Shown here piece after piece: positions 1-64,000 of a stretch of 64,000 bases of DNA. Position 1 is the stretch's first letter. Every line of letters begins with the position of its first letter. The notes under the pieces are model-generated. The model had not been told where the DNA came from and searched no databases. It saw only the letters and a program-made list of their open reading frames with translations. Origin of the DNA: Opitutus sp. ER46 (GTDB lineage Bacteria > Verrucomicrobiota > Verrucomicrobiia > Opitutales > Opitutaceae); contig NZ_QAYX01000025.1 of the NCBI RefSeq assembly GCF_003054705.1, forward strand, positions 744,001 to 808,000, in the 5' to 3' direction. Position numbers and translations under genes: made by a program.

Positions 1-58
1 CGGCTTTGAAATTCCCTTTACTCGCGGGCGGGCCTGTTGGTTCATCTCCAGCGCCTTT

Positions 59-340
59 GTGAACCTCCGCCGCATCATCATCACCGCCTATGCCGTTGTG
101 CTCGCCGCACTCAGCGTGACCGGCGGCGCGGTGTACGTCGACGCCCGCGCCCAGTTGCGGCGGCTCAAGGAGATCGAGCTGCTGAAAAGGCAGGAACTGG
201 TGGAGGCGCAGGCGCGGCTCAAGGAGCAGGAAACGATTCTCGAGCGCTTGAAGTCCGATCCTGAGTTCGTCGAGCGGACGCTGCGGCGGCGCCACATGTA
301 CGGCAAACCGGGGGAGACGATCTTCCGCTTTCCGGACTGA
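59..340 (+). CDS. FtsB/DivIC-like septum formation initiator protein
   Basis: Small bitopic membrane protein of 93 residues. A hydrophobic segment at about residues 5-27 is followed by a charged coiled coil (about 30-68, rich in Leu, Glu and Lys) and a short C-terminal part containing YGKPGETIFRF, which matches the usual ending of FtsB/DivIC proteins (R..Y..pgE..f.f). That family forms a complex with FtsL and FtsQ at the divisome. The start is GTG at 59; no better start is seen. The bases before it hold only the end of an intergenic region or upstream gene that cannot be judged. The family is inferred from length, topology and C-terminal motif. It could be another short coiled-coil membrane protein. 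Confidence 0.75.
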   Translation: MNLRRIIITAYAVVLAALSVTGGAVYVDARAQLRRLKEIELLKRQELVEAQARLKEQETILERLKSDPEFVERTLRRRHMYGKPGETIFRFPD

Positions 341-422
341 ACGGGCGGGCGGCCCCGGCGTCCTTTTGCGGCGGTGGCGCCGAACCAATTCCGCCGCCGC
401 CTGACCATTTTCGCATTCATCC

Positions 423-1868
423 ATGGCTACGAATCATCCGTTGATTGAGAAGTTTCAGCAGGCCGGCCAGGGCCAGGTGTTCGCCTATTTCGACGAACTG
501 AGCCCGGAGGCGCAGCGACAACTGCTGGCCGAGGCCGCGGAGATTGACCTCGCGGAAGTCGAGCGGCTGAGCCGCACGCTGCTGGCGAAAGGCGCGGCGG
601 CGGGCGTGAATCTGGAAGGCCTCACGCCGGCGCCCTACGAGAAGCGGCCCGAGCACGGCGGCGATGCCGCGGCTTGGGCGAAGGCGAAAGCGGCGGGCGA
701 GGCCGCCTTGCGGGCCGGCCGGGTTGCGGCCTTCACCGTCGCGGGCGGGCAGGGCACCCGGCTGGGTTACGACGGGCCCAAGGGCACGTTCCCGGTGACG
801 CCCGTGCGCCGGAAGACGTTGTTCCAGGTGTTTGCCGAGAAGATCCGGGCGGCCGGCGTCCGCTACGGCAAGCCGCTGCACTGGTTCATCATGACCAGCC
901 ACGTGAACCATGCCGCGACCGAGGCGTTCTTCACCGCCAACCAGTGCTTCGGCCTCGACCGCGACCACGTGCATTTCTTCCGCCAGGGCCGGATGCCGGC
1001 GGTGGGTTTTGACGGCAAGATCCTGCTCGAAGGGAAGGGGACGATCGCGCTTTCGCCGGACGGCCATGGCGGCTCGTTGCGCGCGCTTGAGCGCAGCGGC
1101 GCGCTCGATCTCATGCAGCGGGAGGGCGTCGACATCCTGAGCTACTTCCAGGTCGACAACCCGCTGATCCGGATCATCGACCCGGCGTTCATCGGCTGGC
1201 ACGTGCTCGGCGCATCCGAGATGTCGAGCAAGATGGTGCCGAAAGCGTTCCCGGAGGAAAAGGTCGGGCACTTCTGCGTGCAACAGGGTCGGCGCGTCGT
1301 GATCGAGTATTCCGATCTGCCGCTGGCGATGCAGCGTGAGAAGGGACCCGATGGCCAGCTCCGCTACCTGGCCGGCAGCATCGCGATTCACCTCCTCGAT
1401 CGCGAGTTCGTCCGGCGCATGGCGCGGGTGCAGCCGGGGGTGGCCGAGGGCAACGCGCCGACGCTGCCCTTCCATCGCGCCGACAAAAAGATCCCGACGC
1501 TCGATGCCACGGGCCGGCCCGTGAAACCTGAGAAGCCGAACGGCGTGAAGTTCGAGATGTTCGTCTTCGATGCGCTGCCGTTCGCGCGCCAACCCGTGAT
1601 CATCGAAACCCGCCGCGAGGACGACTTCTCCCCGGTGAAGAACGCCGAGGGCGTGGACTCACCCAAGACCTGTCGCGACGACCAGCTGCGGCAGTTCGCC
1701 CGCTGGCTGAAGGCCAACGCCGCCACGGTCACCACCGATGCCACCGGCCTCCCCGCGGTGAGCCTCGAGGTGTCCCCGCTGTTCGGCTACGACGAGGACT
1801 CCTTCGCGGACGCGTGGCGCAAGCTGGCCGCCAAGCCCGCGATCACCGAAGGGCTGTACCTCGAGTGA
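423..1868 (+). CDS. UDPGP-family UTP:sugar-1-phosphate uridylyltransferase (UAP1-like)
   Basis: 481 residues, normal for the eukaryote-like UDPGP family. The nucleotide-binding signature GGQGTRLGYDGPKG lies near residues 107-120. The later stretch NGVKFEMFVFDALPFA is characteristic of UDP-N-acetylglucosamine pyrophosphorylases (AGX/UAP1 type), where it helps hold the sugar and uridine. The enzyme joins UTP and a hexose- or hexosamine-1-phosphate to give a UDP-sugar and PPi in the cytosol. The next gene is a phosphohexomutase that would supply the sugar-1-phosphate, so the two form a nucleotide-sugar pair. Whether the preferred substrate is GlcNAc-1-P or Glc-1-P cannot be settled from sequence; the UAP1-like motif favours GlcNAc-1-P. 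Start ATG 423. Confidence 0.88.
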   Translation: MATNHPLIEKFQQAGQGQVFAYFDELSPEAQRQLLAEAAEIDLAEVERLSRTLLAKGAAAGVNLEGLTPAPYEKRPEHGGDAAAWAKAKAAGEAALRAGRVAAFTVAGGQGTRLGYDGPKGTFPVTPVRRKTLFQVFAEKIRAAGVRYGKPLHWFIMTSHVNHAATEAFFTANQCFGLDRDHVHFFRQGRMPAVGFDGKILLEGKGTIALSPDGHGGSLRALERSGALDLMQREGVDILSYFQVDNPLIRIIDPAFIGWHVLGASEMSSKMVPKAFPEEKVGHFCVQQGRRVVIEYSDLPLAMQREKGPDGQLRYLAGSIAIHLLDREFVRRMARVQPGVAEGNAPTLPFHRADKKIPTLDATGRPVKPEKPNGVKFEMFVFDALPFARQPVIIETRREDDFSPVKNAEGVDSPKTCRDDQLRQFARWLKANAATVTTDATGLPAVSLEVSPLFGYDEDSFADAWRKLAAKPAITEGLYLE

Positions 1869-1969
1869 TCGCCCGCTAAGCTGCCTTCTCCGTCGCGCGC
1901 GGCGTGAGCCCGGAGGCTCCGCCGCGACCGTGCCGGCCCGGTTCCAACTCCACCCTCCTTGCCTTACCC

Positions 1970-3919
1970 ATGACCACGCATGATCGGATCTCCACCGCCG
2001 GGCGCGCAGGACAACTGCTGCCCGGAGCCGTCGAAAACCTCCACGCCTTCCTGGGCGCCAAGCTGCCCCGCTGGGCCGAAGCCAGCATCGAGGAACTCGT
2101 CGCGGCGGAGGCGTGGCCGGAACTGAACGATCGGTTCTATCGGTATCTCGAGTTTGGGACCGGCGGCATGCGCGGGCGTACCATCGGTGCGCGGCCGGCG
2201 AGCGCCGAGACGGGCCAGGTCGACGCCAAAGGTTCGCCGGAACACGCGGCGATCGGGAGCAACATGCTCAACGATTTCACCCTGATCCGCGCCACGATCG
2301 GCCTTTTCCGCTACACCCGGGCCCACCTCGAGCGCCAGGGCAGCAAGGTGGCCCCGCGCCTCGTCATCGCGCACGACGTGCGCCACTTCTCGCGCCGCTT
2401 CTGCGAGCTCGCCGCCTCGACGTGGACGCAGCTCGGCGGGCAGGCCTGGATCTTCGACGGCCCGCGCCCGACGCCGCAGCTCAGCTTTTCTGTGCGCTGG
2501 CTCAAGGCCCACACGGGCGTGGTCATCACGGCGAGCCACAATCCCTCCCACGACAACGGCTTCAAGGCCTACTTCGATGACGGCGCGCAGGTCGTGCCGC
2601 CGCATGACCGCGGCATTGTGCAGGAGGTCAATGCGGTCCCGCTCGCGGAGCTGGGGGCGTTTCTCAACGTGAAGCTCGACGGCGTGACCACGCTCGGCCG
2701 CGACGCGGACGACGCCTACCTTGCCGTCGCGGCGCAGGCGGCGCTCGACCCCGAGGTCTTCCGGAAGACCAAGCTCTCCGTCGTCTTCACCAACATCCAC
2801 GGCACCGGCGCGGTTCATTCGCTGCCGCTGTTGCTGCACGCCGGCTGCACCGTCAATCCCGTGTCGGAGCAGCTCGATTTCGACGCGCGCTTCCCGACCG
2901 TGAAGTCCCCGAACCCGGAGAACGCCGCGGCGCTCGCCCGCGCGGTCGCCCTCGCGGAAAAGAACGGCGCCGATGTCGTGCTCGCCACCGATCCCGATGC
3001 GGATCGCATGGGCTGCGCGGTCCGCACGCGCGACGGCCGGATGGAACTGCTTACCGGCAACCAGATCGGCGCGCTGCTCGCCGAGTATCGGCTGATGAAG
3101 TACAAGGAGCTCGGCTGGATTCCGCGCGACGGTTCCCGTCACGTCGCGATCATCAAGACCTTCGTCACCACCCAGCTCCAGGACGCGGTCGGCCGCGGCC
3201 ACGGCGTGAAGGTCATCAACACCCTCACGGGCTTCAAGTGGATCGCCGCGAAGATGCGCGGGTACGAGGACAAGCTCCGGGCCGCCATGGGGCCGGACTT
3301 CGACTACGACGCCACGCCGTTCCGCGAGCGGGCGCGGCTGCTCCAGCTGCACAGTACCTTCTACGCGTTCGGCACCGAGGAGAGCTACGGCTACCTGCCG
3401 AACGACTTCCTCCGGGACAAGGACGGTAACTCGGCCTGTCTCATGTTCGCCGAGGTCTGTGCCTGGGTGAAGGGCCGCGGCCTGACCGTGCCGGAGTACC
3501 TCGACGAGCTGTACGTCCGCTACGGATTCTTCCTCGAGGGCGTGATCAACATCTACTACGAGGGCGCCAGCGGCAGCGCGAAGATCAAGCGCATCCTCGA
3601 GACGTACCGCAGCCAGCCGCCGAAGACTTTCGGTGACGTGGGCGTCACCCGCTTCCAGGACTTCGGGCGCGAGACGATCATCGATGCCGATGGCGAGAAG
3701 GTGCCGGCGCAGGATCTCTACTTCGTTACCCTTGCCAACGGTTACAGCTTCGCCGCCCGCGGCAGCGGCACCGAACCGAAGATGAAGTTCTACATCTTTG
3801 CGCAGGAGAACGTTTCGTCCGTGGCGGAACTGCCGGCGGTGAAAGCCCGGGTGCGCGCCACCCTCGACCAGCTCAACCACGCCATCGAAGCCGATGCGCG
3901 GGCCCGCGCAGAGGGATGA
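1970..3919 (+). CDS. Phosphoglucomutase/phosphomannomutase (alpha-D-phosphohexomutase, PGM2-like)
   Basis: 649 residues with all the alpha-D-phosphohexomutase landmarks: the phosphoserine loop TASHNPSHDNGFKAY (about 186-200), the metal-binding loop DPDADR (about 342-347), the sugar-binding GTEESYGY and the C-terminal phosphate-binding RGSGTEPK. It interconverts hexose-6- and hexose-1-phosphate through a bisphosphate intermediate. Its length and the inserted region resemble the longer PGM2/PMM type rather than the 450-residue bacterial PMM. An in-frame ATG at 1970 (MTTHDRISTAG) is preferred to an upstream start at 1904, because the extra 22 residues are proline/arginine-rich and look like untranslated leader. 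It lies 101 bp after the uridylyltransferase and is probably cotranscribed. Confidence 0.92.
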   Translation: MTTHDRISTAGRAGQLLPGAVENLHAFLGAKLPRWAEASIEELVAAEAWPELNDRFYRYLEFGTGGMRGRTIGARPASAETGQVDAKGSPEHAAIGSNMLNDFTLIRATIGLFRYTRAHLERQGSKVAPRLVIAHDVRHFSRRFCELAASTWTQLGGQAWIFDGPRPTPQLSFSVRWLKAHTGVVITASHNPSHDNGFKAYFDDGAQVVPPHDRGIVQEVNAVPLAELGAFLNVKLDGVTTLGRDADDAYLAVAAQAALDPEVFRKTKLSVVFTNIHGTGAVHSLPLLLHAGCTVNPVSEQLDFDARFPTVKSPNPENAAALARAVALAEKNGADVVLATDPDADRMGCAVRTRDGRMELLTGNQIGALLAEYRLMKYKELGWIPRDGSRHVAIIKTFVTTQLQDAVGRGHGVKVINTLTGFKWIAAKMRGYEDKLRAAMGPDFDYDATPFRERARLLQLHSTFYAFGTEESYGYLPNDFLRDKDGNSACLMFAEVCAWVKGRGLTVPEYLDELYVRYGFFLEGVINIYYEGASGSAKIKRILETYRSQPPKTFGDVGVTRFQDFGRETIIDADGEKVPAQDLYFVTLANGYSFAARGSGTEPKMKFYIFAQENVSSVAELPAVKARVRATLDQLNHAIEADARARAEG

Positions 3920-4026
3920 TCTCCCCGGCGGCACGCGGACCGGGGGCGCGGCCTGCTCCCGCCGCCGCCGCGGGGTCTGCACCCCGTGAACCGCGCCCCG
4001 GGGGCCGAGTCTAGGCGACGACAGCC

Positions 4027-7000
4027 ATGTCCACGGCGCGCTTCCCCTTCCTCGGCTCCCGCCTGCCGCGACGGGTCCTGATCGTCGGCTGCGGGCTCAG
4101 CCTGCTGGCGGGGACCGTGCTGCACCTGCGGGCGCGGGCGGCGCTCACCTATCGGGCCGACGAATACGCCGCCGACCTGGGCGCCAAGATCGACTCGCGG
4201 CTCTGGGCGTACCTCGCGCTCCTCCGGGGCGCGGCGGGTTTCTTCAGCACCGAGGGCTGGATCACGCCCGACAAGTTTGCGCGCTACTTCAGCCAGGTGG
4301 ATGTCGCCCGCAACTATCCCGGACTCCAGGGCGTCGGCTACACGCTGCGGCTGGCGCCGGCCGAGGCGGCGGGTTTCGCGGCGCGCCGGCGCGCGGAGGG
4401 TCGGGCGGACTTCCGCATCTGGCCGATGGACCCTCGGCCGGAGTACCACACGATCGTCTACCTCGAGCCGGACAACGTCCGCAACCGGGCGGCGCTCGGC
4501 TACGACATGCACACCGATGTCGTGCGTCGCACCGCGATGGATCGCGCGCGGGATACCGGGCAGCCGGCCGCGACCGGGAAGGTGACGCTGGTGCAGGAGA
4601 TCGACACGGCCAAGCAGGCCGGCTTCCTGATTTACGTTCCCTTCTACCTCGGCGGCGGATTGCCCGCGACCGTCACCGCGCGCCGCGAACGGCTGGCGGG
4701 CTACGCCTATTCGCCAATCCGGGCGGGCGACTTCATCAATGCGCTCCTCGGCCCCGGCGGCACGCGCGGCGGCGTCGCGGTGTACGACGGCATGCCCACC
4801 CCGGATAACTTGCTGTATCGCACGGGTGCGGCCGCGGACTGGCTGCGCGTGTCGCGCGTCCGCACACTGTGGATGGCGGACCGGCCGTGGACGCTCGTCT
4901 ACACCTCGGAGCGCGGTATTTTGCTGGCGCCGCTCGCCGTGACCCTGGCGGGCTTCATCGCCGCTGGCGGGGTGGCGTTCCTGGTGCGGGGGCTGGAGCG
5001 CGCGCGGCGCGAGGCCCACCGGAGCGAGGCCGAGACGCGGGAACGCGAAGGGGAACTGGCGCTGCTCGTCGACGCGGTGCCCGCGCTCGTGTCGTACATC
5101 GACCAGAACCGCATCCTGCGCGTCTGCAACCGGCGCTACGCGGACTGGTTTGGCGTGTCGCCCGGGGCGCTGGTTGGACGGCGCGTCGGCGATGCGGTGG
5201 GGCTCGAAGGCAACCAGGAAGTTGAGACCCACCTGCGCCGGGCGCTGGCGGGAGAGGGCGTGTCGTTCGAGCGTTGGCAGCGGATCCCCGGCGCCGGGGC
5301 GCGCTATCTCGGCACAATCTACGTGCCCCACCGCGGACCGGCCGGCCACATCGTGGGCGTGTACGCGCTCACCTCCGACCTGACGGTGCACAAGCGCGCG
5401 GAGGAGGCGGCGCGCTTCGTGGCCGACTGCGGGCAACTGCTGATCTCCTCGATGGATTTTGAGACGACCACGCGCGGCATCGTACACCTGGCGGTGCCCC
5501 GGGTGGCCGACCTCGCGGTGCTGTTTCGGGCGGAGGACGGCAAGCTCCGGGCAACCGCGGTGGCCCATGTCGACGAGGCGATCGAGCGGGAGCTGCACGC
5601 CAATCTCGACCTGCTGGCACTGCCGATCGGCGGCCAGCACAACCTCGCCGCCGCGGCGCGCATGGGGGTGCCGGTCGTGTCCCCGCAGATCGACCGGCAG
5701 ACGATCGAGCACGCCGTGGAGGGCGACGCGCAGCGCCGGCTGCTGCAGTTGCTCGACCTGCGCTCGGCTGTGCATGTGCCGGTGGTCGTACGGGGCCGGC
5801 TCTGGGCGGTGTTCAGCCTCGGCACGACGGCGCACAGCGGGCGGCAGTTTTCCGACGAGCAGCGGCAGCTGGCCGAGGACGTGTCCACCCGGCTGCGACT
5901 GGCGGTGGAAAACGCGCTGCTCTACCGCGAAGCGCAGCAGGAGATCGAGGAGCGCCGGCGCGCGGAGCGGACCGCGCGCGAAACCGAGGAGCGATTCCGG
6001 CTGCTGGTGGAGGGCGTGCGGGACTACGCGATCATGGCGCTGGATCGTGAGGCCCGGATCGATTCGTGGAACGAAGGGGCGGAGCAGACGCTGGGCTTTC
6101 CCGCCGGGGAGGTGATGGGCACCCCGGCGGCCCGATTCTATACCGCCGAGGATCAAGCCGCCGGGCAGCCGGAACGCGACCTCGCCCAGGCGCGCCAGCA
6201 CGAGGCAGCGTCGAACGAACGCTGGTTCGTGCGCCGGGACGGCTCCCGGTTCTGGGGCAGCAGCCACTTCGCGGTGCTGCACGAAAGCGATCGCGTGCGC
6301 GGCTACGCCTGGATCCTGCGCGATCTCACCGACCGCAAGCGGATGGAGGAGGAACTCGAACGGCGGGTGCAGGCCCGCACGGCCGAGCTGCACGAGGCGG
6401 TGCAGGAGCTCGAGGCCTTCTCGTATTCGGTTTCGCATGATCTCCGGGCGCCGCTGCGGACCATCCGCGGATTCACCGAGCTCGCGCTCGAGGAGGCCGG
6501 CCCGCGGCTGCACGAGGAGGAACGCGGTTATCTCGGCCGCGTGCACCGGGCGTCCGCGCGGCTCGACCGGCTGATCTCCGACCTCCTGGCCTACACGCGC
6601 GTGTCCAAGACGAAGGTCGAGCTGCGGCCCGTCGACCTGCATGCGCTGGTCTCGGACATCCGGCGCGAACATCCGGAGTTCCAGCCGCCGCGCGCCAACG
6701 TGGAAATCGAGGGCACCCTGCTCCCCGTGGTGGGCAATGAGGCCTACCTGACCCAGTGCCTCACGAACCTGCTGGGCAACGCGGTGAAGTTCGTGGCGCC
6801 GGGCACGCGGCCCGAGGTGCGCGTGGCAACGGAGAGCCGCGAGGGCGTGGTGCGGCTGCGGGTGTCGGACAACGGGATCGGCATTCCGCCCGAGCGGCTC
6901 AACAAGGCATTTGAGATCTTCGAGCGGCTGCACACGACGGGCGACTACGAGGGGACCGGCGTGGGACTCGCCATCGTGCGCCGTGCCGTCCAGCGCATGA

Positions 7001-7080
7001 AAGGCCGCGTCGGCGTGAGTTCGGAAGTGGGGCGAGGGACGACGTTCTGGATCGAACTGCCGCCGGTGCCGCCGAGTTGA
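4027..7080 (+). CDS. CHASE-PAS-GAF-PAS sensor histidine kinase
   Basis: 1017-residue membrane sensor kinase. A first transmembrane helix (about 14-35) is followed by an extracytoplasmic CHASE domain (about 60-260; contains LQGVGYTLRL and YDMHTDVVRR), a second transmembrane helix (about 297-320), a PAS domain (about 345-455), a GAF domain (about 465-640), a second PAS (about 655-775) and the kinase core. The phospho-accepting His is in SVSHDLRAPLRTIRGF (His about 804). The HATPase domain has NLLGNAVKF, DNGIGIP and GTGVGLAIV. CHASE domains usually bind small extracellular ligands such as adenine derivatives or peptides. No receiver domain and no partner regulator gene is adjacent, so it is an orphan kinase. 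The core resembles the bacteriophytochrome/HWE-like kinase encoded at the end of the chemotaxis operon at 13322. Confidence 0.93.
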   Translation: MSTARFPFLGSRLPRRVLIVGCGLSLLAGTVLHLRARAALTYRADEYAADLGAKIDSRLWAYLALLRGAAGFFSTEGWITPDKFARYFSQVDVARNYPGLQGVGYTLRLAPAEAAGFAARRRAEGRADFRIWPMDPRPEYHTIVYLEPDNVRNRAALGYDMHTDVVRRTAMDRARDTGQPAATGKVTLVQEIDTAKQAGFLIYVPFYLGGGLPATVTARRERLAGYAYSPIRAGDFINALLGPGGTRGGVAVYDGMPTPDNLLYRTGAAADWLRVSRVRTLWMADRPWTLVYTSERGILLAPLAVTLAGFIAAGGVAFLVRGLERARREAHRSEAETREREGELALLVDAVPALVSYIDQNRILRVCNRRYADWFGVSPGALVGRRVGDAVGLEGNQEVETHLRRALAGEGVSFERWQRIPGAGARYLGTIYVPHRGPAGHIVGVYALTSDLTVHKRAEEAARFVADCGQLLISSMDFETTTRGIVHLAVPRVADLAVLFRAEDGKLRATAVAHVDEAIERELHANLDLLALPIGGQHNLAAAARMGVPVVSPQIDRQTIEHAVEGDAQRRLLQLLDLRSAVHVPVVVRGRLWAVFSLGTTAHSGRQFSDEQRQLAEDVSTRLRLAVENALLYREAQQEIEERRRAERTARETEERFRLLVEGVRDYAIMALDREARIDSWNEGAEQTLGFPAGEVMGTPAARFYTAEDQAAGQPERDLAQARQHEAASNERWFVRRDGSRFWGSSHFAVLHESDRVRGYAWILRDLTDRKRMEEELERRVQARTAELHEAVQELEAFSYSVSHDLRAPLRTIRGFTELALEEAGPRLHEEERGYLGRVHRASARLDRLISDLLAYTRVSKTKVELRPVDLHALVSDIRREHPEFQPPRANVEIEGTLLPVVGNEAYLTQCLTNLLGNAVKFVAPGTRPEVRVATESREGVVRLRVSDNGIGIPPERLNKAFEIFERLHTTGDYEGTGVGLAIVRRAVQRMKGRVGVSSEVGRGTTFWIELPPVPPS

Positions 7081-7128
7081 GTAGCTGGTAAAGACGTCCG
7101 CTCGCACCCAAGTCCTTGCCCTGGAAAG

Positions 7129-7145
7129 GGCGGCTCGAAGCCGCC
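7129..7145 (+). terminator. Hairpin after the CHASE kinase gene, weak terminator candidate
   Basis: A perfect 7-bp stem (GGCGGCT/AGCCGCC) with a 3-nt loop sits 49 bp after the kinase stop codon and is followed by GAAAATT rather than a clear U tract. It could be a weak intrinsic or factor-assisted terminator. A TTTTT run is present further on, at 7246-7250. The rest of the 7081-7347 gap shows no convincing gene. Confidence 0.3.
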
Positions 7146-7347
7146 GAAAATTGCCTATGGCGGGCCCGGAGCCGGCTCCGTTCGGCGTCATGGGAAATCG
7201 GATGCGGCTAGTTTGGTGGCGCGGCCCGCTACGCAAAGTGGCGGCGTTTTTCTAGGATGATCCCGGCTTACGAAGGGCGGGCGTAGGCCGGTCGGCACCC
7301 CTCCGGGGCGGCTGGCGCAAAACCCGTCTGGTCCGGCTCCCCTCGTC

Positions 7348-9354
7348 ATGCATACCTCTCGTTGGCTGGGTTCGTCCGTCTGCGTCTTCCTGCTCCTGCT
7401 GGTCCCGCTGTTCGCCGCGCCGCCGGTGCTGCAGCGCGCCGATGCCCTTGGTTTCGTCGAGGGCGACGCCGTCGAATATCACGTCGTTGCCACTGGCGCC
7501 ACCGCGTACACGGCCGTTGGGCTCCCGCCGGGTACGACCATCGATGCGAGCACCGGCGTGATTCGCGGCGTGGCGCGCGACGTCGGCCGGTATCCGGTGA
7601 CGGTGAGCGCGACCAATGCCGACGGCACGAGTTCGGTACGCCTCGACATCTCGGTGGTCTCCTCTGCGGCGGGTCCGCTGATCTACGCCCCGCTCATGTT
7701 TGACGCGTACCATTCGGTGCAGCCGGGCGGCGAGGCGTTCACCTGCACGCTCAAGGCCACGGGTTCCCCGACCAGCTACGAAACCAGCGAGGTGCTGCCG
7801 GCGGGATGGTCGTTCAGCGCCGGCGGCGTGCTCGTGGGGCGGACGCAGCAGCCCGGGCTCAGCGTGATTCCGGTGAGTGCCACCAACGCCAACGGCATCG
7901 GCTCCGCGGCCATCACGGTGCGGGTGCATCCGGCGTGCACCCAGTTCGAGCAGACGACGGGCAGCCTGCAGGCGGGCGATGTGTTCCGGGTGGCACTGCA
8001 GTTCAACCGGCCGGTGTCGTTTGGCGGTGATGCGCCGTACCTCGAATTCACGACGTACCCAAGTGGCGCGACGCGCCGGCTCGCTTACGCGTCGGGCAAC
8101 GGTACCTCCGCACTCACTTTCACCTATACGGTGACGGCGGATGACACCCCCGGCGACATCCTGCTCTACACGACACTGCAACCGTCCGCCGGTGCGGAGG
8201 TGATCGGACTGCAGGACCAGGACGGCCTGCAGGTGGGCAAGGCGCTGCCGATCGCCGGCGCGTACACTCCGGTGGCGCGGATCGTGGTGGTGACGCCGAC
8301 CACGCCCACGCCGACTGGCAACGACTCGGGCGGGCAGGGCAGTGGCGGAGTGACAACGCCGACGCCGAGCGTCGACCCGGTGGTGACGACTCCGCCGGCG
8401 TCCACTCCTGACCCTGAACCCATGCCGGAGCCGACCCCGACGACTCCGCCGGTCGCGACCACACCGCCGCCGACCACCACACCCGTGGTGACGGCGCCGC
8501 CAGCGAGCACGCCGACGACACCGGACACACCGACGATGCCGGCGCCGCAGGGCCGCTTGGTGAATCTCTCCGCGCGTGCGCTCGTCGCGGAAGGCGACGC
8601 GAACCGGGCGTTCCTGGCCGGCTTCGTGGTGTCGGGCGCGACGCCGCGGTCGATGCTGCTGCGGGCGGTCGGGCCGGCGCTGACGGCACTCGGGGTGACG
8701 TCACCGGTCGCGAACCCTCGTTTGCGGGTATACGACGCCGCCGGCACGGTGATCGCGGAGAACGACGACTGGAACACGGCCGAAGTGGCGGCCAAGGCGG
8801 CGAGCGTCGGCGCGTTCAGCCTGAAGGCTGGGAGCACGGACGCCGCGCGGGTGCTCACGCTGGCGCCGGGACTCTATACCATGGAAGTCGTGCCCGGCAG
8901 CGGCGCGGGCGTGGCGTTGGCGGAAGTCTATGACCTTGGCACCGGAGCGACGGAGGCGCCGCTCGTGAACATCTCGACCCGCGCGTACGTCGGCGCGGGG
9001 GAGGGCGCGCTCACGGCGGGCTTCGTCATCGGTGGCAATGCCGCGAAACGCGTGCTGGTTCGCGGCGTGGGCCCGGGACTCAGCCAGTTGGGCGTTTCCG
9101 GCGTGTTGGCCGACCCCAAGCTCGCCGTCTATCGCGCCGGCGGCGTGGTGGTGGCAGAGAACAACGACTGGCAGAGCGGGACGGCGGCGGCGGATGTCGC
9201 GGCGGCGAGCAAGGCGACCGGTGCGTTCGCGCTCACGCCCGGCGGGCGCGATGCGGCGACCGTGCTGACGCTGGAGCCGGGCGCTTACACGGTCGTCGTG
9301 AGTTCGGTCGACGGCGGCGCCGGCACCGGGCTCGTCGAAGTTTACCAATATTGA
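7348..9354 (+). CDS. Secreted Ig-like/Pro-Thr-linker protein with two C-terminal repeats
   Basis: 668 residues, exported: the N-terminal signal peptide ends near residue 25 (hydrophobic VFLLLLVPLFA). The first half (about 30-300) contains two putative Ig/cadherin-like domains; GTTIDASTGVIRGV is typical of the bacterial putative-Ig family. A flexible Pro/Thr/Ser linker follows (about 315-400). The last 270 residues are two tandem domains of about 130 residues, each opening with LVN.S.RA and containing AGFV..G, V.GPGL..LGV, VYDA or VYRA, and ending in a (V/A)EVY element. Such tandem modules are common in secreted Opitutaceae proteins, but their function is unknown to me. Ligand or cell-surface binding is a guess. 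The gene stands alone between a kinase gene and a convergent terminator. Confidence 0.82.
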   Translation: MHTSRWLGSSVCVFLLLLVPLFAAPPVLQRADALGFVEGDAVEYHVVATGATAYTAVGLPPGTTIDASTGVIRGVARDVGRYPVTVSATNADGTSSVRLDISVVSSAAGPLIYAPLMFDAYHSVQPGGEAFTCTLKATGSPTSYETSEVLPAGWSFSAGGVLVGRTQQPGLSVIPVSATNANGIGSAAITVRVHPACTQFEQTTGSLQAGDVFRVALQFNRPVSFGGDAPYLEFTTYPSGATRRLAYASGNGTSALTFTYTVTADDTPGDILLYTTLQPSAGAEVIGLQDQDGLQVGKALPIAGAYTPVARIVVVTPTTPTPTGNDSGGQGSGGVTTPTPSVDPVVTTPPASTPDPEPMPEPTPTTPPVATTPPPTTTPVVTAPPASTPTTPDTPTMPAPQGRLVNLSARALVAEGDANRAFLAGFVVSGATPRSMLLRAVGPALTALGVTSPVANPRLRVYDAAGTVIAENDDWNTAEVAAKAASVGAFSLKAGSTDAARVLTLAPGLYTMEVVPGSGAGVALAEVYDLGTGATEAPLVNISTRAYVGAGEGALTAGFVIGGNAAKRVLVRGVGPGLSQLGVSGVLADPKLAVYRAGGVVVAENNDWQSGTAAADVAAASKATGAFALTPGGRDAATVLTLEPGAYTVVVSSVDGGAGTGLVEVYQY

Positions 9355-9384
9355 AATCGGGAGGACTGAGTCCTTCCGATTTCA
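9352..9384. terminator. Strong bidirectional terminator hairpin that includes the stop codon
   Basis: A 15-bp stem (left arm 9352-9366, right arm 9370-9384, one G-T pair, 3-nt loop TGA) begins in the TGA stop of the secreted-protein gene. The outer bases are A/T-rich, giving AAAT and ATTT tracts at both feet, as expected between convergent genes. It would end transcription of the + gene and of pdhC coming from the other side. Confidence 0.75.
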
Positions 9385-9393
9385 GCCTCGTCG

Positions 9394-9412
9394 GTTTTCG
9401 CGGACCGAAAAC
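9394..9412. terminator. Second convergent hairpin next to pdhC
   Basis: A 7-bp perfect stem GTTTTCG/CGAAAAC with a 5-nt loop lies 3 bp from the pdhC stop codon. The T4 and A4 runs are inside the stem. Together with the hairpin at 9352 it forms a double barrier between convergent transcripts. Confidence 0.45.
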
Positions 9413-9415
9413 TGC

Positions 9416-10804
9416 CTAGACAAGAAGCAGAGCGGGGGCTTCGAGCAGACGCTTGAGCGCGTTGAGAAACTGGGCGCCGACGGCGCCGTCCACCACGCGA
9501 TGGTCGCAGGAGAGGGTGAGGACCATGGTCTGGCCGACGACGATCTGGTCGCCCTTCACCACCGGCTTCTTGACGGTCGTGCCGACGGCGAGGATCGCGA
9601 CGTTCGGCGGGTTGATGATGGCCGAAAAACGCGGGATGCCCATCATGCCGAGATTCGAAACGCAGAACGTGCCGCCGGAGAATTGGTCGGGCTTGAGCTT
9701 CTTGTCCTTGGCCAGCTTGCCGAGCGACTTCGCCTCGGCGCTGATCTGGACCACGCTCTTCAGGTGGGCGTCGCGGACCACGGGGGTGATGAGACCATCC
9801 TCCATGGCGACCGCGAACGAGACGTGGGCGGCGCTGTAGTAGTGAATCTGAGCCTGGCCGTTGCCGGGCTCCCAGGAAGCGTTGACCTGCGGGACGCGAC
9901 GGAGCGCCTCGGCACAGCCCTTGAGGATGAAATCGTTGACGGAGAGCTTCACTCCCTCCTCCTCGAGCGCGGTGTTGAGCTGCTCGCGGAGCGCAAGCAG
10001 CGGCGCGGCGTCGATTTCAACCTCAACGTAGAAGTGCGGGATCTGGGTCTTGGACTCGAGCAGCCGGCGCGCGATGGCGCCGCGCATGTTGGATACGGCG
10101 GCGACGCGTTCGTCCTGGATCGGCGCACCGCGCAGGACCGGAGCCGGCGCGAGGGCCTGCCGGGTGGCGCCGCCCGCCGCGGGCGCAGCGGGAGCCGCGG
10201 GCTTCGTGACGCCCTGTTTTTCGGCGGCGAGGATGTCGGCGCGAACGATGCGACCGCCGGGACCGGAGCCGGTGACCAGGGCGGGATCGATGCCCTTTTC
10301 GAGGGCCAGCTTGCGGGCGAGAGGGGAGATCCGGATACGCTCATCCTCGCCGCGCGCGGGCGCCGGGGCGGGCTGCCCGACCGAGGCGCTGGTGGCGGTC
10401 TGGGGTTGCACGAGCGGTCGCGCCTCGACTTCGGTCTTGGACGTGGTGGACGCGCCGGGGGCAGTGACCTTCGTCTGGTCCGACTGCTGCATGACGGGCG
10501 TCGGAGCGCCGGCCGGCTGGGCGGCGGGCGCGGGCGCCTTGGACTCGGGGACGTCGACCTTTTCGCCGGGTTTGCCGATGGCGCAAAGCGGGGCGCCGAT
10601 GGCGACCTGGGAACCGGGGCCGGAGAAGATCTTCAGGAGCGTGCCGTCGAAGAAGCTCTCGAGCTCCATGGTGGCCTTGTCGGTCTCGACTTCGGCCAGC
10701 ATGTCGCCGCTCTTCACGACATCGCCTTCCTTCTTCAGCCACTTGACCAGCGTGCCCACGGTCATGGTGTCGCTGAGTTTCGGCATTTCGATGATGTTCG
10801 GCAT
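9416..10804 (-). CDS. pdhC: Pyruvate dehydrogenase E2, dihydrolipoamide acetyltransferase
   Basis: 462 residues with the standard E2 order: one lipoyl domain (residues 1-78; lipoylated Lys43 in ETDKATMELESF), an Ala/Pro linker, the E1/E3-binding domain (about 150-190; RISPLARKLALEKG, GSGPGGRIVRADI) and the acetyltransferase domain (about 225-462) with catalytic motif SCDHRVVDG near the C terminus. It transfers the acetyl group from E1 to CoA. It is the last gene of pdhA-pdhB-pdhC, 104 bp after pdhB. No E3 (lipoamide dehydrogenase) gene is in the window. The single lipoyl domain and the separate E1 alpha and beta subunits fit the Gram-positive/mitochondrial type complex. Confidence 0.95.
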   Translation of the reverse strand: MPNIIEMPKLSDTMTVGTLVKWLKKEGDVVKSGDMLAEVETDKATMELESFFDGTLLKIFSGPGSQVAIGAPLCAIGKPGEKVDVPESKAPAPAAQPAGAPTPVMQQSDQTKVTAPGASTTSKTEVEARPLVQPQTATSASVGQPAPAPARGEDERIRISPLARKLALEKGIDPALVTGSGPGGRIVRADILAAEKQGVTKPAAPAAPAAGGATRQALAPAPVLRGAPIQDERVAAVSNMRGAIARRLLESKTQIPHFYVEVEIDAAPLLALREQLNTALEEEGVKLSVNDFILKGCAEALRRVPQVNASWEPGNGQAQIHYYSAAHVSFAVAMEDGLITPVVRDAHLKSVVQISAEAKSLGKLAKDKKLKPDQFSGGTFCVSNLGMMGIPRFSAIINPPNVAILAVGTTVKKPVVKGDQIVVGQTMVLTLSCDHRVVDGAVGAQFLNALKRLLEAPALLLV

Positions 10805-10908
10805 GGTCGTCGGAAAGGTTTGGACAGGGAGAGGTGCGGGGCCGCGGTGGGCCGGAAGATTCAGGCGGGTAGGAGGCGAAGGGCGAACGCGAAAACGCGG
10901 GCGGGGGC

Positions 10909-11886
10909 TCAGGCCATGGCCTGCAACGCGGCCTTGATCACGCGCTGCGGGTTGGGGAGTTGCTCGACCTCGACCGGCGGGCTGTAGATGGCCGGGGCGT
11001 CGATCGTGGCGAGCTTGTGGATCGGCGCGTCGAGCTCATCGAACGCCTCGCGCTGGATCATGTACGCCAACTGCGAGCCGACGGAACAGAAGGGTTTCTG
11101 TTCCTCGACGACCAGGACCCGGTGCGTCTTCGCGACGGAGGCGAGGACCGTGTCGAGGTCGAGCGGACGGATCGAGCGGAGATCGACGATCTCGGTGGAG
11201 ATCTCGTGTTCCTTCTCGAGGACGGCGGCGGCGGCGAGCGAGTGCAGGACCGAGCGGCCGTAGGTGACGATCGTCAGGTCGGTGCCCTCGCGCTTCACGT
11301 CGGCCTTGCCGAGCGGCAGCACGTACTCCTCGGTCGGGACTTCACCCTTCTCGCCGTAGAGCATCGTGTTCTCGAGGAAGAAGACGGGGTCGTTGTCGCG
11401 GATCGACGCCTTGAGCAGGCCCTTGGCGTCGTAGGCCGTGGCGGGCACGACCACCTTCACGCCGGGGTGGTTGGCGAGGATGTTTTCCGGCGTGTGCGAG
11501 TGCGTGGCGCCGACGTTGGTGCCGCCGTTGGCGGGACCGCGGATGACGATCGGGCAGGAAATCTGGCCCCCGCTCATGTAGCGGACGTTGGCGGCGTTGT
11601 TGAGAATCTGGTCGAAGGCGACGGAGTAGAACGACCAGAACATCAGCTCCATGACCGGGCGGACGCCGAGCATCGATGCGCCGATGCCCATGCCGATGAA
11701 GCCGGCCTCGCTGATGGGCGTGTCGACGATGCGTTGCGGACCAAACTTGGCGAGCAGGCCCTCGGTGACCTTGTAGGCGCCGTGGAACTGGCCGACCTCT
11801 TCGCCGAGCACGACGACGTTCGCGTCGCGCTCAAGCTCTTCGGCGAGCGCGTGGCGGATGGCTTCGCGGTAGGTGATGACAGGCAT
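10909..11886 (-). CDS. pdhB: Pyruvate dehydrogenase E1 component, beta subunit
   Basis: 325 residues, typical length for E1 beta. Recognised by the N-terminal MPVITYREAIRHALAEE, GEEVGQFHGAYKVTEGL, the pyrimidine-domain stretch RIVDTPISEAGFIGMGIGASMLG and the C-terminal transketolase domain with TIVTYGRSVLHSL and LVVEEQKPFCSVGSQLAY. With E1 alpha it decarboxylates pyruvate using thiamine diphosphate and acetylates the E2 lipoyl group. The ATG at 11886 (MPVITY) is chosen because it starts exactly where homologous subunits start; nine further upstream codons are available but unlikely. It lies about 100 bp after pdhA and 104 bp before pdhC. Confidence 0.95.
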   Translation of the reverse strand: MPVITYREAIRHALAEELERDANVVVLGEEVGQFHGAYKVTEGLLAKFGPQRIVDTPISEAGFIGMGIGASMLGVRPVMELMFWSFYSVAFDQILNNAANVRYMSGGQISCPIVIRGPANGGTNVGATHSHTPENILANHPGVKVVVPATAYDAKGLLKASIRDNDPVFFLENTMLYGEKGEVPTEEYVLPLGKADVKREGTDLTIVTYGRSVLHSLAAAAVLEKEHEISTEIVDLRSIRPLDLDTVLASVAKTHRVLVVEEQKPFCSVGSQLAYMIQREAFDELDAPIHKLATIDAPAIYSPPVEVEQLPNPQRVIKAALQAMA

Positions 11887-11987
11887 GAGAGAGAACAGAA
11901 AGGGGCCCTCCAATCAGGCGCCGAGACGCGCCGATGGGCCGGGCAGGGAAGTCATGACGTGGGATGCGGACGCGGGGGACGGGAGAC

Positions 11988-13082
11988 TCAGTCGAAGAAC
12001 AGACGGCCCTGGGATTTGCGCTCCGACGGATTGTCGGCCTCCCAGTAAACGTCCTGCTGAATGTCGTCGACGGTGGGGAACGGGCTGGCCTCGGCGAACT
12101 CGGCGGCGTTTTCCGCCTCGGCGCGGGCCTCGGTGTCGATCTGCTCGATCAGCGCCTCGGTGAGGACGCCCTCGCTGAGCAGCTGGTTCTGGAAGAGCTG
12201 GATCGGGTCTTTCGTCCGCCGGTACTCCTCGATCTCGGCCTTGCTGCGGTAGGTGTTGTCCGGATCGGCCACCGAGTGGCCGCGGTAGCGGTAGGTGTCG
12301 ATCTCGACGGTGCTGGGGCGGGACTTCTCGCGGGCGAGCGTGAGGAACTTGTCCATCATCGCGCGCACCTCGTAGATGTCGTGGCCCTGGCACTGACCCC
12401 ATTCCATATCGTAGCCGGCGGCGCGTTGGGCGAGTTCGCCTGCGGAGGAGCGCGCCTGGCTCGTGCCCATGGAGTAGCCGTTGTTCTCGATCACGAACAC
12501 GACCGGCAGATTCCAGAGCGAGGCGAGGTTGTACGCCTCGTGCACCGCGCCCTGGTTGACGGCGCCGTCGCCCATGAACGCCATCGCGGCGCCCTTCAGG
12601 CCCTTGTACTTGATGCCGTACGCGAGACCGACGCCGAGGGGAATCTGGCCGCCGACGATGCCGTGGCCGCCCCAGAAGTTCCGGCTCGGGTCAAAGTAAT
12701 GCATCGAGCCGCCCTTGCCCTTCGAACAGCCGGTCGCCTTGCCGTAAAGCTCGGCCATTAGCGGCTTCGGATCCATGCCCACCGCGAGCGCGTGACCGTG
12801 GTCGCGATACGCGGTGATCACGTGATCGTTGGCGGACATCAGGGAACAGCAGCCGACGGCCACCGCCTCCTGTCCGATATAAAGGTGCAGGAACCCGCCG
12901 ATCTTCTTGCCCTGGTAGGCGCGCAGGCTGCGCTCCTCGAAGCGGCGGATGCGGACCATCTTCCGATGCAGCGCGATCTTTTCGTCGGCGGTCAACCTGG
13001 CGTTGATGGCCGCGTTGCGATGCGGTGAACCGTGGGCGGGTTCCGGCGTTTTCTCGGTGTTGGCGCTCGTTTTCTTGCTCAC
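11988..13082 (-). CDS. pdhA: Pyruvate dehydrogenase E1 component, alpha subunit
   Basis: About 364 residues. E1 alpha motifs: RRFEERSLRAYQGKKIGGFLH, IGQEAVAVG, RDHGHALAVG, the GSMHYFD loop, and the ThDP/Mg motif GDGAVNQGAVHEAYNLA followed by VFVIENNGYSMGTS and the phosphorylation-loop region YRYRGHSVADPDNTYRS. It binds ThDP together with E1 beta. The start is uncertain: GTG at 13082 gives MSKKTSANTEK, a plausible charged N terminus. A GTG at 13151 would add 23 residues and is less likely. No clear Shine-Dalgarno sequence precedes either. First gene of the pdhABC operon; the promoter must lie in 13083-13300 but none is obvious. Confidence 0.92.
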   Translation of the reverse strand: MSKKTSANTEKTPEPAHGSPHRNAAINARLTADEKIALHRKMVRIRRFEERSLRAYQGKKIGGFLHLYIGQEAVAVGCCSLMSANDHVITAYRDHGHALAVGMDPKPLMAELYGKATGCSKGKGGSMHYFDPSRNFWGGHGIVGGQIPLGVGLAYGIKYKGLKGAAMAFMGDGAVNQGAVHEAYNLASLWNLPVVFVIENNGYSMGTSQARSSAGELAQRAAGYDMEWGQCQGHDIYEVRAMMDKFLTLAREKSRPSTVEIDTYRYRGHSVADPDNTYRSKAEIEEYRRTKDPIQLFQNQLLSEGVLTEALIEQIDTEARAEAENAAEFAEASPFPTVDDIQQDVYWEADNPSERKSQGRLFFD

Positions 13083-13268
13083 GAAATGAACTCGTTGTGG
13101 GAGGCGCGCCAGTGTCCGGCGGAGGGCCGGGAAATCAAGCGCGGACTGCACCTTAGCACAGGTTGCGGCGCGCGCCAGCGCGCCCCAAAAACGCCGGCTG
13201 TTGGCACCTCGCGGAGTTCCAAAATTCGCCGGCCCGAGGATGATGGAGTCTGCCCCGCCCGGGGATCG

Positions 13269-13306
13269 AAAAAGTCCGCTAATGCGGGCGTCGCGGTGCG
13301 CCGCGA
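13269..13306 (-). terminator. Terminator candidate for the chemotaxis operon
   Basis: Reading the minus strand after the stop of the last chemotaxis-operon gene, there is a perfect 6-bp hairpin TCGCGG/CCGCGA (13291-13306, 4-nt loop), then a smaller CCGC/GCGG hairpin (13276-13287), and then TTTTT (13269-13273). The short stem placed 2 nt before the U5 run is the functional-looking part. Confidence 0.5.
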
Positions 13307-13321
13307 GCCGTTAATAACCGA

Positions 13322-15115
13322 TCACCGCGAGGCTGTCGGCGACACGGGGGCCGCCGCGAGTTCGATCCAGAAACGACTGCCCACGCCCACCTCGGAGTCG
13401 ACGCCGCATCGCCCGCCCATGCGCTGCACCGCGCGCTCGACGATCGCGAGGCCGATGCCGGTGCCCTCGGTCGCCCGGCCGGTGGGCAGGCGCTCGAAGA
13501 TGCCGAAGATCCGGTGGTGAGCGTCGCGCGGGATGCCGATGCCGTTGTCGATGACGTACACCCGCAGCCAGGGGCGCGGCTCGGCGTTGATGGCGCCGAA
13601 GGACGCGTCCGCAAAGGCGGCCTGGCGGGTCGTGGTGTCGTCGTCGCCGGTGAGAATCTCGGAGCGGATCACGAGGTGCAGCGGTCGGCCGGGCGCGCCG
13701 AACTTGAGGGCGTTGTCGATCAGATTCGCGAGGCACTGCTGTAGGAGCGTGCGCTGGGCCCACACCGCGCCGAGCGGCGTCTCCAGCGTCAGCATGCCGG
13801 GCTGCAGCCCGGCCGTGCTCGCGATGACCTCGGGCACCAGGTCGTCGAGGTTTTGGGGCGTGATTTCGAGCTTGTCCCGCGACACGCGGCTGAAGCGCAG
13901 GAGGTCGCGCGTGAGCTGGTCCAACCGGAGGCTGGAGGCGTGCACGCGTTGAAGCATCCCGCGACCGGTGTCGGGCAACTGCGCGCCGAAGTCGGTCAGG
14001 AGGATGTCGCTGTAGCCAATGAGGGCCCGGATCGGCGCGCGCAGGTCGTGGGCGACGGTGTAGGAAAAGCTTTCGAGTTGGGCGATGGTCTCGTGCAGGG
14101 CCGCGGTCCGTTCCACGACCTTGCCTTCGAGGGTCTCCGCGTGCCGGCTCAGCGCCTCCTGGGCGGTGCACAACGCCTGGTCGCGCAGGCCGCGTTCGAG
14201 GGCCACCGCGACGTATTGAGCCAGCGTGGACAGGAACTCGACGTCGGTCGGTGAGATGCGGTCCCGGGCGCGGGTGCCGAAGGCGACCGTCCCGAGCAGG
14301 CGCTCGCCCACGAGGAGGGGAAAGACGGCGACGGCCCGCAGCCCGTACTCGCGGAGCCGGGCGGCCCCGGGATCATCGCTCTCCTGCAGCTGCGCCAGCA
14401 GCACCGGCTGGCGCTGGGTGGCGCACCGGCCGCAAAGGCCGTCCGCGAGCGAAAGGGAATGCGGCAGCCAGCGGTTCTCGAGCGGCCCGCCGCCGTTGGT
14501 GTGGAGGCGGAGCGTGCCTTGGTCGGGGTCGAGCATGTAGCTGCAGCACAGCTCAAGATCGAGGGCGGCCGCGACCTTGGGGTAGATCTCCGCGACCTCC
14601 CGGAGCGGATCGCGGGATTGCAGCAGGTGGGCGAGGGTGGACGAAAGCAGCCGCTCGTGGTCGTGCTGGCGGCGGAGCAGCGCCGCGTGCACTTCGCGCT
14701 GGGTGACGTCCTCGATGACCGTGATCGTGCCGAGGAGGATGCCGCCCGAGAGGAGCGGAGCGATGCGCGCCGTCTGTTGCATGTGACTGAAGCCGGTGCC
14801 GCGGACCGGGGCGGCCAGGGGCAGGAGGTAGCGGTGCAGCGCGGACGCCAGCACGCTGACTTCGCCCTGCAACGCGCGGCGGTAATGCTCGTCGAGCCGG
14901 CGTTGGGGCAGGTCCGGAAAGACTTCGAAGAGTGGACGGTCCAGGACCTCGCCCGCCTCCCGGCCGCTGTGCTGGACGAGCCACTCGTTCCAGGACTGGA
15001 TCCGTAGCTCGCGGTCGGTGGTGAGGATGCCATACGGCGCGATCTCCTGCATCCAGCCGAGCATGGCGGTGGCGCGGTCGGCGCCGACGCTGACGGTTTC
15101 GCCCCACGCGCTCAT
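13322..15115 (-). CDS. PAS-PAC-GAF cytoplasmic sensor histidine kinase, end of che operon
   Basis: 597 residues, no transmembrane helix. An N-terminal PAS domain with PAC-like region (about 10-130; YGILTTDRELRIQSWNEW) is followed by a GAF domain (about 165-320), a short coiled linker, and a HisKA domain with the His in TVAHDLRAPIRALIGYSD (about 350). The HATPase domain has NLIDNALKFGAPG, DNGIGIP and GTGIGLAIVERAVQRMGG. The ATG at 15115 is used because it overlaps the stop of the CheC-like gene (ATGA); an upstream alternative adds only seven residues. Its position as the last gene of a chemotaxis operon suggests that it feeds an extra signal to one of the two stand-alone response regulators encoded upstream. 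That link is inferred. Confidence 0.92.
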   Translation of the reverse strand: MSAWGETVSVGADRATAMLGWMQEIAPYGILTTDRELRIQSWNEWLVQHSGREAGEVLDRPLFEVFPDLPQRRLDEHYRRALQGEVSVLASALHRYLLPLAAPVRGTGFSHMQQTARIAPLLSGGILLGTITVIEDVTQREVHAALLRRQHDHERLLSSTLAHLLQSRDPLREVAEIYPKVAAALDLELCCSYMLDPDQGTLRLHTNGGGPLENRWLPHSLSLADGLCGRCATQRQPVLLAQLQESDDPGAARLREYGLRAVAVFPLLVGERLLGTVAFGTRARDRISPTDVEFLSTLAQYVAVALERGLRDQALCTAQEALSRHAETLEGKVVERTAALHETIAQLESFSYTVAHDLRAPIRALIGYSDILLTDFGAQLPDTGRGMLQRVHASSLRLDQLTRDLLRFSRVSRDKLEITPQNLDDLVPEVIASTAGLQPGMLTLETPLGAVWAQRTLLQQCLANLIDNALKFGAPGRPLHLVIRSEILTGDDDTTTRQAAFADASFGAINAEPRPWLRVYVIDNGIGIPRDAHHRIFGIFERLPTGRATEGTGIGLAIVERAVQRMGGRCGVDSEVGVGSRFWIELAAAPVSPTASR

Positions 15116-15729
15116 TGCTGCTGCCTTTCCTCCCACCGATTGACCTCGGTGAGCAGGCGGTCGAGCGACGTGAGGCCGAGAATGATCACGAAGTAGCCGG
15201 TGACGTTGCTGGCGCGCAGGTGGAACCGGGTGTGGATCATCAGTGCGTACTGCAGCTCCTCGGAGGCGATCGTGATCGACCGCAGCACGCCATCGACGGC
15301 CTCAACCTGCATGCGCGGGACGGCGAACGAGACCTGGATCTGCAGGAGGTTGCCGAACACGCCGAGGCACGCGTTCAGGAGAATGTTGCCCACTTCGGTG
15401 ATGACTTCGCGCGCGTTGGCGTCGAACCGGTGCGAGGCGGTGCGCTCGTCGGTGAGGAGCTCGCTGAGGACCAGTGCCGACCGCTCGTCGAGCAGCAGCA
15501 GGGCGTTCCCGGCGACCGGCCCGGAGAATACCTGATTCACGCTGGCGACGTCGCCGGAGATCAGCGTCGAGAGGATGGTGCCCACCTCGCCGATGTCGTA
15601 CATCGCCACCTGCGGTGCCTCGAGGGTGATGCGGTATCCGGTGAGTTCCGACAGGGCGCCGGCGGCGCGGCCGTAGCCGATGTTGATCAACTCCGACAAC
15701 GCATCCTTCTGATTGAGGGTCAGCTCCAC
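15112..15729 (-). CDS. cheC: CheC-like CheY-P phosphatase
   Basis: 205 residues with the duplicated CheC/CheX/FliY active-site pattern ExxN: Glu13/Asn16 in SELINIGYGRAAGAL and Glu112/Asn115 in TEVGNILLNACLG. Family members with both sites dephosphorylate CheY-P. It starts with GTG at 15729 inside the end of the CheY-like gene (10-bp overlap), and its stop overlaps the following kinase start (ATGA). Pairing a CheC with a single-domain receiver and without CheZ is normal for non-enteric chemotaxis systems. The usual partner CheD is not in the window. The 205-residue length is close to Bacillus/Thermotoga CheC. Confidence 0.87.
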   Translation of the reverse strand: MELTLNQKDALSELINIGYGRAAGALSELTGYRITLEAPQVAMYDIGEVGTILSTLISGDVASVNQVFSGPVAGNALLLLDERSALVLSELLTDERTASHRFDANAREVITEVGNILLNACLGVFGNLLQIQVSFAVPRMQVEAVDGVLRSITIASEELQYALMIHTRFHLRASNVTGYFVIILGLTSLDRLLTEVNRWEERQQQ

Positions 15730-16097
15730 GTTTTTCCTCCCTCGAGCACGGTGTTTACGGTGGCAGTGAGTTGAGTGCGGTTGAGCGGCTTGTTCACGAA
15801 CGCCACCGCGCCGGCGTCGCGGACCTGGTCGCGGGTGGAGTTCTGAATGTCGGCGGTGGCGACGATGACCCGCACGCCGGGATCGAGTTCACGCATCTTC
15901 GTCAGGACCTCGAGGCCGTACATGCCGTGCATCACCATATCGAGGATCACGACGTCGTGCCGGTTGATGTAGTAGCGTTCGAGCGCCTGCGCGCCATCGG
16001 ACGCCTCCTCGACGACGTGCCCCATTTGTTCGAGCAGGTGCCGCGTCGTGCGGCGGGCGAGACCGGAATCATCCACAATCAGGACCTTGGCGTTCAT
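15720..16097 (-). CDS. Single-domain response regulator (CheY-like)
   Basis: 125-residue receiver domain only. The acidic pocket is Asp9/Asp10, the phospho-accepting Asp is Asp53 (VVILDMVMHG), the switch Thr lies in VIVATADI and the conserved Lys in FVNKPL. It would be phosphorylated by CheA (or by the kinase encoded at 13322) and dephosphorylated by the CheC-like protein encoded next. Its ATG overlaps the cheB stop (ATGA at 16094-16097). Whether it binds a flagellar motor is unknown: no flagellar gene is in the window. Confidence 0.92.
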   Translation of the reverse strand: MNAKVLIVDDSGLARRTTRHLLEQMGHVVEEASDGAQALERYYINRHDVVILDMVMHGMYGLEVLTKMRELDPGVRVIVATADIQNSTRDQVRDAGAVAFVNKPLNRTQLTATVNTVLEGGKTWS

Positions 16098-17152
16098 AAG
16101 TGGGAAAGGAGGGCGGCGGCCATGCCGGGGAGCGGGATCGCCCGGTCGCTGAGGCCAGATTCGACGACGGAGCGCGGCATGCCGTAGATAATGCAGCTGC
16201 TTTCCGCCTCGGTGAGCACCGCGCCGCCCTTGGCCTTGATCCAGGCGGACCCTTCGCGGCCATCGTCGCCCATCCCCGTCATGACGACGCCCAGCACGCG
16301 GCTGGCATACGTTTCCGCCGCGGAATGAAACAGGACGTCGACCGAGGGGCGGTGATTCTTCTCCAGCGGATGCAGGGATAGCTGGGCGCGGACACGTCCA
16401 TCGGGATGCCGCCGGAGGGTGAGATGCCGGCCGGCCGGGGCGAGCAGCGCGAGGCCGGGGCGAAGTTCGTCCCCGTCGCGGGCTTCCGCGACGTCCAGCG
16501 CGCAGATCTCGTCGAGCTTCTCGGCGAACAGCGCGGTGTACCCCACGGGCATGTGCAGGACCATGGCGATCGGCACTGGGAAATCGGCCGGCAGTTCCGG
16601 CAGCATGCGGCGCAGCGCCTGGGGACCGCCAGTGGAGACGCCGATCACGACGACGTCGGCGCGCGGGCGGGGCCCGGCGGAGCTGCCGCCTGCCGGAAGC
16701 GCGGAGGTGGAGGCGAGAAGACGAGGGGAGCTTGGCAGACCCAGCCGGCCGGCCGGGGCGCGGGCGACGGCTTCAAGCTTGGCGACGAGTTCATCGCTGA
16801 TCAGCAATAGGTCGTCGGTCGCGAGTGCCGTCGGTTTCTGGACGAGGTCGACGGCCCCGGCATCAAGCGCCTCCATCGCCGAGGCGCCATCCAGCGCCGA
16901 CGCGGTGAGGAGCAGGATGGGCACCGGTTTGCGTGCCATCTGGCGGCGGACAAAACCAAGTCCGTCGAGTTTCGGCATGACCAGGTCGCACGTGACGACA
17001 TCGGGCTGCAGGCGGTCGACGAGCTCCAGCGCTTCCTCGCCGTCGCGCGCCACGCCGACGACCTCGATGCCGGGGTGGCGGGCCAGCATGGTGCGCACGG
17101 TCTTGCGGACAAAGGCGGAGTCGTCGACGACGACGGTGCGGATGGTCGTCAT
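16094..17152 (-). CDS. cheB: Chemotaxis-specific protein-glutamate methylesterase CheB
   Basis: 352 residues: N-terminal receiver (Asp10, Asp11, phospho-Asp56 in TCDLVMPKLDG) and C-terminal methylesterase (about 160-350) with the catalytic Ser in VIGVSTGGPQAL, His in VLHMPVGYTA and Asp in VMTGMGDDGREG. It removes methyl groups from, or deamidates, receptor glutamine/glutamate residues. The ATG at 17152 overlaps the cheR stop (ATGA), which fixes the start; longer upstream reading in this frame lies within cheR and is not coding. Confidence 0.95.
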   Translation of the reverse strand: MTTIRTVVVDDSAFVRKTVRTMLARHPGIEVVGVARDGEEALELVDRLQPDVVTCDLVMPKLDGLGFVRRQMARKPVPILLLTASALDGASAMEALDAGAVDLVQKPTALATDDLLLISDELVAKLEAVARAPAGRLGLPSSPRLLASTSALPAGGSSAGPRPRADVVVIGVSTGGPQALRRMLPELPADFPVPIAMVLHMPVGYTALFAEKLDEICALDVAEARDGDELRPGLALLAPAGRHLTLRRHPDGRVRAQLSLHPLEKNHRPSVDVLFHSAAETYASRVLGVVMTGMGDDGREGSAWIKAKGGAVLTEAESSCIIYGMPRSVVESGLSDRAIPLPGMAAALLSHL

Positions 17153-18009
17153 GCGGCGAGGGGACGGCGCACGTAAACGAACGCGTCGTCCACGTTGGTG
17201 AGCTCGAAATCGCTCGTCAGGCGGAGCAGGGACTCGGAGGCGCCGACGAACAGGTGCCCGCCGGGCGGCATGCGGGCGGCGAAGGTCGCGAGGGTGCGGC
17301 GGATCGCCTCCGGCGAGAAATAGATGAAGACGTTGCGACAGAAGATGACGTGGGCGTCGGCCAGTCCGCGCACCTCCAGCGGGGAGACGAGGTTGGCGCG
17401 CGTTAAGGTGACGCGCTGGACGATGGCGGGATCGAGCCGCCAACCCTCGGGCACGCGCGTGAAGTACTTTTGCCGGAGCGGCTCAGGCAGCGCCCGGAAC
17501 GAACGTTCGCGGTAGATGGCGAGGCGGGCGCGCGCGAGGGCGGCCTCGCTCGCGTCGCTGGCGGTGATCTCGATTGGCAGGTGCGCCAGGCCGGCCTCCT
17601 GGAGCGCGATGGCCAGGCTGTAGGGCTCTTCGCCGGAGGCGCAGGCCGCACTCCAAATTCGGAGCGGACGGTCGCGGGCGGCGAACCAGGCGGGCACGAC
17701 GAAGGACGTTAGCGCCTGGATCTGGCTCAGTTCGCGCCAGAAGTAGGTTTCCTGGACGGAGAAGGCGTCCATCACCCGCAGCCATTCGGCGGGGCCCTCG
17801 GCCTCATATTTCAGGATGTAGTAGTAATCCAGGTACGAGCGGCAGCCATGCGCGAGGGCGCGGTCGCGCAGCTTCTCCAGCAGCGTCTCCAGCCGGTCGG
17901 CCTCGAAGAACACGCCCAGGCGCTCGTGCACGAGGTCGCGCAGGAGTTGCGGCACGCCCTCGGGCACGGAGGGGCTGATGGAGGCTTCGGACACAGAGGG
18001 CACGGTCAA
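17149..18009 (-). CDS. cheR: Chemotaxis protein methyltransferase CheR
   Basis: About 286 residues, standard CheR: an N-terminal helical domain ([30 protein letters not shown]) and a SAM-binding methyltransferase domain ([48 protein letters not shown]). It methylates receptor glutamates. The start is a rare TTG at 18009 overlapping the receptor stop (TTGA), in keeping with the ATGA couplings elsewhere in the operon; GTG at 18003, two codons in, is an alternative. No Shine-Dalgarno sequence is visible for either, so translational coupling probably matters. Confidence 0.93.
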
Positions 18010-19961
18010 CGTTGGCGGGCGGCGCGGGTGGCGCGGGCGCCGCGTTTGGCGGCGGAGTGTCCGTTGGTGCCCGCGCCCGGCCGCAGGCCGAGGTTGTCGA
18101 TCAGGTTCGCGGCGAACTCGGAATGCTGGCGGTTGGCGTCGGTGATGAGCCGGATCTGGCGGGCGATGTTCTCCGACGAAGAGGTGAGGTCGCGCACGGC
18201 CCCGGTTTGCTCGCCGAGGGCGCGCGCGGCCTGTTCGGACTGCAGCTTGAGGCTGTCGGCTGCGGTCGCGACCTGGGCGGTGCTCGACGTCTGGTCGCTC
18301 AGGCTGCGCGTCACGCCGGCGATGAGCCGGGCGAGGCGTTCGGATTCCTTGGAGATCTGGTCGGTGGCGGTGACCTGCTCGGCGACGGCGCGCGCGGTGG
18401 AGTTGGCGCCCTGGCGCATGGCATCGACCGCCTGCACGATCTGGGTGGCCCCCGTGGCCTGCTCTGTCGTCGCCTTGCGGAGTTGGACGGCAATCGTGTT
18501 GGTGCTCTGGGCGGCCTTGATGACCTCGCGGGACGCGCGACCGTGTTCGCCCATGGCCTGGGCCACCTCCTTGGCAACTTTGCGCATCTGAGCGGAGGAC
18601 TGCACGATGGCGGTGACACCGCGGGCCTGTTCGGCGGTGGCGAGGGCGACCTGCCGCGCCTGGGCCGTGGCGTGCGAGATCGATTCGACGACGTGTTTGC
18701 CTGCGGTGATCTGCTCCTCGGTGGCGCGGGAGACGTCACCGACGATCGTCGCCGTCTCGGACACGCCCGTGAGGATCTGCCGCAGGCCGGCGAGGCCGGA
18801 TTCCGACTGGCGGTTGCAGTCGTCGGCGACCCGCGCGCCCTCGTTGGCGGCCTCGGTGGCGTCCCGCGTTACATTTTCGAGGCCGCGCACAATCTGGCTG
18901 ATGTCGGCGGTGGCCTTCGCGCAACGGTCGGCGAGGTTGCGAATCTCCTCGGCGACGACGGCGAAGCCGCGGCCGGCATCGCCGGCGCGGGCGGCCTCGA
19001 TCGAGGCGTTCAGGGAAAGCAGGTTCGTGCGCTCGGCGATGACGTTGATCGTATCGACGATGGAGGAGATCTCCGCCGTCCGCTGGTTGAGCTCGCGCAT
19101 CACGGTGGTGGAGTTGCCCATCGCGCGGGAGACGCGGCCGATGCCCTCGATGGATTTCTCGATGGCGCGGCCGCCTTCGCCGGCCTGGTCAGACACGCGG
19201 CGGGTGATCTCGTGGGCCCGGCGCACCATGTCGGAGACGGAGCGGATCGAACGCTCCATCTGGGTGGCGCTGGTGGTGGCGGCGGCGGCGGCCTCGGTGA
19301 TCTTGTCGGCGTTCTGGGCGACGCCCTGGACGGAGCGGCCCATCTGCTCGATCGAGGTGGACGTTTCCTCGACGGACGTCAGCAAGCTGTCGGACATGGC
19401 GCCGACCTCCTCGATCGACGCCGCCATCTCGTTCATCGAAGACAGAGTCTCCTCGGCGGCGGCGGTGAGGTCGTCGGCGTTGCGCGAGACGCCCTGGATC
19501 GAGCGGCTCATCTGCTCGATGGCGGCGCCGGTCTGGTTGACGGAGACGGAAAGCGTCTCGGTGTCGCGGCCGACGCGCTTGATCGAGGCGGCGACCTCGT
19601 TGCTGGAGGTGCTGAGCTCCTGCGCGGAGGTCGCCATCTCCTGGCAGGTGGCCGTGACGGCCTGGGTGGCGCGGGCGATGTCCTGCGCGGCGGCACTGGT
19701 CTGCGTAGCGCCGCTGGCAACCTGGGCCGAGTTGATGGTCACCTGCTCGATCGAGGCGGCGATCTCGTTGATGGACGACACCAGTTCCTCGCTCGAAGTG
19801 GTGAGGGACTCGGCCTGGGACGCGGTGTCGCGGAGCGAACCGGCTATGCGGCCGGCCCGGTCGTTGAGGGTGCCGGGGGGGGGAGCGGCGGGTTTCGGCG
19901 CCGGGTGGGGGGCAAGTTCGAGCACGCGGTGGGAGTGGCCGTTGGACGGGTTCTTGGACAT
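18006..19961 (-). CDS. Soluble methyl-accepting chemotaxis protein
   Basis: 651 residues with no transmembrane segment and no recognisable PAS, GAF or HAMP ligand domain. Almost the whole protein is Ala/Ser/Thr/Gln-rich heptad coiled coil. The signalling tip is clear: [20 protein letters not shown] followed by [17 protein letters not shown] (about 300-345). Before the tip several similar blocks of the type (T)SIEQMxRSVQGVxxNAD recur (about 65-235), suggesting expansion of the coiled coil by internal duplication. It is cytoplasmic, so it must sense internal state, possibly through CheW/CheA coupling or partner proteins. CheW starts 22 bp upstream of it in the operon and cheR follows with a TTGA overlap. 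Confidence 0.93.
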
Positions 19962-19982
19962 GAGGGCTCCGATGAGAAAGGG

Positions 19983-20444
19983 TTAGCGGGTGGCGAGGGC
20001 GGGAGCGGCCCCGGCGCCGGCGGGCGCGAGGACGGCGGCGATATCGAGCAGCAGCACGAGCCGATGCGGGAGGTTGGCGACGGCGTGCACGTAGTTACCG
20101 TTGCCCGCGAGCAACGTATCTCCGACGGGACGGATCACTTCGGGAGGGAGGACGTGAAACTCGCGGGCGGCGTCGACGATCAGCGCCACGGTACGGTTCT
20201 CGTGGCGGAGAAAGAGGAGGCGGTTCCGGGGGGTACGATCGGCACGAGGAAGCCCGAAGCAGGCGCGGAGGTTGAGGGCGGGAATGACCTGGCCCCGTGA
20301 GAACACCACGCCCTCGAGCGCGCCGGTGCTGTTGGGCACCGCGGTGATGTGCTCGAGCATCTCGATGTGGAGGACATCGGCGCTGCGGACACCGTAGGTA
20401 GTGTCGGCCAGTTCGAAGAGGATGAAGCTCTCGGCGGAACTCAT
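19983..20444 (-). CDS. cheW: CheW-like coupling protein
   Basis: 153-residue CheW domain (FILFELADTTYGVRSADVLHIEML, VVFSRGQVIPALNLRACFGLP, VALIVDAAREFHVL). CheW couples receptors to CheA in the array. The ATG at 20444 overlaps the cheA stop (ATGA). It is followed by the soluble receptor gene. The C-terminal 15 residues are Ala/Pro-rich and probably disordered. Confidence 0.92.
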   Translation of the reverse strand: MSSAESFILFELADTTYGVRSADVLHIEMLEHITAVPNSTGALEGVVFSRGQVIPALNLRACFGLPRADRTPRNRLLFLRHENRTVALIVDAAREFHVLPPEVIRPVGDTLLAGNGNYVHAVANLPHRLVLLLDIAAVLAPAGAGAAPALATR

Positions 20445-22405
20445 GACGCGAAGGAGGGCGCGGCGGACGGACGGGCGCAGCGGGCCGTGGCGGCCAGTTC
20501 GTGGGGATCGAGGATGAGGACGGGTCGGCCGTCGCCCAACTCGGTGGCGCCCGAGATTCCGGGCACCTGGATCAGGGGATCCTGCATTGCGCGCACGACC
20601 ACCTCGCGGCGCCCTAGCACGCGGTCCACCACGAGGCCGATGCGGCCGTGGTCGGTGTGCAGCACGAGGGTTGGCGCGCTGGCGTGCTCGCCGCGCGGCA
20701 GGCCAAAGACCTGCCGCAACCGCAGCAGCGGCAGCACATCGTCAGCATGGGGCACGACCTCGAACCGGTTGACGAAACGGATCTGCTCGGAGGCGAGGGC
20801 GATCACCTCATGCACGGCGTCCTGCGGGACGGCGCAGGTGTGATCGCCGGCCGTGACGACAAACGTCTCGGCGATCGACAGCGTGAGGGGCAGCCGCAGC
20901 GAGAACTGCGTGCCGCCGGCGGGCGACGTGGTGAGCGCGAGGTTGCCCCCGAGCTCGCGGACCGTGCTCTGCACGACCGCCATGCCGACGCCGCGGCCGG
21001 CGGCGCGATCGGCTTCATCGCGGGTGGAAAAGCCGGGCTGGCAAAGCAGGCCCAGCAGCGTGTGGGCATCAAGCGGCTCGGGAACGACCAGCCCCGCCGC
21101 CGCGGCGCGCGCGGCCACGCGCGCGGTGTCGATCCCGCGGCCGTCATCCCGCACGCGGATGAGAACCGAGTGGCTGGCCGCCTCCGCACTGAGCGTGATG
21201 GTGCCCGTCTCGGGCTTGCCGACGGCGCGGCGTTCGGCGGGAGATTCGAGGCCGTGCGTCACCGCATTGCGGACAAGATGGAGAAGCGGCTCCTTGAGGC
21301 GCTCGACCAGGAATTTGTCGATCTCGGTGTGCTGGCCTTCGATCGCGAGCTGGGCGGTCTTCCCGGAGTCGCGGGCCAGGTCGCGCACGACGAACGGGAG
21401 GCGCGTGAAGATCTCGGCGATCGGCACGAGCCGCACGCGCGTGAGCGCGTCCCGCAATTCGCGCAGCGAACGGGCCAGGGCAAGATTCACCTCCTGCAGC
21501 GGCGGGCGATTGCCGGGCAGGCGGCCAATCCGCTCTTCGAGCCGGGAACGATGGATCACCATCTCCCCGGTGATCCGCATCAGTTCATCGAGGCGGCTGA
21601 GGTCGACGCGCACGAGGTGCGACGGAGCGACGAAGAGGCTGGCTGAAGTCGGCGCGGGCGGCGGCGCCGGCGCGCTGGCGACCGCTTCAGTCGGCGCCGG
21701 CGAGACGGTGACACCGTCGGCCAGCCAGATGTCAGGGGCTCCCGGATTCGTGTGGGCCGCGACGGTAAAATCGAAGCGCATGGCGCCGCCGGGCTGGATG
21801 ACGGGGACGGCGTTCGTGATCTCGCCGAGCGCGGTGAGGCGTGCGCGCACCTGGCTGACGTTCACGCCGCGGCGGTCGAGCTCGGGGGAGGGGGCGAAGC
21901 TGAACCGCCAATGGGCGGGCGATGCGGGTGGCGGGGATGAATGGGAAACCTCAGGCGCCGGAACCGCGGGCACGTGGGCCGCGACGTCCGGCACGGGCGT
22001 CGCGGCGGTATTGTTCAGCCGGGTCAGAGCGTCGTCGATCGGCGGCAGCGACTGCTGGAGGCGATGGGCCGCCACGAGTTGCTCAAGCCGCTGCGCGGCA
22101 AACGCGAGTGGCTCGGTCGCGGTGGCCGGGAGGGGCGCGGGGTGGCGGACGTGTTGCCGCAGCCGTTCCTCGATGGCATGGGCGAGCTGCTCGGCGGGGC
22201 GGAGCCCGGCGAGCGCGGCATTGCCCTTGAGCGAGTGCATGCTGCGAAAGCAGCTCTCGAGCGCGGTGGCGTCGGCCCGGCCCGCCGCCGCGGCGTGTTC
22301 GAGGCCGGTGAGCTGCAGCCGCACGTTGCTGAGCTGCTCGTCACACTCCGCATAGAAGTCGTCGAGCAGTTCGGCGCGCAGGGACTCGTTGGCATCCGAC
22401 GTCAT
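20441..22405 (-). CDS. cheA: Chemotaxis histidine kinase CheA
   Basis: 654 residues. P1/HPt domain (about 5-125) with the phosphorylated His57 in SMHSLKGNAALAG; a Pro/Ala-rich linker containing a short possible P2-like segment (about 195-255); P3 dimerisation (LDELMRITGEMVIHRSRLEE); P4 ATPase with HLVRNAVTHGLE (N box), DDGRGID (G1) and GRGVGMAVV (G2); and a C-terminal CheW-like P5 domain (about 520-640). It autophosphorylates in trans and passes phosphate to CheY and CheB. The start at ATG 22405 is fixed by the ATGA overlap with the upstream regulator gene; the frame is open upstream but lies inside that gene. Confidence 0.95.
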   Translation of the reverse strand: MTSDANESLRAELLDDFYAECDEQLSNVRLQLTGLEHAAAAGRADATALESCFRSMHSLKGNAALAGLRPAEQLAHAIEERLRQHVRHPAPLPATATEPLAFAAQRLEQLVAAHRLQQSLPPIDDALTRLNNTAATPVPDVAAHVPAVPAPEVSHSSPPPASPAHWRFSFAPSPELDRRGVNVSQVRARLTALGEITNAVPVIQPGGAMRFDFTVAAHTNPGAPDIWLADGVTVSPAPTEAVASAPAPPPAPTSASLFVAPSHLVRVDLSRLDELMRITGEMVIHRSRLEERIGRLPGNRPPLQEVNLALARSLRELRDALTRVRLVPIAEIFTRLPFVVRDLARDSGKTAQLAIEGQHTEIDKFLVERLKEPLLHLVRNAVTHGLESPAERRAVGKPETGTITLSAEAASHSVLIRVRDDGRGIDTARVAARAAAAGLVVPEPLDAHTLLGLLCQPGFSTRDEADRAAGRGVGMAVVQSTVRELGGNLALTTSPAGGTQFSLRLPLTLSIAETFVVTAGDHTCAVPQDAVHEVIALASEQIRFVNRFEVVPHADDVLPLLRLRQVFGLPRGEHASAPTLVLHTDHGRIGLVVDRVLGRREVVVRAMQDPLIQVPGISGATELGDGRPVLILDPHELAATARCARPSAAPSFAS

Positions 22406-22866
22406 GACGCGGCCGCGGGATGGGGCGCCAGGGGGACAGCCGGCATCGGTAGGCGGGCGGGGGGCTGCGCGAGGAGCTCGAGCCGCTGGTGGAGCTGGGC
22501 CGGGGAGATCGGCTTCACGCAATAGTCCGCGGCGCCGCAGGCGCGCGCACGCAGCAAGTCGCTGCCGTGCTCGGAACCGCTGAGCACGATCACTTCGAGT
22601 GGGGGCTCGAAATGCTGGGCCTGGATCCAGCCGAGAATCTCAAAGCCGCTGAACACCGGCAGCTTCAGGTCGAGAAACAGCAGATCGGGACGCGGCTGTT
22701 CCCCCGCCTGCATGGCGCGCAGGTAGGTCATGGCGAGCCCGCCGTCGGCGAGGTGGACGACCTCGCAGTCGCGCGTGCATTTGCCGACGGCCCACCGGAA
22801 GAAGAACGCATCGTCTTCCGAATCCTCGACGAGCACGACGAGAGGCCGGCGCTGGGAAGTGGACAT
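22402..22866 (-). CDS. Rcp1-like single-domain response regulator, first gene of che operon
   Basis: 154-residue receiver of the Rcp1/phytochrome-associated type: VVLVEDSEDDAFFFRWA (acidic pocket about 14-19), phospho-Asp66 in LLFLDLKLPVFSG, conserved KPIS near the end. Long-reach loops and the EDSEDD motif are typical of Rcp1-like regulators that pair with PAS/GAF-type kinases, so the kinase encoded at the far end of the operon is a reasonable partner. ATG 22866 is the first gene of the operon; its stop overlaps cheA. Confidence 0.9.
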   Translation of the reverse strand: MSTSQRRPLVVLVEDSEDDAFFFRWAVGKCTRDCEVVHLADGGLAMTYLRAMQAGEQPRPDLLFLDLKLPVFSGFEILGWIQAQHFEPPLEVIVLSGSEHGSDLLRARACGAADYCVKPISPAQLHQRLELLAQPPARLPMPAVPLAPHPAAAS

Positions 22867-23181
22867 GTGGGCGGAGATTGGGCGGGGCGCGAGTACCGCC
22901 GGATTTGGCGGGCGGGTTTGTCGCCGCCGCGATGCGGAGAGTCGAGGGCTTAAGGCTCCCATTTCCTTATGGGAAAATGTCTTTGGGGAAGCGCCGCGGG
23001 CGCACGTAGGGGAAATCCCGGTACATGATCGGGCGGCTTTGGAGGCGGTTTCCCAGGTGGTGACGCGGGTCGACGAAACTGACACCGCCGCGTCCGAAGC
23101 GAGGGAAGGTGGGTCTTCGCCCCGTTTCGAGAACCCTGTGCCGCGGGCGATGTCTTTGCGTCGTGTCGGCCAAGTAGGCCT
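22867..23181. other. Intergenic region upstream of the che operon
   Basis: The gap between the divergent che operon and the small gene at 23284 is 417 bp and lower in GC than the surroundings toward its right end. Apart from the sigma28-like match, the 6-bp hairpin at 22957-22974 and the sigma70-like promoter that follows at 23182, no gene, repeat or RNA is recognisable. Confidence 0.5.
23026..23052 (-). promoter_or_regulatory. Weak sigma28-like promoter candidate for the che operon
   Basis: On the minus strand GAAA-N15-CCCGATCA resembles the flagellar sigma28 consensus TAAA-N15-GCCGATAA (3 of 4 and 6 of 8 positions). It lies about 160 bp upstream of the first chemotaxis gene in the right orientation. 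Such matches occur by chance in GC-rich DNA, so this is tentative. A 6-bp hairpin TCCCAT/ATGGGA (22957-22974) lies between it and the gene. Confidence 0.22.
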
Positions 23182-23210
23182 TTGTCAGTGGCTTACCAAA
23201 ACCGTATCTT
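23182..23210 (+). promoter_or_regulatory. Sigma70-like promoter for the small gene at 23284
   Basis: TTGTCA (23182-23187) and TATCTT (23205-23210) are separated by exactly 17 bp: 5 of 6 and 4 of 6 consensus matches with ideal spacing, in an A/T-rich pocket. It is 74 bp upstream of the ATG of the small gene and in its orientation. Confidence 0.5.
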
Positions 23211-23283
23211 TTTATTGGCTACACATCCTTAGCAAAAATGCAGGTGCCAACGGCCTCCGAGGCCACTTTGCTTTCGCCAAACC

Positions 23284-23502
23284 ATGGGTCAGAAGAGACA
23301 AATCAACGCCCGCGTGCCGGACACGCTCCACGATCTGATCAACGAGCGCGCCCGGGTAATTGAGGAAACCCAAGGCGGCTACCTTAGTTTGATCGCGCAA
23401 TGGTGGTACGCCCAAGGGCATCCTCCCGTAAACGACTACGAGGCTCGCCTGATGGAGCAGCGCAAGAACGGCACCAAGCCGGGACAGGCGGCCGGTCAGT
23501 GA
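23284..23502 (+). CDS. Small uncharacterised protein, possible ribbon-helix-helix
   Basis: 72 residues, MGQKRQINARVPDTLHDLIN followed by a second helix and TQGGYLSLIAQWWYAQGHPP. The N-terminal pattern (basic residues, then a short strand INARVPDTL, then a helix) recalls ribbon-helix-helix DNA-binding proteins of the Arc/CopG type, but the second helix is atypical and I cannot assign a family. The gene stands alone between divergent and convergent operons, has a good sigma70-like promoter, and has no Shine-Dalgarno sequence. Codon use is less extreme in GC than its neighbours. Both a small regulator and a host-specific orphan are possible. Confidence 0.6.
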   Translation: MGQKRQINARVPDTLHDLINERARVIEETQGGYLSLIAQWWYAQGHPPVNDYEARLMEQRKNGTKPGQAAGQ

Positions 23503-23544
23503 TCCAAACGCGCCGGTGACCGCGCGGGGCCGGCGGCGGTGGGG

Positions 23545-24906
23545 CTACTTCTCCTGGGCCGCTTGCCGTGCGTTGAAGTCCACCAGGGCGGGGCCGAGGG
23601 CTTTTGCCGCTCCCTCAAAATCCTTCTCGAGCCATTTGGCGGCCAGCATGCGCTGCAGATTGGCCGCGCGGACCACGTCGGTGATCTGGGCGGCGAGCTG
23701 AAACGCGTCACGCGCGTCGGGGCGTAGCTCCATCACGGATTGGGCGAGCGCCTCGTGGGCGTTGTCGAAATCCTCGTGGCTGCCCTGACTTTTCAACCAG
23801 TCGATGGCCTCCTGGAGCCGGTCGGAGCGCGTCAAGCCCTGGACGATCTCAGCGGCCGCCGTGCTCCGGGTTTCGCCGAGCGGCAGAGTCGTTGCCCAAG
23901 CCAACGCGGACGGGGTGTCGTCCGCCAGCTTGCGCTTCGCCACGGCTTCGATCAGCGCCGTGCTCGCATACGGGTTCTGGAGCGTCGCGATGAGATGGTA
24001 ACCGGCCTGGTGATCGTCGTCCGAACGGCTGCGGAGCAGCTCGGCGGCGAGATCCCGGCGCAGCCCTTCCTGCCAGTCGCGCCGTGGGCATTGGTTGATG
24101 AGTGTGAGCGCGGCGTCCAACCCGGTGTCGCGGCGAACCGTGTCGACCATCCGGTTGAGGCGGTCGATGAGTGACTCGGAGTCGCGCAGGTCCGGAGTCA
24201 AACAAAGCTCCATCGTCAATTGGACCGCCCGGTCGCGATCCTTGTCGAACAACACGTCGAGCATGCCCGAAATGAGCCCCGGAGCGGCGTCCTCGACGCT
24301 CTTCTGATAGGCCAACGCACAATCGAGCGCCTCCTGGGGAGCGCCGTGCAGAATCCATCCCTTGAACAGGTTCTCTGCGGCCGTGGTGCTGCGGGCTGCG
24401 GGTGGAAGCTGCGCATAAGCCTGGAAGGCTGCCAGCCCGTCGATTTGGGTCCACCGCGCCAGCGCGATGCTCAGCAAGGGCTCGCGATGATCGCTCGTTC
24501 CGGCGGCGTCGACCACGTCCGCCAGCTCCGCCTCGGAGGCTTGCGCCATCCACAGCACGGTCGTGAACACCGTGTCGATGCGCTTCTCTGAATCCCGACG
24601 GGCAAAGGCCGCCACCACGTCCTGCGGGCTGAGTCGCGGTGCCGCGGACTCTGCCATGGGCGCTGGATTTCCCACCGAACCTCTCACGGACGCCATCGCG
24701 ATGGCCTGCCGCGCGACGGCTCGCGGCGCGCGGACCTCGCTCGTGTGCCCACTGCTCGATCCCGAAAGGCGGCCGCCCCAAAACGCGCCCAGGCCGCTCA
24801 GGGCCCAAAGCGCCACGATGAAACCGGTGCCGCCGGGACGCGCGGCGGAAGAAGGGCGCCGGGTGGAAGCCGGCACGCGGTGGCAGGAAGAAACGAGGTC
24901 TGGCAT
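23545..24906 (-). CDS. Membrane-anchored helical-repeat protein
   Basis: 453 residues. A basic N-terminal segment is followed by one transmembrane helix (about 28-45; GFIVALWALSGLGAFWGG). The rest is almost entirely alpha-helical, with repeats of a Pentatricopeptide/TPR-like kind in which WA or WL recurs at spaced positions (for example SALAWATTLPLGETRSTAA and AIDWLKSQ). Verrucomicrobiota carry many such membrane-anchored helical-repeat proteins of unknown role. It lies 142 bp downstream of the Hsp70-fusion gene in the same direction and may be the last member of that operon. The ATG at 24906 is chosen because it starts just before the basic/transmembrane segment; the upstream extension is Arg/Pro-rich and overlaps the Hsp70 gene. 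Confidence 0.75.
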   Translation of the reverse strand: MPDLVSSCHRVPASTRRPSSAARPGGTGFIVALWALSGLGAFWGGRLSGSSSGHTSEVRAPRAVARQAIAMASVRGSVGNPAPMAESAAPRLSPQDVVAAFARRDSEKRIDTVFTTVLWMAQASEAELADVVDAAGTSDHREPLLSIALARWTQIDGLAAFQAYAQLPPAARSTTAAENLFKGWILHGAPQEALDCALAYQKSVEDAAPGLISGMLDVLFDKDRDRAVQLTMELCLTPDLRDSESLIDRLNRMVDTVRRDTGLDAALTLINQCPRRDWQEGLRRDLAAELLRSRSDDDHQAGYHLIATLQNPYASTALIEAVAKRKLADDTPSALAWATTLPLGETRSTAAAEIVQGLTRSDRLQEAIDWLKSQGSHEDFDNAHEALAQSVMELRPDARDAFQLAAQITDVVRAANLQRMLAAKWLEKDFEGAAKALGPALVDFNARQAAQEK

Positions 24907-25048
24907 GGCAGATGGGCGCGGCGCTCGGTTGCCGCAGCCTGGCTGCCCGGCGAACACGCGCACCTTGGCGCCTACTCTCCTTGAGGGCCGCTGCCCCGAC
25001 CTTCTTACACGGCCGTAGAACCAAAAGACCGCCTGCGCATCCCGCACA

Positions 25049-28000
25049 TCAACTTCCTTCCGCGGGCAGTCCGAGGGCTTGGCGCAGCGACGTCTGGGCA
25101 GTCTTCTCCTCGGCAAACGGCTGCCCCGAGGATCTCCACAGGACTCGCAGGCACCACAGCTTGTCCGCCTGGTGCAGCGCATCGTCTTTCTGCTCCTGCG
25201 CGCGGGCGATGACGGCCTCGCCCACGGCCTTTTGAAACGTTTCGGCCACGACCGTGAGGTCCATCGCCAGGAGGCTGTCCGTCAGCTTCCTCCGCACCGT
25301 GGCTTTGTCCATGTACGCGGGGTCCTGGACCGGCACGCCCCTGGCCCGGTTGCCCTTGATCTCGCGGCCACGTTCGGATGTCGCGGCGCGTCCACTTAAC
25401 GGGGACGCGAGCGTCTTGCCGCCGCGCGAGAACTCGATGCGCACTGGGAGCCGGTGAGTCAGGGCATGGTCGATGATCGTGTAGGTTTCCTTGGCGTAGG
25501 TCGGCACCTCGACCCAGGCCGGGGTTCGGCGCAGCGTGTCCGCCGCCTCCTCCATGTCCCGCTGCGCCCGCTGGATGTTTTGCACGGCTGCCATGGCCCC
25601 GTAGGGATCGCCGTACGCCATCCGCGCGGAACTCATCGCCATGAACGTGGCGTGCTCGTACGCCGCGTCGTACATTCGTTTCGCTCTCTCGTAGTCGGGA
25701 TTTGTCTCGGTGTGGGTGCCGGTCTTGTACCGGACACTGTCCTCGGAGGTCTTCTTCTCATCCTCCGTTTCCACCGCATCGAGGGCGATCACCGTGGTCA
25801 GCAGGGGAGCGCGGCCACCCGACGCGCAGGACAACCAGCCTGCATGGGGACCCGCCAGGGTGCGGATCAGTTGTTCGCGACACTGGGTCGCTCCGGGGAG
25901 CATGGCTTCGTCGACCACCTTGGGTATCGCCCAGTCGACGCTGGCATCGAGTTGGCGGGTGGCATCCCGCACGAGCTCATCGCGGAAACCGGTGTCGAGG
26001 GTCGCGCCGCTGGCGGCCGCGAGATCGGCGAGATAGAGCGCTGCTCCCGGCAGCTGGCGGCGGGCAAGCTCGCGACTCCAGTCGGCATAGGCGCGGCTCA
26101 GAAATGCGGTTGCGTCGGCCGGGTTTCGGAACTGGGTCCGCGCCGCTTCCACAAAGGGAATCGCGCGCCGCATCCCGCGGGCGTCCGTCGTCTGCACGTC
26201 GATGCCCAGCGCCGAGAGATGCTCCAGGAACCGCTCCAGCGAGGTTTCTCCGATCAGCATTCGGCCGGTGACTTTGTAGGCCTGGCCGGTCAGGGCGGCA
26301 AAGCGATCAATGACGTCCTGCGCCTTGCCGGCATGCCGCTCGCGCAAGGCCGAGCCGAGCAATTCGGCAAACGCGAGGCTCATCCGCCCTGCGAGCTGCG
26401 TCCGTGCCTCCGCAACTTCCTCCGTCAATGGCCCAAGCCGGGACGCCTGTTCGAGGCGCCTTTTGGCCTGTTCGAAGTCGCCCTGGTCGGCCGCTTTCCC
26501 GGCCGTCTTTAGCTCATGGCGAACGCGTGCCTCCTGCAGCTTGACCAAGCGCGCCGCGTTTTTGGGCGACAGGGCGCCGGGGAGCTCCGCGGTGCCGATG
26601 AACTCGGACAGTACCTTGGGCAGCGCCGGCAAGGGAAGATCCTTGATGGCCGCGATGGCATCGTGCGCTCCGGCCGAGTCACCCTGGGCGATCTTCTCCT
26701 CCGCCTCGGTCAGGAGTCCGGCGACTTTGTTGTCCCAGTTCACTCGGGACTCGATGCTGCGCTCGACCACCCGCGTCTGGGAAATCTCCCATGCGTACCT
26801 CGACCAGCGGAGATCCTGGCTCGCGGCATCCCATTCGCCCGCCTGGGCGTGTTTTCGGGCGTCCTCGATGTAGCCGAGGGCGTGTAAGTAGTCGCGATAC
26901 AGCAACCCCGCGATGACAAGTGCCGTGCATCCCACCAGCGTCGCTCCGAAGAGGATCAGGCGTCGCCGGATCATGCGGCTGGCGGTGGCGAGGAGTTCCC
27001 GTGGCGCCGCGGCGTTGGGACACGCCTTGAGCGCCCGCAGGGCCGAATGCTTGAGCGTGCGCCAGCGCCGGGCGGTCCGGGCCTTTTGCCCATCGGCGAT
27101 GACGGTGTTGAGGGTGTTCAGTTTGACCCGCCATGCCGCCACGTCCTCCGACGCGTAGTTGACGGACTCTGCGTCGCACAAGGCGGACTCCACGGCCGCA
27201 AGGTCGCCCATGTCCCACGCCGACTGCATGCGCTCGAGTTGGCAATGAACCTGCGCCGCCACCGCGCTCAACGCCTCATCGATGGCCGCCTTCAGGGCCT
27301 GGTGCCGGCGCTGCAGATCGTCGGCGGGGGCGGAAAACTCCGGCAGCCAGCTGCCGGCCTGCTCCGCCAGGGAGGCGGTCACCGCCGCCATCGTTTCGGC
27401 GGCTTGTTGGGGCCGGCCGTGCGCGTGTTCTTCGCTGGCGGTCGTAAAGATGCTCTCGAGTGACTGGAGCTTGAGCTCCTGGGCCTGGCGGACCTGCTCG
27501 CGCTCGATGGCTGCGGCCAGGGAGGCGCAGAGCGGGTCGTCGGAGTTCAGCTTGCGGTACTCATCGAGCTGGCGCTGGGCCGCATCGACGTCGTGGGCTT
27601 GAAGGGCCGCCTCGATGCTCTGCCGGAGCGCCAGCAGCGCCTCCGCGTCGGCAATCCAGTTCTTGCGGTTGAGCGCGAGGAGCAGCGGGCGCAGGTCCTC
27701 GGCGGAGGAATTGATGAGACCAGCCTCGATGAACTGGACGGCGGCTTTCACGCCGGCGACGCGGTCGTTGAGTTTTACCGCGAGCTCCGCGCGCAGCCGC
27801 CACAGCTCAAGATGATCCGGGCAGGAGGATAGCAATACGTCGGCCCGGCTGGCCGCACTGGTAAAATCGTCGCTCGTGCTGCCCGGGGAACGCGCTAGTT
27901 CGCGGATCGTTTCGAACTCAAGCAGGTCGCGGCCCGTCAGAGTGGATTTGTCCGTGCCCTGCGAGGCGCAGTAATGCGCCGCGCCCAGGGAAACCGCCGC

Positions 28001-29050
28001 CAGCGCATTCGCATAGTCGACGAGCGGCAGGGCGGTCTTCGCCTTCAGCATCTGCCGGACGAGAGCGATCTGCGAGGAGCCGCCAATCAGCAGGACCTCC
28101 GCGGGCGTCAGGCCCTCCCGTGCGCAGCGTTCGAGCAGCTCCACGGTCAGCCGCACGGCCTTGGCGCAGAGGTCCTCGATGCATGCGTTGAACAGCTCGC
28201 GGGTGCATTCAAAGCGACGGGGCGTCTGGCCATTTTCGATCAGCACCGCGGCCTTCTCCGCGCGGGAGAGCCGCTCTTTGCACTCAACCAGCGCACGGCG
28301 GTTGCGGCTGTGATATTCGATCGGCAGGGCCGACAGTGGGCCTTCGCCCTGCTGCGCCAGTTGTTCGTCGACCCAGGCAGCCAGGCGCTCATCGATGTCC
28401 ACGCCGCCGAGCCGGGCGTCGCCGGAGTAGAGGCTCGGGTGGGCGAACGCGGCGTCGCCCTTGAGGGTCACGAGTGCGAGATCGAGCGTGCCGCCACCGA
28501 AGTCGAAAACGAGCACCCGATGATCCTCGGCCAGGGGGCGGCCGGCACGCTTCTGCTCGTGCAGGTAGGCATACGCCGCCGCGGCGGGCTCAGGCAGCAG
28601 CGTGATCTCCTTGAAGCCCACGCGGCGGGCCGCCTGTTCGAGCGACTCACACGCGGCCGGGCCGAATGAAACCGGCACGGTGATGACGGCCCGCTCGATC
28701 GTCGCATACGTGGCTTTCGCCTGGCACTGGGCAACGAGGTCCCGCAGGAACGCCGCCGTGAGGTCGACGGGCGTGAAGCTCTCGCCGTCGATCACCCGGT
28801 TGGTGTCGGTGCCGAGCAGGCGTTTGAAGTTATCGACGTAGCGGGAGGGTGCGGACACCGCCTTGTCCTCCGCCTCTTCGCCGATCGCGAAGGCGCCGTT
28901 GCCTTCGCTGTACAGCACCGTGGGGATGTCGTCGCGGCCGGTGCCGAGCCGGATGGGTTCGGGGTGCCCGACGGGGAAGCGTCCCATCCAGCGGGAAACC
29001 AGGGTCTTGGTGGTGCCGAAATCGACGCCGATCTGCGGTGCGTAACTCAT
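25049..29050 (-). CDS. Hsp70-family ATPase fused to helical repeats, a TM helix and a large tail
   Basis: 1333 residues, about twice the size of DnaK. Residues 1-365 form an actin/Hsp70 ATPase domain: IGVDFGTTKTLVSRW (phosphate 1), FDFGGGTLDLAL (phosphate 2), LIGGSSQIALVRQML (adenosine). The canonical beta-sandwich substrate-binding domain is not recognisable. It is replaced by helical repeats rich in LA and EA (about 370-690), one transmembrane helix (about 695-717; LILFGATLVGCTALVIAGLL), and about 600 further residues, mainly helical with a late coiled coil (about 1165-1205). The ATPase would be cytosolic and the tail beyond the membrane. The start at 29050 overlaps the stop of the upstream dynamin-like GTPase (ATGA). 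A GrpE-like gene lies three genes upstream. The client is unknown. Confidence 0.9.
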   Translation of the reverse strand: MSYAPQIGVDFGTTKTLVSRWMGRFPVGHPEPIRLGTGRDDIPTVLYSEGNGAFAIGEEAEDKAVSAPSRYVDNFKRLLGTDTNRVIDGESFTPVDLTAAFLRDLVAQCQAKATYATIERAVITVPVSFGPAACESLEQAARRVGFKEITLLPEPAAAAYAYLHEQKRAGRPLAEDHRVLVFDFGGGTLDLALVTLKGDAAFAHPSLYSGDARLGGVDIDERLAAWVDEQLAQQGEGPLSALPIEYHSRNRRALVECKERLSRAEKAAVLIENGQTPRRFECTRELFNACIEDLCAKAVRLTVELLERCAREGLTPAEVLLIGGSSQIALVRQMLKAKTALPLVDYANALAAVSLGAAHYCASQGTDKSTLTGRDLLEFETIRELARSPGSTSDDFTSAASRADVLLSSCPDHLELWRLRAELAVKLNDRVAGVKAAVQFIEAGLINSSAEDLRPLLLALNRKNWIADAEALLALRQSIEAALQAHDVDAAQRQLDEYRKLNSDDPLCASLAAAIEREQVRQAQELKLQSLESIFTTASEEHAHGRPQQAAETMAAVTASLAEQAGSWLPEFSAPADDLQRRHQALKAAIDEALSAVAAQVHCQLERMQSAWDMGDLAAVESALCDAESVNYASEDVAAWRVKLNTLNTVIADGQKARTARRWRTLKHSALRALKACPNAAAPRELLATASRMIRRRLILFGATLVGCTALVIAGLLYRDYLHALGYIEDARKHAQAGEWDAASQDLRWSRYAWEISQTRVVERSIESRVNWDNKVAGLLTEAEEKIAQGDSAGAHDAIAAIKDLPLPALPKVLSEFIGTAELPGALSPKNAARLVKLQEARVRHELKTAGKAADQGDFEQAKRRLEQASRLGPLTEEVAEARTQLAGRMSLAFAELLGSALRERHAGKAQDVIDRFAALTGQAYKVTGRMLIGETSLERFLEHLSALGIDVQTTDARGMRRAIPFVEAARTQFRNPADATAFLSRAYADWSRELARRQLPGAALYLADLAAASGATLDTGFRDELVRDATRQLDASVDWAIPKVVDEAMLPGATQCREQLIRTLAGPHAGWLSCASGGRAPLLTTVIALDAVETEDEKKTSEDSVRYKTGTHTETNPDYERAKRMYDAAYEHATFMAMSSARMAYGDPYGAMAAVQNIQRAQRDMEEAADTLRRTPAWVEVPTYAKETYTIIDHALTHRLPVRIEFSRGGKTLASPLSGRAATSERGREIKGNRARGVPVQDPAYMDKATVRRKLTDSLLAMDLTVVAETFQKAVGEAVIARAQEQKDDALHQADKLWCLRVLWRSSGQPFAEEKTAQTSLRQALGLPAEGS

Positions 29051-30663
29051 GATCTTGCGAGTAGCCGATGATAAATTTCCTCGAGACGTGCGGTGATGTG
29101 CTCCAGGCCGGGTTGAAGCGCGCGGGCGCAGGTGTGGCTCTTGCCCCGGAACGCGTCGATCCACCGTCCCAGCTCCGGCAGCGGGGTCGTGTCCCAGATG
29201 CCGTGCGAGTCGGGCTCCGCCATCATGCACGCGGCGCAGGCGATGCAGTGTTCGTCCGGCTTGAGGCCGTGGGATGGGCCCTGCAGCCAGTCGAGCGTGC
29301 GCAAGTCGAGGTGCAGGCCTTCGACCTGCGCGGACCACGCGAGGCGACGGCGGTCAAACCCGAGCGCGAGACGGTTGCAGCGCTCGATTTCCGCGGTGAG
29401 GTCCCGCACGACGCCGTCGATCCATTGGCGCACGGGCGCCGGGGCGAAGGCGCCGAGGCAGCCTTGGGCCTGCGTGGCCGCGGCAAGCTGCTGGCGCAAC
29501 GTGGCCACGTGGCGGTTCAGGGCGAGCGCCGCGGGCAGGAGTTCCTTGCTCGCGAGCACCAGTAACTGGAAGAGCTTCAGCAGCTCCGCCCGCCGGAAGA
29601 AGCGGCGTTCGATCAGCGCGGTCAGGCGCTCAATCCCCGAAAGCTGGCGCGCCAGCCGGCGGGCGTCGGCTCCCGAGGCCGGCGTCTCCCGGGTGAGTCG
29701 CTTCGCGAGCAGCACGAAGCTCACCCAGGGCAGCGCAGGGTAGAGGTCCAGAATTGCCCGGCGGGCCGGCTCGCGCTCCCAGCGGTCCCGCGTCTTGAGG
29801 CAACGTTCCAGCGCGACGGCCTCGGTGCCGGCCAGCACGGCCAGCAGTCGCTCCCAAAACGCGTCCGGAGCTTCGGCGGCCGCCAGCGCCAGCGGTGCGC
29901 TGACCGCCATGGTTTCGGCCACGGCGCCGTCGAGTTGCGCGTGAAGCTGGGCGGCCTTGCGCTCGGCCTCGTCGAAGGGATCCGCACTGTCCAGGCCGTC
30001 CCATTTGTGGACGACGCAGACGCTGTTGTAGGCGTCCGCTCCCGGGATGCGGCTCTGCCCGAGCTGCTGGAGCGTGGCCCGATCCGATTCCCGCCCGATG
30101 GTGGGCACGACGTAGATGAAGGCGTCAGCCTTTTCGTTTTCCGCCAGCGAGGCCCGGATGGCCTCGGGATCGAGGAACTGCCGGGCGGTCTCCTCGTGGG
30201 CGTCCTCCGCGCTGCCGGTGCCCGGCGTATCCACGATGCGGAACTTCCGCAGGGCCTCCACCGCCGCGAAGAATTCCAGGCGCGAAACCTGCCGCACGCG
30301 CTCGACGACGTCGGGGGACTTGCCCACCCATTCGCTGATCCGCGACCGGGGCATCGGCTCGGACCGGCCGTCCTTCCAGTGGACGACGAAGTGCTGGAGC
30401 TGGTCCGTCGCGCCGTGCTGGATGACGTTGATCGTGGCGGTGGATTCCTCCGTGCCGCACACGGCGACAGTCTGGCCAACCAGCGCGTTCAAGAGGGTGG
30501 ACTTACCCGCCTTCATCCGGCCCGCGATCGCCACGGTGAAGGGACTGTGCACGCGTTCGGCGAGCCGGGTGAGGGCGCGACTGTGGGCACGCACGCATTC
30601 GATCTGCTCGAGATCGGACGCGCTCTGCCGGAGGAACTCGTGGAAGTCCTGGCGGGTGATCAC
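29047..30663 (-). CDS. Dynamin-like GTPase with CxxCxxC motif
   Basis: 538 residues. GTPase motifs: G1 GRMKAGKST (48-56), G3 DTPGTGS (about 142-148), G4 HKWD (about 218-221), with long helical stalk regions after about residue 250, as in bacterial dynamin-like proteins. Near residues 471-478 there is HCIACAAC, a CxxCxxC cluster that could bind zinc or iron-sulfur; I know of no such feature in standard dynamins. It starts with GTG at 30663, overlapping the stop of the other GTPase gene (GTGA), and its own stop overlaps the Hsp70 gene (ATGA). Tight coupling suggests that the three proteins act together, probably at the membrane. Confidence 0.87.
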   Translation of the reverse strand: MITRQDFHEFLRQSASDLEQIECVRAHSRALTRLAERVHSPFTVAIAGRMKAGKSTLLNALVGQTVAVCGTEESTATINVIQHGATDQLQHFVVHWKDGRSEPMPRSRISEWVGKSPDVVERVRQVSRLEFFAAVEALRKFRIVDTPGTGSAEDAHEETARQFLDPEAIRASLAENEKADAFIYVVPTIGRESDRATLQQLGQSRIPGADAYNSVCVVHKWDGLDSADPFDEAERKAAQLHAQLDGAVAETMAVSAPLALAAAEAPDAFWERLLAVLAGTEAVALERCLKTRDRWEREPARRAILDLYPALPWVSFVLLAKRLTRETPASGADARRLARQLSGIERLTALIERRFFRRAELLKLFQLLVLASKELLPAALALNRHVATLRQQLAAATQAQGCLGAFAPAPVRQWIDGVVRDLTAEIERCNRLALGFDRRRLAWSAQVEGLHLDLRTLDWLQGPSHGLKPDEHCIACAACMMAEPDSHGIWDTTPLPELGRWIDAFRGKSHTCARALQPGLEHITARLEEIYHRLLARS

Positions 30664-32624
30664 GACTGGGGTGCGTTCAGGGCCGCGGTGCGGAGCTGCA
30701 GTTCCTGCCTCAGTCGCGCGAGCGTTGTCTCAATGGCCTTGTTCCTCCCGCGTTCCTCGCCGAGTTGCGCCTCGGTCTGGCGATGACGGGCCGCCAGCTC
30801 CTTCACGCGGCGGTCGAGCCGTTCCTTGATGTCGGCCACCGCGCTGCGGAGGGTCGCGGTTGCCGCGGACTCCGCCGCCACGGCCGCCTTGGAGAGTTCC
30901 GCCGAGGCCGCCAGTTGCGCGCTGCCCAGCAGTTGGTTGATCGCCCCCATGATCTCGCGCTTGGCCGACTCCGCCTGCTGCTTCCGGCGGTGTTCGAGCG
31001 TGAGCGCGCTGCCCCACAGGCCCGCGATGGCCACGCCGAGCGAGCTGCCCAGGATGGTGCCGACGACGGGGACCACCGATCCGATCAGGCCGCCCGCCAT
31101 GCTCGCCATCGTCATGGCGGCCATCCCGCCAAAGAATCCCATCTTGGCCTTTTCGAAGACCTGCCGGTCCTCGGCCTTCTGCGCGAGAGCCGCCAGCGCG
31201 GTTTGGCCGGTGTCGCTGGCCTCGGCGGCGTGTTCGTCGTGCGGATCGAGCTTCAGCGCAATCTGCGCGCCGGCCTTGTCCGCCAGGGCGCCGACCAGGC
31301 GCGTGACTCCTTCATGGAGCCGGCGGGTGGCCAGGACCAGCACCTGCGATGCCTCCGCGCGCGCTTCCTCGGCGAGCGGATTGACCATCGCGTACATGGC
31401 CTGGGCATCGGTGGCCTTGGCGAGCTGGTGTTCGATGGCCTCGGCAATATCGCCGCCGGGTTTGAACTTCTGCGCCAGCGAGGTGTTGAGGTCGATCTTC
31501 AGCCCGTTCAGTGAATCGGCAAACTCGCGCAGCAACCCTGGTTGCCTCTCGGTTTCCCACGTCCGGATGGCGGCCTGCGCCGCCTCGAGCTCCCGTTGGA
31601 TGGCATCGCGCTTCTCCTTGGTGTCGGCTTCGGTCACCCGCCGCTTATCGGCGGCCTCGGTCTCGAGCAGGGTGAGGCGTTCACGGGCGCGACTAAGGGC
31701 GGTGGTGCAGAGATTGATCTCCTTTTGGCGGATGAGCCGCGCCTGGAACTCCTGCAGCAGCGCCGGGAAGCCGCTGTCCGCCAGGTCCTCGCGCGCGCCT
31801 TCCGGATCCGTGCCGGCGGCCTGGTCCGCGTCGGTCTTGAGCCGCGAGCTGAGGCAGAAGTAGCGCAGCCCCGCCCGGGGAAATCCGGCGTGTTCGAGAA
31901 TCGCCAGGTTGTTGGCCATGCGCTGCTGCGCCGCCTGCCGTCCGACCTCGGCCTTGGTCTGGATGAAGACGAGGTTGCCCGTGATCTTGCGGAGCTCGGC
32001 GAGAAACGAGAGCTCCTCACTGCCGAGCGGCGACTCGACGCTGTCGGTGACGAAGAAGACGGCGTCCGCGTCGGGGGCGTGGCGATACGTGATCTCGCGG
32101 TGCTTGGCGTAGAGGCCACCGATGCCCGGGGTGTCGACGATCACCAGTCCGTCCTGCAACACCCGGGCGGGCGCCTCGACCGCGATGTGGCCGACCTGCT
32201 TCGCGTTGCCGGGGTTGCCCGCTTCCGTGCCGTACGCGGGGAGCTCGGCCGGCGAGATCTCCCGGCTCGGAATGCCTTCGATCTCCCAGCAGACGGTGTA
32301 GCGCACCTTCGGGCCGTAGCTGATTTTGAAGAGGGTAGAGGTCGCGACGTCGGAGTGGACGGGCACGAGGCCCGGCAGGCCGCAGAGTGCATTGATGAAC
32401 GAGGACTTTCCCTTTTTGACCTCACCCATCACGACGAGGCGGAAGATGCCCCGCCGCACGCGATCGATGGTGCCGGTGAGCATCGCGTCGGAGGGACGCT
32501 CAAAGAGCTTGGTTTCCACGAGGGCCATCCGCTCCAGCAGGGTGATTACGCTCTGGCGATCCGTGATCACCGTGGGCTGCGCCGGGGAACCGGGCGTGGG
32601 CGTGGCGGGCAAGACTGGGTTCAT
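30660..32624 (-). CDS. Dynamin-like GTPase with hydrophobic hairpin
   Basis: 654 residues. G1 GEVKKGKSS (67-75) within FRLVVMGEVKKGKSSFINAL, G3 DTPGIGG (about 164-170), G4 TKAE (about 222-225). After a helical stalk come two adjacent hydrophobic Gly/Ala-rich segments (about 495-540; FFGGMAAMTMASMAGGLIG and PVVGTILGSSLGVAIAGL), the type of membrane-inserting hairpin found in bacterial dynamin-like proteins, then a long C-terminal coiled coil (about 550-640). The ATG at 32624 follows the GrpE-like stop by 6 bp; the stop overlaps the next GTPase gene (GTGA). The pair probably forms a heteromeric membrane-remodelling or tethering GTPase, by analogy with paired bacterial dynamin-like proteins. Confidence 0.9.
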   Translation of the reverse strand: MNPVLPATPTPGSPAQPTVITDRQSVITLLERMALVETKLFERPSDAMLTGTIDRVRRGIFRLVVMGEVKKGKSSFINALCGLPGLVPVHSDVATSTLFKISYGPKVRYTVCWEIEGIPSREISPAELPAYGTEAGNPGNAKQVGHIAVEAPARVLQDGLVIVDTPGIGGLYAKHREITYRHAPDADAVFFVTDSVESPLGSEELSFLAELRKITGNLVFIQTKAEVGRQAAQQRMANNLAILEHAGFPRAGLRYFCLSSRLKTDADQAAGTDPEGAREDLADSGFPALLQEFQARLIRQKEINLCTTALSRARERLTLLETEAADKRRVTEADTKEKRDAIQRELEAAQAAIRTWETERQPGLLREFADSLNGLKIDLNTSLAQKFKPGGDIAEAIEHQLAKATDAQAMYAMVNPLAEEARAEASQVLVLATRRLHEGVTRLVGALADKAGAQIALKLDPHDEHAAEASDTGQTALAALAQKAEDRQVFEKAKMGFFGGMAAMTMASMAGGLIGSVVPVVGTILGSSLGVAIAGLWGSALTLEHRRKQQAESAKREIMGAINQLLGSAQLAASAELSKAAVAAESAATATLRSAVADIKERLDRRVKELAARHRQTEAQLGEERGRNKAIETTLARLRQELQLRTAALNAPQS

Positions 32625-32630
32625 GAGCGG

Positions 32631-33188
32631 TTAAGGGGATTGCGGGCGGCCCGGGACGGGCCGCGCTGGAGGCGGCTGCGAAATGACGACTTCCTGCTTC
32701 CGGCAGACTCGGCCGAGGAGGGTGAAACCGGTGGAGCCCTTGCGCACGATCTGCGGACCCGCCTGCCGCGGATCACGGGCGGGCTCGACGCCGATCGGCT
32801 TGTGGCGTTCGGCGTCCAATTGATCACTGTCGATCAGCGTGGCTCCCTGCGCCTCGATGGTCTCGATCAGCGCGGTGCGAACCAGCAGGAGCTCGGCGCG
32901 TTGGGCGGGCTGCGTGGCGCGCGCGCTCATGCCCGCCAGCAGGTCGATCGTGTCCACGATCCGGCCGATGAGCCTGGCCTTGCTGTCATCGCTGGCACGC
33001 GACGCGGACGCCGAGGCCTGCGCCCCCGCCCGGGTTGCCGCGTTGCTGGACGCGGGGCGGGGCGCCGCCGCGGGTGGGGCGGGGACCACGGGAGCGTTGG
33101 GCGCGATCTTGCGGGCAAACCAGATGCGCGCCGCCTGAAGCAGGCGCTGCGAGCGCGCGATCAGATCCGAGAACCGGTGCAAACTCAT
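32631..33188 (-). CDS. GrpE-like nucleotide exchange factor, degenerate
   Basis: 185 residues. An N-terminal helix and Pro/Ala linker are followed by a helical segment SKARLIGRIVDTIDLLAGMS and, at about 130-172, a stretch with the GrpE C-terminal beta-domain pattern (GVEPARDPRQAG..IVRKGSTGF.LLGRVCRKQEVVIS), where normal GrpE has a short wing with bulky hydrophobic residues and a final VxVS. The match is weak but the order and the operon context (Hsp70 and two dynamin-like GTPases) fit a dedicated exchange factor for the Hsp70 protein encoded downstream. Without that context I would have called it hypothetical. ATG 33188; 39-bp gap to the peptidase gene before it. Confidence 0.6.
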   Translation of the reverse strand: MSLHRFSDLIARSQRLLQAARIWFARKIAPNAPVVPAPPAAAPRPASSNAATRAGAQASASASRASDDSKARLIGRIVDTIDLLAGMSARATQPAQRAELLLVRTALIETIEAQGATLIDSDQLDAERHKPIGVEPARDPRQAGPQIVRKGSTGFTLLGRVCRKQEVVISQPPPARPVPGRPQSP

Positions 33189-33227
33189 CGGCAGGCGACG
33201 TCACCCTTTGCGGCGGACGCGGGCAAC

Positions 33228-34682
33228 TCAGCTCAAGGCTCCTGGGTCTTGTCCGGCGTCGAGATCGGACGCGTCGGGAGTGGAAGGCGGCTCGACCGGA
33301 TCGAGGTGGAAGAAGTCGTGCAGCGGATCCGCCACGCCGGGATCGGACTGGGCCAGGGAGATCAGGCGGCGGGAAAGCGTGGCATCGAAATCGTTCAGCG
33401 GCTGGTTCGCGAAGGCGTCGAAGTCCATCGGCTGGCCGAACTGGAGCTGCAGGTCGTGATAGTGGTGGGCCGCCTGGCTGAAGATCAGCTCGAGCCGGCC
33501 GAGGGCCATGACGTCGGTGTCGGGCGCGAGGGCGAAGTCGTGCAGCTCGGCAAACGTCGCGTAGGGCAGTTCGCCGACGGTCGCGAGGTGGCCGGTGGCA
33601 TAGTTGAAGTTCTCCATCCCCGGGGCGAAGACGGGTGCGGGTTCCACCGTCGACACCATGAAGCAGTTGGAGTCTTTCCACGCGTCGATGAACTGCTCCA
33701 TCGGGTATTCGGCGGCGACCTGGCCGGTGCCTGGATCGGTGAGGATGACTTTGACGTTCTTGGGGTCGGTCGTGTCGATGCTCGAGACGATCAACGCGTG
33801 ATCCGGCTGCTCAAGGCCGATGAAATCCATCACCCGCTCGCCGATGCCCCGGTCCCACAGCTCGCCGGCATCGACGCCGATGATCACCTTGTGCCCCTGG
33901 GCGAGCTCGTTGGAGAGATTAAAAATGTTGGCGTTTTCGAAGCGCTGGACCTGGACGCCGTGCGCCTCCAGCAGGTTGCCGACGGCCTCGGGCGAGGTGC
34001 CGTGGCCCGGCTGGTACCAGCCGCGCTGGGTGGCCTCGGCGATGAGCTGTTCCTGGGAGATATGGACGCCGAAGTCGCGCAGGACGATCTCCTGGCTGCG
34101 AATGGCGCAGGTGTCGGAGTAGCCCTGATAGATGTCTTGCGGGGTCGCTCCGGCTGGAACTTCGCCGAATTGCTTGGCGGGATCCGATTGGGTCATGGCG
34201 TCGTGAAAGGATGCGGTGGCGGAATCGCCGGCGAAGCCAAGGGCGTCGTCGGTTGTGTGCTCACCTGATCCCGAGGCCGCATTCGCGTCATTTCTTACCG
34301 ACGGGTCGTGTTTTTCTCCGTCGGCGCCCGCGAACATGGGCCCGGCGATTGGCGCGGCGGGCCCGGCGAGCCGGGACACGAGCGCGCCGAGGCCGCCGAG
34401 GGTGGTGAGGCCCGGCAGCGGGAAGGAGCTGACGGTGGAGTTCTTCGCGTCGGTTGCCCGCGCGAGTTGGCGCAGGCGGCGGAGCGCGCGGCGCGTTTCT
34501 TCACCCGAAACCGGCGGAAGCGTGCCCTCCACCTCCCGCAGGTTCGTGGCGGCGAGCGTGGCGAACGCCTCCTGGCAGGCCGGACAGTGGCTGGCGTGCG
34601 CCGACCAGCGGCGCAGCTCGTCGTCGGTGGCGCGGCCCTCGACGATCCGCAGCAGCGCCAGGTCGTTGGGACAATCAGGCAT
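33228..34682 (-). CDS. Zinc-finger anti-sigma-like domain fused to C39/papain-like peptidase
   Basis: 484 residues. The N terminus has an anti-sigma zinc-finger pattern His29-x3-Cys33-x2-Cys36 (SAHASHCPAC), normal for ZAS-type anti-sigma factors. A weakly hydrophobic Gly/Leu/Ala-rich stretch (about 88-118) may be membrane-associated. Residues about 180-330 form a C39-like cysteine peptidase: Gln186 and Cys192 (QGYSDTCAIRSQ), GHGTSPEAVGNLLEAHG, His295 (QPDHALIV) and Asp316 (LTDPGTGQ) make a plausible catalytic triad. The C-terminal 150 residues are acidic and unassigned. The start overlaps the end of the sigma gene by 8 bp. Fusing an anti-sigma finger to a protease suggests that cleavage controls release of the sigma factor, but this is inferred; no cleavage site is visible. 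Confidence 0.8.
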   Translation of the reverse strand: MPDCPNDLALLRIVEGRATDDELRRWSAHASHCPACQEAFATLAATNLREVEGTLPPVSGEETRRALRRLRQLARATDAKNSTVSSFPLPGLTTLGGLGALVSRLAGPAAPIAGPMFAGADGEKHDPSVRNDANAASGSGEHTTDDALGFAGDSATASFHDAMTQSDPAKQFGEVPAGATPQDIYQGYSDTCAIRSQEIVLRDFGVHISQEQLIAEATQRGWYQPGHGTSPEAVGNLLEAHGVQVQRFENANIFNLSNELAQGHKVIIGVDAGELWDRGIGERVMDFIGLEQPDHALIVSSIDTTDPKNVKVILTDPGTGQVAAEYPMEQFIDAWKDSNCFMVSTVEPAPVFAPGMENFNYATGHLATVGELPYATFAELHDFALAPDTDVMALGRLELIFSQAAHHYHDLQLQFGQPMDFDAFANQPLNDFDATLSRRLISLAQSDPGVADPLHDFFHLDPVEPPSTPDASDLDAGQDPGALS

Positions 34683-35286
34683 GGACCCCCTCCTTTTCCA
34701 GCAGTGATCGCAGGTCGGCGATGGCTCGACTGCAGCGCGTATAGGCGTTGGCCGGCGAGATGCCCAGCAGCTCCGCCACCTCCGCGACGCTGCGTTCCTC
34801 GACCTTGTAGAGGAAGAGGATGTCGCGGTGTTGCAGGTTCTCCAGTTGCATGATGGCTTGCCGGATCTCGCTGGCTTGGCGGTGCCGTTCGGGGAGGGCG
34901 TCGATGAGACGATCCACCTCCTCCTGGTCTGGAGGACGGGGTGCGCGCATTTCTGACGGCTGGCGGATGATTCTTTTGGCGAGCAGCCGGGAGGCGATCA
35001 ACGTGACGTACGACGCCAGCCGGCAGGCCTGACCGGCGCGGTTCTCACCTTGAAACAGCCGCAGCGCGTGCCAGTCGCGCCGGCTGAGCTGGAGGAAGAC
35101 CTCGCTGACCAGCTCCTCGAACTCCCAGCCCGCCGCCCGATACCGGACGGCCGCCAGGTATTTCAGACGCGCCCCGCATTGGTCGCACAGCAGCCACGCG
35201 ATCGCGGCGGCATCGCCGGAAACGATCCGTTCCACCAACTGTGCATCGGACAGCCGAGGGTACTCCACAGATGACACTGGGTTCAT
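34675..35286 (-). CDS. ECF-like sigma factor
   Basis: 203 residues with sigma region 2 (about 35-105; EFEELVSEVFLQLSRRDW) and region 4 (about 140-200), ending in a helix-turn-helix RSVAEVAELLGISPANAYTRCSRAI. It would direct RNA polymerase to a small regulon, probably including its own operon. A Cys pair (CDQC) near residues 33-36 may be structural or redox-sensitive. The ATG at 35286 (MNPVSSVEY) is preferred; an alternative start 14 codons upstream adds residues that look non-coding. The gene overlaps the anti-sigma-peptidase gene (8 bp), the usual arrangement of a sigma with its regulator. It is the first gene of the operon. Confidence 0.87.
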   Translation of the reverse strand: MNPVSSVEYPRLSDAQLVERIVSGDAAAIAWLLCDQCGARLKYLAAVRYRAAGWEFEELVSEVFLQLSRRDWHALRLFQGENRAGQACRLASYVTLIASRLLAKRIIRQPSEMRAPRPPDQEEVDRLIDALPERHRQASEIRQAIMQLENLQHRDILFLYKVEERSVAEVAELLGISPANAYTRCSRAIADLRSLLEKEGVHA

Positions 35287-35561
35287 GCGGCGGCTGGAAG
35301 GCGCCGCGCCGAGGATTCCGGGCGTCAAAAGCCTGACAAGCTGAATCCCGGTCGTGGTGTCACTCGCACCAGACTGGCTATAATCTGCGCCGCCGTCGGA
35401 TCTGGGCGAGCCAGCGAGCGCACGGCTTCCGCCCGAGGCAAAAGCCCCGATCCGTGCCCGCGGCTGCGGGGTACCTGCTACGGACTTGCGCCTCGTCGCT
35501 GCAGATCGGTCGCAAGTACAAATTCAGGGTATGCGGTGCGAGCGCGGCGCGCGGCGGGACG
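35287..35561. other. Intergenic region before the sigma-factor operon
   Basis: The 275-bp gap between the pectinase-fusion stop and the sigma-factor start should hold the promoter of the sigma/GTPase/Hsp70 operon. On the minus strand TTGTCA appears close to the sigma gene but without a convincing -10 at 17 bp. A perfect TATAAT (35379-35384, + strand) lacks a good -35 and no + gene follows. Nothing else is recognised. Confidence 0.4.
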
Positions 35562-38500
35562 TCAGGGCTGCGCGGGGGCGACCGTCAGCGTCGCCGGCGC
35601 GCTCGCGGCCGAAACTGGGATTGTGCCGGGCGCGGGCCGATTCGCTGCCACGTCAAAGCCATCGAGTGAACCGGCGACGAGGACGCTGTACTTGCCGGCG
35701 TTGGCGGGCGTGACGCCGCGCACCTCGAGTTGCGCGCCGCGCGCGCCGCTGATCACCGCGCCGTCGCTGCGCGGGCCGTCCGCGAGCGGCTGGCCGGCGA
35801 ACATCCACTGGTACGTGGCGGCGCCGACCGCGTGCGCCACGAAGCGTGCCGTTTCCCCAGCGCGGACCTGCACGGACTTGGGCTCCGCGGTGATGGCGAG
35901 CGTATTGAGGGCATCGACCGGTCCGACGTCGGACGCCGCGTCGATGCGGACGTTGGTGGCGTTGTAGAGCTTGAGCCCGCGGCCGCCGGAGAGGCGGACG
36001 TCCTGGAGCCGCACGTCCTCGATCAGGAAGTTCGCGAGCGGGAGGCCCCAGATGATGCTGAAATCGCCGGCGCGGGTGGCGGTCAGGTGCTCGATGGTGA
36101 TCGCCTTCCAGGATGGCAGGGTGCTGCTCGCGAGCGGCAGCGGCGGCTCGGTGTTCCAGGCGCGGACCTTCTCCGGCGTGGTGGCGTTGCTGCCGCTCGG
36201 CGAACCGGGGTTTCCCACCATCTTGTAGTAGCTGTAGAACACGATCGGGTAGCGCACGGCATCCATCGTGAGATTGCGGTAAACAACGTTCTTCACCTCG
36301 CCGCCCTGGGTGGCGTCGGCCTTGAGTCGCAGGCCGGAGACGGTGCCCTGGAAGGCGCAGTTGCGCACGAGCATGCCGTCGAGGCCGCAATTGCTCTGGC
36401 CGCCGACGGACATGCCGTGACCGAGGCCGAAGACGCAGTCGGTAATGGTGATGTCCTGGCAGAAGGTGCCGCCGGGCTTCATCACCACGTTGTCGTCACC
36501 GCAGGAGACGTAGCAGTTCTGGATCAGATGGTGCGTGCCGGCGGGATCGAGGCCGTCGGTGTTGGGCCCCTCGGGGCTGTCAACGGTCACCCCGAAGACG
36601 GTCAGGTGGTCGGCGCTGATGGCGGCGTGGAACATCGGCGAGCGGGTCAGCGTGAGGCCGGAGACGAGCACGCGTTCGCAATTGTTGAGACGGACGAGGT
36701 AAGGCCGGTGCGGCATCTTCTTGTCGGCGCGGAAGGCGGCCCACCACGCTTCACCGTCACCGTCGATGACGCCGGCGCCGGAGATCGCGATGTCGTGGGC
36801 TTTGGAGGCGCTGATGAAGTCGGCGTAGCGTTTCCCGGTGAGCGGGTAGGACCCGGGGGCGGACGAGGCCGAGTATGGGAGCGCTTGGAGCACGGCGCCG
36901 CCTGCGATCTCCAGCCTGATGCCGGACCGCAAGGTGAGGGGGGCTGACCGGTAGGGACGCACGGCGGGCGGAAGGAGAACGGTGCCGCCACCGGCGGCGG
37001 CCGCGGTGTCGATCGCCTCCTGGATGGCGGAGGCATTGTCCTTGATGCCATCGGCCACGGCGCCGAAGGCGGTGACGTCGAAGACGGCCGGGGCGAGGTG
37101 CGGCAGGTCGGGGGCGCGGGCTGCGGGCTGGGGCGCGACGGGCGTGAGAATGGCGGCGGCGCTGGTGGTCGCGTGCTGGTCGTTGCGGACGGTTACCGAG
37201 TAGGCGGCGGCGGTGTCCCAGGTCGCGGCGGGCAACCGCAGCGAGGCGTGCGTGGCGCCAGGAATGGGGCGTCCGTCACGATTCCACTGATACCGCAGGG
37301 GCGTGGCGACGGGGCTCGTCGCGAGGACGTGCAGCTCCGGCGACGTGCCGAGCAGGACGAGTTGCGACGCGGGCGGGGTGACGATGGCTGGCGCGGCGGG
37401 ATTCACCGCGGCGGGAGCAGCCGGCGCGGTGAAGATGGGCGCGGCGCGGGGATTCCAGGCGTTGCCCAGGACCCAGGTCGGGTTGCGGTAGTTGGCGATC
37501 GTGGCGGCGTCGGCGGGCTCGGTGAGCTGGCGGGAGCCGGGCAGCCGGGCGCTCACGTCGACGGGCTGGCCGTCGGGCAGGCGGCTGTTGTGTTCCCAGA
37601 AATGGATCTGCGCGGGGTCCTGCGGGCCCTGCAGCAGCCAGGCGACGGGGTGGACGGCGGGCGTGAGCGTGCAGTCGAGGAGGACGACCTCGCTGTGCGG
37701 GAAACGGGCGGTGCTCACGCGGGTGAGATAATTGCCCATAATGCCCTTCGCGCCTTCAAAGGTGCAGCCGACGTAGACGTAGCCGTGGTTGGTGCCGGGG
37801 TTGCGGATCTGCGTGAAATACGCGCCGGAGCGGAGGCTGCGCGCGGTGCAGCGCGAGAAGAAGCACGGGCCGGTGCCCCACATGAAATCGATGTCCCCCT
37901 CGATCAGGCAGTTTTCGAGGTAGGCCTGGCCGTTGATCTGGAGCGTGTCTTGGTAGCTGTAGAGATCGACGTCCTTGAGAATGGCGCGGGCCCTGGTGGT
38001 CCCGTTGAGGAGCACGGCCTCGGCCTGGGATCCGCCCTGCGGCGTGGCGTTGCGCACGGTGAGGTTGGCGAGGACGAGATCGTCGACGCGATGGGCGAGC
38101 AGGACTGAACGATGGTAGACCGCGCCGCCGAGCGGGGCGGCGCTGGGCTGGGGCTGGGGCGAGCCGAACGGGTTGCCGTTGGTGGGGTTGAAGCGGTCGT
38201 TGTTCGCGTAAGTGATGACGGACTCGCGGCGATCCTCACCGAGCAGCGTGACCGCGTGGCGGTTGGCGATGACGATGAGTTCGCGGTACGTGCCCTTGCG
38301 GATGAACAGCGTGACCGGGCGCGTGTTGCCTTCCGGAATCCAGTCGATCGCGCCCTGCACGGTGCAGAAGTCTCCGGTGCCGTCGGCGGCGACCACGATC
38401 CGCGGCGTGCCGGCGGCGGGCGGGGTGGCGCGCGTGGTGAACGTCCAGCCCTGTTCGAGCGCGGCGCTGGCCTGATGGCCGACGGTGAAGGCTCCCGGCT

Positions 38501-38888
38501 CGGCGGTGACGGTGTAGCTGGCGCCGTACTGCAGGGCGCCGTTGCGCGGGTGGAGCGTGACCTCGCGGCCGGTCACCGTGGCGGGCAGGTAACGGAAGTT
38601 GGGTTCGCCGCCGATCGTCTGCGTCGCGTACGGGGCGCCCACCTCAATCACGTCGACATCGCGGCCGGTGGCGGTGTCGCGCACATGGATGCGGCCCTGG
38701 CCGAGTTGGACGTCCGCCGGGAAGGCCAGCCGCAGGGGCGTGTCGGGTGAAACGTGGGTGGCGCCGGGTGCTGGGAACGCGGACGAGAGCGGCCAGGTGG
38801 AGGCGGCATTCGCGCGGAGCGTGGGGGCGAGGAGCGCGACAAAGGCGGCCAGGCGGAGGACGGGGCGGTAGCAGGCGAGGAGGGACAT
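35562..38888 (-). CDS. Secreted pectinesterase (CE8)-polygalacturonase (GH28) fusion
   Basis: 1108 residues. A signal peptide (about 1-26) precedes an Ig-like/Big_5 domain (about 30-125), a CE8 pectinesterase domain (about 135-430; GTYREL, QDTLQINGQAYLENCLIEG and DFMWGTGPCFF), an Ig-like linker (about 465-545), and a GH28 domain (about 560-960) with NTDGLDP, CGDDNVVMK, GHGMSVGG and RLKAD active-site motifs. A further Ig-like domain (about 1005-1095) ends it. The enzyme would demethylate pectin and cut polygalacturonan on one chain. The ATG at 38888 is chosen because the signal peptide begins there; upstream extension to 39068 is not plausible as coding. Confidence 0.92.
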   Translation of the reverse strand: MSLLACYRPVLRLAAFVALLAPTLRANAASTWPLSSAFPAPGATHVSPDTPLRLAFPADVQLGQGRIHVRDTATGRDVDVIEVGAPYATQTIGGEPNFRYLPATVTGREVTLHPRNGALQYGASYTVTAEPGAFTVGHQASAALEQGWTFTTRATPPAAGTPRIVVAADGTGDFCTVQGAIDWIPEGNTRPVTLFIRKGTYRELIVIANRHAVTLLGEDRRESVITYANNDRFNPTNGNPFGSPQPQPSAAPLGGAVYHRSVLLAHRVDDLVLANLTVRNATPQGGSQAEAVLLNGTTRARAILKDVDLYSYQDTLQINGQAYLENCLIEGDIDFMWGTGPCFFSRCTARSLRSGAYFTQIRNPGTNHGYVYVGCTFEGAKGIMGNYLTRVSTARFPHSEVVLLDCTLTPAVHPVAWLLQGPQDPAQIHFWEHNSRLPDGQPVDVSARLPGSRQLTEPADAATIANYRNPTWVLGNAWNPRAAPIFTAPAAPAAVNPAAPAIVTPPASQLVLLGTSPELHVLATSPVATPLRYQWNRDGRPIPGATHASLRLPAATWDTAAAYSVTVRNDQHATTSAAAILTPVAPQPAARAPDLPHLAPAVFDVTAFGAVADGIKDNASAIQEAIDTAAAAGGGTVLLPPAVRPYRSAPLTLRSGIRLEIAGGAVLQALPYSASSAPGSYPLTGKRYADFISASKAHDIAISGAGVIDGDGEAWWAAFRADKKMPHRPYLVRLNNCERVLVSGLTLTRSPMFHAAISADHLTVFGVTVDSPEGPNTDGLDPAGTHHLIQNCYVSCGDDNVVMKPGGTFCQDITITDCVFGLGHGMSVGGQSNCGLDGMLVRNCAFQGTVSGLRLKADATQGGEVKNVVYRNLTMDAVRYPIVFYSYYKMVGNPGSPSGSNATTPEKVRAWNTEPPLPLASSTLPSWKAITIEHLTATRAGDFSIIWGLPLANFLIEDVRLQDVRLSGGRGLKLYNATNVRIDAASDVGPVDALNTLAITAEPKSVQVRAGETARFVAHAVGAATYQWMFAGQPLADGPRSDGAVISGARGAQLEVRGVTPANAGKYSVLVAGSLDGFDVAANRPAPGTIPVSAASAPATLTVAPAQP

Positions 38889-39054
38889 GCGCGGGGAGAA
38901 GGACGTGGCAGTCCACGCCCAAGGTGCGCGGGCGGCGAACGTTTTTCGGCGGGGGAGGGGCAGGGAGGGATGGTTCGGCGCCGGACGGTCCGCCGCTGCG
39001 GGGAGTACTGCGGACTCGCCAGTGCCGACGGCGGTTGCCACGGTGCACAGCTCC

Positions 39055-39933
39055 ATGAACCGCAGCATTCACCACGAGTTTGTCGCCCTTGATGAAGGCC
39101 TGGGAACGGTCCTGCACGTTGACGAACGGGACCAGCGCCGGAACTGGCTCCTGCCGCTGGGGCACGAGCAGCCGCGCGACATGCAGCTCGTGGGTTGCGG
39201 ACGGGTGCTCATCGGGCACCACCACGGCTACACGGAGTTTGACCTGGCGACAGGCGCACGGGTGAAGGAACTCGCGAGCCTCAAAGGCGTGACGTCGGTG
39301 CGACGGCTGCCCAACGGCCACACGCGGCTGGCGGGTGTGAACCTGCTGGATGCGACCGGGGTGGTGCTGGCGGAACTCGACGCGCAGGATCGGGTGATCG
39401 AGAAGCAGGTGCTCGAGGGCGACTATGTGCGACTGATGCGGGAGACGGCCGCGGGGACGTTCCTCATGATGTGCAACACCAGGATACGGGAGACGGACCG
39501 CGCGGGGAAGACGCTGCGCGAGCTGCCGGTCGAAGGATTCCTGCATGCCTGGAAGGCGCTGCGGCGGCCGGACGGCACGATCATTTCCTCGGCGGGGTAT
39601 GGCGCGTTCATGGTCGAACTCGACCCGAACGGCCGTGAACTCCGCCGGTTTGGCGGCAAGGGCCAGGTCCCGGAGGCGGTGCATCCGTTCTTCTACGCGA
39701 TGTTTCAACTCCTGCCGAACGGCGACGTGGTGGTCGTGAACTGGCAGGACCACGGCCCGGGCCACGGCGCGGCCGGTGTGCAGCTGCTGCAGTTCAATCC
39801 CGCCGGCGAGATCGTCTGGCAGTGGAACGAACCCGCCCTGATTTCATCGCTCCAGGGCGTGATCGTCCTCGACGGCCTCGACGTGTCGAAGCTTCACGAC
39901 GAGCGCGACGGCGTGATGGCGCCCCTCTGTTGA
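39055..39933 (+). CDS. Beta-propeller-like protein of unknown function
   Basis: 292 residues, no signal peptide. It consists of repeated short strands with turn motifs such as DLATGARV, RRLPNGHTRLAG, RRPDGTIISSAG, LLPNGDVVVVNWQDH and FNPAGEIVWQW. These resemble the blades of PQQ/NHL or arylsulfotransferase-like propellers. Conserved HHHG and WQDHGPGHG clusters suggest a bound metal or substrate pocket, but I cannot assign a reaction. It is divergent from the pectinase-fusion gene with only 166 bp between the starts, so shared regulation and a role in sugar metabolism are possible. ATG 39055 begins MNRSIHHEF. Confidence 0.7.
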   Translation: MNRSIHHEFVALDEGLGTVLHVDERDQRRNWLLPLGHEQPRDMQLVGCGRVLIGHHHGYTEFDLATGARVKELASLKGVTSVRRLPNGHTRLAGVNLLDATGVVLAELDAQDRVIEKQVLEGDYVRLMRETAAGTFLMMCNTRIRETDRAGKTLRELPVEGFLHAWKALRRPDGTIISSAGYGAFMVELDPNGRELRRFGGKGQVPEAVHPFFYAMFQLLPNGDVVVVNWQDHGPGHGAAGVQLLQFNPAGEIVWQWNEPALISSLQGVIVLDGLDVSKLHDERDGVMAPLC

Positions 39934-39937
39934 AAAG

Positions 39938-40150
39938 GCTGAAGGGCTGAAGGGCTGAAGCCGGAAGCCGGAGGCCGGACGCCAGATGCCGGAGGCCAGA
40001 GGCCGGAAGCCGGAGGCCGAATCAGATGTCGGATGTCAGAGATCAGATGTCAGAGGTCGAAAAAAACGGGACCGACATCTGACATCTGCCGCTTCCAGCC
40101 TCCGGCGTCTGACCTCTGATTGCTGACATCCGACATCTGACTTCTGACGT
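39938..40150. repeat. 7-bp short tandem repeats with inverted pairs, convergent spacer
   Basis: From about 39938 the sequence reads in 7-bp units, first GGCTGAA-like, then GCCGGAA/GCCGGAG/GCCAGAT and then CAGATGT/CAGAGGT. The right half repeats the same words on the other strand. The core is a near-perfect inverted pair CAGATGTCAGAGGTCG (40044-40059) and CGACATCTGACATCTG (40073-40088), 15 of 16 complementary, around a 13-nt A-rich loop. It may also serve as terminator for the convergent genes on either side. Confidence 0.75.
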
Positions 40151-40161
40151 CTGGCCACCGC

Positions 40162-41949
40162 TCAGAGCGGATATCCGTTGCGGGCGGTGATCTGGTCGGC
40201 GATGCGGCGGCGCAGGGCGATGCTGTTGAGCGGCTGCCAGGCGAGCAGCAGGCGGACGGTCTTCAGTTGCTGGCCGAAGCTGGCGTCATCGCGGAGGCAG
40301 CCTTCGAGGACCCGGCGGGCCGCGGCCTCGATGCGGCCGAGGCTGTCGTTGACCGACAGCGTCGCCAGGTCGGCGGCCACCGCGGCCTCGGGCGCCAGGC
40401 GCGAGCGGAGCTTGAGCGCGCGCAGCACGGCGCTCTCGCCGAGGTAGATCTCGGAGACGACATCCGCCAGCGGCGCGAGCACCTCCTGCTCGTCGCCGAT
40501 CTTCAGGCCGAAGGTACGACCCGCGATGCCGGCGAGGAGGAAGACCAGCTTCTTGGCGCGTCCGAGCAGAGCCTGGGCGTCGAGGAGCCGATCGGCGCTC
40601 GGGAGCGCTGGCGGCGTGCCGGTGATCTCCGCCGCCACTTTCAACGCGGTCTGCAGAAGCGGGAACCGGCCGCGCTGTTCGCGGCGCAGCAGCGTCGTGG
40701 GAATGAAGAGCCGGTTGATCTCATTCGTGCCTTCGAAAATGCGGTTGATGCGGGCATCGCGCAGCGCGCGCGCCGCGGGAAACTCCTCGGTGAATCCGTA
40801 GCCGCCGTGGATCTGGAGCGCCTCGTCGGCGATCTCGAAGAACATCTCGGAGCCGCGTACCTTCAGCACCGAGCACTCCACCGCGAACTCATCGAGCGCG
40901 CGGGCAAACGGCGGGTTCATCGAGTCGACCGTGGCGCCGGTGGCGAAGAGTTCGTCGATCAGACCGGCGGTGCGGTAGGTCGCGCTTTCGGTCGCGTAAA
41001 TCTTCGCGGCCATGTCGGCCAGCTTCTGGCGGATGAGCCCGAACGAGGCCAGCGGCCGGCCAAACTGCTGCCGCTCCTGGGCGTACTTGGTGGCGAATCC
41101 GAGTTGCGCGCGGGCCGGGCCGACCATCGCGGCGCCCAGGCTGTACCGGCCGAAGTTCAGGATGTTGAACGCGATGTAGGCGCCCTTGCCGACCTCACCC
41201 AGCACGTTTTCCACCGGCACGGCGACGTCCTCGAGGATGAGCCGGCGCGTCGAGGACGACTTGATGCCGAGCTTGTGCTCCTCGCGTCCGGTGGAGACGC
41301 CGGGGAACGTCCGCTCGACCAGGAACGCGGTCACGTGCTGGCCATCGATCTTGGCGAACACCGTGAACAGGTCGGCCCAACCCGCGTTGGTGATCCACAT
41401 CTTCACGCCGTTTAGGATGTAGTGCTTTCCGTCGGGTGAGAGCACGGCCTTGGTCTTCATGCCGAGCGCGTCGGAACCGGAGCCGGCCTCGCTCAGGCAG
41501 TACGCGGCCATCCACTCGCCGCTGGCGAGTTTCGGCAGGTAACGCGCCTTCTGCTCGGCGTTGCCGAAGTAGATGAGGGGCTGGGAACCAATGCCGCTGT
41601 GCGCGCTACAGGTGATGCCGAAGCCGCCGAGCCCGGCCAGCTGCTCGATGACGCCGATGTGCGCTCGCTTGCCGAGCCCGAGTCCGCCGTTTTCCTCCGG
41701 CACCTCAATGCCGAGTAGACCGAGCTCGGCCGCCTGGTTGAACAATTTGCGTGCGAGGCCCTCCTCCTGGTGCTCGAGTCGGTCGAGCTGCGGGAGGACG
41801 TCCTTGTCCATGAACCGCGCAGCGGTGTCGGCCATCTGGCGTTCGTCGGACGCGAGATCCTCGCGGGTGAAGATCTCGGAGGGGTCGATGTCGTGGAGCA
41901 GGAAGTCGGCGCCCGTGAGGCGGGTGGGGAGGGCAGTGTCGATGGGCAT
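40162..41949 (-). CDS. Acyl-CoA dehydrogenase with C-terminal extension (VLCAD-like)
   Basis: 595 residues; the catalytic core (about 1-430) carries YCLSEAGSGSDALGMKT, KMWITNAGWADLFTVFA and FEGTNEINRLF (about 405-415). The extra 165 residues after the core resemble the C-terminal domain of very-long-chain acyl-CoA dehydrogenases, which helps dimerisation and membrane association. It would oxidise acyl-CoA to enoyl-CoA with FAD and pass electrons to EtfAB. ATG 41949 (MPIDTALPTR); an extension upstream is Pro-rich and not credible. It is the most downstream gene of the lipid-oxidation cluster and follows the Fe-S oxidoreductase genes by 67 bp. Confidence 0.93.
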   Translation of the reverse strand: MPIDTALPTRLTGADFLLHDIDPSEIFTREDLASDERQMADTAARFMDKDVLPQLDRLEHQEEGLARKLFNQAAELGLLGIEVPEENGGLGLGKRAHIGVIEQLAGLGGFGITCSAHSGIGSQPLIYFGNAEQKARYLPKLASGEWMAAYCLSEAGSGSDALGMKTKAVLSPDGKHYILNGVKMWITNAGWADLFTVFAKIDGQHVTAFLVERTFPGVSTGREEHKLGIKSSSTRRLILEDVAVPVENVLGEVGKGAYIAFNILNFGRYSLGAAMVGPARAQLGFATKYAQERQQFGRPLASFGLIRQKLADMAAKIYATESATYRTAGLIDELFATGATVDSMNPPFARALDEFAVECSVLKVRGSEMFFEIADEALQIHGGYGFTEEFPAARALRDARINRIFEGTNEINRLFIPTTLLRREQRGRFPLLQTALKVAAEITGTPPALPSADRLLDAQALLGRAKKLVFLLAGIAGRTFGLKIGDEQEVLAPLADVVSEIYLGESAVLRALKLRSRLAPEAAVAADLATLSVNDSLGRIEAAARRVLEGCLRDDASFGQQLKTVRLLLAWQPLNSIALRRRIADQITARNGYPL

Positions 41950-42016
41950 GTTCGGGGTGGGGATAACGTTGAATGTGATGCGGAAGGAACGTGGCGGACG
42001 GAGGGGCGAGAGCGGT

Positions 42017-42871
42017 TCAGGCGCTGGCGACGGCCGGCCCGGCGGCGTTGGCGGTGGCGACGGCGGGTGAGCCGCTGGCCGGATTTGCGGGCAACCGCTC
42101 AGCGAGAATCTCGGCCACGTCCAGGACGCGCGCCTCGGAGCCGTTGGCGGCCACGCCATCGGTCATCTGGGTCAGGCAGAAGGGGCAGCCGACCGCGACC
42201 GTACCGGCGCCGGTACCCAGGGCCTCGCGGGCGCGCTGGGTGGACACGCGCTGGGCGGGCGGCTCCTCCATCCACATGCGGCCGCCGCCGGCACCGCAGC
42301 AGGAGGTGCGCTCCTCGCGACGGGCCATCTCGCGCAGCGGTCCCGCGCCGGTGCCGTTGAGAGCGGCCTGCAGGACCTCACGCGGCGCCGCGTGGATCCG
42401 GTTCACGCGCGCGAGGTAGCATGGATCATGATACGTGACGGACGCGGTGGCGGCGCCGGGCGCGGGGGAGGCGAGCTTGAGCCGGCCGCTCGCGAGGAGG
42501 TCCGCGAGCAACTGCGTGTGGTGGACAACCTCGTAGTGACCGCCGAACGCGGGGTAGTCCCGCAGGAGGGCGTTGAGGCAGTGCGGGCAGTGCGCGACGA
42601 TCTTGCGCACGCCGTACTTGGCGAGCGTCGCAATGTTGGCGGTGGCGAGTTCCTGGAAGAGAAACTCGTCGCCCAGCCGGCGGGCGGAGTCCCCTGTGCA
42701 CTTCTCCTCGGAGCCGAGGATCGCGAAATTGACACCGGCGGCGTTGAGCAACCGGACCATGGCGCGGGCGACGCGCTGGGCGCGGCGGTCGTATGAGCCC
42801 GCGCAGCCGATCCAGTAGAGCAGTTCAAAGTTCGGGTTCTCGCGGACGGTCGGGGCGGCGGGGATATCCAT
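42017..42871 (-). CDS. CCG-domain (HdrD/LutA-like) subunit of ETF:quinone oxidoreductase
   Basis: 284 residues with two cysteine-rich CCG-type domains. The first has CAGSYDRRAQ, then KCTGD (a variant without the double Cys) and HCPHCLNAL. The second has HDPCYLARVN, SCCGAGGGRMWMEE and GCPFCLTQM. Such domains bind unusual Fe-S clusters in HdrB/HdrD, GlpC and LutA. Beside a gene for a NarI/HdrD-like membrane Fe-S protein and etfBA it is best read as half of a split ETF:menaquinone oxidoreductase. ATG 42871; 65 bp after the membrane-subunit gene. The role is inferred from neighbours. Confidence 0.85.
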   Translation of the reverse strand: MDIPAAPTVRENPNFELLYWIGCAGSYDRRAQRVARAMVRLLNAAGVNFAILGSEEKCTGDSARRLGDEFLFQELATANIATLAKYGVRKIVAHCPHCLNALLRDYPAFGGHYEVVHHTQLLADLLASGRLKLASPAPGAATASVTYHDPCYLARVNRIHAAPREVLQAALNGTGAGPLREMARREERTSCCGAGGGRMWMEEPPAQRVSTQRAREALGTGAGTVAVGCPFCLTQMTDGVAANGSEARVLDVAEILAERLPANPASGSPAVATANAAGPAVASA

Positions 42872-42936
42872 GGGAGGGGAGCGAGGGGACGGACGAAGTT
42901 TGGCGGAGAGCGGCTGGCGCGGGGGGAAGTGCCGGC

Positions 42937-44364
42937 TCAGCGAGAGCTGGCCGGTTCGGCGGCCGCAGCCGGAGCCGGAGGCGGAGTGGCAACGGGCCGC
43001 CACGCGGCCCGCTCCGAGGCGGGCAGGCCCCAGGGGTTGGCGGCGGACTGCATTCGCCGGAGCGTGGTGGCGGCGGTGCCGCTGAGCCCGCCCTCGTTCG
43101 CGAGGTGGCGGCGGAGATCGAGAATGAGCCGAAGCTGGTCGATGCGCACGGGGCAGATGTCGACGCAGGCGCTGCAGGTGGTGCAGGCCCAGAGCGTCTC
43201 GGCGGCGATCGTCTCGCCGTGCAGCGCGCGAGGCGCGGCGGCTGTCGGACCGGCGCCGAGCGTGTCCTGCATCAGGTGCTTGAGATCCTGGACGACGCGC
43301 TTGGGCGAGAGCGGCTTCCCCGTGGCGAACGCGGGGCAGGCGTCCTCGCAGCGACCGCACTCCATGCAGGCGTCGAGGCTGAGCAGTTGTTGGAACGTGA
43401 ACTGGCGGATGTCGTTCACGCCTACGCGCCCGGTACGCTCGACCTCCTCCATCGTGACGGGCTGGAGTTGTCCCATCGCCGGCCGCGAGAGGAACAGGTT
43501 GAGGGGGCCGGCGATGAAGTGGAACAGCCGCGTGAACGGGATCGCCGCGAAAAAGCCGAAGATGAGGAGCGCGTGCGCCCACCAGGCGGCGAGGTGCCAC
43601 TGTCGTGCGCCGGGTTCGCCGAGTCCGGCGAACGCCTGGGAGAGCCACAAGCCGACCGGGGAGCACTGCGCGGCAATGCCGTGCGGCTGCTGCCAGACGA
43701 TGCGCAACGCCTCGATGACGTAGCCCGTGACGCCGATCGCGATGAATGTGCCGAGCACGAACCAGTCGCTGCCGCGATGGCCGACGCTCGCGGGCCGGCG
43801 CGTGCGACGCCACAGGAAGTAGCCGCAGCCGAGCAGGAAGAAGAGTCCGGCGATATCCAGGACGAACTCGTACACGACGTAGTAGGTGCCGTGGTGAAAC
43901 TGCAGGTTCTTCGAGATCCAGCCCGCGATGTGATCGAGCTCCAGGAGCGTTGTGCCGAGGAGCAGCAGCATGAAGCCGGCAAAGAGCGCGATGTGAGCTC
44001 GACCTGCGGCTCCGCGGCCTTTCACCCGCTGCTGGCCGAGTCCGTCGACCAGCACGCGTTTCACGCCCGGACCGATCGCTGCCTTCAGCTCCATCTGGTT
44101 GGACAGGTGAGTGAGAGTCGGCGGCGCGTCGATCTCCGCGGCCGCGGGGGCGGCCGGACGCGGACGCCGGCGGAGGAGCGTCGGCATGTTGCGCAGCGCC
44201 GTGATGCCCAGTTCGCGCCAGCCCACGGGCTGGCCCTGACGCCAGAGCTGGTAGCGGCGCCAGACGCCGTACGCGAAGACCCCCGTCGACACCACGGCGA
44301 GAATGTAGAATGCCCACTGCGAGCTCTGCGGGATATTGCCGAACGTTTCGCGAGTGGGAGTCAT
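42937..44364 (-). CDS. Membrane 4Fe-4S oxidoreductase (NarI-like plus two ferredoxin motifs)
   Basis: 475 residues. About five transmembrane helices (for example FYILAVVSTGVFAYGVW, IALFAGFMLLLLGTTLL, FVLDIAGLFFLLGCGYFLW, FVLGTFIAIGVTGYVIEAL, ALLIFGFFAAIPFTRLFHF) resemble the haem-b NarI module; several His residues could be haem ligands. Then come two 4Fe-4S motifs, CMECGRCEDACP and CTTCSACVDICP. With the CCG protein encoded 65 bp downstream, it matches the composition of single-chain EMO-type ETF:menaquinone oxidoreductases, here split into two genes. It would pass ETF electrons to the quinone pool. ATG 44364. Confidence 0.88.
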   Translation of the reverse strand: MTPTRETFGNIPQSSQWAFYILAVVSTGVFAYGVWRRYQLWRQGQPVGWRELGITALRNMPTLLRRRPRPAAPAAAEIDAPPTLTHLSNQMELKAAIGPGVKRVLVDGLGQQRVKGRGAAGRAHIALFAGFMLLLLGTTLLELDHIAGWISKNLQFHHGTYYVVYEFVLDIAGLFFLLGCGYFLWRRTRRPASVGHRGSDWFVLGTFIAIGVTGYVIEALRIVWQQPHGIAAQCSPVGLWLSQAFAGLGEPGARQWHLAAWWAHALLIFGFFAAIPFTRLFHFIAGPLNLFLSRPAMGQLQPVTMEEVERTGRVGVNDIRQFTFQQLLSLDACMECGRCEDACPAFATGKPLSPKRVVQDLKHLMQDTLGAGPTAAAPRALHGETIAAETLWACTTCSACVDICPVRIDQLRLILDLRRHLANEGGLSGTAATTLRRMQSAANPWGLPASERAAWRPVATPPPAPAAAAEPASSR

Positions 44365-44370
44365 GGGAAA

Positions 44371-44406
44371 GGGAATGAGGGAGTGAGGGAATGAGGGAGT
44401 GAAGGG
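44371..44406. repeat. 8-bp tandem repeat block upstream of membrane oxidoreductase gene
   Basis: Four and a half units of the type GAGGGAGT/GAGGGAAT. A pyrimidine-rich 6-bp block (44481-44515, TTTCTC/TTACTC units) stands opposite it across 74 bp, so the two arms could pair imperfectly. The same unit occurs at 61281. Confidence 0.7.
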
Positions 44407-44480
44407 TCGTGCTCGAATCGTTCTCGTTTTCGGACCGCGTCGCTCAGTTGGTTCGGTATCTGCCGCCAGTCGGATCAGCG

Positions 44481-44515
44481 TCTTTCTCTTACTCTTCCTC
44501 TTACTCTTTCTCTCC
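44481..44515. repeat. 6-bp pyrimidine tandem repeat block
   Basis: Units TTTCTC, TTACTC, TTCCTC, TTACTC, TTTCTC in a row, that is GAGAAA/GAGTAA on the other strand. It lies between etfA and the membrane oxidoreductase gene and partly complements the purine block at 44371-44406. Confidence 0.65.
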
Positions 44516-44543
44516 TCGCTGCATTCCTGCTCCGTTGCCGACC

Positions 44544-45512
44544 TCAGTGTTTCAGCCGCGAAATGATCTGCGGCACCGCTTCGTAGACGTCGGCGACGAG
44601 ACCGTAGTCGGCGACGGCGAAGATCGGCGCATCGGGGTCCTTGTTGATGGCGGCGATGACCTTGGCGTCCTTCATCCCGGCGACGTGCTGGATGGCGCCG
44701 GAGATGCCGACGGCGAGATAGAGCTCGGGCGCGACCACCTTGCCGGTCTGGCCGATCTGGAGCGCGTTGGAGGTGATGCCGGCGTCGACGAGCGCGCGGG
44801 AGGAGCCGACGGCGGCGCCGAGCGTGTCGGCGAGCCCGCCAACCAGGCGCTCGAAGTCCTCGGCGTTCTTCAGGGCCCGGCCGCCGGAGACGACAATGCG
44901 CGCCTCGGTGGGATCGGGCCGTCCGGCGCCCTTTTCCTCGCGGCTGATGAACTCGATGCCAGAGGGAAGTGCCGCGACGTCGATGGTCACGGGGACGGCT
45001 GGCGACGTGGCGGATGACTTTTCCGGGGTTGGGAACGCGGAGGAGCGGACGGTGAGGACCTTGACGGCGCCGGCGAGGCGCACGGTCGCGACGACGTTGC
45101 CGGCGTGCATGACCCGCCGGAAGACGGGTTCCTCGGCGGAGGCGTCAACGCCGATGACGTCGCTGAGCATCCCAGCGTCGAGCAGCGCCGCGGCGCGGGG
45201 CAGGACGTCCTTGCTGAACGTGGACGCGGCCGCCACGACGACGCTCGTGTTCCGTTCGCGGGCGACCTGGGCGATCACGTCGGCGTAGCGGTCTGCCAGC
45301 GGTTCGGCGAGGGCGGGGGCAGCAGCGATGAGCACCGCACTGGCGCCGTATGAGGCGACGCTGGGAACGAGTCCACCGACGTCTGAGCCGAGCAGGAGAA
45401 CGTCGAAGGTATGGGCGCCCGCGGCGCAGACCTGCCGGGCAAACCCGATCGCGGCGCCGGTGGCGAGCTTGAGCTGTCCGCGCGAGATCTCGGCAACGAT
45501 GAGGAGATTCAT
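44544..45512 (-). CDS. etfA: Electron transfer flavoprotein, alpha subunit
   Basis: 322 residues; the C-terminal FAD domain is clear ([77 protein letters not shown]). It accepts electrons from acyl-CoA dehydrogenase and delivers them to the membrane oxidoreductase encoded downstream. ATG 45512 ([15 protein letters not shown]). The 182-bp gap to etfB and the 179-bp gap to the next gene are filled with short tandem repeats, so cotranscription is likely but not as tight as elsewhere. Confidence 0.95.
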
Positions 45513-45514
45513 AA

Positions 45515-45542
45515 GTGAGAGTGAGAGTGAAAGTGAGAGTGG
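45515..45542. repeat. 6-bp GTGAGA/GTGAAA tandem repeat, left arm of inverted pair
   Basis: Units GTGAGA, GTGAGA, GTGAAA, GTGAGA immediately upstream of etfA (its start codon lies 3 bp away). The complement of this unit recurs at 45648-45682, giving a long purine/pyrimidine inverted pair with a 105-bp spacer. Confidence 0.7.
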
Positions 45543-45647
45543 GCGGACGGCGGGGCGGGGTGGTAGTCGGCCGTCTGAGTCAAAGCAGGGTGAGGGCGGG
45601 GCCGGTGCGCGGGTGTCGATGTGCGGTTGGAGGCTTCGGGGGCGGGC

Positions 45648-45682
45648 CACTTTCACCCTCACTTTCACTTTCACTTTCACTT
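45648..45682. repeat. 6-bp TTTCAC tandem repeat, right arm of inverted pair
   Basis: Units TTTCAC, CCTCAC, TTTCAC, TTTCAC, TTTCAC just after the etfB stop; complementary to the block at 45515. The same GTGAAA unit occurs at 61326-61374. Confidence 0.7.
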
Positions 45683-45694
45683 CGCCCGCGGCGG

Positions 45695-46444
45695 TCAGCC
45701 GCGGGCGGCGAGGAGGTGGGTGACGAGGTCTTCGACGGTTTTGACGCGAATGCCAGCGGCGCGCTTGGGCGGGAGCTCGAGCTTCTGAATGGTGGTGCGG
45801 GGCGTGGGGTCGACGCCGAGGTCGGCGACGGCGAGTTCCTCGAGGGGCTTGCGTTTCGCCTTCATGATGCCCGGCAGGGAAACGTAGCGTGGCTCGTTGA
45901 GGCGCAGGTCGGCGGTGAGAACCGCGGGCAGCCTGACCGCGACCGTCTCGATCCCGGCGTCGGTTTCGCGGCGGCAGACGGCGCGCGGCTCGCCGGGTGT
46001 CCACTCCAGCCGAGAGATGAAAGTGGCCTGTGGGAGGCGCAGGAGGCCGGCGAGCATTTGTCCGGCCTGGTTGGAGTCATCGTCGATCGCCTGTTTGCCC
46101 ATGAGGACGACATCGGGCTTCTCGCGCTGAAAAAACGCGGCGAGCACCTTGGCGATGGCGAGGGAATCCGGCGGCGTGGCGACGCGGATGAGCACGGCGC
46201 GGTCGGCGCCCATGCCGAGGCCGGCGCGCAGCTGCTCGATGGCGTCGTCGCTGCCGATCGAGACAACCGCGACCTCGACGTTGGCGGAGCGTTCCTTGAC
46301 CCGCAGGGCCTCCTCGAGGGCGATCGCGTCGAATGGGTTGATCACGAACTTGGCGCCGTCGAGGTCGATGCCGGAGCGGTCGGCGCGAAGCCGCAGCGGG
46401 GTGTCGGGATCCGGCACGCGCTTGAGCGGGACGAGAATCTTCAT
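45695..46444 (-). CDS. etfB: Electron transfer flavoprotein, beta subunit
   Basis: 249 residues; MKILVPLKRVPDPDTPLRLR, NPFDAIALEEALRVKE and LMGKQAIDDDSNQAGQMLAGLL are standard EtfB sequences (AMP-binding subunit). ATG 46444 is chosen because EtfB proteins begin exactly MKILV. It sits 8 bp after the thiolase stop and upstream of etfA in the same operon. Confidence 0.95.
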   Translation of the reverse strand: MKILVPLKRVPDPDTPLRLRADRSGIDLDGAKFVINPFDAIALEEALRVKERSANVEVAVVSIGSDDAIEQLRAGLGMGADRAVLIRVATPPDSLAIAKVLAAFFQREKPDVVLMGKQAIDDDSNQAGQMLAGLLRLPQATFISRLEWTPGEPRAVCRRETDAGIETVAVRLPAVLTADLRLNEPRYVSLPGIMKAKRKPLEELAVADLGVDPTPRTTIQKLELPPKRAAGIRVKTVEDLVTHLLAARG

Positions 46445-46452
46445 GGGGCGCC

Positions 46453-47634
46453 TCAGTTGAGGAACTCGATGACGCCGGCGCCGCCCATGCCGCCGCCGAC
46501 GCACATGGTGACGAGTCCGTAGCGGCCCTGGCGGCGGCGGAGCTCGTGGAGCACCTGGACGGTGAGCTTGGCTCCAGTGGCGCCGAGCGGATGACCGAGC
46601 GCGATGGCGCCGCCGTTGACGTTGACGCGATCGGACGGGAGTTCACAGCGCCGCATGACGGCGAGGCTCTGGGCGGCGAAGGCCTCGTTGAGTTCGATGA
46701 GGTCAATCTGGTCAAGGGTGAGCCCGGCGCGCTGGAGGGCCTTCGGGATGGCGACGATCGGGCCGATGCCCATGACGCCGGGGGCAACGCCGCCGACGGC
46801 GTAGGAGACGAAGCGGCCGATGGGCTTGAGGCCAAGTTCGCGCACGCGATCGCCGGACATCAGCACGACGGCGGCTGCGCCGTCACTGCGCTGGGAGGAG
46901 TTGCCAGCGGTGACAGTGCCCTTCGGGTGGAAGGAAGGCTTCAAGGCGCCAAGTCGCTCGAGCGACGTGTCGGCGCGCGGACCCTCGTCAGTGTCGAAGG
47001 CGAAACGGTTCTCGCGCCGCCGCTGGTCGGGCCCGAGGTTGACCTCGGTGACGGGGACCGTGAGGCACTCCTCCTTGAACCGGCCGCCCTCGATCGCCGC
47101 GAGGGCCTTCTGGTGGCTCTGGTAGGAAAACGCGTCCTGGTCCTCGCGGGAGATGCCGTAGTCGCGGGCGACGTTCTCGGCGGTGAGGCCCATGGACAGG
47201 TAGGCGTCGGGCATCGTGTCGACGAGCGTCGGGTTGAGCGTGGTGCGGTAGCCGAACATCGGCACGAGGCTCATGCTCTCGGCGCCGCCGGCGACCACGA
47301 CGTCGCCCATGCCGGACATGATCCGCTGGGCGCCGATCGCGATGGCCTCGAGCCCGGAGTTGCAAAACCGGTTGACGGTGACGCCTGGGACCGACTCCGG
47401 CAGGCCGGCGAGTTGGACGACGACGCGGGCGAGGTTGAACCCCTGGGAGCCCTCGGGCATGGCGCAGCCCATGATGACGTCGTCGATCATGGCGGGCTCG
47501 AGGCCAGGGGCGCGGGCGAGGGCCTCGCGGACGCAGAGGGCGCCGAGGTCGTCGGCGCGGACGGTGCAGAGCTTGCCCTGAGGGGCTTTGCCGACGGGGG
47601 TGCGGACGGCGGAGACGATGAAAGCTTCTTTCAT
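46453..47634 (-). CDS. fadA: Acetyl-CoA acyltransferase (3-ketoacyl-CoA thiolase)
   Basis: 393 residues; nucleophile Cys91 in [23 protein letters not shown], His in [14 protein letters not shown] and the second Cys in [12 protein letters not shown]. It cleaves 3-ketoacyl-CoA with CoA to acetyl-CoA and a shortened acyl-CoA. ATG 47634; 4 bp after the upstream HAD/ECH gene, so tightly coupled. A second, 430-residue thiolase is encoded at 61632. The two probably differ in chain length or form complexes with different multifunctional partners. Confidence 0.94.
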
Positions 47635-47638
47635 GGGA

Positions 47639-50151
<2,513 letters not shown>

Positions 50152-50155
<4 letters not shown>

Positions 50156-51906
50156 GACGTGGGAGTGGAGGAGGGGGAGGAAGGACGGAGGGCGCGGCGG
50201 AGGACCTTGCCGACCGCGCTCTTGGGGAGAGAGGGAACGAACTCGACCTGGCGCGGGCACTTGTAGGCCGTAAGCTTGCGCCGGCAGAGCTGCGTGAGCT
50301 CCTCGGCGGTGAGGTCCTGGTCCCGTTTCACGACGAAGAGCTTCACGATCTCGCCGCAGTGTTCGTCCGGGATGCCGACCGCGGCGCAGTCGAGGACGCC
50401 TGGGTGGGAGGTGACGACGTCCTCGATCTCGTTGGGGTAAACGTTGAAGCCCGAAACGAGGATCATGTCCTTCTTCCGATCGACGATCCGGAAGTAGCCG
50501 TTGGGCTCCATCACGCCGATATCGCCGGTGTGGAAGAAGCCGTCAGGCGAGGTGACGTGCGCCGTCTCGTCGGGCCGCTGCCAGTAACCGACCATGACCT
50601 GGGGACCGCGGACGCAGAGTTCACCCGCCTGTCCGGCAGGAAGGTCCTGCCCCTGCTCGTCGCGGATCACGAATTCCATTGAAGGAAACGGGATGCCGAT
50701 GGTGCCGGTGTAATTGCCGTCGCCGAGCAGGTTGCAGCTCACGGCGGAGACCGTCTCGGTAAGGCCGTAGCCCTCGGTCAACGCATGGCCGGTGACCGCC
50801 TGCCAGCGTTCGGCGGTCACCCGGTGCGTCGCCATGCCGCCGGCGATCGCGGCGCGGCAAGCGGAGAAGTCGACCTGGTCGAAACCCGGATGGCGGACCA
50901 GCGCGCTGAACAGCGTGTTGACGCCGATCATCAGCTGGAACCGGTGGCGGCGCATCGTCCGGATCAGGCCGCGAATGTCGCGCGGGTTGGGGACCAGGAT
51001 GGCGCAGGCGCCGAGGTGGACCCAGGTGAGTCCGATCAGCAGGGCGAAGATGTGGTAGAGCGGCAGGGGGATGAGAACGGTGAGCCGTTCACCGGCGGGC
51101 AGACCGCTGAGGACCGGCGTGGTCCAGGCGGCGGTGTTGAGCACGCCGGCAAGGAGGTTGCGGTGGGAGAGCATCGCGCCCTTCGCGGCACCGGTGGTGC
51201 CGCCGGTGTACTGGAGGAAGGCAATGTCGTCTTGCGTGGCGGTGTACGGCTGCAGCGGACGGTTGGCCCCGTGGCGGACGACGTCGCTGAACCAGTGGTG
51301 GCCCGGGAGACTCCAGGCCGGGACGCCGTGCTTGAGGTGGCGGGTGACGAACGTTGCCGCCGGTCCCCGCACGGGCCCGAGCAGATCACCCACGCAAGAC
51401 ACGATGACGTGCTTCACGGCGGTGTGCTCGACGGCGCGGCAGAGCGTGTGAGCGAAGTTCTCGAGCAGGACGATCACCTCGGCCCCGCTGTCGGCGAGCT
51501 GGTGCTCGAGTTCCCGTGCGGTGTAGAGCGGGTTGACGTTCACGACGACGGCGCCGATGCGCAACGCCCCGAGGACGGCGACGTAGTACTGCGGCAGGTT
51601 GGGCAGCATGACGGCGACGCGGGCGCCGGGCTGGACCCGATGAGCCTGAAGCCAGCTCCCGAACGCGCGGGACTGGCGCTCCAGCTCCCCGTAGGTGGTG
51701 TCGTGGCCGAGACACTGCAGGGCGATGCGGCTGGCGTTTCGTTCGAGCGAGGCGCCGAGCATGTCCCAGAGCGAGCGGTGGCGGTCGAGCTCGTGGGTGG
51801 TCGGCGGGATCTCGGGCGGGTAGTGGGCAAGCCACGGGCGGGACGGGTTGCCGGGCGCAGACTCGGTGGCCGTCGGGGACGCGGTCGCAGCAGTGGGAAC
51901 GAACAT
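50152..51906 (-). CDS. fadD: Long-chain acyl-CoA synthetase
   Basis: 584 residues, AMP-forming ligase: YTGGTTGAAKGAMLSHRNL (P-loop, about 232-250), GYGLTETVSAV, VRGPQVMVGYWQRPDET and GDIGVMEPNGYFRIVDRKKDMI (adenylate-forming signature). It converts free fatty acid, CoA and ATP to acyl-CoA. ATG 51906. It lies 36 bp after the MMPL transporter gene and overlaps the HAD/ECH gene, linking uptake and oxidation. Confidence 0.93.
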
Positions 51907-51942
51907 GGTGGGTGGGAACGAGGGTGGGGAGCAGCCGCGGGC

Positions 51943-54330
51943 TCAGGGCGGTGAGACCGGCTTGGCGTCGACGGGGGAGCCGGCGCGCGCGGCAAAAAGC
52001 GCGGCCCGCTTGGCGAGGTGGGCGGCGGGCCAGAGCCAGCGCGCCATGGCCGGCAGCAGCCAGAGCGCGCCGACCATGTTGCAGAAGAACATGAACGCCA
52101 GGAGCAGGCCCATGTCGGCTTGGAACTTCAGGGTGGAGAACGCCCACGTGCCGACGCCGATGGCGAGGGCGCAGCCGGTGAACATCACCGACACGCCCAT
52201 CGTGCTCAGCGCGTGATGGAGCGCGTCTTCAAACGTGTGCCCGCGGTGGAGGCGCACGAGGAGCGCCGAAAAGAGATAGATGCCGTAGTCGACGCCGATG
52301 CCGACGCCGAGCGCGATGACCGGGAGCGTCGTGGTCTTCAGCCCGATGTCCAGGTGCACCATCAGCGCGAAAGCCAGGTCGGAGACTAGGACGAGCGGCA
52401 GGACCACGCACAGCGTGGCGCGCCAGGAGGCGAAGGTCAGGAGACAGAGCACGACGACCACGCCGTAAACCCACATGACCATCGGAAACTGGGCGGCGGA
52501 GACGACCTCGTTGGTGGCGGCCATGACGCCCACGTTGCCGCCGGCGAGACGGAACCGCGCCTTGGCGGTGCCGTGGCTGCGGTCAAATTCCTTCACGGCG
52601 TCGGTCACGGCCTGGATGGTCTCCGCCTTGTGATCCTTCAGAAAGAGCATCACCGGCATGACGGAGCCGTCCTGGTTGAGCAGGCCAGTGGAGGTCTCGA
52701 TCGGGCTCACATTCTGGACCAGCACGCGCGGGTCGCGCGGGAGAATGCGCCACTTGAGCGAGCCCTCGTTGTAGCCCGCGTTGATGACCTTGGCGACGGA
52801 CGCGAGGCTGACAACGGACTGGATGCCCGGGAGGGAGCGCATCCGGCCGCCAAACTGGTCCATGAGGTTGACCACCTCGTGGTCGATGCAGCCGTTGGGG
52901 ACGGACTCGACGTAGACGGTGAGCAAGTCGACCCCGATGGAGAACTCGCGCGTGATGAGCGCGCTGTCCTGATTGTAGCGAGAATCGGGGCGAAGTTCGG
53001 GCACGCCGGCGTGCAGGTCGCCGATGCGGACCTGGTGGGACTTGTAGTTGCCGTAGGCGAAGACCGCGGCGCCGACCAGGAGCACGGCGATGGCGTGGCC
53101 CGGCGTGATGGTCGCGGCGAGCTTGCGCCAGACGGGCTGCAGCGTGTCGTGCCGGTGTTTCACGCGTTGGCGGAAACCGCGCGGCATGCGGGCATAGGAA
53201 AGCAGGATCGGCAGCAGGAGCCGGTCGGTGAAGACGATGAGGACCACGCCGATGCTGGCGGTGAGGGCGAGCTCCTGGATGATTGGCACCTTGACGAGGT
53301 AGATCGTGAGGAAGCCGACGGTGTCGGTCAGGATGGCAACCACGCCCGGGACGATGAGCTGGCGGAAGGAAGTGCGGGCGGACTCGAGTTCATTGCGCCC
53401 GGCGCAGAACTCGGCGTTGAACGACCGCAGAAGCTGCGTGGCATGGCTCATCGCGATCGCGAACACCAGGAACGGCACGAGGATCGAAAGCGGGTCGATG
53501 CCGAAGCCGAGGAGGCGCAGCACGCCGAGCTGCCAGATGACGGCGCAGATCGAGGTGACGAGCGGCAGGAGCGTCAGGACCAGCGACTGCGAGAAGAAGT
53601 AGAAGAGGATCGCCGTGATCACGAGCGACACGCCGAAGAACATGAGCACGCCTTTGGCGCCGTCGGTCACGTCGCCGATGACCTTGGCGAAGCCGATGAT
53701 GTGGACGCTGACGTCGGCCGACTGAAACTTGTCGCGGATCGAACGCTCGAGTTGCTCGGAGAACTTGGCGTAGTTGAGCGGCTTGCCGGTCGACGGATCG
53801 AGGTCGACGATGCGGGCGCTGATGATCGCGCCGGTGAAGTCGTTGGCGACGAGCTGACCGAGCTTGCCGGACTTGACGATGTTTTCCTTCACGCGGGCGA
53901 ACCCCTCCGGCGTGGGCGTGAAGTCGGCGGGGATGACGTTGCCGCCGGTGAAGCCGTCCTCGATCACCTCGATGTAGCGGACATTGGGCGTGAACAGCGA
54001 CTGCACCTGGGCGCGGTCGACGCCGGGCAGGAAGAAGACCTCGTCGGTCGCGGCCTTGAGGGTCTGGAAAAACTCAGGGGTGAAGATGTCGCCCCGGCGA
54101 GCCATGAGGGCGATGACGACGCGGTTCGCGCCGCCGAACTGGCCTTCGTACTTGTTGAACGTGCGGATGTACTCGTGGTCCGTGGGGAGTTGCTTCTCGA
54201 AGCTGGCGTCGATGCGCGTCCGGACCGCGAACACGCCGAGCACGACGGTGCAGGCGGCGAACGCGGCGAGGATGAGGGGACGGTGCCGAAAGAGGGTGGC
54301 GGTGAGCCGATCGAGCAGGCGGGAAATCAT
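51943..54330 (-). CDS. RND/MMPL-family membrane transporter
   Basis: 795 residues. A transmembrane helix near residue 20 is followed by a large extracytoplasmic domain, a cluster of five helices (about 215-385; GVLMFFGVSLVITAILFYFF, GVLRLLGFGIDPLSILVPF, AILTDTVGFLTIYLV), a second extracytoplasmic domain and a second helix cluster (about 610-770; LPVIALGVGIGVDYGIYLFSAL, MFFCNMVGALWLLPAMARWL). MMPL/HpnN-type proteins move lipids or hydrophobic molecules across the envelope using the proton gradient. ATG 54330 overlaps the YCF48-like gene (ATGA). With DUF1302, DUF1329 and YCF48 genes this forms a set known from many Proteobacteria. Confidence 0.9.
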   Translation of the reverse strand: MISRLLDRLTATLFRHRPLILAAFAACTVVLGVFAVRTRIDASFEKQLPTDHEYIRTFNKYEGQFGGANRVVIALMARRGDIFTPEFFQTLKAATDEVFFLPGVDRAQVQSLFTPNVRYIEVIEDGFTGGNVIPADFTPTPEGFARVKENIVKSGKLGQLVANDFTGAIISARIVDLDPSTGKPLNYAKFSEQLERSIRDKFQSADVSVHIIGFAKVIGDVTDGAKGVLMFFGVSLVITAILFYFFSQSLVLTLLPLVTSICAVIWQLGVLRLLGFGIDPLSILVPFLVFAIAMSHATQLLRSFNAEFCAGRNELESARTSFRQLIVPGVVAILTDTVGFLTIYLVKVPIIQELALTASIGVVLIVFTDRLLLPILLSYARMPRGFRQRVKHRHDTLQPVWRKLAATITPGHAIAVLLVGAAVFAYGNYKSHQVRIGDLHAGVPELRPDSRYNQDSALITREFSIGVDLLTVYVESVPNGCIDHEVVNLMDQFGGRMRSLPGIQSVVSLASVAKVINAGYNEGSLKWRILPRDPRVLVQNVSPIETSTGLLNQDGSVMPVMLFLKDHKAETIQAVTDAVKEFDRSHGTAKARFRLAGGNVGVMAATNEVVSAAQFPMVMWVYGVVVVLCLLTFASWRATLCVVLPLVLVSDLAFALMVHLDIGLKTTTLPVIALGVGIGVDYGIYLFSALLVRLHRGHTFEDALHHALSTMGVSVMFTGCALAIGVGTWAFSTLKFQADMGLLLAFMFFCNMVGALWLLPAMARWLWPAAHLAKRAALFAARAGSPVDAKPVSPP

Positions 54331-55244
54331 GGGGAGGGCGGCAAGCGGAGGGTGGTGGCTCCGGCCTCGCCGAGGACGAGGAGCGAGCGGTCGGGCAACT
54401 CGAGGACCGCGGCGACGGCGCCGGGCAGCGAGACTTCGATGGGCTGGAAGGAGCGGGCGCCGTCGCGGCTGAGCGCGACCGTGCGGCTGGAGCCGGCGAG
54501 GACGATCGCGCCGTCGCGCAGCGAAATCCCCGCGGCGAGCAGTGCCGTGGAGCCGGTGGTCAGCTCGTGCCATGTGATGCCGGCGTCTTCGGAACGGAAG
54601 GCGCGGCCGCGGAGGCCGTGGGCGACGAGCGTGTGCTCGTCGAGGGCGAGCACCCCGTAGAGCGAGCCGGCGGACGGCGCGGTGAGTGGCTGCCACGTGG
54701 CGCCGCGGTCCGTGGAGCGCAGGAGCGTGCCGCTCTCGCCTGCGAGCAGCAGGCTTCCGCCGGGGCCGGCGACCAGCCGGTTGAAGTGCGTGTCGGACTC
54801 GGAGACGCGGCGGTGCTCCCAAGTGGCGCCGCCATCCCTGGTCTCGGCGAACAGTCCATAGGCGCCGACGGCGATGACGTGCGTCGCGTCCAGCGCGAGG
54901 ACGTCGAGGAAGGAGTCTTCGGCTGGGTTGTCAGCGGCGAGCCGCTTCCAGGTGGATCCGCCGTCGGTGGTGCCGAGGATGACGCCCTCGTGGCCGACGG
55001 CCCAGCCGTGCTGGTGGTCGGGCGCGAAGGTGACGGCGGTGAGCGTGGCGGAGACGTTGGTGGAGATGGGCTGCCACTCGCGACCCTCGCTGGTGGAGCG
55101 CAGGAGGGTGCCACGTTCGCCGACAGCGACGATGGCGTTGCCGGCGAACGCGCCGGCGAGCAAGAGCGTCTGCGGCGCCGCGGCGAAGGTGCGGGTGGCG
55201 GAGAACGCGCATAGCGCCAGGAAAAGCCGATGAACAAGACGCAT
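54327..55244 (-). CDS. YCF48-type BNR-repeat exported protein
   Basis: 305 residues; signal peptide about 1-22, then repeated BNR/Asp-box blades (RGTLLRSTSEGREWQPIS, EGVILGTTDGGSTWKRL, YGLFAETRDGGATWEH, SGTLLRSTDRGATWQPL, RGRAFRSEDAGITWHEL). It has the Asp-box spacing of the photosystem-II-assembly-like YCF48 family and is probably a periplasmic propeller that scaffolds the transporter; its function in non-phototrophs is unknown. ATG 55244; its stop overlaps the MMPL gene. Confidence 0.88.
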   Translation of the reverse strand: MRLVHRLFLALCAFSATRTFAAAPQTLLLAGAFAGNAIVAVGERGTLLRSTSEGREWQPISTNVSATLTAVTFAPDHQHGWAVGHEGVILGTTDGGSTWKRLAADNPAEDSFLDVLALDATHVIAVGAYGLFAETRDGGATWEHRRVSESDTHFNRLVAGPGGSLLLAGESGTLLRSTDRGATWQPLTAPSAGSLYGVLALDEHTLVAHGLRGRAFRSEDAGITWHELTTGSTALLAAGISLRDGAIVLAGSSRTVALSRDGARSFQPIEVSLPGAVAAVLELPDRSLLVLGEAGATTLRLPPSP

Positions 55245-55301
55245 GAGAATCAGAGCGGTGGGGAGCCGCGGCGAAGAGAACTCACCCGCGGCGTGGCGGA
55301 T

Positions 55302-55481
55302 TCAGGAAGGCAGGGCCGGCGGAACGGTCGGGGATGCAGCGGCGGGCGGCAGGGCGGACCCGCGGCCGGCGAGCGCGTCGCGGGAGCGCGGACCGGGTTG
55401 CAGGGCGCGGCCGCAGACGAGAAGGAGGAACAGAACCAGGACGAGCACGCGGGCGGCGTCCGATACGCGGGAAACAGTCAC
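55302..55481 (-). CDS. Possible small membrane protein (59 aa)
   Basis: A short open frame starting with GTG at 55481 encodes 59 residues: MTVSRVSDAARVLVLVLFLL, then LVCGRALQPG and a Pro/Ala-rich tail. One hydrophobic helix (about 11-24) follows a short polar N terminus; the Cys after LLLV is not a canonical lipobox. It lies between the DUF1329 and YCF48 genes in the same direction, 57 bp before the latter, and fills most of an otherwise gene-free 408-bp gap. It could be a small accessory of the transporter or a chance frame in GC-rich DNA. No Shine-Dalgarno sequence is visible. Confidence 0.35.
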   Translation of the reverse strand: MTVSRVSDAARVLVLVLFLLLVCGRALQPGPRSRDALAGRGSALPPAAASPTVPPALPS

Positions 55482-55526
55482 GGCGAAACAGGCCAGGGAG
55501 GCCGGTTAACGGTGGGTATGAAAATG

Positions 55527-55583
55527 GTAGCGCCGGTCTCCAGTCGGAGATGGGGAGGTTGACCGGCCGAAGACCGGCACTAC
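55527..55583. repeat. 21-bp imperfect inverted repeat in DUF1329/YCF48 spacer
   Basis: The arms 55527-55547 (starting GTAGCGCCGGTCT) and 55563-55583 (ending AGACCGGCACTAC) pair at 17 of 21 positions around a 15-nt purine-rich loop. Each arm also contains a smaller internal CCGG palindrome. It looks like a REP-like intergenic element that could fold in the transcript. The remainder of the 55245-55652 gap holds only the possible small ORF. Confidence 0.6.
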
Positions 55584-55652
55584 GGGAACAGCAGGGCCGG
55601 GCGGCGATGCGACGGGACCGAACCCGCCACGGGCGCCGTCGGCGCGAACGAA

Positions 55653-56996
55653 CTAGCGGACGCCCTCGCGGCGCAAGGAGTCCGGGCTGTAATCCCGGGC
55701 CGTGCGCTTGATGCTGAAGTCGTACATCCGCCCCTCGTTATCGAGACCGATGGCGAGGTAGCGGCCGACCTGGAGATCCATGTGGACCTCGAGCGTGCTC
55801 CAGAACGCGGGCACTTCGTAATAATTGATGCAGTGGGCCTCGGACACGCGCCAGAGCTGGCCACGGGTGTCGTACTGATCCACGGCGAGCACCTGCCAGC
55901 TGTCCTCGTCGACGTAGAACGTGCGGCGGGCGTACTGGTGGGACTTGCCGGGCTTCAGCTTGGCGTCGACGACCCAGACGCGGTGCAACTCGTAGCGGGC
56001 GAGGTCCTGGTTGATGTGCAGCGGCTTCAGGATGTCGGCGTATTTCACGTCGCGGCTGTGCAACTTGTACGAGTTGTACGGCACGATCATCTCCTTCTTG
56101 CCGACGAGCTCCCAGTCGTAGCGGTCGGGTGCGCCATTGAACATGTCGAACTGGTCGGTGGTGCGCATGCCGTCGGAGGCGGTGCCGGGGGTGTCGTACG
56201 CGATGTTGGGCGCGCGGCGGACGCGGCGCTGGCCGGCGTTGTAGGTCCAGGCGCGACGCGGCTCCTTCACCTGATCGAGCGTCTCGTGGGCGAGGAGGAT
56301 CGAGCCGGCGAGGCGGGCGGGACCGGTGACGGTCTGCTTGAAGTAGATGATGACGTTGTCGAGCGTCTCGGGCGTGACGTCCGGGCGGTGGTAGTTGAAC
56401 CACGACTCGTCCTCGAACGTCACGAGCGAGAACCCGCCGTTGCGCTGCGGGGCGGCCTGGCTGATGTAGCGGGCCACGGCGTCACCGCGATAGCGCAGCA
56501 GGTGGTTCCAGATCACCTCGAGGCCGTTTTGCGGAATCGGGAAAGGCGTTCCGATGAGCGCGCCCTCGACGCCGGCGCCGTCGTGGACGAGGTGGGCGGT
56601 GGAGGCGATCTTGCGGGTGGCTTCCTCGATGCGCGCCGGGACGGACGCGCTGCGGTGGGTCGGGTAAACGACGAGCTTGTAGTCGGGGTAGGCCTTGAGC
56701 AGCGCGAGATGGCCGGCGGTGAGTTTGCCGGCGTAGTTGCCCTGATTTTCAGGCGTGACGGTGTAGAGCGGCTTGTCGTCGGCGAAGGGATCGGGGTGAT
56801 GATCACCCACCTTGTAGCCGGCGGGGGCTTTGACGCCGCCGGTCCATTCCGGGATGGAGCCATCAGCGTTGGCGGCGCGTTCGCCGCCGAGCGGGGTAAG
56901 TTCCTTGCCGAGTTTGGCAAGGGCGGCCTCGTCGAGCGCGGCCGTCGCCAGGGGGGCGACGGCGAGCAGGCAGGCGGCGGTGAGCAGGGTCTTCAT
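55653..56996 (-). CDS. DUF1329 periplasmic protein
   Basis: 447 residues: signal peptide (about 1-19), then a long beta-rich domain with the family motifs GGERAANADGSIPEWTGG and YAGKLTAGHLALLKAYPDYKLVV near the start and HCINYYEVPAFWSTLEVHMDLQ near the end. DUF1329 proteins have a LolA/LolB-like fold and accompany DUF1302 outer-membrane proteins. They probably carry a hydrophobic molecule through the periplasm. ATG 56996; 29 bp after the barrel gene. Confidence 0.9.
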   Translation of the reverse strand: MKTLLTAACLLAVAPLATAALDEAALAKLGKELTPLGGERAANADGSIPEWTGGVKAPAGYKVGDHHPDPFADDKPLYTVTPENQGNYAGKLTAGHLALLKAYPDYKLVVYPTHRSASVPARIEEATRKIASTAHLVHDGAGVEGALIGTPFPIPQNGLEVIWNHLLRYRGDAVARYISQAAPQRNGGFSLVTFEDESWFNYHRPDVTPETLDNVIIYFKQTVTGPARLAGSILLAHETLDQVKEPRRAWTYNAGQRRVRRAPNIAYDTPGTASDGMRTTDQFDMFNGAPDRYDWELVGKKEMIVPYNSYKLHSRDVKYADILKPLHINQDLARYELHRVWVVDAKLKPGKSHQYARRTFYVDEDSWQVLAVDQYDTRGQLWRVSEAHCINYYEVPAFWSTLEVHMDLQVGRYLAIGLDNEGRMYDFSIKRTARDYSPDSLRREGVR

Positions 56997-57025
56997 GGGT
57001 GTGGGGGAACCGAGGTGGGGAACGA

Positions 57026-59002
57026 TCAGAAGGAGTACTTCACGGTGGTGGAAACGAAGTCGCGGTCGGCGAGGAGATTGTAGCGCTTGGCACCGAAGAA
57101 ATTCTGGTAGCGCAGCTCGAGCGACCACGAGTTCTGCCAGGTGAACTCGACGGCGACGCCGAGGGACTTGCGTCCGCGGACGAAGTTGCCGAGCGGGTAC
57201 GGCGTGTTGCCTTGGACGTCGTGGGAGAACGCGAGGCTCGGTGAGATGTTCACTCCGGCGAAGACGTCGTTGTAGTCGAAACGCGCCATGGCCTGGTAGC
57301 CCCAGGAGAACTTGTCGCCAAACGCGTTGCCCGGGGTGGCCGGAAGGGTGCTGCCGGTGCCGACCATCGCGGCCTGGTTGCCGCTGGTGAAGGTGCCGGG
57401 CGCTTCAAAGCGCAGGACGTTTTTGTCCGGCAGGTTGGGAACCCACATGCCGCCGATTTCGGCGACAAGGGCGACCTGGCTGGAGCCGAACGTGGGACCG
57501 AGGACCTTCGTGAAGGTCGTCTGGGCGGACCAGACATCCTCGCGCTGGTAGCCGGGGATCTCCGTGCCATAGCGGCCGAGGTAGTTGCCAATCTGGTTGT
57601 TTGCGCCGAACTGCGGGGCGAGGGCGGAAAGGGCGGCGAACAGCAGCTCGACGTCATCGACCTGGAGCGGGACGCCATGCTTGTAGGCGACCTCGCCCTG
57701 CCAGGCGATACCGAGCCGGGAGAGGTCGGTGTTGAAGCTGGCACCGACCATCTTGATGTCCTCCGGGTACTCGATGAAGTAGCGGCCCTCGTGCGCGGCC
57801 GTCAGCAGTCCGACTTGGCGCGCGCCGTTGGCGATGGTGGTGGCGGCGGGGTAGAAGGGCTGGAGCGTGGCGGGCAGCGCGCTGGCGGGCACCCCGGTGA
57901 GCGCGGCGCCGAGGAGCGTCTGCAACGCGGCGGGCACGCCGGCGGGCGGGTAGCCGGCGGCGATCATGCCCGGGGCGAGATTCTGGGTCGCGAGATTCGA
58001 GGCGGTTGTCTGCACCAGCTGCGCGCTGACCCCGGCGGTCGGCGTGACGGCGCTGATGATCGGCAGCCGGCTGTGGTAGTTCATGAAGTACAGGCCGAAC
58101 TCGGTGTCCTTGAGCCCAGGCGCCATGATGCGCATGGCGGCGCCGTATTGGTTGAAGTTGCCGCCGTCTCGGTCGTTGGCGCGCGGGATGGCGCCCAGCT
58201 CACTGCGATCGGACAGGGCGCCGAACCCGAGCATGACCTTGCGGCCGCCGCGTGGGGCGAAGTCGTTCGTCGAAAAGAACGTGCCGGCCGGCTCGGTCTC
58301 GGTGCGGCGGAACTCGAGCAGCCAGAACGCCTCGAGGTTGATATTCGGGGTGAGGCCGAAGGACACCTTGGCGAGGTTGTTTGGGAGGAAGGCCTCGCGC
58401 AGCTCGGCGCCGGGGACGCGAAGCTTGGAGACGTCGACCGCGTTCACGACGTTGATGCCGTTCGGAATGAACGTGCTCTCGCCGAGGCTCAGGACCTGGC
58501 GGCCGATCCGGAAATCAAAGGGACGGCCCGCGATCTCCGAGCGGTACACGCCGTACAGGTCGAGCAGGTCGGCGCGGCGACCGGCGCGGTCCTTGATCTC
58601 GTCCGTCAGCGGGAGGTGCCGACGGTCCTTATCCATCACCTCATAATCGTAGAAATACGTGACGCGGGCGAAGCCTTCGAGGTGGGGGCCGTATTTCAGG
58701 CTCAGCTCGTGCGTGCCCTTGAAGACCTCGGACGCCCAGCCTTTCGGAAAATTGAGATTGCCGTCGTCACCGTTGACGGAGTTGGCGTAGCCGCCGTTCG
58801 ACGTGCCGTAGAGCCAGGGATCGGGATCGTTCAGCCGATAGATCGCTCCGAGCGAGAAGGTGCTGTCGAAGCTGCCGGAGACCGGGCCGGCTTTGAACGG
58901 CAGCGCCTGGATCGTAGGGGCCAGACCGAGCCCAAGCAGGAGGCTGGTCGCAACGATGAGCGTCCGGGCATGCCGGAGCACAACACAACGGGTGGGGTTC
59001 AT
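57026..59002 (-). CDS. DUF1302 outer-membrane beta-barrel protein
   Basis: 658 residues; signal peptide (about 1-33), amphipathic strands and a C-terminal TTVKYSF ending in Phe, as required for Bam-assembled barrels. Recognisable family sequence: FDSTFSLGAIYRLNDPDPWLYG, DFRIGRQVLSLGESTFIPNGIN and FLPNNLAKVSFGLTPNINLEAFW. DUF1302 proteins are thought to be pores for hydrophobic compounds. It is the first gene of the - strand lipid cluster; its promoter must lie in the 244-bp gap that also holds the 14-bp palindrome at 59159. ATG 59002. Confidence 0.9.
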   Translation of the reverse strand: MNPTRCVVLRHARTLIVATSLLLGLGLAPTIQALPFKAGPVSGSFDSTFSLGAIYRLNDPDPWLYGTSNGGYANSVNGDDGNLNFPKGWASEVFKGTHELSLKYGPHLEGFARVTYFYDYEVMDKDRRHLPLTDEIKDRAGRRADLLDLYGVYRSEIAGRPFDFRIGRQVLSLGESTFIPNGINVVNAVDVSKLRVPGAELREAFLPNNLAKVSFGLTPNINLEAFWLLEFRRTETEPAGTFFSTNDFAPRGGRKVMLGFGALSDRSELGAIPRANDRDGGNFNQYGAAMRIMAPGLKDTEFGLYFMNYHSRLPIISAVTPTAGVSAQLVQTTASNLATQNLAPGMIAAGYPPAGVPAALQTLLGAALTGVPASALPATLQPFYPAATTIANGARQVGLLTAAHEGRYFIEYPEDIKMVGASFNTDLSRLGIAWQGEVAYKHGVPLQVDDVELLFAALSALAPQFGANNQIGNYLGRYGTEIPGYQREDVWSAQTTFTKVLGPTFGSSQVALVAEIGGMWVPNLPDKNVLRFEAPGTFTSGNQAAMVGTGSTLPATPGNAFGDKFSWGYQAMARFDYNDVFAGVNISPSLAFSHDVQGNTPYPLGNFVRGRKSLGVAVEFTWQNSWSLELRYQNFFGAKRYNLLADRDFVSTTVKYSF

Positions 59003-59158
59003 TGGGGGGGAACAACTGACCCTGCGGCTGCAGGCCGGTGCCCGAAGGACGGCTGCAGCGGGTCAGACGCGTGGGTGTGGGTGTAGGGTGGGGAACTAAG
59101 CCGGGTGGGGGCCGGCGGGGGAACGGCGTGCACCGAAGTCAGCGAAGGAGGCTTTGCA

Positions 59159-59172
59159 AGCGAATATTCGCT
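59159..59172. promoter_or_regulatory. 14-bp perfect palindrome, putative operator of the fatty-acyl regulator
   Basis: AGCGAATATTCGCT reads identically on both strands. It lies 75 bp upstream of the thioesterase/regulator operon and 157 bp upstream of the divergent DUF1302 operon, flanked by TTTGCAA and GTTGCGAATTC half-site-like words. An identical core lies before the second thiolase at 61534. It is probably the binding site of the XRE/ScfR regulator encoded at 59732. Confidence 0.65.
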
Positions 59173-59246
59173 AAAAGTTGCGAATTCTTGACCGGCATGC
59201 ATCGGTACCGCAGCTTTTCGCGCCCCTCACCCCTGAGCCACCCCAC

Positions 59247-59723
59247 ATGGCCGAAACCTGGAAGTCCCGCTTTTTGCGCTGGCGAATCAACTGGTTCCCC
59301 GCGTACCGCCGCACCGGCGCCCGGGTCGTTTATCTCGCGCCCGATCACACGGAAATGCGCATCGCACTGCCGCTGGGCCGGGCGACGCGCAACCTCAACG
59401 GCACGCTGTATGGCGGCGCCATCTACGCCGCGGTCGACCCGCTCCACGCTTTGCTCGTGTCCGCGCAGCTCGGCCGCCGGCACCAGGTCTGGGTGCGGGC
59501 CGCGCGCATCAGCTTTCGGCGCCAGGGGCGGTCCACGCTATATGCGACGGCCCGGGTTGAACCGGCCGAGGTGGCTGAGCTGCGGGCCGAGCTCGAGGAG
59601 ACCGGCCGCGCTGAGCGGGATTTTCGCCTCGATCTGCAGGACGCGAGCGGCGAGGTCTGCGCTCATTGCGTCGTCACGGTCCACGTTCGCTCCCGCGTCC
59701 CCGCCGTCCCCCAAGCCGCCTGA
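59247..59723 (+). CDS. Hotdog-fold thioesterase (DUF4442/PaaI-like)
   Basis: 158 residues. The hotdog-fold core LNGTLYGGAIYAAVDPLHALL, with a following strand HQVWVRAARISFRRQGRSTLYA, matches DUF4442/YiiD-C-type thioesterases that hydrolyse acyl-CoA. The ATG at 59247 (MAETWKSRFL) is chosen; an upstream start at 59178 would add a poorly conserved 23 residues overlapping the operator region. It is coupled to the regulator gene 8 bp downstream and may limit acyl-CoA accumulation. Confidence 0.82.
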   Translation: MAETWKSRFLRWRINWFPAYRRTGARVVYLAPDHTEMRIALPLGRATRNLNGTLYGGAIYAAVDPLHALLVSAQLGRRHQVWVRAARISFRRQGRSTLYATARVEPAEVAELRAELEETGRAERDFRLDLQDASGEVCAHCVVTVHVRSRVPAVPQAA

Positions 59724-59731
59724 TTTTCCTG

Positions 59732-61306
59732 ATGTCCTCCGCCACCTCCGTTGATTTCGCCGCCGCTGCCGCCGTCCTGCCGCACAAGGAGAACCTCCGG
59801 TTCATCCTTGGGCTGAAGCTGAGCCGCCTCCGCAAGGCGCGCGAACTCTCGTTCAAGGACCTGTCGGAGCGCACCGGCCTGACCACCTCGTACCTCAATG
59901 AGATCGAGAAGGGCAAAAAGTACCCCAAGCCCGAAAAGATTGCCGCCCTGGCCAACGCTCTCGGCACGAGCTACGACGAACTCGTCTCGCTCCAGCTCGG
60001 ACCGCAGCTCGACCGCCTCGCCGCCCTCCTGAAATCGGGACTCCTCCAGGCGCTGCCGCTGCACGTGTTCGGACTCTCGCCCGCCGACCTCGTCGCCATT
60101 GCGTCCAGTGACCCCGAGCGGATCAGCGCCCTCTTCGACACCCTCCTCACGATTGCGCGGCGGTTCGACGTGAAGATGGACGACCTGCTGCTCGCGGCGA
60201 TGCGCTCCTACGTGGAGCAGAATCACAACTACTTCGAGGACCTGGAGGTGAGTTCGGAGGCGTTTCGTGCCGCGCATGGCTGGCCGCGCCGGGCGACGCC
60301 CGACATGAAGCAGCTCCGCACCTGCCTCATCAAAGAGTACAAGTACTCGATCGATGACACGATGCTGGCGACCCATCCGGACCTCCAGCGGTTGCGCGCG
60401 GTTTCGACCAACGGCGACTCCCGCCGGCTGTACCTGAACTCCCGGCTCAGCGAATGGCAGCAGGCCTTCCTCGTGGCGCGTGAGATCGGTGCCCGCTACC
60501 TCGGGCTGAACCCCGGGCCGACGACCTCTCCGCTGGTCAAGGTCGAGTCGTATCCCCAGCTCATCGACAACTTCCGCGCTTCGTACTTCGCCGGCGCGCT
60601 GCTGCTGAATCGCACGTTGCTCGAGGGCGACCTGCGGCGCTTCTTCTCGCTCGCGCGCTGGGAGGGCGAGGTGCTCGTTGCTATCCTCGAGAAGTACCAG
60701 TCGACGCCGGAGATGCTCTTCCACCGGCTCACGCAGATTCTCCCCCGGCTGTTCGCGCTGGAGCAGATGTATTTCATCCGCTTCGACCGCCGTCTTGGCA
60801 CTCCGCACGTCTCGATCGGCAAGGAACTGCAGTACCACGGCATTCACGGCACCCACAGCATCAAGGACGAGGAGCACTACTGCCGCCGCGTGCTCGCCGT
60901 GCAGGCGCTGCTCAGCCTCGAGGCGGGTGGGCTCGCCAACGGCCCCATCGTGCACGCGCAACGCACGCGCGACCACGCGACCGACGAGGAGTTCTTCAAC
61001 CTGTCCGTCACCTATTCTCAGGGGCCGGGCAGCGACGTGCTGTCCTGTGTGAGTATTGGTTTCCGCGTCGACGAAGCGCTGAAGCGCATGCTCGCGTTCT
61101 GGAACGATTCCGCCGTGCCGAGCCGCGTCGTGGGCTCCACGTGCGAACGCTGCCCCCTCACGGATTGCGCCGAACGCGCGGCAGCTCCCGTCCTCCACGC
61201 CAAGACCGAGCGCCGCCAGCGCGAGATCGAGGCAATCGCGGCGCTCGCGGCGATCGGCGCCGCCAGCGGCGTCGATCGCCGAGGGAGTGAGGGAATGAAG
61301 GAATGA
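59732..61306 (+). CDS. XRE-type short-chain fatty-acyl regulator (ScfR/RamB family)
   Basis: 524 residues. N-terminal XRE helix-turn-helix (about 22-75; KARELSFKDLSERTGLTTSY, LNEIEKGKKYPKPEKI), a long central region, and the C-terminal signature RCPLTDCAERAA (about 473-484) of short-chain-fatty-acyl regulators (RamB, MccR, PrpR-type). These proteins bind acyl-CoA and control acetate, propionate and fatty-acid genes. ATG 59732 is preferred over a start 22 codons upstream, whose residues are Arg/Pro-rich. Its last residues (GSEGMKE) are encoded by the start of the repeat block at 61281. Confidence 0.9.
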   Translation: MSSATSVDFAAAAAVLPHKENLRFILGLKLSRLRKARELSFKDLSERTGLTTSYLNEIEKGKKYPKPEKIAALANALGTSYDELVSLQLGPQLDRLAALLKSGLLQALPLHVFGLSPADLVAIASSDPERISALFDTLLTIARRFDVKMDDLLLAAMRSYVEQNHNYFEDLEVSSEAFRAAHGWPRRATPDMKQLRTCLIKEYKYSIDDTMLATHPDLQRLRAVSTNGDSRRLYLNSRLSEWQQAFLVAREIGARYLGLNPGPTTSPLVKVESYPQLIDNFRASYFAGALLLNRTLLEGDLRRFFSLARWEGEVLVAILEKYQSTPEMLFHRLTQILPRLFALEQMYFIRFDRRLGTPHVSIGKELQYHGIHGTHSIKDEEHYCRRVLAVQALLSLEAGGLANGPIVHAQRTRDHATDEEFFNLSVTYSQGPGSDVLSCVSIGFRVDEALKRMLAFWNDSAVPSRVVGSTCERCPLTDCAERAAAPVLHAKTERRQREIEAIAALAAIGAASGVDRRGSEGMKE

Positions 61307-61376
61307 GGGAGTGAGTGAAGGGGCGTGAAAGTGAAAGGGAGGCGGGAGTGAAAGTGAGGGTGAAAGTGAAAGTAGA
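61281..61376. repeat. Mixed 8-bp and 6-bp tandem repeat tract overlapping regulator C-terminus
   Basis: Starts with GAGGGAGT/GAGGGAAT units, continues into GTGAAA, GTGAGG and GAGTGAAA units up to 61376, all on one strand. Its first 26 bp encode the last seven residues and stop of the regulator gene, so the repeat probably extended into it. The same units occur at 44371 and 45515. Confidence 0.75.
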
Positions 61377-61466
61377 CGGACTAAACTGATCACTGGGAGG
61401 CGACTGAGGACGCTGAGCCGAGCTGGCGCGCCTGGCGGTCTGCCCGCGCCTCTTCGAGCCCCACAG

Positions 61467-61500
61467 AGTGAAGCCGTGCGCGCCGTCGCACGGCTTCACT
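61467..61500. terminator. 14-bp perfect stem-loop between regulator and thiolase genes
   Basis: Arms AGTGAAGCCGTGCG (61467-61480) and CGCACGGCTTCACT (61487-61500) pair perfectly around a 6-nt loop and are followed by TTTCGG. It is a strong hairpin with a short T tract, likely terminating the regulator operon. It lies about 130 bp before the second thiolase. Beside it and the palindrome at 61532, the 61307-61631 gap holds only the repeat tract. Confidence 0.55.
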
Positions 61501-61531
61501 TTCGGCGAAAAAAGTCGGATTTCGGTTTGAC

Positions 61532-61547
61532 GAGCGAATATTCGCTC
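61532..61547. promoter_or_regulatory. 16-bp perfect palindrome, second putative regulator operator
   Basis: GAGCGAATATTCGCTC contains the same 14-bp core as the site at 59159, 84 bp upstream of the thiolase start (similar to the 75 bp at the other site). A TTGACG overlapping its left edge (61527-61532) could be a -35 box, but no good -10 follows. Two such identical perfect palindromes in front of regulon genes are unlikely by chance. Confidence 0.65.
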
Positions 61548-61631
61548 ATTTGGTGCGATTCGCTTTTCCCACCACACGCGCCGGCTCGCTTTCGCCGGTT
61601 CCACCAGACGCCCCCCGCGTCGCGTTCCCAC

Positions 61632-62924
61632 ATGAAATCCCCCCTCTACATCGTCGAGGGCGTCCGCACGCCCTTTGCCAAGGCCGGCACGACCCTTGCC
61701 GACGCCGACGCCACCGAGCTCGGCCGCACCGCGGTCGCCGCGCTGCTCGCCCGCACCGGCATCGATCCCTCGACCATCGACGACGTCGTCATCGGCTGCG
61801 TCGGCAACCCGGCCGACGCCGCGAACGTCGGCCGTGTGATCGCCCTGCGCGCCGGCATCCCGCAGTCGGTCCCCGCGATTACGGTCTCGCGCAACTGCGC
61901 CTCCGGTCTCGAGGCGATCACGCAGGCGGCGCAGAAGCACGCCGCCGGTGAGGGCGAGGTGTTTGTCGTGGGTGGCGCCGAGAGCATGAGCAACTACCCG
62001 CTGCTCTACCGCCCGGAGACGGCGCGGAAGTTCGGCACGCTCGCCCGGGCGAAATCCCTCGGCAGCCGGGTGAGGGCGATGCTGGCGTTTCGGCCGAAGG
62101 ATTTTTCCCCGCGCATCAGCCTCCTGCTCGGGCTCAACGATCCGGTGTGCGGCATGAACATGGGTGAGACCGCCGAGGTGCTCGCCCGCGAATGGGCAAT
62201 CTCGCGCGACCAGCAGGACGAGTTCGCGCTGCTCTCCCACCAGCGCGCCCATGCCGCGGCGCGCCAGCAATATTTCAAGGACGAGACCGTGCCGGTCTTT
62301 CCGCACACGAGCCGCAAACCGATCGCCGTCGAGGCCGACAACGGCGTGCGCGAGAACCAGAGTCGCGAGGCTCTGGCGAAGCTGCGGCCGGTCTTCGTCA
62401 AACAGGGCGGCAGCGTCACGCCCGGCAATTCCTCCCAAATCACCGATGGTGCCGGCGCACTGCTCTTGATGAGCGAGACCGCGCTCGCCCGTTCCGGGCT
62501 CCAGCCGCTCGGCCGCATCGTGGGCTACGCGTACGCCGGCTGTGATCCGGCGCGCATGGGGCTCGGCCCCGTGTACGCCATGAGCCGACTCGAGCAGCGC
62601 ACCGGCCTGCGGCTCGACCAGGCCGACCTCGTCGAAATCAACGAGGCCTTCGCCGCCCAGGTCCTGGCCTGCCGTGCCGCCGCGCAATCGACCGACTTCG
62701 GCCGCCAGTATCTCGGCCGTGACCGCGAGCTTGGCGAGATCCCGCTCGAGAAACTCAACGTCAACGGCGGCGCCATCGCGCTGGGCCACCCGGTCGGTGC
62801 GTCCGGCGCGCGGCTCGTGCTCTCCACCGTTCGCGAGCTCCGCCGCCGCAAGGCGAAGAACGCCGTCGTCTCCCTCTGCATCGGCGGCGGCCAGGGCGGC
62901 GCGCTCTGGCTCGAGGCCGCCTGA
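61632..62924 (+). CDS. Acetyl-CoA acyltransferase, FadI-like
   Basis: 430 residues, longer than the other thiolase encoded at 46453. Nucleophile Cys89 ([11 protein letters not shown]), [27 protein letters not shown] and the C-terminal CIGGGQGG. The extra length (about 190-215 and 350-385) resembles FadI/trifunctional-beta types that pair with FadJ-like multifunctional enzymes, and the next gene does encode such a protein. ATG 61632 ([14 protein letters not shown]). Upstream lies the 16-bp palindrome at 61532. Confidence 0.93.
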
Positions 62925-63080
62925 GCCGGCCGTCGCGCTGCCGCGCTCGCGATACCGCCACGTCTCACGCGGGTCGATTGCCGCCGAGTCTGCCGCCTTC
63001 GTTATTCCCCACCGCCTCCGCTTTCGGTTCTCCCTCGATTCCCCACGTTCCCGCGCCTCGCCGGCGTCTCACCCCTCGCC

Positions 63081-64000
63081 ATGAGCAACATCACGCGCAC
63101 CCTCGCCGCTGACGGCGTCTGCCTGCTGACCTTCGACCGCCCTGATTCGTCCGCGAACGTGTTCGACGTCCCCGCCCTGCAGGAACTCGACGCGCACCTC
63201 GCTTACCTCGAGCAGTTGCGGGCGTTGCGCGGCGTTATCCTGTTCAGCGCCAAGCCGAAGATCTTCCTCGCTGGCGCCGACCTGCAGTCGCTCACGCACG
63301 ACTCCTCCGCCGCGTCGATGGAGCGCACCGGCCGCCTCGGTCAGCAGGTGTTCACACGGCTGGAGCGGCTCCCGGTGCCTTCGGTCGCCGCGATCCACGG
63401 TCTTGCGCTCGGCGGCGGTTTGGAGGTGTCACTCGCCTGTGACTGGCGCGTCGCCTCGAACGACAGCGGCACGAAGCTTGGCCTCCCGGAAACGATGCTC
63501 GGCATCCTGCCCGGCTGGGGCGGCTCCGTGCGGCTGCCTCGGCTGATCGGCTTGCCGGCCGCGCTCGGGCTGATCCTCCCGGGCAAGCAGGTCGTCGGCA
63601 CCAAGGCGCGGAAGCTCGGGCTCGTCGACGAGGTTGTCGCGCGCGAGCAGTTGCTCGACGCCGCGCGCCGGCTGCTCGCGCGCGGCAAGCGGCGGCCGGC
63701 CGCGACGCCATGGGAAAATCGCCCCGTGTTGCGCGCAATCGTGGCACGTCAGGCCCGCAAACAGCTCCTCGCCAAGACGCGCGGGCTGTATCCCGCGCCG
63801 CTGGCGGCGATTGATGTCGCCACGCGCAGCCTGGGGCTGCCGCTCGACGCGGCGCTCGATTTGGAACGCGCGGCGTTCGTTCGCCTGACGCAGACGCCGG
63901 AGTGCCAGCAGTTGATGCGGATCTTCTTCCTGCAGGAGCGGGCCAAGAAGCTTGCGGCCCCCGGGGGCGCGGGGCCGCGGGACGTCGAACGGATCGCGGT
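63081..64000 (+). CDS. Enoyl-CoA hydratase, N-terminal part of FadJ-like protein (partial)
   Basis: Open from ATG 63081 to the window end (at least 306 residues). Crotonase fold: SNITRTLAADGVCLLTFDRP, IFLAGADLQSL, HGLALGGGLEVSLACDWRVA and GLPETMLGILPGWGGSVRLPRL with both catalytic Glu residues. The last 100 residues, a helical linker, resemble the start of the dehydrogenase part of FadB/FadJ/trifunctional alpha proteins, so the complete protein is probably a fused ECH/HAD of about 700 residues. 156 bp downstream of the FadI-like gene. Confidence 0.88.
   Translation, partial: MSNITRTLAADGVCLLTFDRPDSSANVFDVPALQELDAHLAYLEQLRALRGVILFSAKPKIFLAGADLQSLTHDSSAASMERTGRLGQQVFTRLERLPVPSVAAIHGLALGGGLEVSLACDWRVASNDSGTKLGLPETMLGILPGWGGSVRLPRLIGLPAALGLILPGKQVVGTKARKLGLVDEVVAREQLLDAARRLLARGKRRPAATPWENRPVLRAIVARQARKQLLAKTRGLYPAPLAAIDVATRSLGLPLDAALDLERAAFVRLTQTPECQQLMRIFFLQERAKKLAAPGGAGPRDVERIA

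Follow-up and report, generated by a model that had tools for sequence, protein, structure and literature searches.

Among the described systems closest to the locus analysed here are the GTPase-centric conflict systems of Kaur et al. 2020 (PMC7159879), themselves predictions, which are described as comprising DO-GTPases, GAP1, HSP70 and GrpE, with the GTPases often paired and with HSP70, in part devoid of its peptide-binding domain, accompanied by GrpE and by variable modules that are either fused or linked. The main text of that paper never uses the word 'dynamin'. Among bacterial dynamin-like proteins (DLPs), those of the cyanobacterial chaperone clade are encoded with a DnaK-domain gene downstream (PMC5827413), as in our locus, and in both iniBAC with IniA (PMC6715688) and Cj-DLP1/2 (PMC6104087) neighbouring genes code for two DLPs that are unlike, with no adjoining Hsp70, protease, GrpE or sigma factor in the descriptions given there. 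The Dynamins/Eleos (LeoA/LeoBC) defence systems are also DLP-based (PMC11811056), and Hsp70-like modules serve outside folding in CoCoNuT type IV restriction, where an Hsp70 NBD/SBD is described together with McrB/McrC homologues and with degenerate ATPase motifs (PMC11090510).

Within the window, by which we mean the whole 64-kb stretch of DNA that was analysed, we find a set of six genes, all on the minus strand. The original prediction had listed six genes transcribed together and mostly overlapping, and coordinates and family matches confirmed six same-strand genes, overlapping or closely spaced, in the following order:

34675..35286, minus strand: ECF-type sigma-70 factor, 203 aa, ATG start (TIGR02937 54.7 bits, cut-off 42.9; Sigma70_r4_2 38.4 bits)
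33228..34682, minus strand: ZAS anti-sigma domain fused to a C39-like papain-fold cysteine protease, 484 aa
34533..34682, minus strand: ZAS zinc-finger anti-sigma part, aa 1-50 (motif; helical; block pLDDT 73-89)
33633..34175, minus strand: C39-like protease domain, about aa 170-350 (block pLDDT 72-98 over aa 181-350)
32631..33188, minus strand: GrpE-like nucleotide exchange factor, 185 aa (PF01025 below cut-off, with a fold match)
30660..32624, minus strand: DLP1, dynamin-like GTPase (PF00350 60.3 bits, cut-off 27)
29047..30663, minus strand: DLP2, dynamin-like GTPase (PF00350 59.9 bits, cut-off 27)
25049..29050, minus strand: Hsp70-like ATPase with a unique tail, 1333 aa (PF00012 111.8 bits, cut-off 20.6)
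27956..29050, minus strand: Hsp70 nucleotide-binding domain, aa 1-365
25049..27955, minus strand: Hsp70 tail, aa 366-1333, homologue not found
26891..26959, minus strand: predicted transmembrane segment of the Hsp70 tail, aa 698-720 (hydropathy 2.3; RRR on the N side)

The sigma and ZAS-C39 genes overlap by 8 bases, and DLP1 with DLP2 and DLP2 with Hsp70 by 4 bases each; a gap of 39 bases separates the ZAS-C39 and GrpE-like genes and one of 6 bases the GrpE-like and DLP1 genes. A longer form of the sigma gene, beginning with a TTG at 35328, is also possible, and the Hsp70 ORF as listed (to 29338) begins too early, the start of the Hsp70 protein being MSYAPQIGVDFGTTKT. A helical-repeat gene (23545 to about 24906), which begins about 140 bases beyond the Hsp70 gene, had been put forward as a possible seventh member and was rejected, as no counterpart was found among the ORFs of 70 loci; it matched no Pfam family at E<=0.001 and, its own genome aside, gave two weak matches in 38 genomes. 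The scanned window flanks consist of chemotaxis, pectin-degradation and acyl-CoA genes, with no defence island, and a recent foreign island was rejected by composition, GC content being 0.679 vs 0.686 in the flanks, i.e. alike.

The gene set had been thought to match no described system, and we found none in the open full-text literature, where PMC5827413, PMC7159879 and PMC6104087 describe partial forerunners. Unlike the GTPases of the conflict systems as presented in PMC7159879, those of the window belong to the dynamin family: PF19975 and PF19993 (DO-GTPase) gave no match in them up to E=0.1, and Dynamin_N matched. Further differences from that description are that FNIII was not recognised in the window set and that a C39 protease is a constant partner in the cassette; a GAP1-named match was found neither among the scanned window proteins nor among the candidate genes of the related loci L048, L068 and L098. 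DO-GTPases were found in these three relatives, and such double GTPases are encoded within the cassette at L048 and L068 and on the cyanobacterial plasmid pANA01, a shared feature that links the cassette to the conflict systems and lies beyond the original prediction. HSP70, GrpE and variable components are likewise common to both. Neither a protease nor GrpE, sigma/ZAS or tail swapping is mentioned in section 7 of PMC5827413, and in scans with general family models no family resembling IniB was recognised among the window proteins covered. Unlike CoCoNuT, the cassette has an Hsp70 with conserved ATPase residues and no recognisable substrate-binding domain, and no McrBC among the genes scanned.

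That the two dynamin-like GTPases form a pair is supported, the two being unlike. Both show Dynamin_N above the cut-off, a P-loop and DTPG, features of the dynamin superfamily; in DLP1 the canonical (N/T)KxD motif (G4) is missing, and DLP2 has HKWD. The DLP1 profile matched IniA (6j72, E=1.9e-31) and BDLP (2j68, E=1.6e-29) over nearly the full length, its positions 50-638 of 640 aligning with 6j72, which is near full-length IniA-type similarity. The best match of the DLP2 profile, spanning the GTPase domain, was 5owv (E=1.5e-17), which we take to be the structure of the Campylobacter DLP pair. A weak hydrophobic segment lies near aa 503 of DLP1, where that of its relatives is stronger, and DLP2 has none at this position. 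In PADLOC, LeoBC gave 65.9 bits for DLP1 and 36.5 for DLP2, from a model without a stated cut-off, and these Leo-type matches to the GTPases were the only ones, the other five window proteins scanned giving none. The Dynamins/Eleos (LeoA/LeoBC) systems presumably have a smaller gene set than the cassette, with neither Hsp70 nor protease. One actinobacterial protein in the Pfam scan was also a dynamin.

With the DLP1 profile we retrieved 62 loci in many phyla, many of them in Planctomycetota and Verrucomicrobiota, and partnered by C39 in 54, DLP2 in 52, Hsp70 in 50 and all three in 45 cases. The same gene set, which the original prediction had proposed to seek in other genomes, is thus not private to the source genome. 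Within the phylum, 7 of 288 genomes have a strong DLP1, with C39 adjacent in 7/7 (window included) and with C39, DLP1, DLP2 and Hsp70 together in each of the other six, four of which are L019, L021, L040 and L042 of the overlapping 62-locus set. Occurrence is sporadic, a DLP1 match being absent from 26 same-genus genomes, and related sets occur on plasmids. In 42 rows, the distances of four genes run parallel (Mantel r 0.71-0.93 over six gene pairs, with 0/2000 permutations as high for each of the six), which joint inheritance by itself would also be expected to produce. Members of the same phylum mostly group together in the DLP1 tree (16 label changes; minimum 10, shuffled mean 33.1), indicating that transfer was limited, and the window DLP1 groups there with Verrucomicrobiota, unlike the cyanobacterial chaperone-clade DLPs. 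These data also bear on the idea that the neighbours are unrelated and were brought together by chance or by annotation: the window GrpE and C39 matches do fall under their Pfam cut-offs, but the recurrence of this neighbourhood with these genes across many phyla, together with fold support, makes the probability of such an artefact negligible.

The most constant partner of DLP1, a point that the original prediction did not contain, is the C39 protease (54/62 loci). The C39_2 match of the window protease is 20.0 bits, below the cut-off of 24, and a relative on pANA01 is above it (26.1 vs 24). In an alignment of 55 rows the catalytic residues are kept nearly throughout (Q186 in 53/55, C192 in 54/55, H295 and D316 in 55/55), the misses being truncated rows, and the model of the domain has a papain/C39-type fold whose Foldseek matches are mainly papain-like peptidases. 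By these features the window protein qualifies as a papain-like protease with catalytic Q, C, H and D, of predicted activity. A search of 50,697 phage records returned nothing matching it at E<=1e-5. Weaker C39 matches also occur without DLP1.

At its N terminus the same protein carries the ZAS motif C4-x24-H29-x3-C33-x2-C36, and the ECF sigma factor, which scores over its cut-off, is encoded next door to this H-x3-C-x2-C protein; binding of the two is a prediction. The idea that sigma and anti-sigma belong with the set agrees with their recurrence: a sigma-like gene is present in 12/62 loci, L043 and L058 share with the window the fusion of the ZAS motif to C39, and in L032 and L038 the sigma and C39 genes have a separate ZAS gene, read by eye, between them. 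Since 50/62 loci are without a sigma-like gene, the sigma switch drawn for the window cannot be general.

The GrpE-like protein matches PF01025 with E=0.0068 and 16.5 bits, under the cut-off of 25.8, and among its aligned relatives 2/14 and 1/12 members (two alignments) match at E<=0.01. Its model (pLDDT 85.5) returned GrpE in all of the top 12 Foldseek matches (best E=3.1e-7), with TM-scores of 0.3-0.6, i.e. poor overall superposition. Fold comparison and conservation in relatives thus back the identity originally assigned, and the modelled protein resembles GrpE in fold, though it is sub-threshold by sequence.

For the window Hsp70, PF00012 covers only profile positions 2-373 of 599, and in 24/24 Hsp70s viewed singly the match stops at or before position 379; the same genome's own DnaK matches profile positions 1-596. 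The ATPase residues, which we take to be the equivalents of the DnaK catalytic residues, are kept in nearly all of 63 proteins (D10, K76 and D183 in 62, E154 in 60, T188 and D190 in 59). Thus, the cassette Hsp70 appears to be an ATPase domain with no recognisable substrate-binding domain, barring a very diverged one. The original prediction fared unevenly at this point: its transmembrane helix in the window Hsp70 is borne out by hydropathy (residues ~698-720), as were the conserved set, the recurring sigma/anti-sigma and the unlike GTPase pair, but its substrate-handling chaperone finds no support, because the domain that would handle substrate is not recognisable, and on the same ground we rejected a folding-chaperone reading. 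A J-domain partner was clear in one case, L024, and one further regex match resembles chance. The window protein has one strong transmembrane segment, and most of the relatives' Hsp70s lack a predicted one.

In place of the substrate-binding domain, the Hsp70s carry tails of many types (Ank, Sel1, TPR, DnaJ_C, FGE, L7/L12-C, LGFP, WG, dynamin, or unrecognised); a word-based search of limited sensitivity with aa 380-1333 of the window Hsp70 returned only itself among 7995 scored candidates. We compared 44 tails of at least 80 aa, and of the 946 pairs the ATPase domains were alignable in 940 and the tails in 73; even among the 13 pairs with at least 75% ATPase identity, tails aligned over half their length in only two. 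Tandem Hsp70 copies have ATPase domains 79-95% identical and mostly unrelated tails, as in L017 and L039, where the ATPase domains of the copies are 95% and 93% identical, the tails are unrelated and DNA identity falls sharply. Between L013 and L014, C39, DLP1 and DLP2 are 93%, 88% and 92% identical, the Hsp70 ATPase domain 59%, and the tails are unrelated. Tails are still related in some cases (L014/L049, L015/L016 and one L036 pair). This tail swapping, too, goes beyond the original prediction. As 19/63 Hsp70s are tail-less, another sensor would be needed there; zinc-ribbon-headed variable proteins stand beside a tail-less Hsp70 in 13/20 loci vs 3/30 for tailed ones (Fisher p 9.7e-5), the pattern having missed L060, L064 and L066, where similarity shows such proteins. 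On the tree, however, the association comes down to three independent pairs (p 0.5), so lineage can explain it.

Judging from sequence, we give about an even chance to our preferred reading, namely that the conserved cassette is an inducible conflict (immunity-like) or damage-response module with Hsp70-based variable sensors and a dynamin pair acting on membranes. With tails that vary from one relative to the next, the cassette resembles an immune receptor system more than a usual chaperone. The gene linkage, the tail diversity, the double GTPases within the cassette and the sporadic occurrence favour this reading. Weighing against it are the window flanks and their GC content, the PADLOC result limited to Leo-type matches, the phylum-wise DLP1 tree, the phage search with C39, the loci without a sigma-like gene, and the related tails and tail-less Hsp70s. 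From what can be read in the sequences, i.e. the parts, their conservation and active-site residues, the tail swapping and the linkage, we infer every step of the following order of events, including ligand, protease target and outcome. At rest, the sigma factor would be held by the ZAS domain. A variable Hsp70 tail, which in the window spans about 970 residues, is unique and would be anchored in the membrane, might bind its ligand, foreign or damaged cell material. The dedicated GrpE-like exchange factor would set the pace at which ATP is bound and released, and this cycle would switch the assembly state of the Hsp70. The switched Hsp70 could then engage the C39-like protease, leading to cleavage of a cassette or cell protein; in the window the protease may also free sigma from its fused ZAS part and so raise cassette expression. 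Finally, DLP1, which comes from a family with a membrane segment, would join with DLP2 in an unlike pair at the inner membrane, and the pair would seal this membrane, cut it or disrupt it.

More tentatively, and short of probable, the Hsp70 ATPase domain may have become the common motor of a family of polymorphic receptors, in which tandem copies with homogenised ATPase domains carry recognition tails that are swapped freely. These receptors would signal through the GrpE-like protein and the cysteine protease to the membrane-acting dynamin pair. If true, bacteria would have a new class of immune-type receptors in which Hsp70 fills the role that STAND/NLR ATPases have elsewhere.

The same parts could instead form an envelope-stress module, working like iniBAC or DynA and not in immunity, in which the ECF sigma factor is set free when the membrane or cell wall is damaged and the cassette is then made. 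Repair or reshaping of the inner membrane would fall to the DLP pair, and the TM-anchored Hsp70 would be a force- or damage-sensing scaffold. ECF/ZAS pairs often respond to envelope or redox stress, and the window Hsp70 has its transmembrane segment. Moreover, IniA, the best solved relative of DLP1, can sever membranes in vitro, and a role in preserving plasma-membrane integrity during drug stress has been proposed for it (PMC6715688). Repair, however, gives no obvious need for swapped tails on near-identical ATPase domains or for double GTPases, a predicted transmembrane segment is confined to a minority of the relatives' Hsp70s and a sigma gene to 12/62 loci, and we regard this explanation, the main rival of the preferred reading, as rather unlikely. 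Distinctly improbable is a role in protein sorting or membrane-compartment biogenesis, with Hsp70 and GrpE loading cargo, selected by the tails, for DLP-made vesicles or inner-membrane folds, as proposed for cyanobacterial DLP-DnaK neighbours in section 7 of PMC5827413; the many loci in Planctomycetota and Verrucomicrobiota and the several tails made of protein-binding repeats would suit it, but an Hsp70 with no recognisable substrate-binding domain, the rarity in the phylum (7/288 genomes) and the related sets on plasmids speak against it.

Should the conflict or damage-response reading be right, bacterial dynamin pairs, whose roles are mostly unknown, would gain defined partners and a testable pathway, and the Hsp70 ATPase would serve as a diversified sensor and not as a chaperone. 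The cassette would also join paired bacterial dynamins with the predicted GTPase/HSP70 conflict systems, which the literature found treats apart. Cassette records come from the named strains Aporhodopirellula aestuarii ICT_H3.1, Belnapia mucosa T6, Marseilla massiliensis An824, Xylanibacter rodentium PROD and Anabaena sp. 90, so that the cassette is testable now.

Six genes of the window lie on one strand in a tight row, as the original prediction had stated, with gaps of 39 and 6 bases and three overlaps (8, 4 and 4 bases). They are as follows:

34675-35286, minus strand, ECF-type sigma factor
33228-34682, minus strand, zinc-finger anti-sigma domain (ZAS) fused to a C39-like cysteine protease (C39)
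32631-33188, minus strand, GrpE-like protein
30660-32624, minus strand, first dynamin-like GTPase (DLP1)
29047-30663, minus strand, second dynamin-like GTPase (DLP2)
25049-29050, minus strand, Hsp70-like protein of 1333 residues

The helical-repeat protein proposed as a possible seventh member follows the row after about 140 bases and, having no counterpart among the loci compared, was excluded. The flanks scanned are ordinary, with chemotaxis genes on the downstream side and, upstream, genes for a pectin-degrading enzyme and for an acyl-CoA dehydrogenase; the chemotaxis cluster directly downstream (17149-23085) encodes CheR, MCP, CheW, CheA and a response regulator. The DnaK gene of the same genome is on a different contig, and separate from it are two further adjoining Hsp70 genes (contig C20, 401853-404447; open frames of 934 and 649 aa).

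The six-gene set is a conserved cassette and is not confined to this genome. One search of a genome collection with a DLP1 profile of 32 rows yielded 62 loci (L-numbers below), the majority in metagenome bins, from Verrucomicrobiota, Planctomycetota, Bacteroidota, Pseudomonadota, Lentisphaerota, Kiritimatiellota, Chlorobiota, Actinomycetota and other phyla. Using profiles built from these loci plus the window, and counting same-strand Hsp70 genes up to 10 kb away, we found a C39-like gene in 54, DLP2 in 52, Hsp70 in 50 and a sigma-like gene in 12 of the 62 loci, and C39, DLP2 and Hsp70 together in 45, spread over many phyla; several of the 17 loci without the full trio stop at a contig edge. 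The profile search detected no C39 despite available upstream sequence in L036, L039, L044, L046, L069 and L070, and no same-strand partner in L044, L069 and L070, the Hsp70 gene of L044 being on the opposite strand. A GrpE-like gene was present in 33/62 loci by a combined profile, most rows of which come from these same loci, and the two GrpE-like groups match one another (hhalign probability 96). Verrucomicrobiota usually have the order GrpE-C39-DLP1-DLP2-Hsp70, and Bacteroidales C39-DLP1-Hsp70-DLP2-GrpE; in the window, GrpE instead lies between C39 and DLP1. DLP1, DLP2, C39 and the Hsp70 ATPase domain give concordant distances in 42 rows (Mantel r 0.71-0.93), a concordance that would also arise from joint inheritance alone. 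In L024 (233-1036), a J-domain protein with an HPD motif is encoded directly upstream of the C39 gene.

Linkage was also assessed by running the DLP1 and C39 profiles over the same 288 genomes (G-numbers) of the window's phylum, Verrucomicrobiota, which included its own genome and were not picked for the cassette. DLP1 matched in 41 genomes at E<=0.001, with strong full-length matches in seven (E<=1e-130; next best 1e-42), and C39 matched in 11, eight of them at E<=1e-50. C39 adjoins DLP1 in all seven strong-DLP1 genomes, and the six besides the window each carry C39, DLP1, DLP2 and Hsp70 in one neighbourhood; G146, G153, G183 and G193 correspond to L019, L021, L040 and L042, whose C39 proteins are rows of the profile, and G277 and G188 are new relative to the 62 loci. 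The eighth strong C39 gene (G060), preceded by a gene for a GrpE-like protein, is truncated where the contig stops, in a genome without a DLP1 match, and the three weaker C39 matches (1e-31, 1e-10 and 1e-10) likewise fall in genomes without any DLP1 match. From this co-occurrence we conclude that the protease is close to cassette-specific within the sample. The cassette is rare (7/288 phylum genomes), and a single-sequence search found it in 0/26 genomes of the same genus.

The active site of the protease is preserved. In an alignment of 55 rows (the window, L006 as the window's own genomic copy, and 53 relatives), 53 rows retain the oxyanion Gln and 54 retain Cys192, the exceptions being truncated rows, while His295 and Asp316 are present in all 55. 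The window ZAS-C39 model is good in the protease (block pLDDT 72-98), fair in the ZAS part (73-89) and low in the stretch between, and most Foldseek hits of the model are papain-like or C39 peptidases (best E=7.8e-5). C39 carries a fused H-x3-C-x2-C motif in L043 (Chlorobiota) and L058 (Bacteroidota) as well as in the window; in the planctomycete loci L032 and L038, sigma factor, ZAS protein and C39 are encoded by three consecutive genes, and in several Bacteroidota (e.g. L053, L060, L063 and L066) a C39 gene whose N-terminal extension is free of the motif overlaps with that of the sigma factor. No transmembrane segment is predicted in the window ZAS-C39 protein, and therefore the sigma/ZAS-C39 pair should be cytoplasmic.

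Both predicted dynamin-like GTPases were borne out, and each preserves the P-loop and DTPG. DLP1 relatives match IniA (6j72, E=1.9e-31) and BDLP (2j68, 1.6e-29) over almost their full length. DLP1 lacks a canonical (N/T)KxD motif; 56 of the 60 DLP1 rows listed have a hydrophobic segment, mostly at residues 465-520, which is weak in the window (1.6). DLP2, whose closest solved relative is 5owv (1.5e-17), carries HKWD; 39 of the 50 rows listed have no hydrophobic segment and the remainder carry one at another position. Judged by these motifs and segments, the two GTPases are unlike partners, and one of the two families is built for membrane entry. Additional dynamin-like genes occur in L032, where two DLP1-like genes follow the cassette (14807-19314), and in L094 (9569-12867; genome G031, same family), where two stand without other cassette genes by these profiles.

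The Hsp70 gene is the most changeable part of the otherwise stable cassette, because its tails differ between copies and between near-identical cassettes. PF00012 matched all 41 Hsp70s scanned, and in the 24 viewed singly the match never extends past position 379 of 599, covering the ATPase domain only, unlike the own-genome DnaK, which matches 1-596. Six ATPase positions, which we take to have DnaK equivalents, are conserved in 59-62 of 63 Hsp70s. Beyond this domain we found ankyrin (L017, L022, L030, L040), Sel1 (9/41, e.g. L022 and L040), TPR (L034), DnaJ_C (L014), FGE-sulfatase-like (3/41, L024 among them), L7/L12 C-terminal (3/41, including L017 and L022), LGFP (L020) and WG (L061) tails and a dynamin domain (L035); in others no domain was recognised, as with the window tail, which matched only itself among 7995 scored candidates. 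Of 63 Hsp70s compared, 19 are practically tail-less and 44 have tails of at least 80 residues; among the 946 pairs of the latter, ATPase domains were alignable in 940 and tails in 73. Even in the 13 pairs with at least 75% ATPase identity, tails align over half their length in only two, and 12 of these pairs are same-locus copies (L017 95%, L039 93%, L036 80-86%, L046 79-85%, L022 81%). DNA identity in L017 drops abruptly at the domain boundary, from mostly 88-99% to at most 67%; the drop is likewise sharp in L039 and more gradual in L036, L022 and L046. The near-identical cassettes L013 and L014 (C39 93%, DLP1 88%, DLP2 92%) have Hsp70 ATPase domains of 59% identity with unrelated tails, and GrpE of 60%. 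However, L014 and L049 provide a counter-example (89% and 63%), and the tails of L015 and L016 stay related (48%). A single 1121-aa frame in L035 (4854-8219) encodes a natural fusion of both partners, comprising an Hsp70 ATPase part and the GTPase domain of a dynamin. Proteins with a zinc-ribbon head and a variable body, often several consecutive, are encoded near the cassette in L064, L060, L066, L056, L057, L065, L058, L038 and L036 (LRR/DUF285 body in L064, Fib_succ_major in L058); their association with tail-less Hsp70s was lost after lineage control.

Building on the observed composition, conservation, active sites, tail swapping and linkage, we propose a cassette in which the Hsp70 tail would bind a ligand, the ATPase/GrpE cycle would set a threshold, the C39 protease would be switch or executor, and the DLP pair would act on the inner membrane. 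Sigma/ZAS, where encoded, would render the set inducible, and the ZAS-protease fusion suggests that sigma factor release in the window may be coupled to the protease. We give this proposal as a whole about an even chance of being right. Counting against it, the window cassette has no foreign signature in base composition, no defence genes were found among the neighbours scanned, the window C39 protein had no phage match and the DLP1 tree groups mostly by phylum; moreover, 50/62 loci have no sigma gene, and the window GrpE-like and C39 proteins fall below Pfam cut-offs. We also considered that the set might serve envelope repair, which we regard as possible but rather unlikely, or sorting or compartment biogenesis, which seems distinctly improbable.

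The statement that no described system has this gene set held in searches of an open full-text library, which covers few subscription papers. Partial forerunners are a DLP with DnaK downstream in cyanobacteria (PMC5827413) and the systems of PMC7159879 and PMC6104087. PMC7159879 describes predicted GTPase-centric conflict systems defined by double GTPases (DO-GTPases), with HSP70 and GrpE in about 14% of their GAP1-N2 neighbourhoods. DO-GTPases also occur inside the cassette in L048, L068 and plasmid pANA01, and no match named GAP1, another protein of those systems, was found among the window proteins scanned or the candidate genes of L048, L068 and pANA01. L048 and L068 each contain three additional genes, two of which match DO-GTPases (three of the four above the Pfam cut-off, the fourth at 23.7 bits vs 27); a profile of these four proteins found no such gene in the rest of the 62 loci.

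Among 72,556 plasmid records DLP1 matched 36, of which 25 are from Rhodococcus or Prescottella. Two Hsp70 genes, a sigma gene and GrpE on the opposite strand neighbour the DLP pair of a conjugative Rhodococcus pyridinivorans plasmid. The DLP pair of a mobilizable Gordonia plasmid precedes an Hsp70 gene and, roughly 7 kb further, a sigma gene; no C39 match was found among the genes tested in these two stretches. The non-mobilizable (PLSDB typing) plasmid pANA01 of Anabaena sp. 90 carries, in a single row, an Hsp70 confined to the ATPase domain, a pair of DO-GTPases (one above, one below cut-off), C39, DLP1 and DLP2. Beside its DO-GTPases, two proteins (L098, 2324-3562 and 5698-7137) have ~150 N-terminal residues in common (67-93% per 30 aa), followed by divergent tails, one of which contains a hydrophobic glycine-rich stretch; like the Hsp70s of the cassette, this pair combines a constant head with a variable tail.
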